Assembly (NCBI GenBank): GCA_004297335.1
Contig: SCUD01000091.1
Coordinates: 1-41,217 of the forward strand
Direction: 5' to 3'
Origin: Gammaproteobacteria bacterium
GTDB taxonomy: Bacteria > Pseudomonadota > Gammaproteobacteria > Steroidobacterales > Steroidobacteraceae
DNA length: 41,217 bases
In this document: positions 1 through 41,217 of the stretch, piece after piece
Layout of the letters: each line of letters begins with the position of its first letter
Numbering within the stretch: position 1 is the first letter of the stretch
Position numbers and translations under genes: made by a program
Notes under the pieces: generated by a model
What the model saw: the letters and a program-made list of their open reading frames with translations, nothing else
What the model was told of the DNA's origin: nothing
Database searches by the model: none

Positions 1-1
1 C

Positions 2-82
2 GGGACTTACCCACCCCTTGGTCCACCGTGCCGCCAGCGTTCCAGGGCGCGCGGCCCCGTGGACAAGGCGTGGGTAAGTCCC
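2..82. repeat. Long imperfect inverted repeat (hairpin or MITE-like)
   Basis: A perfect 13-bp inverted repeat, GGGACTTACCCAC at 2-14 and its complement at 70-82, encloses a second arm pair (CCTTGGTCCAC against GTGGACAAGG, one bulged base). The stretch could fold into one long hairpin with a GC-rich loop. It lies downstream of the SLC13 permease, which is read toward it. There is no T-tract, so it is not a classic terminator. A REP/MITE-type element is possible; other copies were not seen in this window. Confidence 0.5.
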
Positions 83-143
83 ACCCGCTCAGACTCAAAC
101 CTCAATTGGAATTGACTGGCAGGGCGCCGTGAATCGCTGCTTC

Positions 144-1946
144 TCACAGCAGCGCATATTCCCGCGCCAGCAGCCAGGTCAGCGTGAGCCACAGCAGCAG
201 CGCCAGCGGCAGGCCGGCGCGGACGAAGTCGCGGAAGCGGTAGCCGGCGGCGGCCATCACCAGCAGGTTGGTCTGGTAGGCCATCGGCGTCACGAAGCAC
301 AGGTTGCAGCCGAACAGTACCGCCAGCACGAAGGGCCGCGGGTCGACGCCGAGCAGCGTCGCCATAGTGACGGCGACCGGCGTGCCGATGATCGCGGCGG
401 CGTTGTTCGAGACGAAGTTCGTGATCACCGCCATCAGCGCCATCAATGCGGCGATCACGGCGACCGGCGGCAGGTGCCCGCCGAGCGCCGCGAGCCCCTG
501 GCCGGCGGCGGCGATGGAGCCGGTCGCCGTGAGGGCCTCGCCGAGCGCGAGGCTTGCGACGACGATCAGGATCACCTTCGACGACAGCGCATCGGTGGCC
601 TCGCGCCAGCCCAGGCAGCCGGTCAGGACCATCGCCGCGACCCCGACCGCGGAGGCCAGCACCATCGGCAGCAGCCCGCCGGCCGCGAGCCCGATCACGC
701 CCGCCATGATCAGCAGCGCGAGCGGCGCACGCCGCGTATGCGGCAGTTCCCGCATCGCATCGAGGATCAGCAGCCCGGGCGCGGCGCGCAGCGATTCCAC
801 GCTTTCCCTGGATCCCTGCACCAGCATCACGTCACCGGGGCGCAGCGCGGCACGCGCGGGATCGAGCGGATGCTCCCGCCCCGGGCGATGCAGGCCGATC
901 ACAGCCAGTCCGTGCTGGTCGGCGAAGCGCTGGGCGCCGAGCGTGGTACCCGCGAGATCGGAATCCGCAGTTACCAGCGCCTGTGCCAGCGTCTGGCCGG
1001 CGGCACCCGGCGCCGACTGTGGCTCGCGCGGATGCAGCCAGGCGCCGAGCACGGCGGCGTGCTCGCGCAGGTCCTCGGGGGCATCCTGCACCAGCAGCCG
1101 GTCGCCGGCCTGCAGGCGGACATCGGGCAGCAGCGCCAGCCCGTGGCCGCCGCGCAGCAGCCGCAGCGGCCGCAGGCCGCGGGCGCGCTTCACGGCTTCC
1201 TTGAGTTCGCGACCGGCGGCATAGCCGCCCTCCCGGATCTCGAGCGCGGCATCGAAGGTGAGCGGCTCGACCCGTGGCCGGTCACCGCTGTCCTTCGGCA
1301 GGAGGCGCGGCACCACCAGCCACAGGTATGGCAGCGCGATCGCGGCGGCGACGGCGACCAGTGGCGTGAATTCGAACAGGCCGAAGGCCGGCACGCCGAG
1401 GCTGGCGGCGATGCCGACCACCAGCAGGTTGGTCGAGGTGCCGATCGTCGTGGCCATGCCGCCGATGATCACCGCATAGTTCATCGGCAGCAGCGTGCGC
1501 GTTGCGCTGGTGCCCGTGCGGGCCGCGATCGCGACCAGCACCGGCATCACCAGCACGACGACCGGCGTGTCGTTGACGACGCCGCTGACCCCGATGCAGA
1601 ACACCAGCAGCAGCAGGAACGCGAGCGGTGGCGCGAAGGCCCACAGCCGGGCGAAGTGGCGCACGACGGGCTCGAAGGCGCCGGTGGCGGTAAGCCCGCG
1701 GCCCAGCACCATCAGGAAGCAGATCGTCACCAGCGCGGTATTGCCGAATCCGGCCAGGAACTGTTCCGGCCCGAGTGTGTGCTCGCCGTTGCGGTACGGG
1801 AAGACGCCGAACAGCAGCATCAGCGCCAGCAGTGCCAGCAGCGCGGTGCTCTGTTCCGGCAGGCGCTCGCTCGCAAAGAGCCAGAACACCCCCGCCGTGA
1901 TCGCGAGTACCCCGAGTGCGTGCCAGTCGATGAAGCCGAATTCCAT
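144..1946 (-). CDS. SLC13/DASS-type permease with two RCK_C (TrkA-C) domains
   Basis: This 600-residue inner-membrane protein resembles the SLC13 anion/sodium symporter group that carries cytoplasmic RCK_C domains. Hydrophobic helices fill about residues 8-210 and 410-600. The middle (about 215-400) is hydrophilic and contains two RCK_C-like copies, recognisable from 'LQAGDRLLVQD' and 'LRPGDVMLVQGS'. The transport-domain signatures 'NDTPVVVLVMPV' and 'TIGTSTNLLV' in the first half and 'NFVSNNAAAIIG' in the second fit the family's pseudo-symmetric halves. Likely substrates are sulfate, dicarboxylate or a similar anion; none can be assigned. The length is normal and the frame intact. ctaB lies 47 bp upstream on the same strand, but no functional link is known. 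Confidence 0.88.
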   Translation of the reverse strand: MEFGFIDWHALGVLAITAGVFWLFASERLPEQSTALLALLALMLLFGVFPYRNGEHTLGPEQFLAGFGNTALVTICFLMVLGRGLTATGAFEPVVRHFARLWAFAPPLAFLLLLVFCIGVSGVVNDTPVVVLVMPVLVAIAARTGTSATRTLLPMNYAVIIGGMATTIGTSTNLLVVGIAASLGVPAFGLFEFTPLVAVAAAIALPYLWLVVPRLLPKDSGDRPRVEPLTFDAALEIREGGYAAGRELKEAVKRARGLRPLRLLRGGHGLALLPDVRLQAGDRLLVQDAPEDLREHAAVLGAWLHPREPQSAPGAAGQTLAQALVTADSDLAGTTLGAQRFADQHGLAVIGLHRPGREHPLDPARAALRPGDVMLVQGSRESVESLRAAPGLLILDAMRELPHTRRAPLALLIMAGVIGLAAGGLLPMVLASAVGVAAMVLTGCLGWREATDALSSKVILIVVASLALGEALTATGSIAAAGQGLAALGGHLPPVAVIAALMALMAVITNFVSNNAAAIIGTPVAVTMATLLGVDPRPFVLAVLFGCNLCFVTPMAYQTNLLVMAAAGYRFRDFVRAGLPLALLLWLTLTWLLAREYALL

Positions 1947-1993
1947 GCCGGCAGTCTAGCGCAGCCCGGGGCGCGGGCCGGCGCCGGCCGGGA

Positions 1994-2914
1994 TCAGCCG
2001 GTGATCGGGGGCAGGTAGTGATCCACCAGCAGCGCCGCGAACAGCAGCGCCAGGTAATTGACCGACCAGCGGAAGGTGCGCATCGGCAGCGTCGGCTCCT
2101 CGCTCGTCCGCAGCGACCAGGCGTAGCGGAGGAATACTCCATCGAGCACCAGCGCGACCAGCAGGTAGGGCAGCCCGGCCATGCCGGTCAGGTACGGCAT
2201 GACGGTGACGACGGTGAGCAGCACCGTGTAGTACCAGATGAACTGCTTGGTGTAGGCGACGCCGTGCGTGACCGGCAGCATCGGGATGCCGACCCGCGCG
2301 TACTCGTCGCGGCGCGCGATCGCGAGCGACCAGAAGTGCGGCGGCGTCCACGCGAAGATGATCAGGAACAGCAGCAGTGCATCGGTATCGACCGCGCCGG
2401 TCACCGCGGTCCAGCCGAGCAACGGCGGCGCGGCGCCCGCGGCGCCACCGATGACGATGTTCTGCGGCGTCGCGCGCTTGAGCCAGACCGTGTAGATCAC
2501 CGCATAGCCGATCAGCGAGACGAAGGTCAGGATCGCCGTCAGTGCGTTGACCAGCAGCGCGAGCATCAGCATCGAGCCGGCGCCCAGCACGAAGGCGAAC
2601 GACAGCGCGTAGGCCTCCGAGACCGTGCCGCGCGGCAGCGGGCGGGCCCGCGTGCGGGCCATCTCGGCGTCGATGCGCGCATCCAGCACGTGGTTGATCG
2701 CGGCCGCCGAGGCCGAGGCGAGCGCGATGCCGAGCGTGCCCCAGAACAGGCCGCCGGCCGGCGGCAGCCCCGGCACGGCGAGGAACATGCCGACGATGGC
2801 CGTGAACACGATCAGTGCCACGACCCGCGGCTTGGTCAGCTGGAAATACTCGCCGGCGCGGCTCGCGAACGAGGCCGGGGCGGCAGTGCCGGCGCTGTGG
2901 GATTGCGGTCTCAT
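1994..2914 (-). CDS. ctaB: Protoheme IX farnesyltransferase (heme O synthase)
   Basis: This UbiA-family membrane prenyltransferase converts heme B to heme O for the terminal oxidase. The 306-residue protein starts at the ATG giving MRPQSHSAG, the usual length; the frame stays open further upstream but that extension overlaps the neighbouring gene and is not family-like. '[10 protein letters not shown]' opens the first helix. The Asp-rich prenyl-diphosphate motif is '[20 protein letters not shown]', and the second conserved loop contains '[13 protein letters not shown]'. It normally sits directly after ctaA; here about 2.3 kb of accessory DNA (a broken ATPase, an hsdR remnant, an orphan antitoxin-like gene) separates them. 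Confidence 0.95.
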
Positions 2915-3029
2915 CGGCGACGCGATCCTAGCACACTCCGCCCGTGCCACACGATTGGCCGGGCACCAAACTAGCGTATAGCCGATGCCTGAACTTGCGT
3001 TCAGCCGCCCGCTCAGCCTATCGTGCGCC

Positions 3030-4129
3030 ATGTCCGGGCCCGCCAGAACGATCCCGCGACTGCTCGCTCCCCGCCTCAATGCCGCCCTGCGCGACTGCCG
3101 GCTCGGTCCATCCTGGACGAAGTGCAGCGCATCCCGGAAATCTTCTCCTCGCTCAAGGCAGAGATCGACCGGCGCCGGACCCCGGGACGCTTCATTCTCA
3201 CGGGGTCGGCCAACGTCCTGCTCGTGCCGCGGCTTGCGGATTCGCTTGCCGGACGCATGGAGATTCTCCGGCTCCATCCGCTCGCGCAGTCGGAGCTCGC
3301 GGGTACCCAGTCCCGGTTCATCGATCGTCTGTTCAGTGGACAGTTCAAGACCTCCCTGTCCGAGCGTCTCGGCGGCGAGCTGGCCCGGCGCATCGTCGAT
3401 GGGGGCTACCCTGCCGCGCTGGCGCGGAGAGCGGCGGCGCGCCGGCGTGCCTGGTACCGCGACTACGTGGACACGCAGATCCAGCGTGACGTGCGCGACC
3501 TGAGTCGCCTGCGTTCACTCGATACCCTGCCGAAGCTGATCGGGCTCGTGGCGGCATATACCGCTCGTCTCATCAACGTTGCGGATCTCGCGGCACCGTT
3601 CGAACTGACGCGCCAGACCGTCCACGAGCACATCACGCTGCTCGAGCGCCTCTTCCTGCTGGATCGTCTGCCGTCGTGGCACAGCAATCACATGAGCCGC
3701 CTGGTCAAGCGGCCCAAGCTGCACATTGGCGATACGGGCGTCGCCTGCGCCCTGCTGGGCCTCGATGCCGCCCGGCTGGACGCCGACCGATCCAGGTTCG
3801 GCCCGATGCTCGAAACGTTCGTCCTGCAGGAATTGAAGCGTCACGCCAGCGGGCGGGCGGATCCCGTGGCGTTTCATCACTTTCGCGATCGCGACGACTT
3901 CGAAGTCGACATCGTCCTGGAGGAAGCTGGCACGCGGCTGGCCGGCATCGAAGTGAAGGCCGCGGCTTCGGTGAACGAGGCCGACCTGCGCGGACTGCGG
4001 AAGCTGCGCGCCGCCGCCGGGAAACGCTTCGTCGCCGGCATCGTGCTCTACGACGGCGAGGCGACGGTGGCTTTCGGTGACGGACTGTTCGCGGTTCCGG
4101 TCCGGGCGCTGTGGGAACAGCATGACTGA
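3030..4129 (+). pseudogene. AAA_14/DUF4143-family ATPase, Walker A region deleted
   Basis: The stretch from '[10 protein letters not shown]' to the stop matches AAA-ATPases with a C-terminal DUF4143 domain: Walker B 'ILDEVQR', sensor-like '[13 protein letters not shown]', '[10 protein letters not shown]', winged-helix segment 'LTRQTVHEHITLLERL', and C-terminal nuclease-like 'IEVKAAASV'. The N-terminal portion with the P-loop is missing. The true N-terminus appears in another frame from ATG 3030 ([20 protein letters not shown]) and breaks off near 3104, directly before Walker B. About 60-70 codons have therefore been lost, together with a frameshift. A protein restarted from a downstream codon could not bind ATP normally. 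The neighbouring hsdR remnant suggests a decayed restriction or defence patch. Confidence 0.85.
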
Positions 4130-4132
4130 CCC

Positions 4133-4350
4133 CCGGAACAGAAAGCCCGCCACGACATTGACGCGAAGCTCCTCGCGTCCGGCTGGCTGGTGCAGGACCG
4201 CGGTGATCTGGACTTGACCGCCGCCCGCTGCCGTATCTCTTTGAATCCAACGGCGCGGTGACCTTCTTCACCAACGGCCGCGACCCGAAGCCGCGCAGCC
4301 GCAAGCTGTGCAGCAGCATTGCGAAGAAGCTGCCGAAGTCGACTACCTGA
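4133..4350 (+). pseudogene. Remnant of type I restriction enzyme R subunit (hsdR)
   Basis: Two pieces of an HsdR N-terminal region are fused. The first frame, from CCG 4133, reads 'PEQKARHDIDAKLLASGW' and continues to 'LDLTAAR', the usual start of HsdR. At about 4228 the reading shifts to a second frame with 'LPYLFESNGAVTFFTNG' followed by 'RDPKPRSRKL', a block normally roughly 80 residues further on, ending at TGA 4350. The helicase motor and the rest of the gene are absent, and no hsdM or hsdS is visible. It begins four bases after the stop of the broken ATPase. Recognition rests on remembered family motifs, not an alignment. Confidence 0.72.
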
Positions 4351-4398
4351 GCGCGAGACGGTTCTCGTGTAGGATAATTGCAGACGCGGAGGTGCCCC

Positions 4399-5097
4399 AT
4401 GGAAAATGAACAGCTTGATCGATTGCGCCGGACACCCGCGTACCCGTTCTTTGAGGCCGCGCACTACCTCAACATGCCCGTAAGCACACTGCGCTCGTGG
4501 TGCATAGGGCAGGACTACAGGGTCGGCGGGGAGATCAGACGGTTCCGGCCGCTCATTGAGCTGGACGGTGGCAGGAGCGAGGGGCTGTCGTTCCTGAATC
4601 TCGTGGAGGCGCATGTTCTGGCGGCCATTCGCCGCAAGCATGACATCCCGCTGCCCAAGGTTCGGGAGGCTCTGGCGTTCATGCAGAAGAGAATGAACAC
4701 GCCGCGGCCGTTGGTGGAGCGTTCTTTCCAGACTGACGGTGTGAGTCTCTTTGTCGAGGAGCTGAGTTTCCTCATCAACGTGACGCATGAGGGCCAGATC
4801 GAAATGAAGGAGCTGCTGCTGGCGCACCTTCACCGAATCGAACGCGATTCGGCTGGCCTGCCCATCCGCCTGTTTCCATTTACCAGGACGGGAACGCAGG
4901 AGCGGCAGGCGCCTGTGCAGATCGACCCCACGATTGCCTTCGGGCGCCCGTCCTTGCGGGGCAGGGCGGTGCCCACGGCTGTCCTCGCGGACCGTTTCAA
5001 AGCTGGGGAGCCGATGAGCGAGCTGGCCAGCGATTTCGACGTCACCGTGGAGGTCATTGAAGACGCCATTCGGTGCGAGCTTGATCGCGCGGCCTGA
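4399..5097 (+). CDS. MerR-like HTH / DUF433 protein, orphan antitoxin-like regulator
   Basis: This 232-residue cytoplasmic protein starts at ATG 4399, with GGAGGTG placed five bases upstream. The N-terminal half reads as a MerR-like helix-turn-helix ('YPFFEAAHYLNMPVSTLRSW'), followed by a helical linker. The last 60 or so residues form a DUF433 domain ('PTIAFGRPSLRGRAVPTAVL', then 'FDVTVEVIEDAIRCE'). DUF433 proteins are commonly the antitoxin of VapB45-type pairs, with a PIN-like DUF5615 toxin directly downstream. Here the 123 bp after the stop and the next gene on the opposite strand hold no such toxin. It may be a surviving orphan antitoxin or an independent regulator. Confidence 0.75.
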   Translation: MENEQLDRLRRTPAYPFFEAAHYLNMPVSTLRSWCIGQDYRVGGEIRRFRPLIELDGGRSEGLSFLNLVEAHVLAAIRRKHDIPLPKVREALAFMQKRMNTPRPLVERSFQTDGVSLFVEELSFLINVTHEGQIEMKELLLAHLHRIERDSAGLPIRLFPFTRTGTQERQAPVQIDPTIAFGRPSLRGRAVPTAVLADRFKAGEPMSELASDFDVTVEVIEDAIRCELDRAA

Positions 5098-5220
5098 GCC
5101 AGCGCCGCAGAGCTGCCAGTCAGCCGTGGCCGCTCCTCTACACCTTTGGACTGTCCGCGGGGCTTGCGAAGGTGAGATTGCGAGGCAGTCGGGATTCGAA
5201 GTAGGCGCCCGGCCCTCCGT

Positions 5221-6252
5221 TCAGGCCCGGAGCCTGGGCGCCGGGGTGCCCGGCCGCGGGTGCAGGTAGCGCAGCAGCGTGACCATCGCGAGCACCAGCA
5301 GCGCCGCCCCGCCGTTGTGCGCGGTACCGAGCCACAGGGGCCAGCCCTGCCAGACCAGGTTCATGCCGATCAGCATCTGCAGCAGTACCGCCAGCCCGAC
5401 CGCGATGGCCGCCGCCTGGGTGCCCGTGGTCTGGCCACGTCGCCAGGCGCCGGCAGCCAGCACCAGCAGCAGGACCGTCGTCAGATAGGCTCCGATCCGG
5501 TGCGTGTAGTGGATCGCGACCCGGGCCGGCGCATCGAGCACCCCGCCCTCGTAGTCGATGCCCAGCCCGCGCCACAGTACGAAGGCATCCCCGAAATCCA
5601 TCTGCGGCCACCAGCCGCCCTGGCAGGTCGGGAAGTCGGTGCAGGCGGCGGCTGCATAATTGGTGCTGGTCCAGCCGCCCAGCGATACCTGCACCGCGAC
5701 GACGGCCATGCCGAGGATGGCGAGACGTGCGAACGGGCGCTCGGCCGCCTTGCGCTCGCGGCGTTCGGGAGCGAGCGACAGCCACCAGAGCAGCGACAGG
5801 GTCAGCAGTCCGCCGAGCAGGTGCAGCGTCACGATCAGCGGTTTCAGCAGCAGGGTGACCGTCCACATGCCGAGCAGGCCCTGCGTGACGACGAGCGGTA
5901 CCAGCAGCCAGGGCAGCACGCGCGGCTGGCCGGGATCGCGGCGGTTCCAGAAGGCGAACGCGGCGAGCGCCAGGATCAGCAGACCGAGCGTGGTCGCGAT
6001 GTAGCGGTGCACCATCTCGTGCAGCGCCTTCTGGTAGTCGAACGGCCGGTCCGGGAAGGCGGCGCTGGCGTCATCGATGCGATCCTCGACCTGGGCAGGG
6101 TGGATGTGCCCGTAGCAGCCCGGCCAGTCGGGACAGCCGAGGCCGGCGTCGGTCAGCCGGACCCAGGCCCCGACCACGACCACGACGGCGCAGAAAACGG
6201 CCGCGAGCCGCGCGATGCGCCGGAACCAGAGCAACCGTGAGCTGGCGAGCAT
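5221..6252 (-). CDS. ctaA: Heme A synthase, COX15/CtaA family
   Basis: This membrane enzyme oxidises the C8 methyl of heme O to give heme A for cytochrome c oxidase. It has 343 residues and about eight transmembrane helices in two homologous four-helix halves. Signature segments are 'RLTDAGLGCPDWPGCYGHIHP' near residue 32 (shown only in part by its GCPDWPGC core), heme-ligand 'HEMVHRYIATTLG', 'TLHLLGGLL', 'HYTHRIGAYLTT' and 'GTAHNGGAALL'. The extramembrane cysteine pair is present as 'AACTDFPTCQGGWWP'. The SCO-like gene lies 18 bp upstream and is probably co-transcribed. ctaB, normally next, is displaced by the accessory patch at 3-5.1 kb. Confidence 0.95.
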   Translation of the reverse strand: MLASSRLLWFRRIARLAAVFCAVVVVVGAWVRLTDAGLGCPDWPGCYGHIHPAQVEDRIDDASAAFPDRPFDYQKALHEMVHRYIATTLGLLILALAAFAFWNRRDPGQPRVLPWLLVPLVVTQGLLGMWTVTLLLKPLIVTLHLLGGLLTLSLLWWLSLAPERRERKAAERPFARLAILGMAVVAVQVSLGGWTSTNYAAAACTDFPTCQGGWWPQMDFGDAFVLWRGLGIDYEGGVLDAPARVAIHYTHRIGAYLTTVLLLVLAAGAWRRGQTTGTQAAAIAVGLAVLLQMLIGMNLVWQGWPLWLGTAHNGGAALLVLAMVTLLRYLHPRPGTPAPRLRA

Positions 6253-6270
6253 GCAGACTCCCGTGGTCCT

Positions 6271-6879
6271 TCAACCGATCCGTGACAGGCGCAGCAGCCG
6301 CTCGAGGTCGGCGAGCAGGCCGCGGGCCGCGCCGGCGGCAGGATACCCGAGGATCAGGTTGCCGAGGGGGTCGATCACGTAGAGGCTGTCCCCGCCCATC
6401 GCGGGCGGCGGAAACCGGCCCAGCAGCTCCGCTCCGGAGGGACCATCGCCGTTGAGGACGAGCAAATCCCGCTCGCCCGGGCCGGGGAAGCCGTCCGGGC
6501 AACAAGGCCCTGTATAAAGGAACACCCGTCGCACCCGGCTCGCATCCTTGTCAAGCGCGAGCCGGACCTGGCGCAGGTCGGCGAGCGTGTTCATGCAGCG
6601 GGAATCGCAGGCGCCATCGCCGAGATAGATGAGCGTCCAGGCGCCACGCAATGTGTCCGGCGGTGCCAGGCTGCCGTCCGGGCGGGTGAGTGCCACCTCC
6701 GGCAACGGGCGCGGCGGATCCAGCAGCGTCCCGTGCTCGATGCCGGACGCCGGTTTCCAGCCGGAGCGATAAAGCAGGAGCGCGGCGATGAGTGGTGCGC
6801 CGAACAGCGCTCCGAGCAGCAGGACGCGGCCGAAGCCGCTCCGGGCCCCGGCCGGCTGATCGCGATTCAGGTTTGCCAC
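6271..6879 (-). CDS. SCO-like, thioredoxin-fold cytochrome oxidase assembly protein
   Basis: This 202-residue protein has one N-terminal membrane anchor (about residues 17-37) and a periplasmic thioredoxin-like domain. It corresponds to the small gene usually found between SURF1 and ctaA in gammaproteobacterial cox loci. 'TLIYLGDGACDSRCMNTL' carries a CxxxC pair in the place of the SCO1 copper site. A second cysteine pair, 'GPCC', lies further on. 'YVIDPLGNLILGYP' is the conserved strand-turn-strand near the C-terminus. A likely role is copper or thiol handling for oxidase CuA assembly; that is family inference. Upstream on the opposite strand is an exported protein, so the 41-bp gap must hold divergent signals. 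Confidence 0.8.
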   Translation of the reverse strand: MANLNRDQPAGARSGFGRVLLLGALFGAPLIAALLLYRSGWKPASGIEHGTLLDPPRPLPEVALTRPDGSLAPPDTLRGAWTLIYLGDGACDSRCMNTLADLRQVRLALDKDASRVRRVFLYTGPCCPDGFPGPGERDLLVLNGDGPSGAELLGRFPPPAMGGDSLYVIDPLGNLILGYPAAGAARGLLADLERLLRLSRIG

Positions 6880-6920
6880 TGCGCTACGATACCTGCTGCA
6901 CTGGCGGCAGGGACAGGAAG

Positions 6921-7262
6921 ATGGCGATCCCGCGATTCCAGGTCGTGGCTGCCATGGCGGCGGTTCTCACGCATGCGGCCGTGGCCGCCGACTACACCTA
7001 TGTCGCCGTGACCGAGGGCACCGTCCGGAAAGAGGGGATGGTCCAGGTCGGGACGCTGACCTGGCTCTGCTACGGAAAGCGCTGCACGATCCACGGGTCA
7101 TTGGACGAGCGGGATGTTGCCACCTGCCAGGCGCTGGCGCGAGAGGTCGGGCCGATCGAGTCCTTTGGCCGTCCCGGCTGGGCCCTCGGCCCCGCAGGGC
7201 TCGCCTGCTGCAACCAGCCGGACCCAGGAGCAGTGGCGCCGGGCGATTCCAGCTCTCGGTGA
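6921..7262 (+). CDS. Small exported cysteine-containing protein, function unknown
   Basis: The protein has 113 residues. It starts at ATG 6921 with 'AGGACAGGAAG' directly upstream. Residues 1-23 form a signal peptide ending 'AAVA|AD'. The mature part is short with five cysteines in pairs ('WLCYGKRCTIHG', 'ATCQALARE', 'LACCNQPD'), suggesting disulfides. I do not recognise a named family. It is read divergently from the SCO-like gene and converges with the CocE-like hydrolase, ending two bases before that gene's stop codon. Confidence 0.7.
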   Translation: MAIPRFQVVAAMAAVLTHAAVAADYTYVAVTEGTVRKEGMVQVGTLTWLCYGKRCTIHGSLDERDVATCQALAREVGPIESFGRPGWALGPAGLACCNQPDPGAVAPGDSSSR

Positions 7263-7264
7263 CT

Positions 7265-9205
7265 CTACGGCACGACCGGCAGCTCGATGGCGGTCGGATG
7301 CCCCGGGGTATGCCAGATCCGCTGCGTGGCCTTCACATAGCTCGAAGGTGGTGCGAACAGGATGTTCGGCACGAAGGACTGCGGATTGCGGTCATACAAC
7401 GGGAACCAGCTCGACTGCAGCTGCACCATGACCCGGTGGCCCGGCAGGAAGGTGTGATTCACCTGGGGCAGCGGCAGCCGGTAGGCCAGCACCTTGCCCG
7501 GCTCCAGCGGCTGCGCCACGGCGAGATCCTGGCGATAGCGGCCGCGGAAGATGTCCGCTGACAGCATCTGCTGGTAGCCGCCGAGCGGTGGATTTTCCGG
7601 GACTTCGTCCGGCCAGACGTCGATCAGCTTGACCACCCAGTCCGTATCGCTGCCGCTCGTCGAGGCGAAGAGCCGGGCGATCGGCTGGCCCGCGACGCGC
7701 AGCGGTGCCGCGAGCGGCTCGGTCTCATACACGAGCACGTCGGTGCGCGAGGCGGCATGGCGCTGGTCATCCACCAGCCATTCGCCCCAGGTGGAGTCCG
7801 CGGCGTTGTAGGCGAGCGTCGGGCGCTGGCGATAGGGCACCGGTTTCGCGGGGTCGGAGACGTATTCACCATAGGACTGCGGTGAGACCGGCGGCGGGTC
7901 GAAGCCGAGCCGGCCGCCCGGCAGCAGGTACAGTTCGCGCGCCGGTGCGCTGCAGCCCTCGGCGCAGGAACGCGGCCAGTGGTCGTAGCGCTGCCAGGCA
8001 TTGGCGCCGGTCTCGTAGGCCAGCACGCGCGGCGTTTCGGGCCGCGGGGCGTCCTTCAGGTGATGGTCGAGGAACGGCTGCATCACGTTGCGGCGGAACC
8101 AGCCGGCGGTGTCGCCCTCGAACTGGAGAGCGCCGAGACTGCGGCCCTCGCGGCGCGCCTGTCCGTGATTCCAGGGCCCGAGCACCAGGTACACGAACCG
8201 ACCCTCCGGGTCCTTCGGCGCCAGTGCCCGGTACAGCGCGGGCCCGCCGTAGATGTCCTCCTGGTCGAACAACCCGGCGACGATCATCATCGGCACGCGG
8301 AGCGGTTCCCGCGCGAGCAGCCGGTCCACCGCCTGTTCCTGCCAGAAGGAGTCGTAGGCCTGGTGCTCGACCAGCGCCTTCCAGAAGCCGAGTTGCTCGA
8401 GCCCCCGTGAAGCCGCCATGGCACCGGCCGAACCCGCCCGCAGGAACTCGTCATAGGTGTCATAGCTGCCGGACCACCATTCCTCGGCATTCTTGCGCGT
8501 CGCTTCCTGGTCGTAGATGTACTGCAGCATGCCGTCCTGGCGGAAGGCGCCGTAGTGAAACCAGTCGTCGCCGATCCAGCCATCGACCATCGGCGCGAAG
8601 GGCACGGCGACCTTCAGCGCCGGGTGCGGGTGCACGGTTGACAGCGCGGTCGTGTAGCCTTCGTAGGAGCCGCCGATCGTGCCGACGCGGCCATTGCTCT
8701 CGGGCACGTTGTGGATCAGCCATTCGATCGTGTCGTAACTGTCGGTGGCGTGATCGGTCGCGGTCGGGTTGAGCGGGCCCTGCAGCGGCCGGGTCATGAA
8801 GTAGTCGCCCTCGGAGCCGTATTTCCCGCGCACGTCCTGGAAGACGATGATGTAGCCGGCCGCGACCGCGGTATCGTTCATCTGCGGCACGACCGCAGCG
8901 AGCCGCGGACTGTTGAAGCGCAGGACCCTCGCCGCGGCGTTGTAGGGGGTCCTGGTCAGCAGCATCGGTGCCTGACGGGCGCCCTTCGGCACCAGGATGA
9001 AGGTCTTTAGCTTCACCCCGTCCCGCATCGGGATCATTTCCTCGCGCCGGACGTAGTCGAAGGTCTCGGTCCTGGGCGTGAAGCGTTCCGGGATTTCACT
9101 CGACGGCGCGGCAGGTGCCTGAGCCGAGGATGTTTCGATGAAGACGGACAGCCCGGTGAGCACGAGCAAAGGTACGAGCCAGCCGGCCCTGCGGAGATGC
9201 GGCAT
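7265..9205 (-). CDS. CocE/NonD-family alpha/beta hydrolase, exported
   Basis: This 646-residue protein belongs to the X-Pro dipeptidyl-peptidase S15 / cocaine esterase group. Residues 1-29 are a signal peptide ending 'SSAQA', so it acts in the periplasm or outside. The nucleophile elbow is 'GTIGGSYEGY' with Ser180. 'VFQDVRGKYGSEG' precedes it as usual in S15 proteins, and 'LGPWNHGQ' carries the probable catalytic His. The C-terminal jelly-roll domain (PepX_C) starts near residue 430 and includes 'SGSDTDWVVKLIDVWPD' and 'HRVMVQLQSSWFPLYDRNP'. The substrate is an ester or amide of unknown identity. It sits inside the cox assembly region with no obvious link to respiration. Confidence 0.92.
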   Translation of the reverse strand: MPHLRRAGWLVPLLVLTGLSVFIETSSAQAPAAPSSEIPERFTPRTETFDYVRREEMIPMRDGVKLKTFILVPKGARQAPMLLTRTPYNAAARVLRFNSPRLAAVVPQMNDTAVAAGYIIVFQDVRGKYGSEGDYFMTRPLQGPLNPTATDHATDSYDTIEWLIHNVPESNGRVGTIGGSYEGYTTALSTVHPHPALKVAVPFAPMVDGWIGDDWFHYGAFRQDGMLQYIYDQEATRKNAEEWWSGSYDTYDEFLRAGSAGAMAASRGLEQLGFWKALVEHQAYDSFWQEQAVDRLLAREPLRVPMMIVAGLFDQEDIYGGPALYRALAPKDPEGRFVYLVLGPWNHGQARREGRSLGALQFEGDTAGWFRRNVMQPFLDHHLKDAPRPETPRVLAYETGANAWQRYDHWPRSCAEGCSAPARELYLLPGGRLGFDPPPVSPQSYGEYVSDPAKPVPYRQRPTLAYNAADSTWGEWLVDDQRHAASRTDVLVYETEPLAAPLRVAGQPIARLFASTSGSDTDWVVKLIDVWPDEVPENPPLGGYQQMLSADIFRGRYRQDLAVAQPLEPGKVLAYRLPLPQVNHTFLPGHRVMVQLQSSWFPLYDRNPQSFVPNILFAPPSSYVKATQRIWHTPGHPTAIELPVVP

Positions 9206-9254
9206 TAGGTGGACCCTGGTTACCGGAGACCAGGCGTCATCGTACAGGGCCGGG

Positions 9255-9644
9255 TCAAGGTTGGGGATGCATCCCCGCCTCCCTGCGGCCCACCGCCAAG
9301 TAGAAGATCAGGTAGGCGAGGCCGACGCCGACAGGGATCAGGCCGACGTAGCGCAGATCCGAATCGATGTGCGGCAGCGCAAACAGCAGGCCGACGCCGA
9401 CGAACAGCCAGACGAGGCCCCGCAGCAGTGCCGCGTGTGGCGATGGCTTGCGGACGTCGAGCAGCCCTTCCGGCGGGGCCGGAACCTCAACTCCCTTCTC
9501 GATTGCCGTCAGCCGTTCCCGGTGGTGCAGCTCGATCAGCGTGCGCCGCTGGCGGTAGCCGTTCACGACCGAGATCATCGCGAGTCCGATCCCCATCACG
9601 ATCGCAACGATCGGAATCAGGGCACCAATGATATTGTCGGCCAT
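9255..9644 (-). CDS. DUF6249-like small membrane protein
   Basis: This 129-residue inner-membrane protein starts at the ATG giving MADNIIGALIP, with GGGAGTG five bases upstream; an upstream ATG at 9731 would add a non-conserved tail. One helix opens the protein (about residues 5-25). A charged segment 'LIELHHRERLTAIEKGVEVP' follows, then two more helices ('GLVWLFVGVGLLFALP', 'YVGLIPVGVGLAYLIFYL'). This arrangement fits DUF6249 proteins, which often neighbour ECF sigma-factor genes. It is divergent from the sigma factor, so the two may share an operator region. Its function is unknown; a role in membrane stress sensing is only a guess. Confidence 0.72.
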   Translation of the reverse strand: MADNIIGALIPIVAIVMGIGLAMISVVNGYRQRRTLIELHHRERLTAIEKGVEVPAPPEGLLDVRKPSPHAALLRGLVWLFVGVGLLFALPHIDSDLRYVGLIPVGVGLAYLIFYLAVGRREAGMHPQP

Positions 9645-9663
9645 CGGTTCACTCCCGTCATGG

Positions 9664-9704
9664 GGCACCCGGCGGGTGCCGATGGGGTTCTGATGCGCGA
9701 ACCC
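9664..9704. promoter_or_regulatory. Two adjacent palindromes between DUF6249 and sigma gene
   Basis: GGCACCC-GGC-GGGTGCC (9664-9680) is a perfect 7-bp-arm inverted repeat. GGGTTC at 9685-9690 pairs with GAACCC at 9699-9704 across 8 bases. A 10-bp palindrome GCATCGATGC follows at 9728-9737. They lie in the short divergent region and could be operator sites or hairpins in either 5' leader. No sigma-like promoter was assigned. Confidence 0.4.
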
Positions 9705-9772
9705 GGCCGCCGGTTGCACGCGGAACCGCATCGATGCAACCTGCAGCCTGTCTGGTGCATTTCAAGGAGGCC

Positions 9773-10369
9773 ATGCATGCCGCCATTGCACTGCCCGCGC
9801 TGCCTCCGGCCCATGCCACGGTGACTGAACCCGAGGTCCTCGCCCTGCTGGAGCGGGGGCGGCATCGGGAAGCCTTCGAAGGCCTCATGCCGATCTTCCG
9901 CGACCGGGTGTTCCGGCTCGCCTGGGCGATGCTGGGGAACCGGGCGGCGGCCGAGGACGTTGCCCAGGACGCCTTCATCAATGTCTGGCGCGGCTTGCCG
10001 CGGTTCGACGGTCGGGCTGCACTCGGCACCTGGATCTACGCCATCACCCGCAATACCGCGCTGATGGAACTGCGCCGGCGGCGCGACTTCGTGTCGCTCG
10101 ATGCGCCCGAGGGCAGTGAAGGCGCGATGATCTCGGGAGCGCTGGCGGGCGACGATGGGCGGCCGCCGGAGGCCCATGGAGTCGAGCGCCTGCTGGCCCA
10201 GCTGCCCGATTCGCAACGGCGCGTCGTCACGCTGTTCTACCTGGAGGACCGGTCCTGCGAGGCCGTCGCCGAGGAACTCGGCATGCCAGTGGGCACGGTC
10301 AAGAATCACCTGTTTCGCGCCCGCAAGGCGCTGTCGGCCCTCGTCGGGCCAGCTGGAGGGGCACGATGA
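9773..10369 (+). CDS. ECF-type RNA polymerase sigma factor
   Basis: About 198 residues. Region 2 is visible as 'DRVFRLAWAMLGNRAAAEDV' followed by 'AQDAFINVWRGLPRF' and 'TWIYAITRNTALMELRRRR'. Region 4 is 'QLPDSQRRVVTLFYLEDRSC' with the HTH 'VAEELGMPVGTVKNHLFRAR'. The start is uncertain. ATG 9773 has a strong AAGGAGG only two bases away; ATG 9734 in the same frame has no clear ribosome site; GTG 9821 is also possible. The stop overlaps the next start by ATGA, the usual coupling with an anti-sigma partner. Confidence 0.9.
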   Translation: MHAAIALPALPPAHATVTEPEVLALLERGRHREAFEGLMPIFRDRVFRLAWAMLGNRAAAEDVAQDAFINVWRGLPRFDGRAALGTWIYAITRNTALMELRRRRDFVSLDAPEGSEGAMISGALAGDDGRPPEAHGVERLLAQLPDSQRRVVTLFYLEDRSCEAVAEELGMPVGTVKNHLFRARKALSALVGPAGGAR

Positions 10370-10764
10370 ACCCAGACAATTCTTCAGGCCCGGAGGCGAC
10401 TCTCGAGCGCATGCTCGCGTCGCACCTGGTGGCACCGGCGCTGACCGATGCCTTCGATCGTTCCGTGCTCGAGCGACTGGAACGGCAACAGCTGCACGGG
10501 CCGGAACGGGCGGTGGAGCAGCTGGCCTGGGCGGAGCGTGAACGGCTCAGGGCGCTGGCACGACTGTCGGGGAGGCTGCGGCGCGGATTCGGCGCGGCCT
10601 TGCTGGATCTCGCCGGTTTCGCGGCCCTGGCCTGGACCGTTGGCCAGGTTGCACCGCGCCTGGCGGAACTCGCGGATCGTTTCAACCCGGCGCTGCCGGC
10701 CATCGTTGCCGCCCTGGCGCTGGCTGCTGGCTACCTCATCGTTCGGGAGCAGCGCCTGGTCTGA
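10366..10764 (+). CDS. Anti-sigma-like membrane protein coupled to ECF sigma
   Basis: The 132-residue protein starts in a 4-bp ATGA overlap with the sigma gene. Residues 1-75 are charged and helical, with many Arg/Glu ('RSVLERLERQQLHGPERAVE'). Two hydrophobic segments follow ('FGAALLDLAGFAALAWTVG' and 'PALPAIVAALALAAGYLIV'). It lacks a recognisable zinc-type anti-sigma HxxxCxxC motif. An anti-sigma role is inferred from position and topology, not from a domain. The last 34 bp overlap the 3' end of the convergent SURF1 gene. Confidence 0.65.
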   Translation: MNPDNSSGPEATLERMLASHLVAPALTDAFDRSVLERLERQQLHGPERAVEQLAWAERERLRALARLSGRLRRGFGAALLDLAGFAALAWTVGQVAPRLAELADRFNPALPAIVAALALAAGYLIVREQRLV

Positions 10765-11447
10765 TGGACCCGCCGCAGCCCGAGCACGATCCAGATCACC
10801 ACCGCGGTCGCGGCCAGCGCAAACCATTGCACCGCGTACGCCAGATGCCGCTCCGGGCCGAGGCTGGCCGGCCGCCAGTCGCGCGCGTAGCCATCCGGAG
10901 AAGCCGGATCCAGCAGGATCAGTTGCGGGTGCAGCTCGCGACCTAGTGCGGACTCCAGCTCCTCCATCCGCGGGAAACTGACGAGCTTGGGCCAGCCAGC
11001 CGGGAGCAGAGCGGCGAGCTCGATGCCGGGACGCGGCAGGTGATCGATGCGGCCGCTGATCTCGCGGTCGCCTGCCGGCACCTCGACCTCGGGCAGCGCG
11101 TCACGCGTCGCGCCGAGCGGCAGCCAGCCGCGGTTCACGAGCACGGCGCGGCCATCGGCGAGCACGAGCGGCGTCAGGACCTCTACACCCGCGCGGCCCG
11201 CGCGGGTCATGTTATCGAGCAGGAACTGGTGAGCGGAGTCATAGCGGCCTTGCACGATCACGGGCCGGTAGCGCGGCAGCTGGATAGCGCCTGTCGGCAG
11301 CCGCTCCGGGACCGCGGCTGTCGCGAACGCTGCCGCGAGCGCGCGTTTCTCGGCCGCCCGATCGAGCTGCCAGCAGCCGAGCGCGACGAACAGCGCGGCG
11401 CAGGCGGCCATCGCCGCGGTGCCGATTGCGTCGACTCCTCGAAACAC
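10731..11447 (-). CDS. SURF1 family cytochrome oxidase assembly protein
   Basis: This 238-residue inner-membrane protein has a helix near each end (about 8-28 and 205-225) and a periplasmic domain between. SURF1 hallmarks are 'LGCWQLDRAAEKRAL' after the first helix, 'YRPVIVQGRYD', 'GVEVLTPLVLADGRAVLVNR' with 'GWLP', and the C-terminal 'RHLAYAVQWFALAATAVVIW'. It helps heme A insertion into the oxidase catalytic subunit. In typical loci it precedes the SCO-like gene and ctaA directly; here about 3.9 kb of unrelated genes intervene. Its 3' end overlaps the anti-sigma-like gene by 34 bp. Confidence 0.92.
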   Translation of the reverse strand: MFRGVDAIGTAAMAACAALFVALGCWQLDRAAEKRALAAAFATAAVPERLPTGAIQLPRYRPVIVQGRYDSAHQFLLDNMTRAGRAGVEVLTPLVLADGRAVLVNRGWLPLGATRDALPEVEVPAGDREISGRIDHLPRPGIELAALLPAGWPKLVSFPRMEELESALGRELHPQLILLDPASPDGYARDWRPASLGPERHLAYAVQWFALAATAVVIWIVLGLRRVHQTRRCSRTMR

Positions 11448-11462
11448 GAAACTTACCTCATG

Positions 11463-11491
11463 TTGCTGAAGGGCTTATGGGCACGTAGAAT
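11463..11491 (+). promoter_or_regulatory. Candidate promoter for vapBC
   Basis: TTGCTG at 11463-11468 and TAGAAT at 11486-11491 are spaced by 17 bases, a fair sigma-70 match. The -10 lies about 40 bp before the antitoxin ATG. The region also serves as the 5' side of the divergent SURF1 gene. Confidence 0.45.
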
Positions 11492-11531
11492 AGTGCTGCA
11501 CATATTTGCGTGCTGTCGGTCCAGGATCTCG

Positions 11532-11762
11532 ATGAAGTCCAATATTACGCTGAAGCTCGACGCGGAACTGCTACGGGAGGTCCGGGTCGCGGCCGCGGAG
11601 GAGGGACGCTCCGTCAGTGCCCTGCTCACGGACCGGCTCGAAGCGATGATCCGGGAGCGCAAGACCTTCGAGCGTGCCCGGCGCCGTGCGCTCTCACGCG
11701 TGCGCGAAGGCCTCGATCTGCAGTGGGTACCCGGCCCGCGGGACGCGCTGCATGACCGGTAA
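11532..11762 (+). CDS. VapB-type ribbon-helix-helix antitoxin
   Basis: The 76-residue protein opens with 'MKSNITLKLDAELLREVRVA', a ribbon-helix-helix beta-strand plus helix of the CopG/Arc type. The second helix is 'GRSVSALLTDRLEAMIRER'. A charged C-terminal tail would wrap the toxin. It overlaps the PIN-domain gene by 11 bp, the standard antitoxin-first arrangement. It should bind its own promoter just upstream. Confidence 0.85.
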   Translation: MKSNITLKLDAELLREVRVAAAEEGRSVSALLTDRLEAMIRERKTFERARRRALSRVREGLDLQWVPGPRDALHDR

Positions 11763-12192
11763 GTACTTTGTGGACACCAATATCCTCATGTACGCGCATG
11801 ACCGGACCGCCGGCGAGAAACACGAACGTGCCCGGGACCTGGTCGAGGAACTGTGGCGCACTCGCCGCGGCGTCGTGAGCACGCAGGTGCTGCAGGACCT
11901 GGCCGTCAACCTGCGCCGGAAGGCTGGCCGTCCACTCGATGTACGGACCACCCGCGAGATCGTCGCCGACTACATGACGTGGCAGGTCATTGTGAATGGG
12001 GCTGATTCGATCCTCGAGGCCCTTGAACTGGAGCAGCGCTACCAGATCTCCTTCTGGGACGCGCTGATCGTCGGTGCGGCGGAAGCGGCCGGGGCCGAGG
12101 TGCTGTATTCCGAGGACCTGTCAAACCACCAGCGCTATGGCAGCGTCGAGGTCATCAATCCGCTGCTCGCCTCGGCGCACAAGCCGGCCTGA
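11752..12192 (+). CDS. VapC-type PIN-domain toxin
   Basis: The 146-residue predicted ribonuclease starts at ATG 11752 inside the antitoxin gene. PIN acidic residues are visible in 'YFVDTNILMYAHD', 'SFWDALIVGAA' and 'VLYSEDLSNHQ'; 'STQVLQDLAVNL' occupies the second motif but has no obvious Glu there, which is common in this subgroup ('COG5573-like'). VapC enzymes cut specific tRNA or rRNA sites. The module lies between SURF1 and DUF2909, genes usually next to each other in cox loci. Confidence 0.87.
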   Translation: MTGKYFVDTNILMYAHDRTAGEKHERARDLVEELWRTRRGVVSTQVLQDLAVNLRRKAGRPLDVRTTREIVADYMTWQVIVNGADSILEALELEQRYQISFWDALIVGAAEAAGAEVLYSEDLSNHQRYGSVEVINPLLASAHKPA

Positions 12193-12250
12193 CGCCGCAG
12201 CTGGGTACCAGGGCTATACTGTTCGCAACGCCGCAACGGGGGGCATGCCG

Positions 12251-12466
12251 ATGACACTGGTCAAGTGGCTGGTACTGGTCACCTTCCTCGCGATCCTCGC
12301 CAGCCTTGGCTCGGCGATGATGCATCTGGTCCGCGACAACCGCGGCGAGACCCGCGACATGGTCCGCGCGCTCAGTGTCCGCATCGGGCTGTCCATCGCG
12401 TTGTTTATCCTGCTGTGGGCCGCCTGGCTCATGGGATGGATCGAGCCGCACGCGCCGGGCCGCTGA
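12251..12466 (+). CDS. DUF2909 twin-transmembrane protein of cox locus
   Basis: The 71-residue protein has two helices: 'LVKWLVLVTFLAILASLGSA' and 'LSIALFILLWAAWLMGW', separated by a short basic loop. ATG 12251 has a run of six G seven bases upstream; ATG 12245 would leave only one base. DUF2909 proteins are usually encoded beside coxC/SURF1. The structural oxidase genes themselves are not in this window; an MFS gene follows instead. Confidence 0.78.
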   Translation: MTLVKWLVLVTFLAILASLGSAMMHLVRDNRGETRDMVRALSVRIGLSIALFILLWAAWLMGWIEPHAPGR

Positions 12467-12486
12467 GCCCGCACCGCGGGTGGTGC

Positions 12487-13737
12487 CTATCGAGCCAGTT
12501 CCCGCGGCAGATGGGCTGAGGCCCGCCAGAAGCACAGGCTGGCGATACAGCCGAACATCCCGACCACCAGCATCGAATAGCGGATTCCGGCGGCGCCGTG
12601 CACGGGGCCGAAGACGTAGTCGTTCAGCGCGCCGACCGCCAGCGGACCGAGGCCGAGGCCGACCATGTTGGTGACGAACAGCAGGATCGCCACTGCGGTT
12701 GCCCGCATGCGCAATTCCGCGAGCCCCTGGACCATCGCAAACATCGGTCCGACATACATCGCGCCGAGCGTGTAGCACGGAATCAGGAACAGCAGCGAGG
12801 CCGACGCGTCGGGCGCCAGCGTGTATCCGGCCAGGAAGGGCACGGCAGCGGCGAGCTGGATCGCCGGCAGCCGCGCGTACCAGCGCACATCGCCTGCGCC
12901 CAGGAGATCGGCGAGGCGTCCGCCGGCAAAGGCGCCGATGCAGCCGCCGAGCAGCACGATCCAGCCCAGCGACATGCCGATCTCAGACCATGACAGTGCG
13001 TGCACGCGCGAGAAGAACGTCGGTCCCCAGGTCAGTACGCCATAGCCGGCCATGGACTGCAGCGCGGTGCCGGCGGCGATCAGCACGAAGGCGCGTCGCT
13101 TCGCGAGGTAGCGCAGCACCTCGCCGAGCGGCACGCTCACCGTCGCATCCGTGCGCTGCTCGGCGAAACCGCGCGGCAGTTCCCGCACGGTCAGCGCGAC
13201 CAGCGCGGCGAGTGCGAGCCCCGGCAGGCCGGCGAGGATCAGGGCGGTACGCCAGTCATAGTGGGTCACCAGCCAGCCGCCGGCGAGGAAGGCGAGCCCC
13301 GAGCCCAGGTAGACCCCCCAGGCGTACACGGACAGGGCGGTCGCGCGTTGCTGCGGCGGAAAGTAGTCGGCGATCAACGACTGGGACGGGGCATTGCCGC
13401 CGGCCTCGCCGACGCCGACCAGGACGCGCAGCAGCGCCAGCTGCGTGAAGCTGCGCGCGAGGCCGGAGGCCGCGGTCATCGCACTCCACAGGCTCAGGGC
13501 CGTGGCGATTATCAGCTTGCGGGAGATCCGATCCGCGAGCCGCGCGATCGGAATCCCGGCCAGCGTGTAGAAAATCACGAAGGCGAAGCCGGTCAGGAAG
13601 CCCATCGCCGTGTCGGAGACGCCGAACTCCGCTTTGATCGGCTCGACCAGCATCGCCAGGATCTGGCGGTCGATGAAGCTGACCATATAGACCAGCGTCA
13701 GCACCGCCAGCACGTAGCGGGCGTAACCCCGCGACAT
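12487..13737 (-). CDS. Major facilitator superfamily transporter
   Basis: The 416-residue inner-membrane protein has twelve predicted helices. It starts at the ATG giving MSRGYARYVLAVLTLVYMV. Motif A between helices 2 and 3 is 'GIPIARLADRISRKLIIA'; 'RVLVGVGEAGGNAPSQSLIA' is the helix 4 region of the Spinster-like / glycerol-3-phosphate-type branch. It ends the TonB-amidohydrolase-SnoaL-CoA-transferase operon, seven bases after the CoA-transferase stop. A role in carrying the same substrate or its breakdown acid over the inner membrane is inferred from position. Confidence 0.9.
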   Translation of the reverse strand: MSRGYARYVLAVLTLVYMVSFIDRQILAMLVEPIKAEFGVSDTAMGFLTGFAFVIFYTLAGIPIARLADRISRKLIIATALSLWSAMTAASGLARSFTQLALLRVLVGVGEAGGNAPSQSLIADYFPPQQRATALSVYAWGVYLGSGLAFLAGGWLVTHYDWRTALILAGLPGLALAALVALTVRELPRGFAEQRTDATVSVPLGEVLRYLAKRRAFVLIAAGTALQSMAGYGVLTWGPTFFSRVHALSWSEIGMSLGWIVLLGGCIGAFAGGRLADLLGAGDVRWYARLPAIQLAAAVPFLAGYTLAPDASASLLFLIPCYTLGAMYVGPMFAMVQGLAELRMRATAVAILLFVTNMVGLGLGPLAVGALNDYVFGPVHGAAGIRYSMLVVGMFGCIASLCFWRASAHLPRELAR

Positions 13738-13744
13738 CGGTGGC

Positions 13745-14971
13745 TTACCCGAGAGCGCCGGCCTGGCGCGCCGCCGCGCAGCGCGCGTCGTCCCAGCCAA
13801 GCACGTCGTGCAGCACCTGTTCCGTATGTTCGCCAACCTGCGGCGCACAGGCCGGGTCCGGCAGCTCCTCGCCGATGAAGCGGACCGGGAAACCGAGCTG
13901 GTCGGCGCCGTGGCGCTCGTGCGGCAGGATCCGGAAGCGCGCGCGGAACTGCGCGTCGTCGACCAGGTTCTGCGGCGTGTTGACCGGCGCGATCGGCACG
14001 TTGGCGCTGACGCCGAAATCGAGCCACTCGCGGCTGCTGCGCGTGCGGAAGATGTCGCGCAGGATCGCCTGCAGCTCGCGATTGCCGCGCGCGTGGTCCG
14101 CGTACTTCGAGCCCGGCCAGCGCTCGAACAGCTCGGGCCGCCCGACGCCATGGCAGAAGTTCTTCCAGAAGGCCTGCTCGGAGGCCATGAACAGCACGTG
14201 GCCGTCGGCAGACTCGTAGATCTGGTAGCGCACGCCCTCCTTCATGCCGGCGGTCGCGACCGGCCGCCGCTGCCAGCCGTCGGACTTGTTGCCGGTCACG
14301 ACGTCCTCCGGGCGCGCGTAAGCCATATGGCTCTCGTTGCGGTACCAGTCGAAGGCCGCCGCGGCATCGCTCTGCGCGAGATCGAGGAACGCGCCGCTGC
14401 CGGTCGCGCGCGCGCGGATCACGGCCGCGAGCACCGCGAGGCCGCCGTAGAGCGGTGCCGCGTTGATGCCGATGGACACGTGCTCGGGGATGTAGCAGAA
14501 CCCTTCCTCGTCATAGGCGGGGATCACGGCGCCGGCCCAGGTGTCGTAGGCGATGCCGTGCGAAGGCATGTCCTTGTAGGGACCGGTCATGCCATAGCCC
14601 GACATCGAGCAGAACACGATCCTGGGATTGATCGCCGCGAGATCCTCGTAGCCGAGGCCGAACTTCGCCAGTGCGCCCGGACGCGAGGCCTCGATCACGA
14701 CATCGGCGCGCCGCACCAGTTCGCGATAGATCTCCCGTGCCGCCCCGGTCTTCAGGTTGAGCACGATGCTGCGCTTGCCGCGGTTCAGGTGATAGTGCAT
14801 CAGCGAGACGCCCTGGATGATGGGCCAGGTCATCTCGCGGATGTAGTCGCCGCCAGGCGTCTCGACCTTGATCACGTCGGCGCCGAGATCGGCGAACGCG
14901 GTGGTGATCGCGGCCGGGCCGAGGATCGAACTCTCGACGACGCGCACTCCGGCGAGCGGTGGCGGATTCAT
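13745..14971 (-). CDS. CaiB/BaiF family III CoA-transferase
   Basis: The 408-residue cytoplasmic enzyme begins 'MNPPPLAGVRVVESSILGPA', a family III N-terminus, and continues with 'LGADVIKVETPGGDYIREM'. 'HYHLNRGKRSIVLNLKTG' and 'RADVVIEASRPGALAKFGLG' are typical. The catalytic Asp of this family lies about residue 165-170; the candidate here is in 'GIAYDTWAGAV'. It moves CoA between acyl-CoA and a carboxylic acid, or acts as an alpha-methylacyl-CoA epimerase. The start overlaps the SnoaL-like gene stop by ATGA. The substrate is unknown; it probably activates an acid formed from the imported compound. Confidence 0.92.
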   Translation of the reverse strand: MNPPPLAGVRVVESSILGPAAITTAFADLGADVIKVETPGGDYIREMTWPIIQGVSLMHYHLNRGKRSIVLNLKTGAAREIYRELVRRADVVIEASRPGALAKFGLGYEDLAAINPRIVFCSMSGYGMTGPYKDMPSHGIAYDTWAGAVIPAYDEEGFCYIPEHVSIGINAAPLYGGLAVLAAVIRARATGSGAFLDLAQSDAAAAFDWYRNESHMAYARPEDVVTGNKSDGWQRRPVATAGMKEGVRYQIYESADGHVLFMASEQAFWKNFCHGVGRPELFERWPGSKYADHARGNRELQAILRDIFRTRSSREWLDFGVSANVPIAPVNTPQNLVDDAQFRARFRILPHERHGADQLGFPVRFIGEELPDPACAPQVGEHTEQVLHDVLGWDDARCAAARQAGALG

Positions 14972-15429
14972 GCAGTGGACTCCGGTTTGGCCCAGCCGGG
15001 CTCGATCGGTACGAGGTAGCGCATGACCAGGCGGCGCGAGCGGAACTTCCAGCAACCGTCCTCGCGCGCGTACTCGTCTTCGTAGTACCCGGAGCCGATC
15101 AGGCTCCTGCCGTCCATGGTTGCGCGCAGGTCGAGATAGCAGGTGCCGGTTGCGCGCGTGCCATCGAGGTGGATCACGTGATTGTGGACGAAGGGCTCGA
15201 ACACGGCCGGCCCGAGCAGGTTCTGGTAGCTGGCGAGAATCGCCTCACGGCCGCGGATTGGTGGCTGGGTGCCGGTGTCCATGCAGCCGTCCGCCGTGAA
15301 CAGCGCCGCCGCACCCGGGACATCGCGGGTCCACACGCAGTGCGCGTAGCGCCGCGCGAGGTCGCGGATCGCCTCGAGATCGGAGAGCCGGCGGACCTCG
15401 GCCTCGAGGCTGCCGCCCTCCCGGCTCAC
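14968..15429 (-). CDS. SnoaL/NTF2-like protein (first copy)
   Basis: The 153-residue protein folds as a SnoaL/ketosteroid-isomerase-like cone. 'LSDLEAIRDLARRYAHCVWT' is the usual first helix and 'AALFTADGCMDTG' the first strand, followed by 'FEPFVHNHVIHLDGTRATGT'. The best start is GTG 15429, which overlaps the amidohydrolase stop as GTGA; the frame is open further upstream but runs inside that gene. Family members are isomerases, dehydratases or non-enzymatic binding proteins. In catabolic operons they often act on cyclic intermediates. It is translationally coupled at both ends. Confidence 0.85.
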   Translation of the reverse strand: MSREGGSLEAEVRRLSDLEAIRDLARRYAHCVWTRDVPGAAALFTADGCMDTGTQPPIRGREAILASYQNLLGPAVFEPFVHNHVIHLDGTRATGTCYLDLRATMDGRSLIGSGYYEDEYAREDGCWKFRSRRLVMRYLVPIEPGWAKPESTA

Positions 15430-16406
15430 TGCGACCGGACCCGCTTCACCGGCTCGATGCCGGTGAGCCGCGCGAGATTGAGGCCGAGGATCTTCGCCTT
15501 GTCCTCGTCGGTCACCGGCGCGTAGCCCCAGTTCTGCTGCAGCTCCTCCGGCATCTCGAGATGTCGGATCCAGTCGACGACGCGGCTGAGGTCGTCGAAC
15601 GGCAGGTCGAAGCCGAGCACGATCTTGTCGGCCGGCATCCACTGCAGCGCGGTGCCGATCGCGTGATAGCCGCGATAGGGCGCCCGCTGGTACCAGCCGA
15701 GGATGCCGGACAGGCTCATGTACAGGTTCCGGTGCTTGCCGCACAGGCCGATCAGCAGCTCGGTGTCAGGCCAGCCGGCGTGGTAGGCGATGATCTTGAG
15801 ATCCGGAAAGTCGAGCAGCACGTCGTCGAGCTGGCCGACATGGCAGTGGCTGTTCGGCTGCGGGCAGACGTAACTGATCCCGGTGTGGATCGTCAGCGGC
15901 ACGCCGAGTTCGCTCGCCTTCTCGTAGAACGGCCACAGGCGCCGGTCGTTGATCGGACCCTCGTCCTCCGGCGTGTACAGCTTGCACAGCCGCGCGCCCT
16001 TCTCCTTCACCAGGAACTCAAGTTCCCAGTTCGCATGCTTCACGCCGCGTCGAATCACCGGCCCGACGTTGGCCTCGAGGTACATGCGCTCGGGGTACGG
16101 GGCGATCTGCTGCAGCATGAAGCCGTTGGTGGACAGCGAAACGACACCGCCGGTGACGTCCATCATCGGCTCGCGCAGGCAGAAGGCGACGTCGACACGG
16201 GCCTTGTCCATCTCGCCAATCAGCGCGCTGGCGATGGGCTTCGGCCATTCGCTGTTGGTCAGGTCGCGCCCCGCCCAGGCGCGCATGACACCATCGACGC
16301 TGCCCCACCAGCGGTGCACATCCGGGTAGTAGTCGATTTCACTCATGGTCTGCAAATTCATGAAGTGAAATTCGGTCATCGCGACGAAGAAGTCCCGGTT
16401 GCTCAT
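15426..16406 (-). CDS. Amidohydrolase (ACMSD-like TIM barrel) without the N-terminal HxH
   Basis: The 326-residue protein belongs to the amidohydrolase_2 group of metal-dependent hydrolases and decarboxylases. Barrel positions are clear: 'GVPLTIHTGISYVCPQ' (strand-5 His), 'LKIIAYHAGWPDTELL' (strand-6 His) and 'KIVLGFDLPFDDLSR' (strand-8 Asp). The expected HxH near the N-terminus is not visible; the corresponding stretch is 'VAMTEFHFMN'. ATG 16406 is preferred; TTG 16418 overlaps the receptor stop and is possible. A decarboxylase or hydrolase role on a ring-derived intermediate is inferred. The altered metal site may mean a different reaction. Confidence 0.85.
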   Translation of the reverse strand: MSNRDFFVAMTEFHFMNLQTMSEIDYYPDVHRWWGSVDGVMRAWAGRDLTNSEWPKPIASALIGEMDKARVDVAFCLREPMMDVTGGVVSLSTNGFMLQQIAPYPERMYLEANVGPVIRRGVKHANWELEFLVKEKGARLCKLYTPEDEGPINDRRLWPFYEKASELGVPLTIHTGISYVCPQPNSHCHVGQLDDVLLDFPDLKIIAYHAGWPDTELLIGLCGKHRNLYMSLSGILGWYQRAPYRGYHAIGTALQWMPADKIVLGFDLPFDDLSRVVDWIRHLEMPEELQQNWGYAPVTDEDKAKILGLNLARLTGIEPVKRVRSQ

Positions 16407-16414
16407 CGCTGGGC

Positions 16415-18844
16415 TCAATACTCGAAGCGGACGTCGAGGCCGTAGGTCCGCGGCTCGCCCCAGCTCGCCGAGCCTGCCGTGGTCCAGCCCTGGTAGGACA
16501 GCGTCGAGTAGCTCTCATCCGTGAGGTTCTTGCCCCACAGCGCGATGCTGAACCGGCCGTGGTCGCTGTTGCCGAACGGGATCTCGGACAACGTCAGGCG
16601 CGCGTTCAACAGACTGAATGCCGGCGTCACCGACATGATCTCGACGTCCGGAACCGTCAGGTTCAGCGGCGTGCCGGTCCGGGAACGGTGCGAGTAGTCG
16701 ATGTTGGCCGCGAGCGCCCCCGGCAGTCCGAAGTCCGGGAAACGATAGTTGGCGCTGATCGTGTAGTCGCCCTTCGGCGTGACGAGCCGGCGTAGCGCCG
16801 TTACATCGGCGCCGGAGGTCGGATCGATCCACAGGTCGTACTGGTGATCGAGCGTCGCGTAGCTCGCCGTGATCAGCAGGTTCTCGGTCGCAGCGAAAGC
16901 TGCATCGAACTCCAGCCCCTCGTAGGTCGAGCTGCCGACGTTCTCGGTCTTCCAGCCGCCCGAGGGCAGTGCGACCGACTTCTGTTCGTCCGTGAACTCG
17001 CTCCTGAAGATTGCGACGTTCAGGCGCAGCCGCCGGTCCATGAACTCGCCCTTCAGGCCGAGTTCATAGGACTCCATTTCCTCGGGAGCGAAACCCGCCG
17101 AGAAGGCTGCCGCCGTGCCGGGACCGGAAACCGGGTCGAAGCCGCCGCTGGTGTAGCCCTTCGAGTACTTCGCGTAGCTCATCAGGTCATCGGACCAGTG
17201 GTAGTTGAACGACAGGGCCGGCGTGACCTGCGAGAAGCTGCGGCTGCCGGTTGCGCTCACATAACCGACGTCCGGCGCCGCGATCGGCACCGGCGGAGCG
17301 ACCAGCATCACCGTGCCCGGAGCGGTCGGTACGACCACATAGCCGGTGGTCCAGCCGCGGTTGTAGCCGATCGCGAAACGCTCGTCCTCCGTATAGCGGA
17401 CGCCCGGCACGATTTCGAGCTTCTGGCCGAACATCTCCGGCCGCCAGCTCAACTGGCCGAATACCGCCCAGGACTTGTTCTTGGCCCAGCGCAGCCCCTT
17501 CTCATCGACCATCAGGAAGTCCACGCCCGCGAAGCCGGAGCCGGAGGGCATGTACATGCCGACGTTCGGACCGGAAGTCTGCCAGCCGTCCTCCTTGGCC
17601 CAGTACACGCCGGCGGTGTAGTTGACGGTATCGCTGAGGTCGCCGAGGAACTGGAACTCCTGCGACACGGCGCGGTTGTACAGCGCGACCGGGTGCGACT
17701 CGCCGGTGAACGGATTGCGGGCCCCGCCGAGATTTCCGTAGGGATCGATCATCATCAGCCCGCCGCTGTCGGAGCGCACGTCCGCGGCCCCGGCGTAGGC
17801 GCCATAGTTGTATTCGTTGCTGGTATCGACGATTCGATAACCGGTGATCGAGCGGATCGTCAGCGTCTCGGTCGCCTGCCACTCGACGTTCAGTGTGTGT
17901 CCGTGGATCAGGTTCTCGTTCTTCGACAGCTTGAACGGGTAGTACAGCTCCTTCAGTTTGGTCGGCGAGCAGCCGTTGACGAAGGCAGTGATCCGCGGGT
18001 CGCCGGTGAAAGCGAGGGCCGTGATCGAGGGCGATGGATACCGGCACTGCGGCTGCGTATCGTAGCCGCTCGCATCCGAGCGGTCGAAGCCGTAATCCAC
18101 CCTCAGGTTATCGCTTGGCTGCCAGCGCAGGTCTACGCGAAAAGCATTGACGTCGCGCTTGCCGAACTCGACACCGCCCGGCGCGGTATTCTCGATCTCG
18201 CCATGATCGCGGGTCAGCCACAGGTAGGACAGCTTGGCCGCGAAGGTGTCGCCGACCGGGATGTTGACGATCGTGCGCGAGCGATACTGGCCGTAGTTGG
18301 CGCCGGAGAGTTCCTGCTTGAGGCCGAACTCGCCCAGGCGCGGCCGCGCCGTGAAGATGTTGATCGCGCCGCCGGAGGCATTGCGACCGGACATCACGCC
18401 CTGCGGGCCCTTCAGGATCTCGATGCGTTCGAGGTCGGCGGCCGGGTTGTTGAGGCCAACGAGCTGCGACCAGAACACCCCGTCCACGTGCACGGCGATC
18501 GGGTTCGGCGCGCTGACGAACGCGGTGTTCGTCGTCAGGCCGCGGAAGGTCGGGAAGAAGAAGTCGCTGCTGCCCGGATACGGTGGCAGGCTCAGGCCCG
18601 GGATGGAACCATCGTTGATGTCGCCGAGGCTGACGATGCCGCGGTTCTCCAGTGCCACCGCGTCCACCGCGAGCACCGAGATCGGCACGTCCTGCAGGTT
18701 CTCGGAGCGCTTCTGCGCCGTTACGATGACTTCCGTCAACACGGCTTCCGTGCTGCGCTCCGTCTCGGCCGCGATAACGGCTGGAACGGCGAGCGTAGCG
18801 AGGATGGCGCTGATCGCGAGCCGTAGTCTGTTCTGCGCGTGCAT
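16415..18844 (-). CDS. TonB-dependent outer-membrane receptor
   Basis: The 809-residue receptor starts at MHAQNRLRLAISAILATL, with AGGAG upstream; residues 1-26 are a signal peptide. A TonB-box-like 'LTEVIVTAQKR' follows. The plug domain shows 'DVPISVLAVDAVALENRGIV', 'VHVDGVFWSQ' and 'IEILKGPQGVMSGRNASGGA'. The beta-barrel occupies the rest and ends with an aromatic 'LDVRFEY'. It belongs to the large group that imports hydrophobic carbon sources as well as siderophores. As the first gene of a catabolic operon it probably imports the operon's substrate. A divergent flavoprotein gene shares its upstream region. Confidence 0.95.
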   Translation of the reverse strand: MHAQNRLRLAISAILATLAVPAVIAAETERSTEAVLTEVIVTAQKRSENLQDVPISVLAVDAVALENRGIVSLGDINDGSIPGLSLPPYPGSSDFFFPTFRGLTTNTAFVSAPNPIAVHVDGVFWSQLVGLNNPAADLERIEILKGPQGVMSGRNASGGAINIFTARPRLGEFGLKQELSGANYGQYRSRTIVNIPVGDTFAAKLSYLWLTRDHGEIENTAPGGVEFGKRDVNAFRVDLRWQPSDNLRVDYGFDRSDASGYDTQPQCRYPSPSITALAFTGDPRITAFVNGCSPTKLKELYYPFKLSKNENLIHGHTLNVEWQATETLTIRSITGYRIVDTSNEYNYGAYAGAADVRSDSGGLMMIDPYGNLGGARNPFTGESHPVALYNRAVSQEFQFLGDLSDTVNYTAGVYWAKEDGWQTSGPNVGMYMPSGSGFAGVDFLMVDEKGLRWAKNKSWAVFGQLSWRPEMFGQKLEIVPGVRYTEDERFAIGYNRGWTTGYVVVPTAPGTVMLVAPPVPIAAPDVGYVSATGSRSFSQVTPALSFNYHWSDDLMSYAKYSKGYTSGGFDPVSGPGTAAAFSAGFAPEEMESYELGLKGEFMDRRLRLNVAIFRSEFTDEQKSVALPSGGWKTENVGSSTYEGLEFDAAFAATENLLITASYATLDHQYDLWIDPTSGADVTALRRLVTPKGDYTISANYRFPDFGLPGALAANIDYSHRSRTGTPLNLTVPDVEIMSVTPAFSLLNARLTLSEIPFGNSDHGRFSIALWGKNLTDESYSTLSYQGWTTAGSASWGEPRTYGLDVRFEY

Positions 18845-18893
18845 GTCGATGACTCCTGCTGTTGGCATCACCCGGCGTTTCAATCGTGCCTGG

Positions 18894-18913
18894 ATGTTGC
18901 GTACGGGCAACAT
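18894..18913. promoter_or_regulatory. Palindromic operator candidate upstream of TonB receptor
   Basis: ATGTTGC-GTACGG-GCAACAT is a perfect 7-bp-arm inverted repeat in the 196-bp region between the receptor and the KstD-like gene. It lies about 50 bp before the receptor start and could be the binding site of a regulator controlling both directions. No regulator gene is adjacent; the nearest is the TetR gene at 25390. Confidence 0.45.
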
Positions 18914-19040
18914 TATTTCCGGCACAACATCGCTTTCGTAGCACAAGCTAGCAGATGAATCCACTCCCGACCTACTCCATTGGGACGATATCGCAAGGGA
19001 GCGGGCCACGGGCGTATTCTTCGGCCTCAAGCCGGCCCGG

Positions 19041-20750
19041 ATGGTTTCGCGAGTGACGCTGTTGCCTGTACCTGACATCGAAACGGACATCCTGGTCGTC
19101 GGCTCTGGCGCCAGCGGCCTGGCCGCAGCGCTGACGGTCGCGCTGCACGGCGGCCGGCCGCTCGTCATCGAGCGCAGCCACCTCTTTGGCGGCACCTCGG
19201 CGACTTCGGGCGGGACTATCTGGATCCCGAACAACCATCTGATCGGGCCGGCGGGCGGTTCGGACAGCGAGGCCGAGGCGCTCGAGTATCTGCAAACGCT
19301 GGTCGGCAACGACGCCACCGACGCGCGCATCCGCGCCTTCGTGACCGAGGCGCCGCGGATGTTCCGGTTCCTCGATGAGCGCGCCGGCCTGCGCTGCGAA
19401 TCGCTCCCGCGCTACTGCGACTACCACCCGGAGCTGCCCGGCGGCAAGCCCGGCTGGCGCAGCTGCCAGGCGCTGCCGGTGAAGGCGGACCTGCTCGGGG
19501 GCGACTTCGCGGCGTTGCAGCCGCCGCACCTGTGCACGACGGCTTTCGGCCGCATCAACTGGACCGCGCGCGAGGCGCTGCCACTGATCACGCAGGGCAA
19601 GGGCGCAAAGTCCACGTTCCTGCGCATTGCCCTGAAGTACTGGCTCGACGTCGGCCAGCGTTGGAAGACGCCGCGCGACCGTCGCCTGACCGGCGGCGGC
19701 GCGCTGATTGCGCGCCTGATGGTGGCGCTCAGGCAGCAGGGCGTGCCGGTGCACCTGTCCACCTCGCTCATGGAATTCATCGTCGAGGATGGCCGGGTGA
19801 CTGGTGCGATCGTCGCTGCCGACGGCCTGCCCCAGCGCATCCGCACGGCGCGCGGCGTGATCGTCGCCTCGGGTGGATTCGAGCGCAACGCGGAAATGCG
19901 CGGTCGCTGGCTGCCGCAGCCGACGACGACGGCCTGGTCGGCGGGCGTGCCCTCCAACACCGGCGAGCCAATCGCGGCCGCGATGCGCATCGGCGTCGCG
20001 ATGCACAACCTGGACTCGGCCTGGTGGGCGCCGGGCTTCAAGCTCGCCGACGAGGACCGCGCGCGGCCGATGTTCGTCGAGCGCGCGCTGCCGGGCTCGA
20101 TCATGGTCGACCAGGGCGGACAGCGCTTCTGCAACGAGGCAGCGTCCTATCACGTGACCGGCGGCATCATGGCCCGCCGCGCCGCGTCGGGCACCGCGCC
20201 GACCTGGTTCCTGTTCGATGCGCGCTATCGCGGCAAGTACGCGATCGGACCGCTCTTCCCCGGGCCACCTCGACTCGATGCACGGCTGCGGCCGAGCATG
20301 CGCGCGCTGCTGCGGCGCGCCGATTCGATCGCCGACCTGGCGCGCGCGACCGGCCTGCCCGCGGCGGCTCTTGAAGCCACTGTGGCCCGTTTCAACAGCA
20401 TGGCGCAGCAGGGCCGCGATGAGGATTTTCATCGCGGGGAGAGTCTCTACGACCGCTATTACGGTGACGCCGCGGTCGCGCCCAATCCCTCGCTTGCGCC
20501 GCTGACGCGGCCGCCGTTCTATGCGCTGCCGATCTGGCCCTGCGAGATCGGCACCAACGGCGGCATACTCGCCGACGAGTTCGGTCGCGCGCTCCGCGCC
20601 GATGGCACGCCGCTCGCGGGCCTCTATGCCGCCGGCAACTGCGCTGCCTCGCCGATGGGCCGCAGCTATCCCGCCGCGGGGGCCACGCTCGGCTCCGGCA
20701 TGACCTTCGGCTACATCGCCGCGCGCCACGCGCTCGGCATCACCGCTTGA
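19041..20750 (+). CDS. KstD-like FAD-dependent dehydrogenase
   Basis: The 569-residue flavoprotein resembles 3-ketosteroid dehydrogenases. The dinucleotide-binding motif 'DILVVGSGASGLAAAL' is at residues 16-31, with 'FGGTSATSGGTIWIP' next, the usual 'SGGxxWxP' block. The C-terminal catalytic part is 'PPFYALPIWPCEIGTNGG', aligning the KstD Tyr (Tyr494) and the GTxGG loop. 'GLYAAGNCAASPMGRSYPAA' and 'GSGMTFGYIAARHA' close the FAD site. It introduces a double bond next to a ketone, or acts on a related cyclic substrate. The SnoaL-like gene starts 17 bases after its stop. Steroid specificity is not proven. Confidence 0.9.
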   Translation: MVSRVTLLPVPDIETDILVVGSGASGLAAALTVALHGGRPLVIERSHLFGGTSATSGGTIWIPNNHLIGPAGGSDSEAEALEYLQTLVGNDATDARIRAFVTEAPRMFRFLDERAGLRCESLPRYCDYHPELPGGKPGWRSCQALPVKADLLGGDFAALQPPHLCTTAFGRINWTAREALPLITQGKGAKSTFLRIALKYWLDVGQRWKTPRDRRLTGGGALIARLMVALRQQGVPVHLSTSLMEFIVEDGRVTGAIVAADGLPQRIRTARGVIVASGGFERNAEMRGRWLPQPTTTAWSAGVPSNTGEPIAAAMRIGVAMHNLDSAWWAPGFKLADEDRARPMFVERALPGSIMVDQGGQRFCNEAASYHVTGGIMARRAASGTAPTWFLFDARYRGKYAIGPLFPGPPRLDARLRPSMRALLRRADSIADLARATGLPAAALEATVARFNSMAQQGRDEDFHRGESLYDRYYGDAAVAPNPSLAPLTRPPFYALPIWPCEIGTNGGILADEFGRALRADGTPLAGLYAAGNCAASPMGRSYPAAGATLGSGMTFGYIAARHALGITA

Positions 20751-20767
20751 GCACCCGGGGAGATCGC

Positions 20768-21403
20768 ATGGCGGAGCAGGACCGCGTCGCGGCGATCGAA
20801 CGACGCCTTGACCGCATCGAGTCGACCGAGCAGATCCGCCAGCTCGCCGCGCGCTACTCGCTCGCGCTCGACATGCGCGACCTCGATGCCCTGGCCGGGT
20901 TGTTTCCGGAGGACGTGCAGGTCGGGCGTGGGCAGGGCGGTCGTGCGGCCCTGCGCGCGTGGTTCGACCAGACCCTGCGCCAGCAGTTCACCGGCACGGC
21001 GCACCATATCGGCAACCACATCATCGAGTTCGAGGACGCGGACCACGCCCGCGGCGTCGTCTATTCGAAGAACGAGCACGAGACGCCGACCGAGTGGGTG
21101 ATCATGCAGATGATGTACGTGGACGACTACGAGCGCGTTGCCGGGCGCTGGTATTTCCGCCGGCGCCTGCCGCTCTACTGGTACGCGACTGATCTCAACA
21201 AGCCCCCGCTCGGGCCGAAGAAGATGCGCTGGCCCGGCGTCGAGCCCTACGAGGGCGGCTATCACGAATTGTTCCCGAGCTGGCAGGAGTTCTGGGAGCG
21301 CTCGGGTCCGCCAGACACGCCGGTCCCCGAGCCGGTGCCGTTCGACGAGTTCATCGCGCGCATGCGCCGCGGCGCGCGCGGGCCGTCGATCAAGGTGCGC
21401 TGA
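20768..21403 (+). CDS. SnoaL-like protein (second copy), KstD partner
   Basis: The 211-residue protein starts at ATG 20768 with GGGGAGA five bases upstream; TTG 20747 overlapping the KstD-like stop is possible. The N-terminal SnoaL fold reads 'ESTEQIRQLAARYSLALDMR' and 'DLDALAGLFPEDVQVG', with 'AHHIGNHIIEFEDADHARG'. The C-terminal 70 residues are a Trp/Pro-rich extension not seen in the first SnoaL copy. It probably follows the dehydrogenase in the same transcript. The last 32 coding bases plus four more reappear at 23361-23396. Confidence 0.85.
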   Translation: MAEQDRVAAIERRLDRIESTEQIRQLAARYSLALDMRDLDALAGLFPEDVQVGRGQGGRAALRAWFDQTLRQQFTGTAHHIGNHIIEFEDADHARGVVYSKNEHETPTEWVIMQMMYVDDYERVAGRWYFRRRLPLYWYATDLNKPPLGPKKMRWPGVEPYEGGYHELFPSWQEFWERSGPPDTPVPEPVPFDEFIARMRRGARGPSIKVR

Positions 21404-21407
21404 GGGG
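21372..21407. repeat. 36-bp direct repeat, left copy (3' end of SnoaL gene)
   Basis: This exact 36-base segment contains the last codons and stop of the SnoaL-like gene plus GGGG. It recurs without mismatch at 23361-23396. The pair brackets the FitBA module, the acyl-CoA ligase tail and the DUF2189 gene. Confidence 0.9.
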
Positions 21408-21417
21408 CGGCGCCTCG

Positions 21418-21849
21418 TCACCGCACCTTGGCCCGATCCCACGGATCGATTACCGCAATCCCACACCCGGCGAAGTCGCTCGTGTTTCGGGTGGCCACGG
21501 CGGCCTGGTTGGCGCGGGCGATGGCAGCAATCTGGCAGTCGAATTGACTGATTGGCCGACCGGCGGCACGGCGTTCCGCGGCGATGGAGGCGTAAGCGCG
21601 GGCAGCCGCCCGGTCAAAGGGCAGGATGCGGTCGCTGAAATCCTCCTCGAGAAGACCTTCGATCGCTTTGGCAAGTGCGGTGCGTCGTTTCCCCGCAGGC
21701 AGCATCGCCACGCCATGTCGCAGTTCAGCTTCGCCGACCGCGGTGAAATAGACCGTCGCGCCGTGCTGCGCGGCGAGCCACGCTTCAACCTGCACAGCTG
21801 GCGACGGGCGCAGCAGTTCGGAAATGACGTTGGTGTCGAGGACGATCAT
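21418..21849 (-). CDS. FitB/VapC-type PIN-domain toxin
   Basis: The 143-residue predicted endoribonuclease has all PIN motifs: 'MIVLDTNVISELLRP', 'AVGEAELRHGVAMLP', 'SQFDCQIAAIARA' and 'ATRNTSDFAGCG'. The 'LDTNVISELxRP' opening is typical of the FitB branch. It is downstream of its antitoxin with a one-base overlap (TAATG). It converges on the SnoaL-like gene, 14 bases from that gene's stop. Confidence 0.92.
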   Translation of the reverse strand: MIVLDTNVISELLRPSPAVQVEAWLAAQHGATVYFTAVGEAELRHGVAMLPAGKRRTALAKAIEGLLEEDFSDRILPFDRAAARAYASIAAERRAAGRPISQFDCQIAAIARANQAAVATRNTSDFAGCGIAVIDPWDRAKVR

Positions 21850-22100
21850 TACCGTCCCCGGCCAAGATGAGGCGGCTCGCGCATCGCCTCACGCGCGGGC
21901 AGATCAAGCTCGACACGGTTGGCAGGCGCAACTCTGGCGCGGATCGCGGCGGCGAGGTTGCGCGGCGGAGCGCCTTGATCCACGACCCGCCGCAGAATAT
22001 CCCGCGCTTCCTCCTCCATCGAGCGGCCGTGCACGGCGGCGCGTACTCTCAGGCGCTGCTTGATGTCGTCTTCCAGGTTGCGAATCGTGATGCTGGCCAT
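21849..22100 (-). CDS. FitA-type ribbon-helix-helix antitoxin
   Basis: The 83-residue protein starts at MASITIRNLEDDIKQRLRVR. This matches FitA: an N-terminal ribbon-helix-helix DNA-binding half ('AVHGRSMEEEARDILRRVV') and a C-terminal tail that blocks the PIN active site ('PANRVELDLPAREAMREPPH'). It should autoregulate from the palindromes just upstream. Confidence 0.9.
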   Translation of the reverse strand: MASITIRNLEDDIKQRLRVRAAVHGRSMEEEARDILRRVVDQGAPPRNLAAAIRARVAPANRVELDLPAREAMREPPHLGRGR

Positions 22101-22131
22101 GGCGGTCTTCTCATCGCCGGGAAACTGTCTG

Positions 22132-22160
22132 CATCGTAATCGATGATTGCGTTGCAATCA
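22132..22160. promoter_or_regulatory. Candidate FitAB operator
   Basis: TGATTGC-GTT-GCAATCA (22144-22160) is a perfect 7-bp-arm palindrome 44 bases before the antitoxin start. It partly overlaps another inverted repeat, CATCG-TAAT-CGATG (22132-22145). Ribbon-helix-helix antitoxins bind such repeats; the assignment is positional. Confidence 0.55.
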
Positions 22161-22195
22161 ACGCCTCCGGCCCGGTCGCCGCCATTCCGGATCAG

Positions 22196-22396
22196 GCGAT
22201 CGATCCCGCAACCCTGTTCGACTTCCTGCGTGGCCGGATGGCCCACTTCATGTTGCCTCGATACATACGCATCGTTGCGGAGTTGCCGCGGACTCCGACG
22301 GAGAAGGTCCGGAAGTTCGAACTCAGGCGGGAAAGAGTAACCGCCGATACCTGGGACCGCGAGGCAGCTGGAATTCGCGTCAAGCGGGACCTCTGA
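22196..22396 (+). pseudogene. C-terminal remnant of acyl-CoA synthetase (AMP-binding)
   Basis: The frame reads 'AIDPATLFDFLRGRMAHFML', 'PRYIRIVAELPRTPTEKVRK' and 'VTADTWDREAAGIRVKRDL' before TGA 22396. This is the mobile C-terminal domain of the CaiC-like / long-chain acyl-CoA ligase family, including the catalytic-lysine segment 'TPTEKVRK'. The rest of the enzyme (about 450 residues) is missing; the FitAB promoter lies directly upstream. It is on the same strand as the KstD-SnoaL genes, so a ligase probably once continued that operon. Confidence 0.85.
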
Positions 22397-22404
22397 TCAC
22401 CGCA

Positions 22405-23187
22405 TCAGTCCAGCACCGGCCACGACGACGCATCCAGCGTCGCGCGGTAGCCGTGCCAGGCGGCGTAGGCCAGCCACGGCATGATCACGGCCAGGCCGAT
22501 GAGCAGCGTCGCGAAGCCGAGCGCAGTGAGCGCCACGATCAACCCGCCCCAGACCAGTGCCGCGCGCTTGTTGCGCAGCACCGCGTGGACGCTGGAGACG
22601 CAGGCCGTGATCATGTCCACGCCGCGGTCGGCGATCATCGGCAGCGAGAACACCGCGGTCGCGAAGGTGAGCGCGGCGAACAGCGCGCCGACCGCCGAGC
22701 CGATGGCGAGCAGCTCGGCGAGCGCGACGTAGTCGCCTTCCGGCACCGGGATCAGCGCGTAGAGCATCATCCCCGCGCGTGACCAGACCAGCAGGATTAC
22801 CAGCAGCAGCAATGCGAACACACCGGCCTGCCCGACCACGCGCCCGGCCAGCGCGAAGGAGCGCCGCAGCAGTGGCTGCCGTCCCGCCTCAAGATCACGG
22901 CTGACCGAGTACAGGCCGACCGCCAGCAGCGGTGCCACGAACACGAAGCCGGACAGCAGCAGCGCGAGCAGTGCGAACCGGCCGAGCCACCAGGCCAGCG
23001 CCGAGACGGTCGCGCTCAGCAGCGCGATCGCCACTCCGTAGGCCAGCGACAGTCCGGGGGCTCGCCGCAGGTCGTGCCAGCCGGCGCGCAGCCAGTGGAA
23101 CGGCGCGGCCGCGGGAAGGGTCCGGCAGGGTACGACGTACGGGCGTGACGCGGCGTCTGCGCCCGCTGGACTCGCGGCATCACTCAT
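22405..23187 (-). CDS. DUF2189 integral membrane protein
   Basis: The 260-residue protein starts at MSDAASPAG. A short hydrophilic N-terminus ends in 'FHWLRAGWHDLRRAPGLSLA', the DUF2189 signature, and is followed by about six helices including 'FVFVAPLLAVGLYSVSRDLE' and 'TAVFSLPMIADRGVDMITAC'. Its function is unknown. It lies between the ligase remnant and the 72-bp scar. No clear ribosome site was seen before the chosen start, so upstream starts remain possible. Confidence 0.85.
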   Translation of the reverse strand: MSDAASPAGADAASRPYVVPCRTLPAAAPFHWLRAGWHDLRRAPGLSLAYGVAIALLSATVSALAWWLGRFALLALLLSGFVFVAPLLAVGLYSVSRDLEAGRQPLLRRSFALAGRVVGQAGVFALLLLVILLVWSRAGMMLYALIPVPEGDYVALAELLAIGSAVGALFAALTFATAVFSLPMIADRGVDMITACVSSVHAVLRNKRAALVWGGLIVALTALGFATLLIGLAVIMPWLAYAAWHGYRATLDASSWPVLD

Positions 23188-23324
23188 GCCGGAATCCGGG
23201 ATGCTACCGAGCTGACGCCCGCTTGCCACCGGTGGTGGCGGCGTTGACCGGTGGACATGGTGTGCTCCTATGCTGGGTGGCCGCGTATCGGCCAACAGGC
23301 TACAGCTGCGCAGGTGATTGTGAT

Positions 23325-23396
23325 AGCGCAACGCGGAAATGCGCGGCCGCTGTTCGTCGAGCGCGCGCGGGCCGTCGATCAAGGTGCGCTGAGGGG
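23325..23396 (+). repeat. Mosaic scar of the KstD-SnoaL region, ends with 36-bp repeat copy
   Basis: Three adjoining pieces match upstream genes on the same strand. 23325-23346 equals 19882-19903 in the KstD-like gene (22/22). 23341-23368 equals 20061-20088 in the same gene (27/28). 23361-23396 equals 21372-21407 at the SnoaL 3' end (36/36). The junctions share GCGCGG and GCGCGCGC, as expected for deletions at microhomology. It is not coding now. Confidence 0.88.
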
Positions 23397-23404
23397 TCCG
23401 GCAG

Positions 23405-23911
23405 CTACTTGTGTTCGCGGTGTGAGGCGAAGGCGATGCGGTCGAGCACGCCGAGCAGCACAGCGGAGACGACGAAGGTCATGTGCAGGATCACGTACCA
23501 CATGATCTTGTCGTTCGCGACCTGTTGCGCGTCCATGAAGATGCGCAGCAGGTGAATCGACGAGATCGCGACGATCGAGGCCGCCACCTTGAGCTTGAGC
23601 GTGCCGGCGTCGAGGCGGCCGATCCAGCCGATCGAGTCGGTGCCGGCGGTGTCGATGCGCGAGACGAAGTTCTCATACCCGGAGAACATCACCATCACGA
23701 TCAGGCTGCCGACCAGCACGATGTCGATCATGGACAGCACGGTCAGCACCAGGTCGGCCTCGCTCGCCCCGAGCACGTGCACCAGCACGTGGTACGCCTC
23801 CTGGAAGAACTTCATGCCGAGCGCGATCAGCGCCAGCGACAGCCCGAGGTACAACGGCGCGAGCAGCCAGCGACTGGCGAACAGCAAGGCCTCGATCTGG
23901 CGTTCCAGCAT
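23405..23911 (-). CDS. UPF0114 family membrane protein
   Basis: The 168-residue protein has four helices and is close to YqhA/TIGR00645: '[20 protein letters not shown]', '[20 protein letters not shown]' and '[10 protein letters not shown]', with C-terminal '[20 protein letters not shown]'. The start has GGGGAGA six bases upstream. Its function is unknown, though it is widely conserved. Its 3' end stops eight bases from the mosaic scar. Confidence 0.93.
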
Positions 23912-24024
23912 GGGATCTCCCCGCGGGGGGCTTCACTTGTTGATGGCGGCGCCATTGTAGCGTCGCGGGACGGAGCTGTGCGCTCGTGAATCTTCGACAA
24001 TCGCCCGCATCGGCCAGGCCAGTC

Positions 24025-25296
24025 CTAGCCGTAGGTACTCGCCTGCCCGGTCGCCTGGTGCTGGCCATCCTTGACCTCGGTGATGACCTGGCGCACGCAG
24101 GCAAGATAGCGCTCGACCTCCTGGTCGGTTTCCAGCGGGTCGATGATGAGGTGTATTCCGGGCTTCATCAGCGGGTAGCAGACGGTTGGCACGCCATGCG
24201 CATTGAGTCCGTTGGCGATGGCGTAGGTGTCGAGCTCATCCGAACCGTAAATGACGAACGCGCTCTCCGGTTCCCAGCGCAGCACCAGCTCCGGGATCGT
24301 GGCAATGCCGCGGCGCAGCCGCTCGATCTGTTCCCGCATGCGCCTTGCGCCCTCGAGATAGCCGCCGCGGCCGAGCATTTTCATGGCGGTCCAGGTCGCG
24401 ACCAGCACGGCCAGCGGGCGCGAGCCCGCCAGTGTGTCCGTCTCGTAGTCACCGCATTGCCACAGCCGGCCGTCGAAATGGAATCGCTGCAGGCGCTGAT
24501 GTGACCCGTCGCGCAACGAGAACGTCGAGATGCCCGGGGGCGCCCAGCCGAACTTGTGCAGGTCGGCCGACATCGAGTCCACGCCGGGCACCAGGAAGTC
24601 GGTCGGTGGCAGGTTTACGCCCAACTCGCGGAAGAACGGGTTCACGAACCCGCCGACGCAGGCATCGACATGGAACCACAGGTCCTTCTCGAGCGACAGC
24701 CGGGCGAGCTCCGGAATCGGGTCGATCAGGCCGTAGGGATAGGAGGGCGCGGACCCGGCAATCAGGATCGTGTGTTCGTCGCAGGCCTCGGCCATGGCGC
24801 GCACGTCGGCCCGGGCGTCATCGCGGATCGCGACGCGGCGGACTTCGAGATCCATGTAGCTCGCCGCCTTCTCGAAGGCGCAGTGCACCGAGGATGGGGC
24901 GACGATGTTCGGCCGCCGCGCCGAGCCCGGGGCCGCCCGGCCTTGCTCGCGGGCCAGTTCCCGGGCGCACTTGACGCCAAAAAAGATGCTCTCGGTACCG
25001 CCAGAGGTGAGCGTCACATGGCCACCGGCCGGGAGGTTCACCAGCTCGGCGACCATGGCCTTGATCTCCGCATCGAAGATGGCCTGGGACGGCAGGTTGG
25101 CCTCGCCGATGTAGGTCTCGCCGAAATACAGCGAGGCCGCCTTCTCCGCCGCCAGCCAGATGTTCTCGATCGGCTTGCGCCAGAAGAAGGAGTATTGCCC
25201 GCTCTGATAGGGGATGCGCTCACCGCGCCGGCGGATCAGCTGATCGAACACCTCGCCCCAGGTCATCCCGTGTTCGCTCAGTGCCTGCTCTGCCAT
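24025..25296 (-). CDS. PLP-dependent lyase/decarboxylase, sphingosine-phosphate-lyase-like
   Basis: The 423-residue enzyme belongs to the group II PLP decarboxylase fold. 'VTLTSGGTESIFFGVKCARE' binds the cofactor phosphate, 'DLWFHVDACVGGFVNPFF' has the Asp pairing with the PLP nitrogen, and 'MSADLHKFGWAPPGIS' holds the Schiff-base Lys248. The sequence resembles sphingosine-1-phosphate lyases and related bacterial proteins more than glutamate or tyrosine decarboxylases. It would cleave a carbon-carbon bond in a phosphorylated amino alcohol, or decarboxylate an amino acid. AGGAG lies before the start. A TetR gene is divergent, 93 bp away, and is its likely regulator. Confidence 0.88.
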   Translation of the reverse strand: MAEQALSEHGMTWGEVFDQLIRRRGERIPYQSGQYSFFWRKPIENIWLAAEKAASLYFGETYIGEANLPSQAIFDAEIKAMVAELVNLPAGGHVTLTSGGTESIFFGVKCARELAREQGRAAPGSARRPNIVAPSSVHCAFEKAASYMDLEVRRVAIRDDARADVRAMAEACDEHTILIAGSAPSYPYGLIDPIPELARLSLEKDLWFHVDACVGGFVNPFFRELGVNLPPTDFLVPGVDSMSADLHKFGWAPPGISTFSLRDGSHQRLQRFHFDGRLWQCGDYETDTLAGSRPLAVLVATWTAMKMLGRGGYLEGARRMREQIERLRRGIATIPELVLRWEPESAFVIYGSDELDTYAIANGLNAHGVPTVCYPLMKPGIHLIIDPLETDQEVERYLACVRQVITEVKDGQHQATGQASTYG

Positions 25297-25389
25297 GACG
25301 ACTCCTGCTGCTGGTCGCGCCGTGGACTAAAAGTATCATAAACCGTGTAACATAACAGAAATCATTCTACGCTTTAAGGGAGATCCAGC
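25297..25389. promoter_or_regulatory. Divergent promoter region, PLP lyase and TetR
   Basis: The 93-bp gap contains an AT-rich core (about 25328-25376) unlike the surrounding GC-rich genes. GTATCATAAACC and GTGTAACATAAC lie head to tail there, with a loosely repeated 'CATAA'. This is the natural place for TetR binding; no perfect palindrome was found. GGGAG sits seven bases before the TetR ATG. Confidence 0.45.
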
Positions 25390-26103
25390 ATGTCGCGCAG
25401 ACGCCGGCAGCGACTCAGGCACATTCGCCGCAGCCGGGGAGAGCGCCCTGAACTCGCTCACCTCAAGTCGAAGCGGGCGCTCAACAAGGCGGCATTCAGG
25501 CAACGCATCCTCGATGCGGCCTGCCAGTTGTTCCAGGAGCACGGCTTCCGGGAAACGACGATGCAGGCAATTGCCATGGTTGCCGGCACCGGCGTGGCCA
25601 CGATCTACAAGCACTTCCAGTCGAAGGAAGACATCTTCTATGAATTGATCGTGCCGGAGATCGACCAGTGCTTCGACCGGGCCGAGTCGATCGTTGCCAA
25701 TCCCCCTGGTGATCCAGTCGCGGCGCTCAAGCGTTTGCTGGCCTGCTACTTTGATCTGGGCCGGAACCGGTTACGGAAGCCCCTGCTCAGCGCGTTCTCC
25801 GTCCCGGGCATGGCGGGCGCATGGAACATCCTCGACGAGGTCGCGGAGGAAACCGACATCCACGCGCGGCAGCTCGTTCGGAACCTGCTGCTGGCTTTCC
25901 AGGCACGTGGCGCCATCCCGCGCTCGCTGAACGTGGAGCAGATGGCCACGATCGTCTACAGCGCGTTCAACCAGAAGTACATTGAATATCTCGCCCACGA
26001 GGATGCCAGGAAGGAACCGGCCATCCGCGAGGTCAATCAGCTGATCACCCTGCTGTTCACGACCTGGCGCACAACGCCCCGGATGACCACGCTCCGGCCG
26101 TAA
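25390..26103 (+). CDS. TetR/AcrR family transcriptional regulator
   Basis: The 237-residue protein has an unusually basic 30-residue lead ('MSRRRRQRLRHIRRSRGERP'). The TetR DNA-binding domain follows: 'RQRILDAACQLFQEHGFRET' and 'VAGTGVATIYKHFQSKEDIF'. The C-terminal ligand domain is helical, with 'KPLLSAFSVPGMAGAWNILD'. It probably represses the divergent PLP enzyme gene, and possibly itself. Confidence 0.93.
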   Translation: MSRRRRQRLRHIRRSRGERPELAHLKSKRALNKAAFRQRILDAACQLFQEHGFRETTMQAIAMVAGTGVATIYKHFQSKEDIFYELIVPEIDQCFDRAESIVANPPGDPVAALKRLLACYFDLGRNRLRKPLLSAFSVPGMAGAWNILDEVAEETDIHARQLVRNLLLAFQARGAIPRSLNVEQMATIVYSAFNQKYIEYLAHEDARKEPAIREVNQLITLLFTTWRTTPRMTTLRP

Positions 26104-26131
26104 GGCTCGCAGGGTTGACGCGTTTTGCCAG

Positions 26132-27802
26132 TCAGTTGCGGAGCAGCGGAGACTGTACCGGCAGCCGTGGGACCACGCTCAGCGGCAACTGCAGGTAGCG
26201 CGCGCCCGGCGTCGGCGAACCCAGTCTCAGGGCCAGTGTCGGCGTCAGCGGCATGATCCGCGGCGCCAGCGGAACGCGACCCAGGCCGGGCGGCGCCAGC
26301 CGCGCATTGATCGCATTCTCCAGCTGCGGGCGGTACGGGGCCAGGCTCGTGGAATAGTTGGCCAGCCGGATCTCGCCGGCGAGCCGGTCGAGCGCCACGC
26401 GCTCGACCGCCAGCCAGACCCCATTGCTGCTGTTCACGCCGATGCGTGCGCACAACTTTACCGCGGCCGTCGCCGCGACCGCCGAAATGTCGAGCGTCGC
26501 ACCGGTCACCGGCCCGGCCGGCATCGGCACGCCGTTCAGCGGTGCGGACGGCGTCACCGAACCGACCACCATGTCTTCCATGCGGGCGGCAAACGCGATC
26601 ACGACCCGGCCAGTGTCGGCGGGATCCGGCTGCACGCGTGGCACCGCCGTTGGTATCACGTGTACGACGAATGCACGCAGCGGCCCGGTTCCGTCCGGGT
26701 CCGGCACGGAGACGGCGCGCAGGGCACCGGCCTGCACCAGCTCAAAGGCAACCTGGTCGAGAAAGGTCCAGGGGATGAACAACTGCGCATGACCCTGCGC
26801 GGCGACCTGCCCGGCACTCTCACCGCGTCGTAGCCACTGCTGGTAGGAGAGTTCCGGTACCGCGCCATCCGGTCGCGCATCCACGGCCACGTTCCAGGCC
26901 GTGTACGCCGAGCCGCGGGTGCCGGCCGCTCCCGTCGTGGTGCTGAGGTCCGTGAGGGCGACGTTGTACAGCAGCAGTCCCAGCTGCGGCAGCGCCAGCG
27001 TCTGCTGCGGGAACTGCTGGTTGGCCAGCGCGCCGAGCGCGGCGTTGGCTTGCTGCCTGAGCAGCGAACCGAAATCGATCTGCGTGGCCAGAACCTTGTT
27101 GGCGGCCTTGGTCATGGCGCTGTTCAGGCTGCTCGCATCGACCACGTTGAACAGCCGGTCGAACCCGAGCACGAAATCGGCGATCTCCGTCAGCCAGGCC
27201 GAATCACTGATGGCGATGCTGCCAATGGCCACGCTGTGCGCGTTCACCGCGTCGACCCGCACCGCATTGCCGCTGCGGGCGACGTTGAGATCGATGCTGC
27301 CGTGCAGGCGCGAGATCGAAACCGTGAAGACCTCATCGAGGCTCATCATCCGCTGCTGCGTGACCGTAGCCAGCGCGGCGAGCTCGGCGCTGTTGGCCCA
27401 GGTCCGCACATGGACCTTGAACGACAACCGCGCGCCGTCGAAATCGAAGTCCAGCAGCAGCCGGCCACGCGGCGCCAGGGCGTCACGGAACCGTGCAGTG
27501 ACATCGTTGCTGTCGACCGGCAGGTCAAAGCGAATGTCGCTGAGCCAGGCCTTCACGAACACGCCAAGGCCGGCGACCGGCATCTTCATTTCGTATTCGC
27601 TGAGCAGCTTGTAGTCGATCGACTGGTGCAGCTGGGGTACGGTGGCGGCCATCTGCGGCAGGACAATCTCGGTCAGTGCCTGGGTGCCGTTCAGGCGCAG
27701 CACGATCGGCTCGGCCGGTGCCGACTGCGCGACGACGCGCAGCGAACCGAGCAGCAGGACCAGGCCGGTGAGCCACACCTGGGGACGGGGATTCGTCGTC
27801 AT
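26132..27802 (-). CDS. Large exported protein, unknown function
   Basis: The 556-residue protein starts at ATG 27802 with GGAGG six bases upstream. Residues 1-25 form a signal peptide ending 'LRVVAQSAPA'. The mature protein is beta-rich with long amphipathic segments and few cysteines. Two halves show similar strand-helix patterns ('FDFDGARLSFKVHVRTWANS' and 'GPVTGATLDISAVAATAAVK'), which brings lipid-binding tubular (TULIP/BPI-like) proteins to mind; that is impression only. I do not recognise a named family. It converges on the TetR gene, 28 bp apart. Confidence 0.75.
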   Translation of the reverse strand: MTTNPRPQVWLTGLVLLLGSLRVVAQSAPAEPIVLRLNGTQALTEIVLPQMAATVPQLHQSIDYKLLSEYEMKMPVAGLGVFVKAWLSDIRFDLPVDSNDVTARFRDALAPRGRLLLDFDFDGARLSFKVHVRTWANSAELAALATVTQQRMMSLDEVFTVSISRLHGSIDLNVARSGNAVRVDAVNAHSVAIGSIAISDSAWLTEIADFVLGFDRLFNVVDASSLNSAMTKAANKVLATQIDFGSLLRQQANAALGALANQQFPQQTLALPQLGLLLYNVALTDLSTTTGAAGTRGSAYTAWNVAVDARPDGAVPELSYQQWLRRGESAGQVAAQGHAQLFIPWTFLDQVAFELVQAGALRAVSVPDPDGTGPLRAFVVHVIPTAVPRVQPDPADTGRVVIAFAARMEDMVVGSVTPSAPLNGVPMPAGPVTGATLDISAVAATAAVKLCARIGVNSSNGVWLAVERVALDRLAGEIRLANYSTSLAPYRPQLENAINARLAPPGLGRVPLAPRIMPLTPTLALRLGSPTPGARYLQLPLSVVPRLPVQSPLLRN

Positions 27803-28178
27803 TGTTGTCCTCCGCTGCGGGATAGAACCCAATGCCGGCCCGAACCGTGGCCGGCCGCCGCTCCAAGCCAAGCCGGTTGAGGGTAGGCGGCCCCGGCGAC
27901 GTTATCAAGCGCCTGATGACAGCGGACCGGATCCTCGAGCGGGTAGTGTTCGCCCTGGCGCCGACGCAAACTCTGCATCCCTGGAGAACGAGCTGATGCT
28001 GGAGGATCCGATGGTACACACGACGATGAACCCTTGGGGTGGGGAGGTTCCTGGCAGCTATGCTCCATTCAGCATGGCGAGTGAAATCGAGGTCGCGGCG
28101 CTGCACGGCGCCGGTCGCAACTTCACTGAGATCGACGGGCCTTTTCGATAGGATCTATGAGAAACGAGGGAGGTGGAT
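27803..28178. other. 376-bp intergenic stretch
   Basis: No recognised gene lies here. A 51-codon frame at 27996-28151 on the plus strand (MLEDPMVHTTMNPWGGEVPG onward) has GGAG eight bases upstream. It matches nothing I know and may be chance. Promoters of the exported proteins on both sides should lie here. Confidence 0.4.
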
Positions 28179-28673
28179 ATGAATCGGCTTGCGTGGCGCG
28201 GCTCCTGGATCGGATTCGTCTTCATGGCCCTTCCCCCGATGGCGCATACCGAGGACCCCGCCAACGGATTCGAGAAGCTCAAGAATCTGGCCGGGGAGTG
28301 GGAAGCGGAGCTCGACGGCGGCCATCTCGTACGATCCTCCTATCGACTGATCTCGAACGGGACGGCGGTCATCGAAAGCATCAACGACGCCACGCACGAA
28401 GACATGGTCACGATCTATCATCCCGACGGTGGAGAGCTCCGAGCCGTGCATTATTGTTCGTCCGCTAATCAGCCTCGCCTCGACGCGGTTTGGGAAGGAG
28501 AGACCTTGGCCTTCTCGATGGTGGACGTGACCAACTTGACCGAACCTGGCCAGCGTCACATCCGGCGGATCACCTTTCGGTTCGAAGACCGTGATCACTA
28601 CATGCAGGAATGGACCCAGCGGGAGAACGGTGAGGATTCGGTCGACACCCTTCGTTTCGTGAGGAAGAAATAG
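28179..28673 (+). CDS. Exported lipocalin-like or DUF1579-like protein
   Basis: The 164-residue protein starts at ATG 28179 with GGGAGG five bases upstream (GTG 28173 also possible). Residues 1-24 form a signal peptide ending 'PPMAHT'. The mature part opens 'FEKLKNLAGEWEAEL' and alternates strands ('HLVRSSYRLISNGTAVIESI'), as in small beta-barrel DUF1579/nitrobindin-like proteins. 'RHIRRITFRFEDRDHYMQEW' is the last strand pair. The ligand is unknown. Codon use is less GC-extreme than in the neighbours, and it begins the accessory stretch. Confidence 0.75.
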   Translation: MNRLAWRGSWIGFVFMALPPMAHTEDPANGFEKLKNLAGEWEAELDGGHLVRSSYRLISNGTAVIESINDATHEDMVTIYHPDGGELRAVHYCSSANQPRLDAVWEGETLAFSMVDVTNLTEPGQRHIRRITFRFEDRDHYMQEWTQRENGEDSVDTLRFVRKK

Positions 28674-29091
28674 AACCTTGGCTGACCGGCCCGGGGAAGC
28701 GCGTCGCGCACCTTTTCAGCAACCGCGGCCCGAAACCAGGGGATGCGTCATGGGCAGTGTTACCCGCCGAGGTCTTGTCCTCGTCTGACAAGGCTTCCTT
28801 GGCGCCTGCCAATTGGCGGCGTCCCCTGTGTATCGTTCCTCGAGTAAGACTTGGGCGTCCGGACGGGCTTCTCCAGGACCATCTTGGCTCTCATCGCAGT
28901 CCGTCGGCCAGGAAACCATGCGGGCGCATCGAATCGCCGGTAACAGTCCCGGTGAGGCAACGGTCCAAGCCAGTAACATTCCTCGTGAGGCAATGCGACA
29001 GTTAGACCTGATCCCATATTTCGCTATCTTGATAGCAAGCCCGCCTTGCCTGTCTAATGTGCGCTCCATAGCACCCCCGGAGAGAATGATG
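28674..29091. other. 418-bp gene-free stretch with two short repeat units
   Basis: No supported gene was seen. It contains two units of the GTAACA...GTGAGGCAA repeat (28940-28962 and 28973-28995). A small palindrome GCTATC-TT-GATAGC (29023-29036) follows, about 55 bp before the next start. Flanking TTAGAC and GTCTAA boxes form a wider inverted pair around it. Confidence 0.5.
28940..28995 (+). repeat. Two tandem-like units, GTAACA-N5-CGTGAGGCAA type
   Basis: The units at 28940 and 28973 share GTAACA, five or six variable bases, then (C/G)GTGAGGCAA; their start-to-start distance is 33 bp. Two more degenerate units occur at 29608-29655. The family appears to be a short interspersed repeat near IS91 debris. 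Confidence 0.6.
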
Positions 29092-29535
29092 ATGAGACGC
29101 GGCTGCAACTGGATGCTTGTGTGTCTGGCGCTGGTTCTTGCGGCCGTACCCGGCGTGCCGCGGGCCGATGATGACGTCCCTTTGACCATGGAGTATTACT
29201 ACAAGGTGAAATGGGGACAGCAGGATGAATTCATTGCGCTTTACAAGAAGAATCATCATCCGCTGCTGAAGGTTCTGGTCGACGCGGGCTACGCTCTGTC
29301 GGTACACGCCGCGTACCCGATCCTGCACTTGCCGGAGTCGGCTCGCTGGGATTACCGGGTGACCGTAGTATTCAGGGATGCGGCCATCGCGTTGAGCGAA
29401 CCGCCACCGGAGTGGGAGCGCGCGCGGGAGCGCCTGTACCCGGATCAAGAGCGCTTCAAGCAGGAAGAGCAAAGGCGCTTTGAACTCCTCGAAGCGCACT
29501 GGGACGTCGCTGTGTCGGATCTCGATCTCGACTAG
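29092..29535 (+). CDS. Small exported protein, unknown function
   Basis: The 147-residue protein has three consecutive in-frame ATGs (29086, 29089, 29092); the last has GGAGAG at the best distance. Residues 1-26 form a signal peptide ending 'VPRADD'. 'MEYYYKVKWGQQDEFIALYK' and 'VTVVFRDAAIALSEPPPEWE' suggest a dimeric alpha/beta-barrel of the EthD/NIPSNAP type, though exported. A Glu/Arg-rich helix occupies about residues 105-135. No catalytic motif was recognised. Confidence 0.75.
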   Translation: MRRGCNWMLVCLALVLAAVPGVPRADDDVPLTMEYYYKVKWGQQDEFIALYKKNHHPLLKVLVDAGYALSVHAAYPILHLPESARWDYRVTVVFRDAAIALSEPPPEWERARERLYPDQERFKQEEQRRFELLEAHWDVAVSDLDLD

Positions 29536-29607
29536 CCGGATGCCTGGCCCGCGGCCAGCGACAAGATCAGAATGCGACCATATCGGACGAGGACACGACC
29601 TCGGCGG

Positions 29608-29655
29608 GTAAACGTTGCCCGCGAGGCATCCGGTAACAGGATTACGTGAGGCAAC
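29608..29655 (+). repeat. Two further units of the GTAACA/GAGGCA repeat
   Basis: GTAAACGTTGCCCGCGAGGC at 29608 is a diverged unit; GTAACAGGATTACGTGAGGC at 29633 is close to the units at 28940 and 28973. The pair ends six bases before an IS91-transposase remnant. Confidence 0.5.
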
Positions 29656-29661
29656 GCGACA

Positions 29662-29756
29662 CCGGAGTTCGCGCTCGACGTGGCGCGGGATCGGGGTCGC
29701 GTCGGGATCACGCTCCCGGGCCCGCGGCGACGGCAGACCCGCGCGCCGGCTCGATC
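29662..29756 (-). pseudogene. IS91-family transposase remnant (short)
   Basis: On the minus strand this fragment reads 'RERDPDATPIPRHVEREL', matching 'RERDADGAPIPRHVEREL' in the longer IS91-type remnant at 35930-36187. The upstream 'RRAGLPSPRA' part also matches it at DNA level with an internal deletion of about 80 bases. It belongs to the N-terminal zinc-binding region of IS91/IS1294 transposases. No element ends were recognised. Confidence 0.65.
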
Positions 29757-29761
29757 GGTTG

Positions 29762-30067
29762 TCAGGCTGCCAGGCGTTTGACCCTCGGACGTGCCTGCTG
29801 CCGTACCTGCCACAGATCGTACTGAGCCTGCAGATGGATCCAGATGTCCGGCTCAGTGCCGAAGACACCTGCCAGACGCGCCGCCCTGTTCGGCGACACG
29901 GGCACCCGACCGTTCACGATTGCGGATACATGCTTGCGACTCACTCCAAGGGCAGCGGCCGCCTGAGTGATCGTCACGCCGAGCGGCCCCATGTACATTT
30001 CCTTGAGGACCTCCCCGGGGTGGGCCGGGTTGTGCATCCGGCCCGAGCTCTCAATGGTAGTCTTCAT
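29762..30067 (-). CDS. HigA-type XRE antitoxin (partner toxin broken)
   Basis: The 101-residue protein starts at [20 protein letters not shown]. '[20 protein letters not shown]' and the helix-turn-helix '[20 protein letters not shown]' are the HigA signature, followed by '[20 protein letters not shown]'. The HigB frame directly upstream overlaps its start by 17 bases. The toxin has lost its start, so this antitoxin may now act alone as a regulator, or neutralise a relative elsewhere. Confidence 0.92.
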
Positions 30068-30302
30068 AATCCACCTCACATGCATGCCCGCCATCGAAAC
30101 GGAACGTCACGCGGTAATTCTCATCCACCCAGACGGAATACCGGTTGCCATGTAATGGATGAAACCGCATTCCGGGCATCGCCATCTGCGCCGCCTGGGT
30201 GCCGGCATTGAGGGCGGTGAGGATCAGATTCAGGCGTTTAGTGTGCTTCGGCTGTACCCTGGGAGCGTTCCCTGCCTCGAATAGCCTAGCAAGGCCCTTG
30301 GT
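30051..30302 (-). pseudogene. HigB toxin lacking N-terminus and start codon
   Basis: The open frame after an in-frame TGA (30305-30303) reads 'TKGLARLFEAGNAPRVQPKH', then 'GMRFHPLHGNRYSVWVDENY' and '[20 protein letters not shown]'. This is a RelE/HigB-type killer protein from about residue 9 to the end. No ATG, GTG or TTG lies between the stop and residue 40. The first eight or nine residues are replaced by unrelated sequence, so the toxin should not be made. Confidence 0.85.
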
Positions 30303-30402
30303 TCAGCGGGGTAGGGACGGGAGTAGAACGTACCGACAAGTACAAGAGATCTGGCGAGACCGGCGGTTGAACAGTCGGACTGTGGTGGGTTGCACGGATC
30401 GT

Positions 30403-30711
30403 CTACGCAGCGTGGGGCCGACTGCGGGCGTCGGCCAACCTCGGCAGCGCCTCCACCGCCTTGCCGGACTCGCGCTCCGCGATGCGCAGCTCATAGAGCT
30501 TCTGAAGGTTGAGCCAGAACTCGGCGGTGGTACCGAAAAAGTGCCCCAGGCGAAGCGCAGTGTCGCCGGTGATGGCACGCTGTCCGTTCAGAATCTGCGT
30601 CACCCGATTCGTGGGGACCTTGATCTGGCGGGCCAGCTCAGCCGCACTCATGCTGAGCTCCTCGAGTTGCTCGGCCAGGTGTTCGCCAGGATGAATTGCC
30701 ATGCGCGCCAT
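30403..30711 (-). CDS. HigA-type XRE antitoxin (second module)
   Basis: The 102-residue protein starts at MARMAIHPGEHLAEQLEELS. The helix-turn-helix is 'SAAELARQIKVPTNRVTQIL', and 'GDTALRLGHFFGTTAEFWLN' is typical of HigA. It follows the HigB gene by seven bases, toxin first as in HigBA. It is distinct in sequence from the HigA at 29762. Confidence 0.94.
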   Translation of the reverse strand: MARMAIHPGEHLAEQLEELSMSAAELARQIKVPTNRVTQILNGQRAITGDTALRLGHFFGTTAEFWLNLQKLYELRIAERESGKAVEALPRLADARSRPHAA

Positions 30712-30718
30712 AATCGCC

Positions 30719-31003
30719 TCAGTGATAGTCCACAATCTCGACGTTGATCGGGCCCCTTGACCCCTTCGGCCACTCAAAACAGATTCGCCACTGATCGTTG
30801 ATCCGAATACTGTATTGGCCCTTTCGATCGCCTTTCAGCGCCTCAAGCCGGTTGCCCGGCAATGCAGCCAGGTCCTCTAGCGTAATCGCCGAGTCGAGCT
30901 GGTCCAGCTTCATCGACGCTTTCTGCGCGATACCGTCAAACGCCTTGACTCGCTTGCCGTCAGCGAAATCACGCGTGTGCTGGTCACGGCAGCTGAGAAT
31001 CAT
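30719..31003 (-). CDS. HigB-type toxin (second module, apparently intact)
   Basis: The 94-residue RelE-fold mRNA interferase starts at MILSCRDQHTRDFADGKRVK. Conserved parts are 'ALPGNRLEALKGDRKGQYSI', 'RINDQWRICFEW' and the C-terminal 'VEIVDYH'. The length is normal for HigB. A near-perfect 26-bp palindrome lies upstream. This is the only TA pair in the 29-37 kb island that looks whole. Confidence 0.94.
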   Translation of the reverse strand: MILSCRDQHTRDFADGKRVKAFDGIAQKASMKLDQLDSAITLEDLAALPGNRLEALKGDRKGQYSIRINDQWRICFEWPKGSRGPINVEIVDYH

Positions 31004-31024
31004 CGATTCCAAAATTCTAGAGCG

Positions 31025-31050
31025 CATTACGCGTGACGTCACGCATAATG
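31025..31050. promoter_or_regulatory. Operator palindrome of the intact higBA module
   Basis: The arms CATTACGCGTGAC and GTCACGCATAATG meet without spacer and pair at 12 of 13 positions. The site lies 22 bases upstream of the higB start and is the probable HigA binding site. It ends 11 bases before repeat copy A. Confidence 0.7.
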
Positions 31051-31061
31051 ACAGCGGGGAC

Positions 31062-31124
31062 GGATAGAATCCAAACGGTCACTTCTTGCCGGGCGCCGGG
31101 CAGGTGGGCGCGCGTCCCGGGCGC
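31062..31124. repeat. Repeat copy A (short, diverged)
   Basis: The first about 63 bases follow copies B and C: GGATAG, CCAAACG, then GCCGGGCAGGTGG and CGTCCCGGGCGC. After 31124 the similarity fades. The rest of the gap to 31373 shows no gene. Its middle contains an imperfect GTGGRCGCGYGTCC palindrome shared by all copies. Confidence 0.65.
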
Positions 31125-31373
31125 ACAGGCGGGCCCAGGAAATCGAGGCGCGGCGGCGAGCGGGTGCGGGAATCGCGGGATCCGGCGCCGGTACCGTGTC
31201 CGCCGCCACCCAAGCGCGGCGCATGGCCGCTCAACTGACAGCTTTCGGGCCGTCGGCGACCGGCCGGTCCCGACAACAGGCCCGTTCTACTTACCAGGCG
31301 GGGTTGGGAGCGCCGCTTGACTTCCTAAACGTATGATGAGCGCATCGTCATTCGCCGTAATTCGGGAGTACGC

Positions 31374-33785
31374 GTGAAGTCGAGAATCATGATTCTGCCG
31401 GTGTTGGCACTCGCGTGGGGGTCCGCCTTGGGCCAGAGTGCCTACTGCACTGGAATGTGCGCCAAGGTCTATCAGCATACGATCGAACAGCACCAGCGTG
31501 AGTTACTGGAGCGACAGCGGGAAGCGGCAGCAGCCGATCGGACTTCGGCGCCGACGGCTGGCGGAACTGCCGGATCGAATTGGGCCATCGCGGAGCAACG
31601 GGCAGCGGAGGAACGGCAGCGCGCCGCCGATGCCAGGGCCGCGCAACGCGAACTGGAGCAGCGCCTGGCGAGCGAGCGGGCCGCGGCCGGTACCTGCCGG
31701 GATGTCTCCAGCGATGTGATGCACGTGGCCGGTGTGCTGCTGGTACCGGGATGGCACTGGCGCGCGGATCAACCTGATTACTGGCCGATGCGAGTGCAGA
31801 ATCTCGCGCGCCGGCACTCGCTCGCCTGCTCAGGCCCCGATGCGGTGAGACTCACCGCGCCGGGCAGCGGCGCCATTGCCGCCCTCGGCCGTTGCGCGCA
31901 GGCAGGTGCGGCCTGTAATGCCGCCGCTCTGGAGGCGGCGGCCGTGGGGTTGGGGCAGGTGCTCGGCGCGCCGCTGGATCCCTGTTTGCTCGACGGCAAG
32001 GGCGCCAGTTATCGCGAGCGCAGCTGGAACGAGGAACATCATTCTGCCGCGGGCCAGCGCCAGGTAGACGCCGGCCGGTACGACCTTGCGTGCGAAGTCG
32101 AGCGCGACATTCGGGGTTGCCTGTTGCGGGCCGCCAATGCGGAATCGGCCCTCAGCGCGGAGTCAGCGCTGGCAACATCCTGCGAATTGCTGTCGGCGCG
32201 GGGCTGCTATGAACTTGGCCAGCTGCTGCGAGATGGCGCCAATGGTTTCGCGCTGAATCGCGACGCAGCCGCACTGCATTTCCTGCAGGCCTGTCGTCTG
32301 GGCTGGACCAGCGGTGCGCTTAAGACGTCACTGAAGGTGCACGGCACGCCGGCGGTCTTTCCGCGCGGCACTGGGACAGGCCTCGGTGCCAATGTGCAGC
32401 TGGGTACGCTGCGCCGGGAACTCAAGCAAAGCTGCGATACGGGGACGAATTTTCGTGCCTGCGACCAACTATGGCGCGAGTACCTTTCCGGCAGCGATGG
32501 TCCGAAGGACTACGCGGCCGCCGCCGACCTGCTGGCCAGCCAGTGCCATGCCGGGGACTTGCGCGCGTGTGAGGCCGGTGGCAGGTACATACGTTGGGGC
32601 GATCTCTGGGATCCGTCGGCGCGCAAGCCGGATCCGCAGCGCGCGATGCAGCTGTACCGGAAAGGTTGCGAGTCGGTCGGTGACTACCGGCAGTTCGCGA
32701 CCGACTACTACAGAAACGCCGCAATCAAGGCCTCCTGCGAAGGTGTGCTCAGCGTGTATGTGAAGCCCCAGGAAGCCACCCAGATCCAGATTCCGCTCAG
32801 CGATGCGGACGATCTGGAGCAGATCGGCTGGGAGCTCTTGCTCCCCTGCAGACTGTTGGACAGTGCTGCGCTATGCGACTACGCCCAGGCGATCAACGCG
32901 TGCACCTTCGATGCCGGGAAATGCCTCTGGGGCCAGGTGCCTGCGGAGCGTCGTCAGGCACTGGTGTCCAGGTTTCGCCAGGAGCGGGCTGACCGTCTGG
33001 TCAAGGTCTGTACCCACGAACTTGCTCCAGGGAGTCAGTTCTGCAAGGAGGCCTTGGCACCAGTCCAGACATCCCTCCGCCTGACCGGCTTGCCGCCGGC
33101 CGATCAGGAGGCGCTGATCAGGATGGCCTGGCAGGCTTGCGGGCCCATGCGGGCTTCGACTGACGCGTGCGGCGTACTGCCCATCATGCTCGGGGACTGG
33201 CAGCGGTCCCATGCGCCCACGTCTCGGCCCGTTCTCGATATCGCACGCCGGTACGCGGCCAACGACTTCTTCGAAATACAAGCCTTGACATGCAGGAGCT
33301 ACCCAAAGTACTCGCCAGCGTGTCCAGACCTGCCGGCAGTGCGCAAGCTCGCCGCGCTGGCGGAGGCCGAATTCAAGAAGTCGCCGATCACGCGCGATGG
33401 ACCAGGTGGACCCTGTAAGGGCCCGTTCTTCGATGGGCCGCTGCCGTCTCCCGCGACCGCGCGGCGAGCGGATCAGTTGAGCAAACAGGCGGAGTCGGTC
33501 CGAGGACCGAAACGCCGCGCGATGCTCGAGCAAGTGGTCAAGCTCGACCCGACGGCCGGTGTCTACTGGCAGAGGCTGGCCACGGAACGACAGTCGCCAG
33601 ACTCAGGCCCTCGAGACCTTGCCGGAGCCGTCGCAGCCCAGTGTCGTGCGCTCGATCTCAACGGAGGCAAGTCGGAGGCAATGGCGCATATCCTGTGGAC
33701 GGAGTTGGCCTCGGTCCTTAAGCAGCTCGGAGACCCTGGCTACAAGGACGCCGAGGCTAGGGCACGAACGTCTGGGCAGAAGTGA
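31374..33785 (+). CDS. Large exported cysteine-rich protein with Sel1-like stretches
   Basis: The 803-residue protein starts at GTG 31374 with GGGAG six bases upstream (ATG 31389 possible). Residues 1-21 form a signal peptide ending 'SALGQS'. A coiled coil spans about residues 35-100 ('EERQRAADARAAQRELEQRL'). The remainder is helical with many regularly placed Cys, and pieces such as 'CELLSARGCYELGQLLRDGA' and 'AADLLASQCHAGDLRACEAG' resemble disulfide-containing Sel1 (HcpA-like) repeats. The last 80 residues look TPR-like. It is probably periplasmic. I do not recognise a family; a role in protein-protein binding is plausible. Confidence 0.78.
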   Translation: MKSRIMILPVLALAWGSALGQSAYCTGMCAKVYQHTIEQHQRELLERQREAAAADRTSAPTAGGTAGSNWAIAEQRAAEERQRAADARAAQRELEQRLASERAAAGTCRDVSSDVMHVAGVLLVPGWHWRADQPDYWPMRVQNLARRHSLACSGPDAVRLTAPGSGAIAALGRCAQAGAACNAAALEAAAVGLGQVLGAPLDPCLLDGKGASYRERSWNEEHHSAAGQRQVDAGRYDLACEVERDIRGCLLRAANAESALSAESALATSCELLSARGCYELGQLLRDGANGFALNRDAAALHFLQACRLGWTSGALKTSLKVHGTPAVFPRGTGTGLGANVQLGTLRRELKQSCDTGTNFRACDQLWREYLSGSDGPKDYAAAADLLASQCHAGDLRACEAGGRYIRWGDLWDPSARKPDPQRAMQLYRKGCESVGDYRQFATDYYRNAAIKASCEGVLSVYVKPQEATQIQIPLSDADDLEQIGWELLLPCRLLDSAALCDYAQAINACTFDAGKCLWGQVPAERRQALVSRFRQERADRLVKVCTHELAPGSQFCKEALAPVQTSLRLTGLPPADQEALIRMAWQACGPMRASTDACGVLPIMLGDWQRSHAPTSRPVLDIARRYAANDFFEIQALTCRSYPKYSPACPDLPAVRKLAALAEAEFKKSPITRDGPGGPCKGPFFDGPLPSPATARRADQLSKQAESVRGPKRRAMLEQVVKLDPTAGVYWQRLATERQSPDSGPRDLAGAVAAQCRALDLNGGKSEAMAHILWTELASVLKQLGDPGYKDAEARARTSGQK

Positions 33786-33841
33786 GCAGCGACCATGATC
33801 CAGCAGCAGATGTGGACACGGTCAGGTTCAGGGGCAGAAAC

Positions 33842-34147
33842 GGATAGGAAGTTCAAACGCGTCTTTTCCTGTCGTGGGCCGGGCAGGTGGACGCGTGTCC
33901 CGGGCGCGGTGCATTGAGCGATGGCAGCGCTCGTTGCGGCCGGCTGGAACGGTCGCGAAGGCAGTCCAGCGCTGCTCGGCGCAGGAATCCCGTTGCCGCG
34001 GGCCGCGGGGCGCAGCGGGCGGGATCCCGCGCCGTGGCAAGGTCGCGGCGGGGCGGGGATCAGTTCCGGGTCTGGTCGAAGGAGAAGGCGGGAGTACCGG
34101 CCCATGCGGTTCCGGGATCGGGCGGGTCGCGGGCGCGCGTAGGATAG
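33842..34147. repeat. Repeat copy B (306 bp)
   Basis: This stretch is nearly identical to copy C (35451-35813), apart from a 57-bp segment present only in C. It is bounded by GGATAG at both ends, has extreme GC content, and has no gene supported by conserved codons. The 243 bp that follow, to the next start, show no gene. Confidence 0.9.
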
Positions 34148-34390
34148 TCCCACGACCACCTGGCGCTATTCCGGGGCACCAGCCAACCGCAACGCACCGC
34201 CAAGACTGCGATTCCCTCACTATGTCAAATCCGAGCTGTCAGTTGTTGCTCAGCCGGCGGTCAGCCTCGCCTCGCGGTGGAGACACAACTTGCCGCCCGA
34301 TTCCAACGAGCGTAACTTCGACGGAACCGTGCAGTATTCGGGCCAGCGTTTAGATCGGGGCTGCTCGCGGCAAGTCGAACAGGGGGAACA
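34148..34390. other. Leader region of the 34391 gene, no gene seen
   Basis: Nothing recognisable was found apart from the GGGGGA ribosome site just before ATG 34391. Confidence 0.35.
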
Positions 34391-35062
34391 ATGAACAAGA
34401 TCACTTGGTTGGCGATTCTCACGACATTCGGCACGTCGCCAGTGCTGGCCGGACCACCGGCGGCGGAACTCGTGCAGTCTCTGCAGTCGGGTGCCAGCGT
34501 GTTGCACGGATCCAGCTCGCGGCTTACTGGAGGCGAGTGCCATGATTCGGGCGCAGACCGGGAGTGCCACATTCTTGGAGCCCAGGTGTATTTCGACTAC
34601 CAGTACGGCGAGTGGTTGCCTACCTCGGTCGAGTTCATTGAAACACGATCGGGTCCGAACATTGTGTATGCGACTCGATACCTGCGCTGCGAGGTACCCG
34701 GGATGCCCATCCAAGTAAGGAAGAATGGCGGAGAATTACTGCCGACAGGCCTGGATCCGGGGTCAGCGACGTGCACGACCTGGGGATATTTCGCCGTCGG
34801 CAACTCGTGGAATGAGTGGGTGTTCACTACACCAGTGACTGTTGAAGGTATCTGGCGCGATCCGGTCGAACGCGTCGACTCTGCGCAGCGCAACTCCCGG
34901 CACCGTTTCGATGGCAGCCGCTCGTTCCAACATTGTGTGGGCAGCTACGCCGATCGCGTATCGGGGGGCGGAATAACCGTTGACGGCAGCTTCTACCCAT
35001 TCTTCGTCGATTTCTATAACTCCTACTCTATGCAGGAGTGCACTGACGTCCAGAAGGAATGA
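34391..35062 (+). CDS. Exported protein, unknown function
   Basis: The 223-residue protein has a signal peptide (residues 1-20, 'FGTSPVLAGPP'). The mature part holds six or more cysteines ('GGECHDSGADRECHILGAQV', 'YLRCEVPG', 'SATCTTWGY', 'HCVGSY', 'MQECTDVQ'), suggesting disulfides, and many aromatic residues. Base composition is lower in GC than the neighbouring catabolic genes, consistent with an acquired island. It lies between repeat copies B and C. No family was recognised. Confidence 0.72.
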   Translation: MNKITWLAILTTFGTSPVLAGPPAAELVQSLQSGASVLHGSSSRLTGGECHDSGADRECHILGAQVYFDYQYGEWLPTSVEFIETRSGPNIVYATRYLRCEVPGMPIQVRKNGGELLPTGLDPGSATCTTWGYFAVGNSWNEWVFTTPVTVEGIWRDPVERVDSAQRNSRHRFDGSRSFQHCVGSYADRVSGGGITVDGSFYPFFVDFYNSYSMQECTDVQKE

Positions 35063-35157
35063 TGTCAGGAGGTCTCAGCCGGGGCGCTGCACCGCTGGCC
35101 CATGCCGGTGCGGATCGCCGGTAAGGCCAGATTGAAAGGGCGCGCGTCCGGCGGCGT

Positions 35158-35442
35158 TCATGGCCGCGATTCTCCCCGCGCGGCGACCACGACCTGGCCG
35201 CGGCGGATCCAGTGCAGCGCGACTCCGGCGACCACCCGGCCGGTGGCGGCCAGCGCCTCGGCATAGGTCGCGAGCTGCGTCCGGTACAGCGTGAATGCCG
35301 CGACCAGATCGTTCACGACATCGGACTTGTGGTCAATGATCCAGGTGCCAACCGGCGCCTCAAGGTACTCCTCGAGCACCAGACCGGTGACGGCGACGCC
35401 ACCAGCAGTGAACCGTTTGGAAATGCCGGACCACTTACCGGG
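35158..35442 (-). pseudogene. C-terminal remnant of RecB/AddA-type nuclease-helicase
   Basis: The frame reads 'KWSGISKRFTAGGVAVTGLV', 'GTWIIDHKSDVVNDLVAAF', 'YRTQLATYAEALAATGRVVA' and 'GVALHWIRRGQVVVAA'. This is the PD-(D/E)XK nuclease end of UvrD-like AddA/RecB helicases: the IIDHKSD motif replaces IVDYKTD, and the 'YRxQLxxYAEAL' helix follows. The upstream part is cut by a stop next to repeat copy C. The helicase body is absent. Confidence 0.72.
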
Positions 35443-35450
35443 CTAGTTAC

Positions 35451-35813
35451 GGATAGGAAATTCAAACGCGTCTTTTCCTGTCGTGGGCCGGGCAGGTGGA
35501 CGCGTGTCCCGGGCGCGGTGCATTGAGCGATGGCAGCGCTCGTTGCGGCCGGCTGGAACGGTCGCGAAGGCAGTGCAGCGCTGCTCGGCGCAGGAATCCC
35601 GCTGCCGCGGGCCGCGGGGCGCAGCGGGCGGGATCCCGCGCCGTGGCAAGGTCGCGGCGGGGCAGGGATCAGTTCCGGGTCTGATCGAAGCAGAGCCCGG
35701 GGTCGGGTGCTGGCAGGAGCGGATCCCACGGTGGGGACTGGTCGAAGGAGAAGGCGGGAGTACCGGCCCATGCGGTCTCTGGATCGGGCAGGTCGCGGGC
35801 GCGCGAAGGATAG
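35451..35813. repeat. Repeat copy C (363 bp)
   Basis: This is copy B plus 57 bp inserted after GGGTCTG. It begins GGATAGGAAATTCAAACGC and ends by running into a second head-like sequence, GGATAGGACGTCCAAACGC, at 35808. It adjoins the IS91-type transposase remnant and may be part of the same former element. No gene is supported in it. Confidence 0.9.
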
Positions 35814-35929
35814 GACGTCCAAACGCCCATTTCCGTCAAGGGGAGGGCGCGAGTCCGCGTGTGTTGGTCGCGCACCGGAAGCGACCGGGGCCAGTGTGCG
35901 GTGATCCGGGCGACGGAATTGCCCGCGAC

Positions 35930-36187
35930 CGGTCCTCGACACCCGAACATGAGCTTGGCAAAGCCGCAGGCCAGGATGCCGCACTCGAGAAAGCCGCGCA
36001 GCTCGCGCTCGACGTGGCGCGGGATCGGCGCGCCGTCGGCATCGCGCTCGCGTCGGCGTGCCAGCCAGGTCTCGAGGTGTTGCTGCACGAGCCGGTAGAG
36101 CGCTGTGCGCTCGGGTCGGCGGCGACGGTAGACCCGCGCGGCGGCGGAGCCGATCGCGGGACTGCAGTGCGAGAGTGCGGCCGACAT
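35930..36187 (-). pseudogene. IS91-family transposase N-terminal remnant
   Basis: On the minus strand it reads 'VYRRRRPERTALYRLVQQHL', 'ETWLARRRERDADGAPIPRH' and 'FLECGILACGFAKLMFGC'. This is the N-terminal region of IS91/IS1294-type rolling-circle transposases, ending just before the zinc-binding cysteines. The nuclease domain with its catalytic Tyr is missing; the frame then runs into unrelated sequence and repeat copy C. The element is dead. Confidence 0.8.
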
Positions 36188-36315
36188 CCGTGTCTGGCGC
36201 TGGCCGGTGGATCTGCCGACCGTAGGCGCCGGCCGCCGCCCGCGCGCGCCGGTAATTGCAGGTGATCATGCAGAAAGGGACATTCTCCGCCGGCGCACGC
36301 CAGGAACAGGACTGC

Positions 36316-36366
36316 GTCGGTTCTTATACAACTACTTGTATTGATATACTAATACTGATATATTCC
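36316..36366 (+). promoter_or_regulatory. AT-rich promoter/operator before XRE TA pair
   Basis: In a strongly GC-rich surrounding, this stretch is AT-rich and contains TATTGATATACTAATA, an imperfect palindrome, and several TATACT/TATATT -10-like hexamers. It directly precedes the deleted toxin and its XRE partner and is the likely autoregulated promoter. Confidence 0.55.
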
Positions 36367-36371
36367 AGGCC

Positions 36372-36641
36372 GTGCAGCGCAAGAGACCCAAAGCGCCGCA
36401 GATGAAGCCGCTGGAGTTTCTCGGCTCCAGCCGCGACGACTTGGCGCGCATGCCGGCTGACGTCCGGCATGAAATCGGTGTGGAACTGATGCGGGTGCAG
36501 TTTGGTGGACAACCCACGGACTTCAAGCCGATGTTCGCGGTGGGTGCCGGCGTCTGTGAGATTCGCGTCCGGGATGCGTCAGCGAAGGCAGATATCGAAC
36601 TGGCGAACGTCCGCTACCGGATGATTGGAGAAAAGCCATGA
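36372..36641 (+). pseudogene. HigB/Gp49-like toxin with internal deletion
   Basis: The 89-residue frame starts at GTG 36372 or ATG 36402. The N-terminal part is typical: 'PLEFLGSSRDDLARMPADVR', 'FKPMFAVGAGVCEIRVRD'. The family then expects a strand pair and a YVLHCFQKK-type active segment of about 30 residues. Here the chain jumps to 'ASAKADIELANVRYRMIG', the C-terminal helix. The deletion is in frame, so a shortened protein may still be made, but it should lack toxicity. The stop overlaps the antitoxin start (ATGA). Confidence 0.8.
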
Positions 36642-36949
36642 GCAAGAAGACTGATCCTCGCTTGTCTGATACCCGCCGGATCAAGGGCAGCGGCAATGTG
36701 TTCCTCGATCTGGGCTTCGATCCAGCGGAGGCCAAGGTCATGGCGCTGCGCGCCGAGGTGATGATCCGCATGGAGCGGCACCTGAAGGCGCAAGGCTGGA
36801 CTCAGGCGGAGGCCGCCAGGCGCCTTCGCATTACCCAGCCCCGTGTTTCGCGACTCATCAAAGGCCGGTGGCAGGATTTCAGCCTGGACATGCTGCTCAC
36901 ATTGGCTGCGCGCGCAGGACTCGAGCCGGAACTGCGTCTGGCCGCCTGA
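36638..36949 (+). CDS. XRE-family antitoxin (HigA2-like)
   Basis: The 103-residue protein starts in an ATGA overlap with the toxin frame. A 30-residue lead ('RRIKGSGNVFLDLGFDPAEA') precedes the helix-turn-helix 'WTQAEAARRLRITQPRVSRL', ending 'LLTLAARAGLEPELRLA'. It matches the XRE partner of Gp49-like toxins. The frame is intact although the toxin is not. Confidence 0.9.
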   Translation: MSKKTDPRLSDTRRIKGSGNVFLDLGFDPAEAKVMALRAEVMIRMERHLKAQGWTQAEAARRLRITQPRVSRLIKGRWQDFSLDMLLTLAARAGLEPELRLAA

Positions 36950-37008
36950 GGCAGCGGCAGACCGGGAGCCGTTCCTCATCAGAGGCGCGAACGACGATGG
37001 AGAAACCC

Positions 37009-37179
37009 ATGGCACGCAAGCAGACGAGCGCCTACGCGGGGAGTGACTTCGAAAACTTCCTGGCCGAAGAGGGGCGACTGGAGGAATCGACTGCGCTGGC
37101 GATCAAGCGCGTGCTGGCCTGGGAGCTGGCCCGGGCCATGAAAGCTGGCGCCGTGTCGCAGGTCGAGCTGGCGGAGTAG
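37009..37179 (+). pseudogene. Truncated XRE antitoxin
   Basis: The 56-residue frame reads 'SAYAGSDFENFLAEEGRLEE' and 'AIKRVLAWELARAMKAGAVS', then 'QVELAE' and TAG. This is the N-terminal half of a second XRE antitoxin type ('FDDFLAEEGxLEE' family). The DNA-binding helix and C-terminus are gone. The matching toxin is not present. It begins 59 bases after the XRE gene and ends 49 bases before the thiolase stop. Confidence 0.72.
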
Positions 37180-37228
37180 AGACCCGCAGCGGCAGCCCAA
37201 GCGGGCGATGGCCCGCCGCCCGCCCCGC

Positions 37229-38410
37229 TCACCGCGTCACGATCACCGCCGAGCCGTGGCCGAACAGGCCCTGGTTGCAGGTGATGCCGGCGCGCGCGCC
37301 CTCGACCTGGCGGGCGCCGGCCTGGCCGCGCAGCTGCCAGACGAGCTCGCAGACCTGAGCGAGCGCCTGGGCCGGCACGGCCTCGCCGAAGCAGGCGAGC
37401 CCGCCGGACGGGTTGACCGGGATGCGGCCGCCCAGGCGCGTCGCGCCGCTGCGCAGCAGCGCCGCCGCTTCGCCGCGCGGGCAGAGCTGCAGGTCCTCGA
37501 TCCAGTCGAGCTCGAGCGCGGTGGAGAGGTCATAGACCTCGGCGAGGTCGATGTCCTCGGGCCCGAGCCCGGCCTCCTCGTAGGCCTTCTGCGGCAGTGC
37601 GGCGCGAAAGCTGGCCGGCGTCGCGGCCATCGCCCCATCGGTCGCGAGATCCGGCATCTCGAGCAGGGCCGACGGGAAGGTCGGCGTCACGACCGAGATC
37701 GCAGCGAGGCGCGGCGCATCGCCGCGGCCGAGCCGGCGCGCGTAGTCGCGGCTGGCGAGCACGAGCGCGGCGCCGCCATCGGAAGTCGCGCAGATGTCCA
37801 TCAGCCGCAGCGGCGCGGCGACGATCGCTGAAGCCGCGACTTCCTCCGGCGTGAACCGCTTGCGGTAGCGCGCGAGCACGTTGTGTACGCCGTGCTCCGA
37901 GTTCTTCGCCTTGACCAGCGCGAAGTCCTCGACCGTGTCGCCGTACAGATGCATGCGGCGCTGCGCGTACAGGCCGAAGTAGGTCGGGTTGGTCACGCCG
38001 ATGCGGAACCGGACCCAGTCCGGATCGTCGGGGCGCTCGCCGCGAGCCGGGGCGAGAAAGCCCTTCGGCGTGGTGTCGGCGCCGACCACCAGCGCCAGCT
38101 CGACCTCGCCGCCCAGGATCTTCGCCCGCGCGGCGGCGAGTGCCTGCGAGCCGGTCGCGCAGGCGGCGTAGCTGCTGTTGACCTCGGCGCCCTGCCAGCC
38201 CAGCGCCTGGGCGAAGGTCGCGCCGGCGACGTAGCCGGGATAGCCGCAGCGCATCGTCGCGCCGCCGGAGACGAAGCGGATGTCGCGCCAGGCGACGCCC
38301 GCATCCGCAAGTGCGGCGCGCGCCGCGGCCACGCCGTACTCGACGAAGTTGCGGCCCCACTTGCCCCACGGGTGCATGCCGGCGCCGAGGATCACGACTT
38401 CGCGGCTCAT
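37229..38410 (-). CDS. Thiolase / SCP2-type lipid-transfer thiolase, altered GHP motif
   Basis: The 393-residue cytoplasmic enzyme starts at MSREVVILGAGMHPWGKWGR. The thiolase nucleophile position is kept in 'SSYAACATGSQAL' (Cys84). The C-terminal block that normally reads GGLxxxGHPxGATG is 'NPSGGLACFGEAVP', so the GHP His is replaced (342-344). It therefore resembles the thiolase-like proteins that pair with DUF35 partners, some of which are aldolases in steroid side-chain removal. It overlaps the DUF35 gene by ATGA. A retro-aldol or non-standard thiolytic role is inferred. Confidence 0.88.
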   Translation of the reverse strand: MSREVVILGAGMHPWGKWGRNFVEYGVAAARAALADAGVAWRDIRFVSGGATMRCGYPGYVAGATFAQALGWQGAEVNSSYAACATGSQALAAARAKILGGEVELALVVGADTTPKGFLAPARGERPDDPDWVRFRIGVTNPTYFGLYAQRRMHLYGDTVEDFALVKAKNSEHGVHNVLARYRKRFTPEEVAASAIVAAPLRLMDICATSDGGAALVLASRDYARRLGRGDAPRLAAISVVTPTFPSALLEMPDLATDGAMAATPASFRAALPQKAYEEAGLGPEDIDLAEVYDLSTALELDWIEDLQLCPRGEAAALLRSGATRLGGRIPVNPSGGLACFGEAVPAQALAQVCELVWQLRGQAGARQVEGARAGITCNQGLFGHGSAVIVTR

Positions 38411-38856
38411 GGCGCAGCTCCCGCCGGCCGCCACTTCCAGAGCAGCCGGCCGGCCGGCTCGTTCTCCGCCGGGACCGGTTCGATCACCAGTTCCATGGCC
38501 ATGCCGATGCGCAGGGTGTCCAAGTCCACGCCGGCGACGACCTGGCCGAGCACGATCATCCGCTCGCGCTCCAGTTCGACCGCGGCGAGCGCGAATGGCA
38601 CGAACGGCTCAGCTGCGACGTACGGCGCCGGCGGCTGGTAGCTCGCGGTCGTGAAGGACCACAGCCGGCCGTTGTGGCTGAGCGGTACGTCCTCAAGGCG
38701 GGAATCGCTGCAATCGGGATTGCGGCAGCCGGTCGCGAGCCGCGGAAAGTAGTGGCTGCCGCAGCCGGCGCAGTGGCTGCCGATCAACTGTGGCGGTTCG
38801 CCGAGCGTGTACCAGCCGGGCAGCAGCGGTGCGGGTGGCGATGAGGTCGATGGCAT
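38407..38856 (-). CDS. Zn-ribbon/OB-fold DUF35 protein, thiolase partner
   Basis: The 149-residue protein starts at MPSTSSPPAPL with GGGAG seven bases upstream. The rubredoxin-like Zn ribbon has 'CAGCGSHYFPRLATGCRNPDC' cysteines at 29, 32, 44 and 49. The OB-fold part follows ('GRLWSFTTASYQPPAPYVAA', 'MIVLGQVVAGVDLDTLRIGM'). DUF35 proteins bind thiolase-like enzymes and are needed for their activity. The ATGA overlap with the thiolase gene supports a complex. Confidence 0.92.
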   Translation of the reverse strand: MPSTSSPPAPLLPGWYTLGEPPQLIGSHCAGCGSHYFPRLATGCRNPDCSDSRLEDVPLSHNGRLWSFTTASYQPPAPYVAAEPFVPFALAAVELERERMIVLGQVVAGVDLDTLRIGMAMELVIEPVPAENEPAGRLLWKWRPAGAAP

Positions 38857-38914
38857 GGATATCTCCCGGGGCGCCCATTGTGCCCGGGGCCGGCCGCGCC
38901 GGCGACCTCCAAAC

Positions 38915-38951
38915 GGATCAGTCGTCCTCGCCGCAGACGTCGGCAATCGCG
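38915..38951. repeat. 37-bp direct repeat, distal copy (3' end of nitronate monooxygenase)
   Basis: This segment repeats 39716-39752 with one mismatch (AATCGCG against GATCGCG). It contains a copy of the last codons and stop of the monooxygenase gene. It ends two bases before the PemK-like toxin stop codon (38954-38956). Confidence 0.9.
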
Positions 38952-38953
38952 GT

Positions 38954-39382
38954 CTATTCAGTTCGGCTCACGACCAGCAGCGATCTGTCCTGTGCGTTGG
39001 CTTTGACCTGTGCGACGAGATCGCGTGTCATCACAGCGGGCAGCAGTCCATAGGAATAGCCGCCGCCCGGCACCGGACGCAAGTCCGGCCCCGGCCAGAT
39101 GAAGCGGTTGATTTCAGTGGTGATGATCCAGGAACGCTGGTCGTCGAGGTGCAGGCGCTCTTTCGTCGCGGCGCGAATCTCGATCGCCTTTTCCAGTACT
39201 TCAGGTGGCGTGTGCGTGATGGGGCAGATATAGGTTTCCAGTTCCTGATGTTCAGAGACACGCAGGTGAACGATCACGCAGGGGCGGTCCTTGCTGCCTT
39301 CCTCGCGAGCCTGTCGCGCTTCGCTCCACCACAGATACGCATGGCGGATTACCAGGCCGACCGCCGGCTTGAGTTCCGCCAT
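38954..39382 (-). CDS. PemK/MazF-like toxin
   Basis: The 142-residue protein opens 'AVGLVIRHAYLWWSEARQAR', followed by 'KDRPCVIVHLRVSEHQELET', 'YICPITHTPPE', 'KERLHLDDQRSWIITTEINR' and 'FIWPGPDLRPVPGG'. This matches the PemK-like plasmid-maintenance toxins related to MazF: an SH3-like barrel and probable mRNA interferase. It follows its Phd-type antitoxin by three bases. The module is inserted between genes of a catabolic operon on the same strand. Confidence 0.82.
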   Translation of the reverse strand: MAELKPAVGLVIRHAYLWWSEARQAREEGSKDRPCVIVHLRVSEHQELETYICPITHTPPEVLEKAIEIRAATKERLHLDDQRSWIITTEINRFIWPGPDLRPVPGGGYSYGLLPAVMTRDLVAQVKANAQDRSLLVVSRTE

Positions 39383-39385
39383 CGC

Positions 39386-39643
39386 TCAGGACAGGCATTC
39401 GTTGTCGAATTCGGCAGCGACTTCGGGGACGGGAACGGTGCCAAGTTCGTTCACGACATCCTGCGGCAGCTGGGTGACGTGAAAGGCTCTTTGCTCGTAG
39501 CGCCGCAGCCGGGCATAGTCTTCCGCGCCGATGACCACCACGTCATCACGGCCGTGGTTGGTGACGACAACTGGCTCGCGATGTGCCATCACGCGATAGC
39601 GCCCGAACTCACGCGTGAACTGGCCGGAGGTAACTCTGGTCAT
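39386..39643 (-). CDS. Phd/YefM-type antitoxin
   Basis: The 85-residue protein starts at MTRVTSGQFTREFGRYRVMA; AGGA lies eight bases upstream. 'REPVVVTNHGRDDVVVIGAE' and 'DYARLRRYEQRA' are the Phd/YefM DNA-binding half, and the acidic C-terminus should bind the toxin. A start at 39691 would add 16 residues without ribosome site. A TATAAT lies at 39676-39671 (minus strand), about 28 bp before the start. Confidence 0.85.
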   Translation of the reverse strand: MTRVTSGQFTREFGRYRVMAHREPVVVTNHGRDDVVVIGAEDYARLRRYEQRAFHVTQLPQDVVNELGTVPVPEVAAEFDNECLS

Positions 39644-39715
39644 TAACGGGATCCTACGAATCTCCGAAACATTATAACGCTGATTTTCCATGTTTACCAG
39701 ATAATACGTGAAAAA

Positions 39716-39752
39716 GGATCAGTCGTCCTCGCCGCAGACGTCGGCGATCGCG
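39716..39752. repeat. 37-bp direct repeat, proximal copy (in gene)
   Basis: This is the coding end and stop of the monooxygenase gene (codons for AIADVCGEDD) plus three bases. Its copy lies at 38915-38951. The 764 bp between hold only the toxin, the antitoxin and the antitoxin promoter. Confidence 0.9.
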
Positions 39753-40822
39753 TCGTAGAACTCGTCGACCATGTCGGAGACGATCTGCCGGACCGGCTTC
39801 ATCGTCGTGATAAAGCCGACCCCCTGGCCCGCCGCCTCGGTCATGAACTCGCGCCGATCCCAGTCGAAGGCCGACTGCTTGATCTTGCCGAACAGCAGCA
39901 GCTGGTACGGCGCCGGCGCCGGCGGTGGTGCCTCCGGTTTCGCCCACTCGCGGTGCCACTGGCTGTCGAGCGTGCGCATCGTGAAGCCGGAGACGCAGTC
40001 CGAGTAGCGCGTGTCGTCGCCGGTCGCCTTGATCAGCAGCTCCTTGACGCGCATGTCCACATCCGACTCGCGGCTCGCCAGCCACAGCGTCCCGGTCCAG
40101 ACGCCGGCCGCGCCGAGCGCGAGCGCGCCGGCCAGATGGCGGCCGGTCGTGACGCCGCCGGCGGCAATGACCGGCTTGTCGCCGGCGATCGCCCGCACCT
40201 GCGGCACGATCGAGAAGGTGCCGACATTGCCGGTGTGGCCGGCGGCGTCGTTGCCCTGGGCGATGATCGCGTCCACGCCGGCCTCGAGCTCGCGCTTGGC
40301 CTGGCGCTGGCGGCCGACCAGGCCCCAGACCTGCATGCCGCGCGCGTGCGCGGCCTCGACGAAGAATCCAGGATTGCCGAGGCCAGAGGCGACCACCGGG
40401 ATGCGCTCATCGAGCGCGACTTCGAGCTGCTTCAGCGAGCGGGACTTCTCCATCCAGCCGAGATCGTAGATCTCGGGCCGCTTCTTCGGTTCGGGCAGGT
40501 TGTGCCGGCGGGCGATGTCCTCCGCATAAGCCTTCTGCTCGGCCGGGATGTGTGCGAGCAGCTCGTCCACCGAAGCCTGCTCCGGAACCGAGGCCGGGAA
40601 CACCAGGTCGATGCCGAACTTCTTCTCGCCGATGCGTTCGCGCAGCCAGCGGACGTTCGCGGAGATCTCGTCCGGCGTGCACTGCGTCTGCCCGAGCACG
40701 GCGAAGGCGCCGGCATTGATCGCGGCGGCGGCCACGTCCTTGCAGTGCGTGAAGGCGACAATCGGGTACTCGATTCCGAGTGAATCGCACAGCTTCGTGT
40801 GCAGCGGGTCTTTGCGGGGCAT
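39719..40822 (-). CDS. Nitronate monooxygenase (2-nitropropane dioxygenase family)
   Basis: The 367-residue FMN-dependent TIM-barrel enzyme has a strong ribosome site (GGAAGGAG) before the ATG. 'VAFTHCKDVAAAAINAGAFA', 'VVASGLGNPGFFVEAAHARG', 'DAIIAQGNDAAGHTGNVGTF', 'KPVIAAGGVTTGRHLAGALA' and 'LGAAGVWTGTLWLAS' are the family signature, with FMN-phosphate-binding glycine loops. Members oxidise alkyl nitronates; many in catabolic operons have unknown or enoyl-reductase-like roles. It follows a CoA-transferase by 14 bases and once probably preceded DUF35/thiolase directly. Confidence 0.92.
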   Translation of the reverse strand: MPRKDPLHTKLCDSLGIEYPIVAFTHCKDVAAAAINAGAFAVLGQTQCTPDEISANVRWLRERIGEKKFGIDLVFPASVPEQASVDELLAHIPAEQKAYAEDIARRHNLPEPKKRPEIYDLGWMEKSRSLKQLEVALDERIPVVASGLGNPGFFVEAAHARGMQVWGLVGRQRQAKRELEAGVDAIIAQGNDAAGHTGNVGTFSIVPQVRAIAGDKPVIAAGGVTTGRHLAGALALGAAGVWTGTLWLASRESDVDMRVKELLIKATGDDTRYSDCVSGFTMRTLDSQWHREWAKPEAPPPAPAPYQLLLFGKIKQSAFDWDRREFMTEAAGQGVGFITTMKPVRQIVSDMVDEFYDAIADVCGEDD

Positions 40823-40836
40823 GACTTGTCTCCTTC

Positions 40837-41217
40837 CTAGTTCTTCTGCCGAATCGGTGACTGGCTCAGTTCGTTCAGGATTTCGTTCGTATGCTCGCCT
40901 GGTTCCGGCGGCAGCGAGCGCACCTCGCCGGGTGTGCGGGACAGTTTGGGCGCGATGCCGACCTGGCGGACCGGGCCGAGTTCAGGGTCCACCAGTTCGA
41001 CGACCATGTCGCGGGCCAGGTTCTGCGGGTCGGTGAGCGCCTCGTCGAGCCCGAGCACCGGTGCGACGCAGATGTCGTCCTGGCGGAGCTCGGCGAACCA
41101 GCTATCGCGGGTCCTGCTGCGGAAGATCCCGCGCAGCGTCGCGAACATCTCGGGAAAACGTGCTGCGTCGAACTGGCCGGCGATGAGCTGCTCGCAGCCG
41201 AGGCGGCGGCACAGCCG
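40837..41217 (-). CDS. CaiB/BaiF family III CoA-transferase, C-terminal part
   Basis: The gene runs off the window at its 5' side; 126 C-terminal codons plus stop are seen. 'FPEMFATLRGIFRSRTRDSW' and 'DDICVAPVLGLDEALTDPQN' are the typical C-terminal block of family III enzymes such as alpha-methylacyl-CoA racemase. 'PGEHTNEILNEL' is the usual ending. It is the first visible gene of the second catabolic operon. Confidence 0.9.
   Translation of the reverse strand, partial: RLCRRLGCEQLIAGQFDAARFPEMFATLRGIFRSRTRDSWFAELRQDDICVAPVLGLDEALTDPQNLARDMVVELVDPELGPVRQVGIAPKLSRTPGEVRSLPPEPGEHTNEILNELSQSPIRQKN

Follow-up and report, generated by a model that had tools for sequence, protein, structure and literature searches.

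The window analysed here is a 41,217-nt stretch of a Steroidobacteraceae genome (contig SCUD01000091.1), within which seven genes lie in two divergent groups (Table 1). Pfam identifies on the minus strand an MFS protein, a CoA-transferase III protein (CoAT), a SnoaL_4 protein (SnoaL-1), an Amidohydro_2 protein (AH) and a TonB receptor with plug and barrel domains, and on the plus strand a FAD_binding_2 protein (KstD) and a second SnoaL_4 protein (SnoaL-2). These domains and a re-check of the borders uphold the gene calls and junctions of the initial annotation; the end that it gave to the locus, at 22396, is too far out, since the block is followed by a PIN-domain gene. The receptor and AH are separated by 8 nt, AH and SnoaL-1 overlap by 4 nt (GTGA), as do SnoaL-1 and CoAT (ATGA), and CoAT is 7 nt from the MFS gene. 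The gap between KstD and SnoaL-2 is 17 nt. To judge by the start codons and by where the domains end, the two longer frames (554 and 971 aa) probably begin too early. On its geometry, the divergent intergenic region would be expected to carry the promoters of both transcripts; no sigma-70 consensus, promoter or terminator pattern was found in 18700-19100.

Table 1. Genes and features of the divergent block, in window coordinates.
Feature	Position	Strand	Evidence and remarks
MFS transporter, last gene of block	12487..13737	-	PF07690 5.1e-46; start chosen at 13737
CoA-transferase (CoAT), class III fold	13745..14971	-	PF02515 4e-80
SnoaL-1 (SnoaL_4, NTF2-like)	14968..15429	-	GTG start; PF13577 5.1e-26
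Amidohydrolase-superfamily protein AH, type I	15426..16406	-	PF04909 1.5e-31
TonB-dependent receptor	16415..18844	-	PF00593 4.2e-35, PF07715 4.1e-14
Divergent intergenic region between both transcripts, 196 nt	18845..19040	.	geometry
KstD	19041 or 19053..20750	+	PF00890 5.8e-76
SnoaL-2 (SnoaL_4)	20768..21403	+	PF13577 9.5e-22
PIN-domain gene beyond block	21418-21849		Pfam

The five-gene minus-strand block, which the initial annotation had proposed to seek in other genomes, was recovered only in part, in the Steroidobacteraceae MAG L026. Here, a KstD (73%) is divergent from, in order, a 224-aa gene, AH (79%), SnoaL-1 (71%) and CoAT (81%). Because L026 keeps this KstD/AH/SnoaL-1/CoAT order, we regard the block as more than a chance association; its conserved part is AH plus CoAT. 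A scan of viral contigs gave no matches. The borders of neighbouring genes are rough, the gene caller having been trained on the seven window genes, and L035, L162 and L179 were called poorly.

The FAD protein belongs to the 3-ketosteroid dehydrogenase family. Its top NCBIfam models are 3-ketosteroid-delta-1-dehydrogenases, with scores below their cut-offs, it matches structure 7p18 with 422 bits over residues 15-564 of 569, and the catalytic Tyr/Tyr/Tyr/Gly, which we take to be Tyr119/Tyr318/Tyr487/Gly491 of the Rhodococcus enzyme, all align at a constant offset in the alignment with 8jbz. The genome holds three KstD-like genes, and the window copy has a 73% counterpart only in G199, with 38-48% in other genomes. 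The genome has 64 barrel matches, among them this TonB receptor, which is likely to serve in outer-membrane substrate uptake. Homologues of the MFS protein (68-69%) occur near SnoaL-2 in L023, L025 and L029.

Orthologues of AH at 73-85% are found in Thauera terpenica, T. butanivorans, Azoarcus/Aromatoleum, Sterolibacterium, Halieaceae and Steroidobacteraceae, among others, and these carriers are known or suspected steroid degraders. More distant homologues (39-43%) occur in Nitrospinota and other bacteria (L047, L049-L057) outside the genomes tallied for atcA, and the plasmid collection contained no match at 1e-30. Six residues (E12, H14, K142, H174, H209 and D267) are invariant across 26/26 aligned rows, and five of these correspond to the metal ligands at strands 1, 5, 6 and 8 (E12-x-H14, H174, H209 and D267). 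The first ligand is Glu, not His, as is also seen in some decarboxylases. The structure model (pLDDT 82.4) is a distorted TIM barrel according to its Foldseek and VIA-align matches, and comparison of its fold places AH with the ACMSD type, a group that includes decarboxylases and LigY.

CoAT covers the full CaiB/BaiF domain (PF02515, profile 1-366 of 366) and is the only match in its own genome at E<=1e-90. None of the alignments, which differ on the column, puts an acidic residue at the class III catalytic Asp position. In alignments with structures, the residue that we presume to be the catalytic Asp of class III CoA-transferases lies opposite I169 (9br6, 9br7), opposite P173 (4ed9, 4hl6) or within an insert (10uh), and both I169 and P173 are invariant (16/16 rows). 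The Asp column of the family alignment is occupied by Ile in 6/6 CoAT rows shown, by Asp in f17, f18, f24 and f21, and by His in f30; the invariant acid nearest to the site is E163. In other genomes, the neighbours of CoAT include acyl-CoA dehydrogenase, dehydratase-type or ETF genes.

The SnoaL proteins differ in their distribution. Homologues of SnoaL-1 were found in L026 (71%) and L030 (57%). SnoaL-2 is present in 20/21 atcA genomes, own included, and was considered as a 2,3-seco pathway marker, a role that we dropped because 15 of the 21 genomes with homologues at >=44%, in a survey of 200 genomes of the family, lack atcA above cut-off and because 26 plasmid records, 19 of them from Sphingobium or Novosphingobium, also carry matches. 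Its profile matches include 3ef8 (putative scytalone dehydratase, 1.6e-9) and BaiE (5.1e-6), and LinA was also aligned. D35 and H79/H80 are invariant (19/19 rows) and presumably correspond to the catalytic Asp/His of BaiE and LinA; the SnoaL-2 model is too poor for use (pLDDT 41.6). In 12/18 other genomes and on the two plasmids inspected, SnoaL-2 precedes a flavin reductase (Oxidored_FMN-family) gene. A passage on Comamonas testosteroni describes SteC/SteD as a 12-beta-OH dehydratase and an alkene reductase (PMC13101464). By family and neighbours, SnoaL-2 is a candidate SteC-like or BaiE-like dehydratase.

An indication of function comes from co-occurrence with atcA, the gene that marks the anaerobic 2,3-seco steroid pathway. 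An AtcA homologue (E<=1e-50) is present in 21/21 AH-bearing genomes tested, and each of the 20/20 other AH-bearing genomes has one CoAT match at 74-81%. Across the 200 family genomes, the same six carry AtcA, AH and CoAT, while the remaining 194 are without any of them above the cut-offs; all three are likewise absent at these cut-offs from six further genomes of the genus to which the window belongs. In seven other genomes, AtcA, AH and CoAT share one contig within about 27-40 kb. A study of 26 Thauera genomes reports atcABC in GDN1 and two more strains, which are the two named Thauera carrying AH (PMC9980454). The window's own genome encodes AtcA homologues 73% and 71% identical to the T. 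terpenica protein, the first of which adjoins a second KstD; beside the copy on C129 lie genes labelled AtcB/AtcC from place and sequence. A 37-39% paralogue, AH type II, is found together with atcA type II in six genomes, with neither in any other. In 5/6 it lies directly behind atcA type II, the spacing ranging between an overlap of 4 nt and a gap of 12 nt; the exception is G202, where the two do not adjoin. We take this adjacency as consecutive pathway enzymes encoded by consecutive genes. A KstD comes after AH type II in G091 and G201, and G048 has atcA and CoAT with AH of type II only. The third AtcA-like gene of the own genome (C146, about 58-64%) is without a type II AH partner. The AtcA tree leaves out G203, where no gene was called.

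Based upon these observations, we propose, with a probability of about 0.78, that the block, organised as two divergent transcripts, serves the opening of ring A in the anaerobic 2,3-seco steroid pathway. The pathway, an oxygen-independent route with which certain bacteria break open the first ring of sterols and steroid hormones, is already known, and the block most likely fits into it. The TonB receptor and MFS protein would transport the steroid or one of its breakdown products, and KstD, assigned by family membership, would put in the C1-C2 double bond. AtcABC, a xanthine-oxidase-type 1-testosterone hydratase/dehydrogenase encoded elsewhere in the genome and with activity as given in the literature, would then hydrate and oxidise C1 to give the 1,3-dione, which AH may cleave between C2 and C3 via its E-x-H/H/H/D metal site to give the 2,3-seco acid. 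AH is therefore, from its pairing with atcA and its fold, a candidate hydrolase of the ring-A 1,3-diketone made by AtcABC. The title of a 2025 study concerns a ring-A beta-diketone hydrolase, the expected reaction and kind of organism matching AH, and that hydrolase may be an amidohydrolase-superfamily enzyme. From its neighbours in other genomes, CoAT, lacking the usual Asp, might contribute to activation with CoA or to the beta-oxidation-like steps that come next. The SnoaL proteins could be dehydratase- or isomerase-type helpers, SnoaL-2 being likelier to act as a dehydratase of ring hydroxyl groups. The own genome gave no match to KshA of the 9,10-seco pathway (PF19298), a search in which 0/14 control genomes passed the cut-off either.

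The initial annotation knew this gene set from no described pathway, a statement that is not supported, given the contigs elsewhere on which AH and CoAT homologues accompany atcA and the matching title of the 2025 paper on the hydrolase. Its suggestion of a steroid substrate is backed by the atcA homologues of the AH-bearing genomes, and the terpenoid or lignin-type products that it also named, though conceivable, are not needed to explain the block. Section 13 of a 2019 review counts the enzymes for ring-A hydrolysis, CoA activation and ring-B hydrolysis as unidentified (PMC6678751), and the Figure 11 legend of the same review shows CoA transferases in the clusters of Sterolibacterium, of which one adjoins atcABC, with no function given there. 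A search of a limited literature collection, covering titles, abstract openings and passages, returned no assignment of CoAT or AH to this pathway.

The ring-B hydrolase being likewise unassigned in that section (PMC6678751), AH and CoAT might instead act later in the same pathway, with AH hydrolysing, for example, a ring-B C-C bond en route to HIP while another hydrolase opens ring A. The acyl-CoA dehydrogenase, dehydratase-type or ETF neighbours of CoAT would suit such a role, but the position of AH type II right behind atcA, and the restriction of both to the same six genomes, better fit the step after AtcABC, and we consider the later role improbable. Less probable still is that the block serves side reactions of bile acids or hydroxylated steroids (bai-like or Ste-like dehydroxylation) and not ring-A cleavage. 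Two SnoaL_4 proteins with a CoA-transferase III and an MFS protein resemble, as we take it, baiE, baiF and baiG, and a bai-type operon was our first idea. The bai operon also encodes BaiB, an AMP-ligase, BaiA, an SDR, and BaiCD/BaiH, which are Oxidored_FMN proteins; Pfam finds AMP-ligase, SDR and Oxidored_FMN domains absent from the seven genes, and the bai-type operon was dropped for want of a BaiB-, BaiCD- or BaiA-type domain. The placement of SnoaL-2 before flavin reductase genes in other genomes and on plasmids, like SteC/SteD (PMC13101464), speaks for dehydroxylation, but AH and CoAT go with atcA. A terpenoid or other cyclic-ketone pathway reusing steroid-type enzymes is very unlikely given the co-occurrence with atcA and the three KstD-like genes, even though other alicyclic pathways also produce cyclic 1,3-diones, T. 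terpenica is also a terpene isolate and the amidohydrolase family has a wide substrate scope.

If AH is the ring-A hydrolase, AH and AtcA would form a two-gene marker of anaerobic steroid degradation in genomes from sewage, sediment and gut. The linkage of AH, CoAT and AtcA would also place the catalytically atypical, uncharacterised CoAT at the centre of the pathway's next step. Tentatively, CoAT could be the founder of a distinct Asp-less class III branch, obligate in anaerobic steroid ring degradation, which would put CoA on the 2,3-seco acid in partnership with a paralogue that has the Asp, or else catalyse another reaction of the opened ring, for example ring-A/B C-C cleavage; we hold this to be possible and no better than that, in part because the alignments differ on the column of the missing Asp.

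Compared with known systems, AH shares the fold of ACMSD-type amidohydrolases (2,3-dihydroxybenzoate decarboxylases, LigW, LigJ and LigY), with a best Z of 24.5 and rmsd of 2.8 over 270 residues, and with LigY a Z of 20.5 and rmsd of 3.6 over 255 residues. It differs from them in sequence (9-21% identity among the 50 matches listed) and probably in substrate, which would be a cyclic 1,3-diketone. CoAT matches class III (CaiB/BaiF) CoA-transferases over their full length, whereas its aligned orthologues have no acid at the catalytic Asp. SnoaL-2 resembles the SteC/SteD system, by family and neighbours only, in being of SnoaL/NTF2 kind and in standing elsewhere before an Oxidored_FMN-family gene, but its partner in the window is KstD. 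Finally, the genome shares AtcA homologues, KstD-like genes, AH and CoAT with the 2,3-seco pathway organisms (Steroidobacter, Sterolibacterium and Thauera, with atcABC). In contrast to those genomes, its atcA copies sit on other contigs than the block, and AH and CoAT are held in a tight operon with the TonB receptor, SnoaL-1 and MFS genes, opposite KstD.

The seven genes that the initial annotation assembled into a catabolic locus at 12487-22396 (TonB receptor, amidohydrolase, SnoaL, CoA-transferase and MFS, with a divergent KstD-SnoaL pair) are all present, and the tight coupling claimed for the minus strand is borne out. The order is receptor, amidohydrolase (AH), SnoaL-1, class III CoA-transferase-fold protein (CoAT) and MFS transporter. 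Receptor and AH are 8 nt apart, AH overlaps SnoaL-1 by 4 nt, as SnoaL-1 does CoAT, and 7 nt separate CoAT from MFS. The genes for 3-ketosteroid delta-1-dehydrogenase (KstD) and SnoaL-2 lie on the opposite strand, 196 nt from these. The window makes up the entire contig C128 of its genome (G000), a 3.96 Mb assembly of 187 contigs with 64 TonB-receptor barrel matches that is assigned to the same family as genome G091. PIN-domain genes stand on both sides of the block, and a second steroid-type block closes the contig (see table). The window also encodes a peptidase S15-type hydrolase; another S15 gene is found in locus L014, two genes behind an atcA-AH-KstD run.

Coordinates of features in the window and in related loci
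Feature	Position	Strand	Remark
Peptidase S15-type hydrolase	7265-9028	-	
PIN-domain (VapC-like)	11752-12192	+	
CoAT	13745-14971	-	
SnoaL-1	14968-15429	-	
AH	15426-16406	-	
SnoaL-2	20768-21403	+	
PIN-domain (VapC-like)	21418-21849	-	
803-aa open frame	31374-33785	+	no Pfam match; rejected as a gene by codon-based caller
Second steroid-type block	37229-41217	-	end of contig
Thiolase family	37229-38410	-	second block; labelled Ltp2-like here
ChsH2-type OB protein	38407-38856	-	second block
NMO-family flavoprotein	39719-40822	-	homologues elsewhere adjoin CoAT or atcA
Another CoA-transferase, C-terminus only	runs off contig end	-	second block
CoA-transferase-fold pair	L012:4029-5237, 2848-4032		adjoining; also in L018 and L029
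F420-dependent NADP-oxidoreductase family	L012:11732-12409, L026:3251-3925		upstream of AH in Steroidobacteraceae MAGs

AH is the natural candidate for the ring-A hydrolase step of the anaerobic 2,3-seco steroid pathway. Its model (pLDDT 82.4) is an ACMSD-type barrel, for which Foldseek placed LigJ, LigW and relatives on top. In VIA-align the top rank went to 2,3-dihydroxybenzoate decarboxylases (Z 24.5, rmsd 2.8 over 270 residues), with LigW, LigJ and LigY below. LigY is a C-C hydrolase of the amidohydrolase superfamily. By alignment and model, the invariant E12-x-H14, K142, H174, H209 and D267 fall on or beside strands 1, 4, 5, 6 and 8; a metal-held water would attack C3 of the 1,3-dione, and AH would thereby cleave the C2-C3 bond. 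In a 2019 review, the ring-A hydrolase and the CoA-activating enzyme were listed as unidentified (PMC6678751). Since a 2025 review (PMC12507874) cites a ring-A beta-diketone hydrolase (Jacoby et al., 2025), AH is probably an enzyme of an already described kind, and the block probably combines genes of a known pathway in a new order.

An alignment of four AH proteins, used to scan the species-genome collection, yielded 41 AH loci. Identities of 73-85% were found in, among others, Sterolibacterium MAGs, Thauera terpenica 58Eu, T. butanivorans, Azoarcus sp. Aa7, Aromatoleum toluclasticum, A. toluolicum, A. evansii, Halieaceae and Steroidobacteraceae, and weaker loci (37-43%) in Steroidobacteraceae, Pseudomonadales, Nitrospinota and further bacteria. 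Relatives at 39-43% make up loci L047 and L049-L057, Nitrospinota included, with two AH-like genes near each other in L049 and L055. According to the part of PMC9980454 that surveys 26 Thauera genomes, atcABC occurs only in GDN1, T. butanivorans NBRC 103042 and T. terpenica 58Eu, and Azoarcus and Aromatoleum are carriers too. A gene for a member of the F420-dependent NADP-oxidoreductase family (assigned by Pfam for L012) precedes AH in Steroidobacteraceae MAGs and is near CoAT in some other genomes; the window lacks it.

We then consider co-occurrence with the pathway marker AtcA in 21 genomes: G000, G091, G048 and those of 18 of the 41 AH loci, all Nitrospinota being left out. Every one holds an AtcA homologue at E<=1e-50, the best matches sharing 57-100% identity with that of T. 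terpenica. At E<=1e-90 each also has a single CoAT match, with 74-81% identity in the 20 besides G000. Peptides translated here from atcA primer sites (primers from PMC5554518) were found in the T. terpenica protein and in the AtcA-like proteins of loci L013 and L014. In an unselected survey of 200 genomes of the window's family (AtcA and CoAT E<=1e-150, with only the top few candidates of a first pass scored in each genome; AH E<=1e-40), each protein occurred in six, and these were the same six genomes: G000, G091, G048 and G253, G256 and G264. By their coordinates the last three are G200, G199 and G201 of the 21-genome set, which also contains the first three, and the survey is to this extent not separate from the first test. 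Two sets of six would coincide by chance with a probability of about 1.2e-11 were the genomes independent, but the true figure is weaker because they are related and three of the six belong to one genus. None of the three proteins was found in the other six genomes that belong to the same genus as the window.

Linkage was worked out for nine genomes. AtcA, AH and CoAT share a contig within about 27-40 kb, AH in the middle, in seven whose contigs have matching lengths in the collections used: T. terpenica, T. butanivorans, Azoarcus Aa7, G209, G210, Pseudohalioglobus and Seongchinamella. In G091 AH adjoins CoAT with type I atcA about 26 kb off, and in the window genome the atcA copies are on contigs C146 and C129, apart from AH and CoAT. 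Three AtcA-like genes at >=58% lie there, on G000:C146:1-16000 (L015) and G000:C129 (L190): a 73% copy beside a second KstD, a 71% copy that has AtcB/AtcC-like neighbours, and a third, divergent one, which is on C146 and was matched in two pieces of one open frame; there are further matches at 32%.

By identity and tree, AtcA splits into type I, which is a clade, and a second type (57-60%). Of the six second-type sequences, five group together (support 100/100), and G202_b branches outside them (84/60). The second-type genomes (G048, G091, G199, G200, G201 and G202) are those with a type II AH, 37-39% identical to the window AH, a distribution that outside the family is based on a pattern scan of the species-genome collection. 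Type II AH lies directly 3' of atcA in five of the six, the spacing ranging between an overlap of 4 nt and a gap of 12 nt, and is followed by KstD in G091 and G201; in G202 the two genes are apart. G048 has the second-type pair only, and the type I AtcA of G199 is a 148-residue fragment. The window genome's third AtcA-like frame sits at the base of the type I clade, with no type II AH partner.

The literature we found on the pathway assigns no role to CoAT, which occurs in every pathway genome tested. It matches its family over its full length. At the site that we take to hold the catalytic Asp in known class III transferase structures, five alignments place I169 (9br6, 9br7), P173 (4ed9 and YfdE, 4hl6) or an insert (10uh); I169 and P173 are invariant in 16/16 aligned orthologues, with no acid between them. 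When CoAT is aligned side by side with other families from these loci, this column is Ile in all 6 CoAT rows; f17, f18, f21 and f24 have Asp there, and f30 has His. The L012 pair consists of an f24 and an f30 member. The closest invariant acid, E163, could act as a substitute. In other genomes CoAT has two kinds of neighbours: acyl-CoA dehydrogenases with a dehydratase-domain gene and a CoA-transferase that has the Asp, or an ETF gene together with a flavoprotein of the NMO family. Such surroundings fit a part in activating the opened ring with CoA and in its beta-oxidation, but ordinary CoA transfer by CoAT on its own should not be assumed.

The window KstD resembles KstD structure 7p18 over nearly its full length and, in alignment, is identical at four positions that we take to be the catalytic residues of Rhodococcus KstD1. 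A close orthologue is present only in G199 (73%), the other 19 atcA genomes giving matches of 38-48%; four family genomes without atcA gave none at E<=1e-110. SnoaL-2 has matches (63-70%) in 19/20 other atcA genomes; the exception is G213, a MAG in 583 or more contigs. In the family survey its range is wider than that of atcA. Among 18 other genomes where the gene caller found SnoaL-2, a flavin-reductase gene (Oxidored_FMN, from a single member put through Pfam) follows it in 12, and the complete order SDR-SDR-SnoaL-2-reductase occurs in eight; the arrangement was not seen in the three Thauera-like loci, the two Sterolibacterium loci or G048. An annotated alkene reductase follows SnoaL-2 on one Novosphingobium and one Sphingobium plasmid. 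In the account in PMC13101464, the SnoaL/NTF2 protein SteC of C. testosteroni removes the 12-beta-hydroxyl group, SteD carries out the reduction of the alkene, and SteA and SteB are SDRs. A SteC-like role is our best guess for SnoaL-2, judged by family and neighbours.
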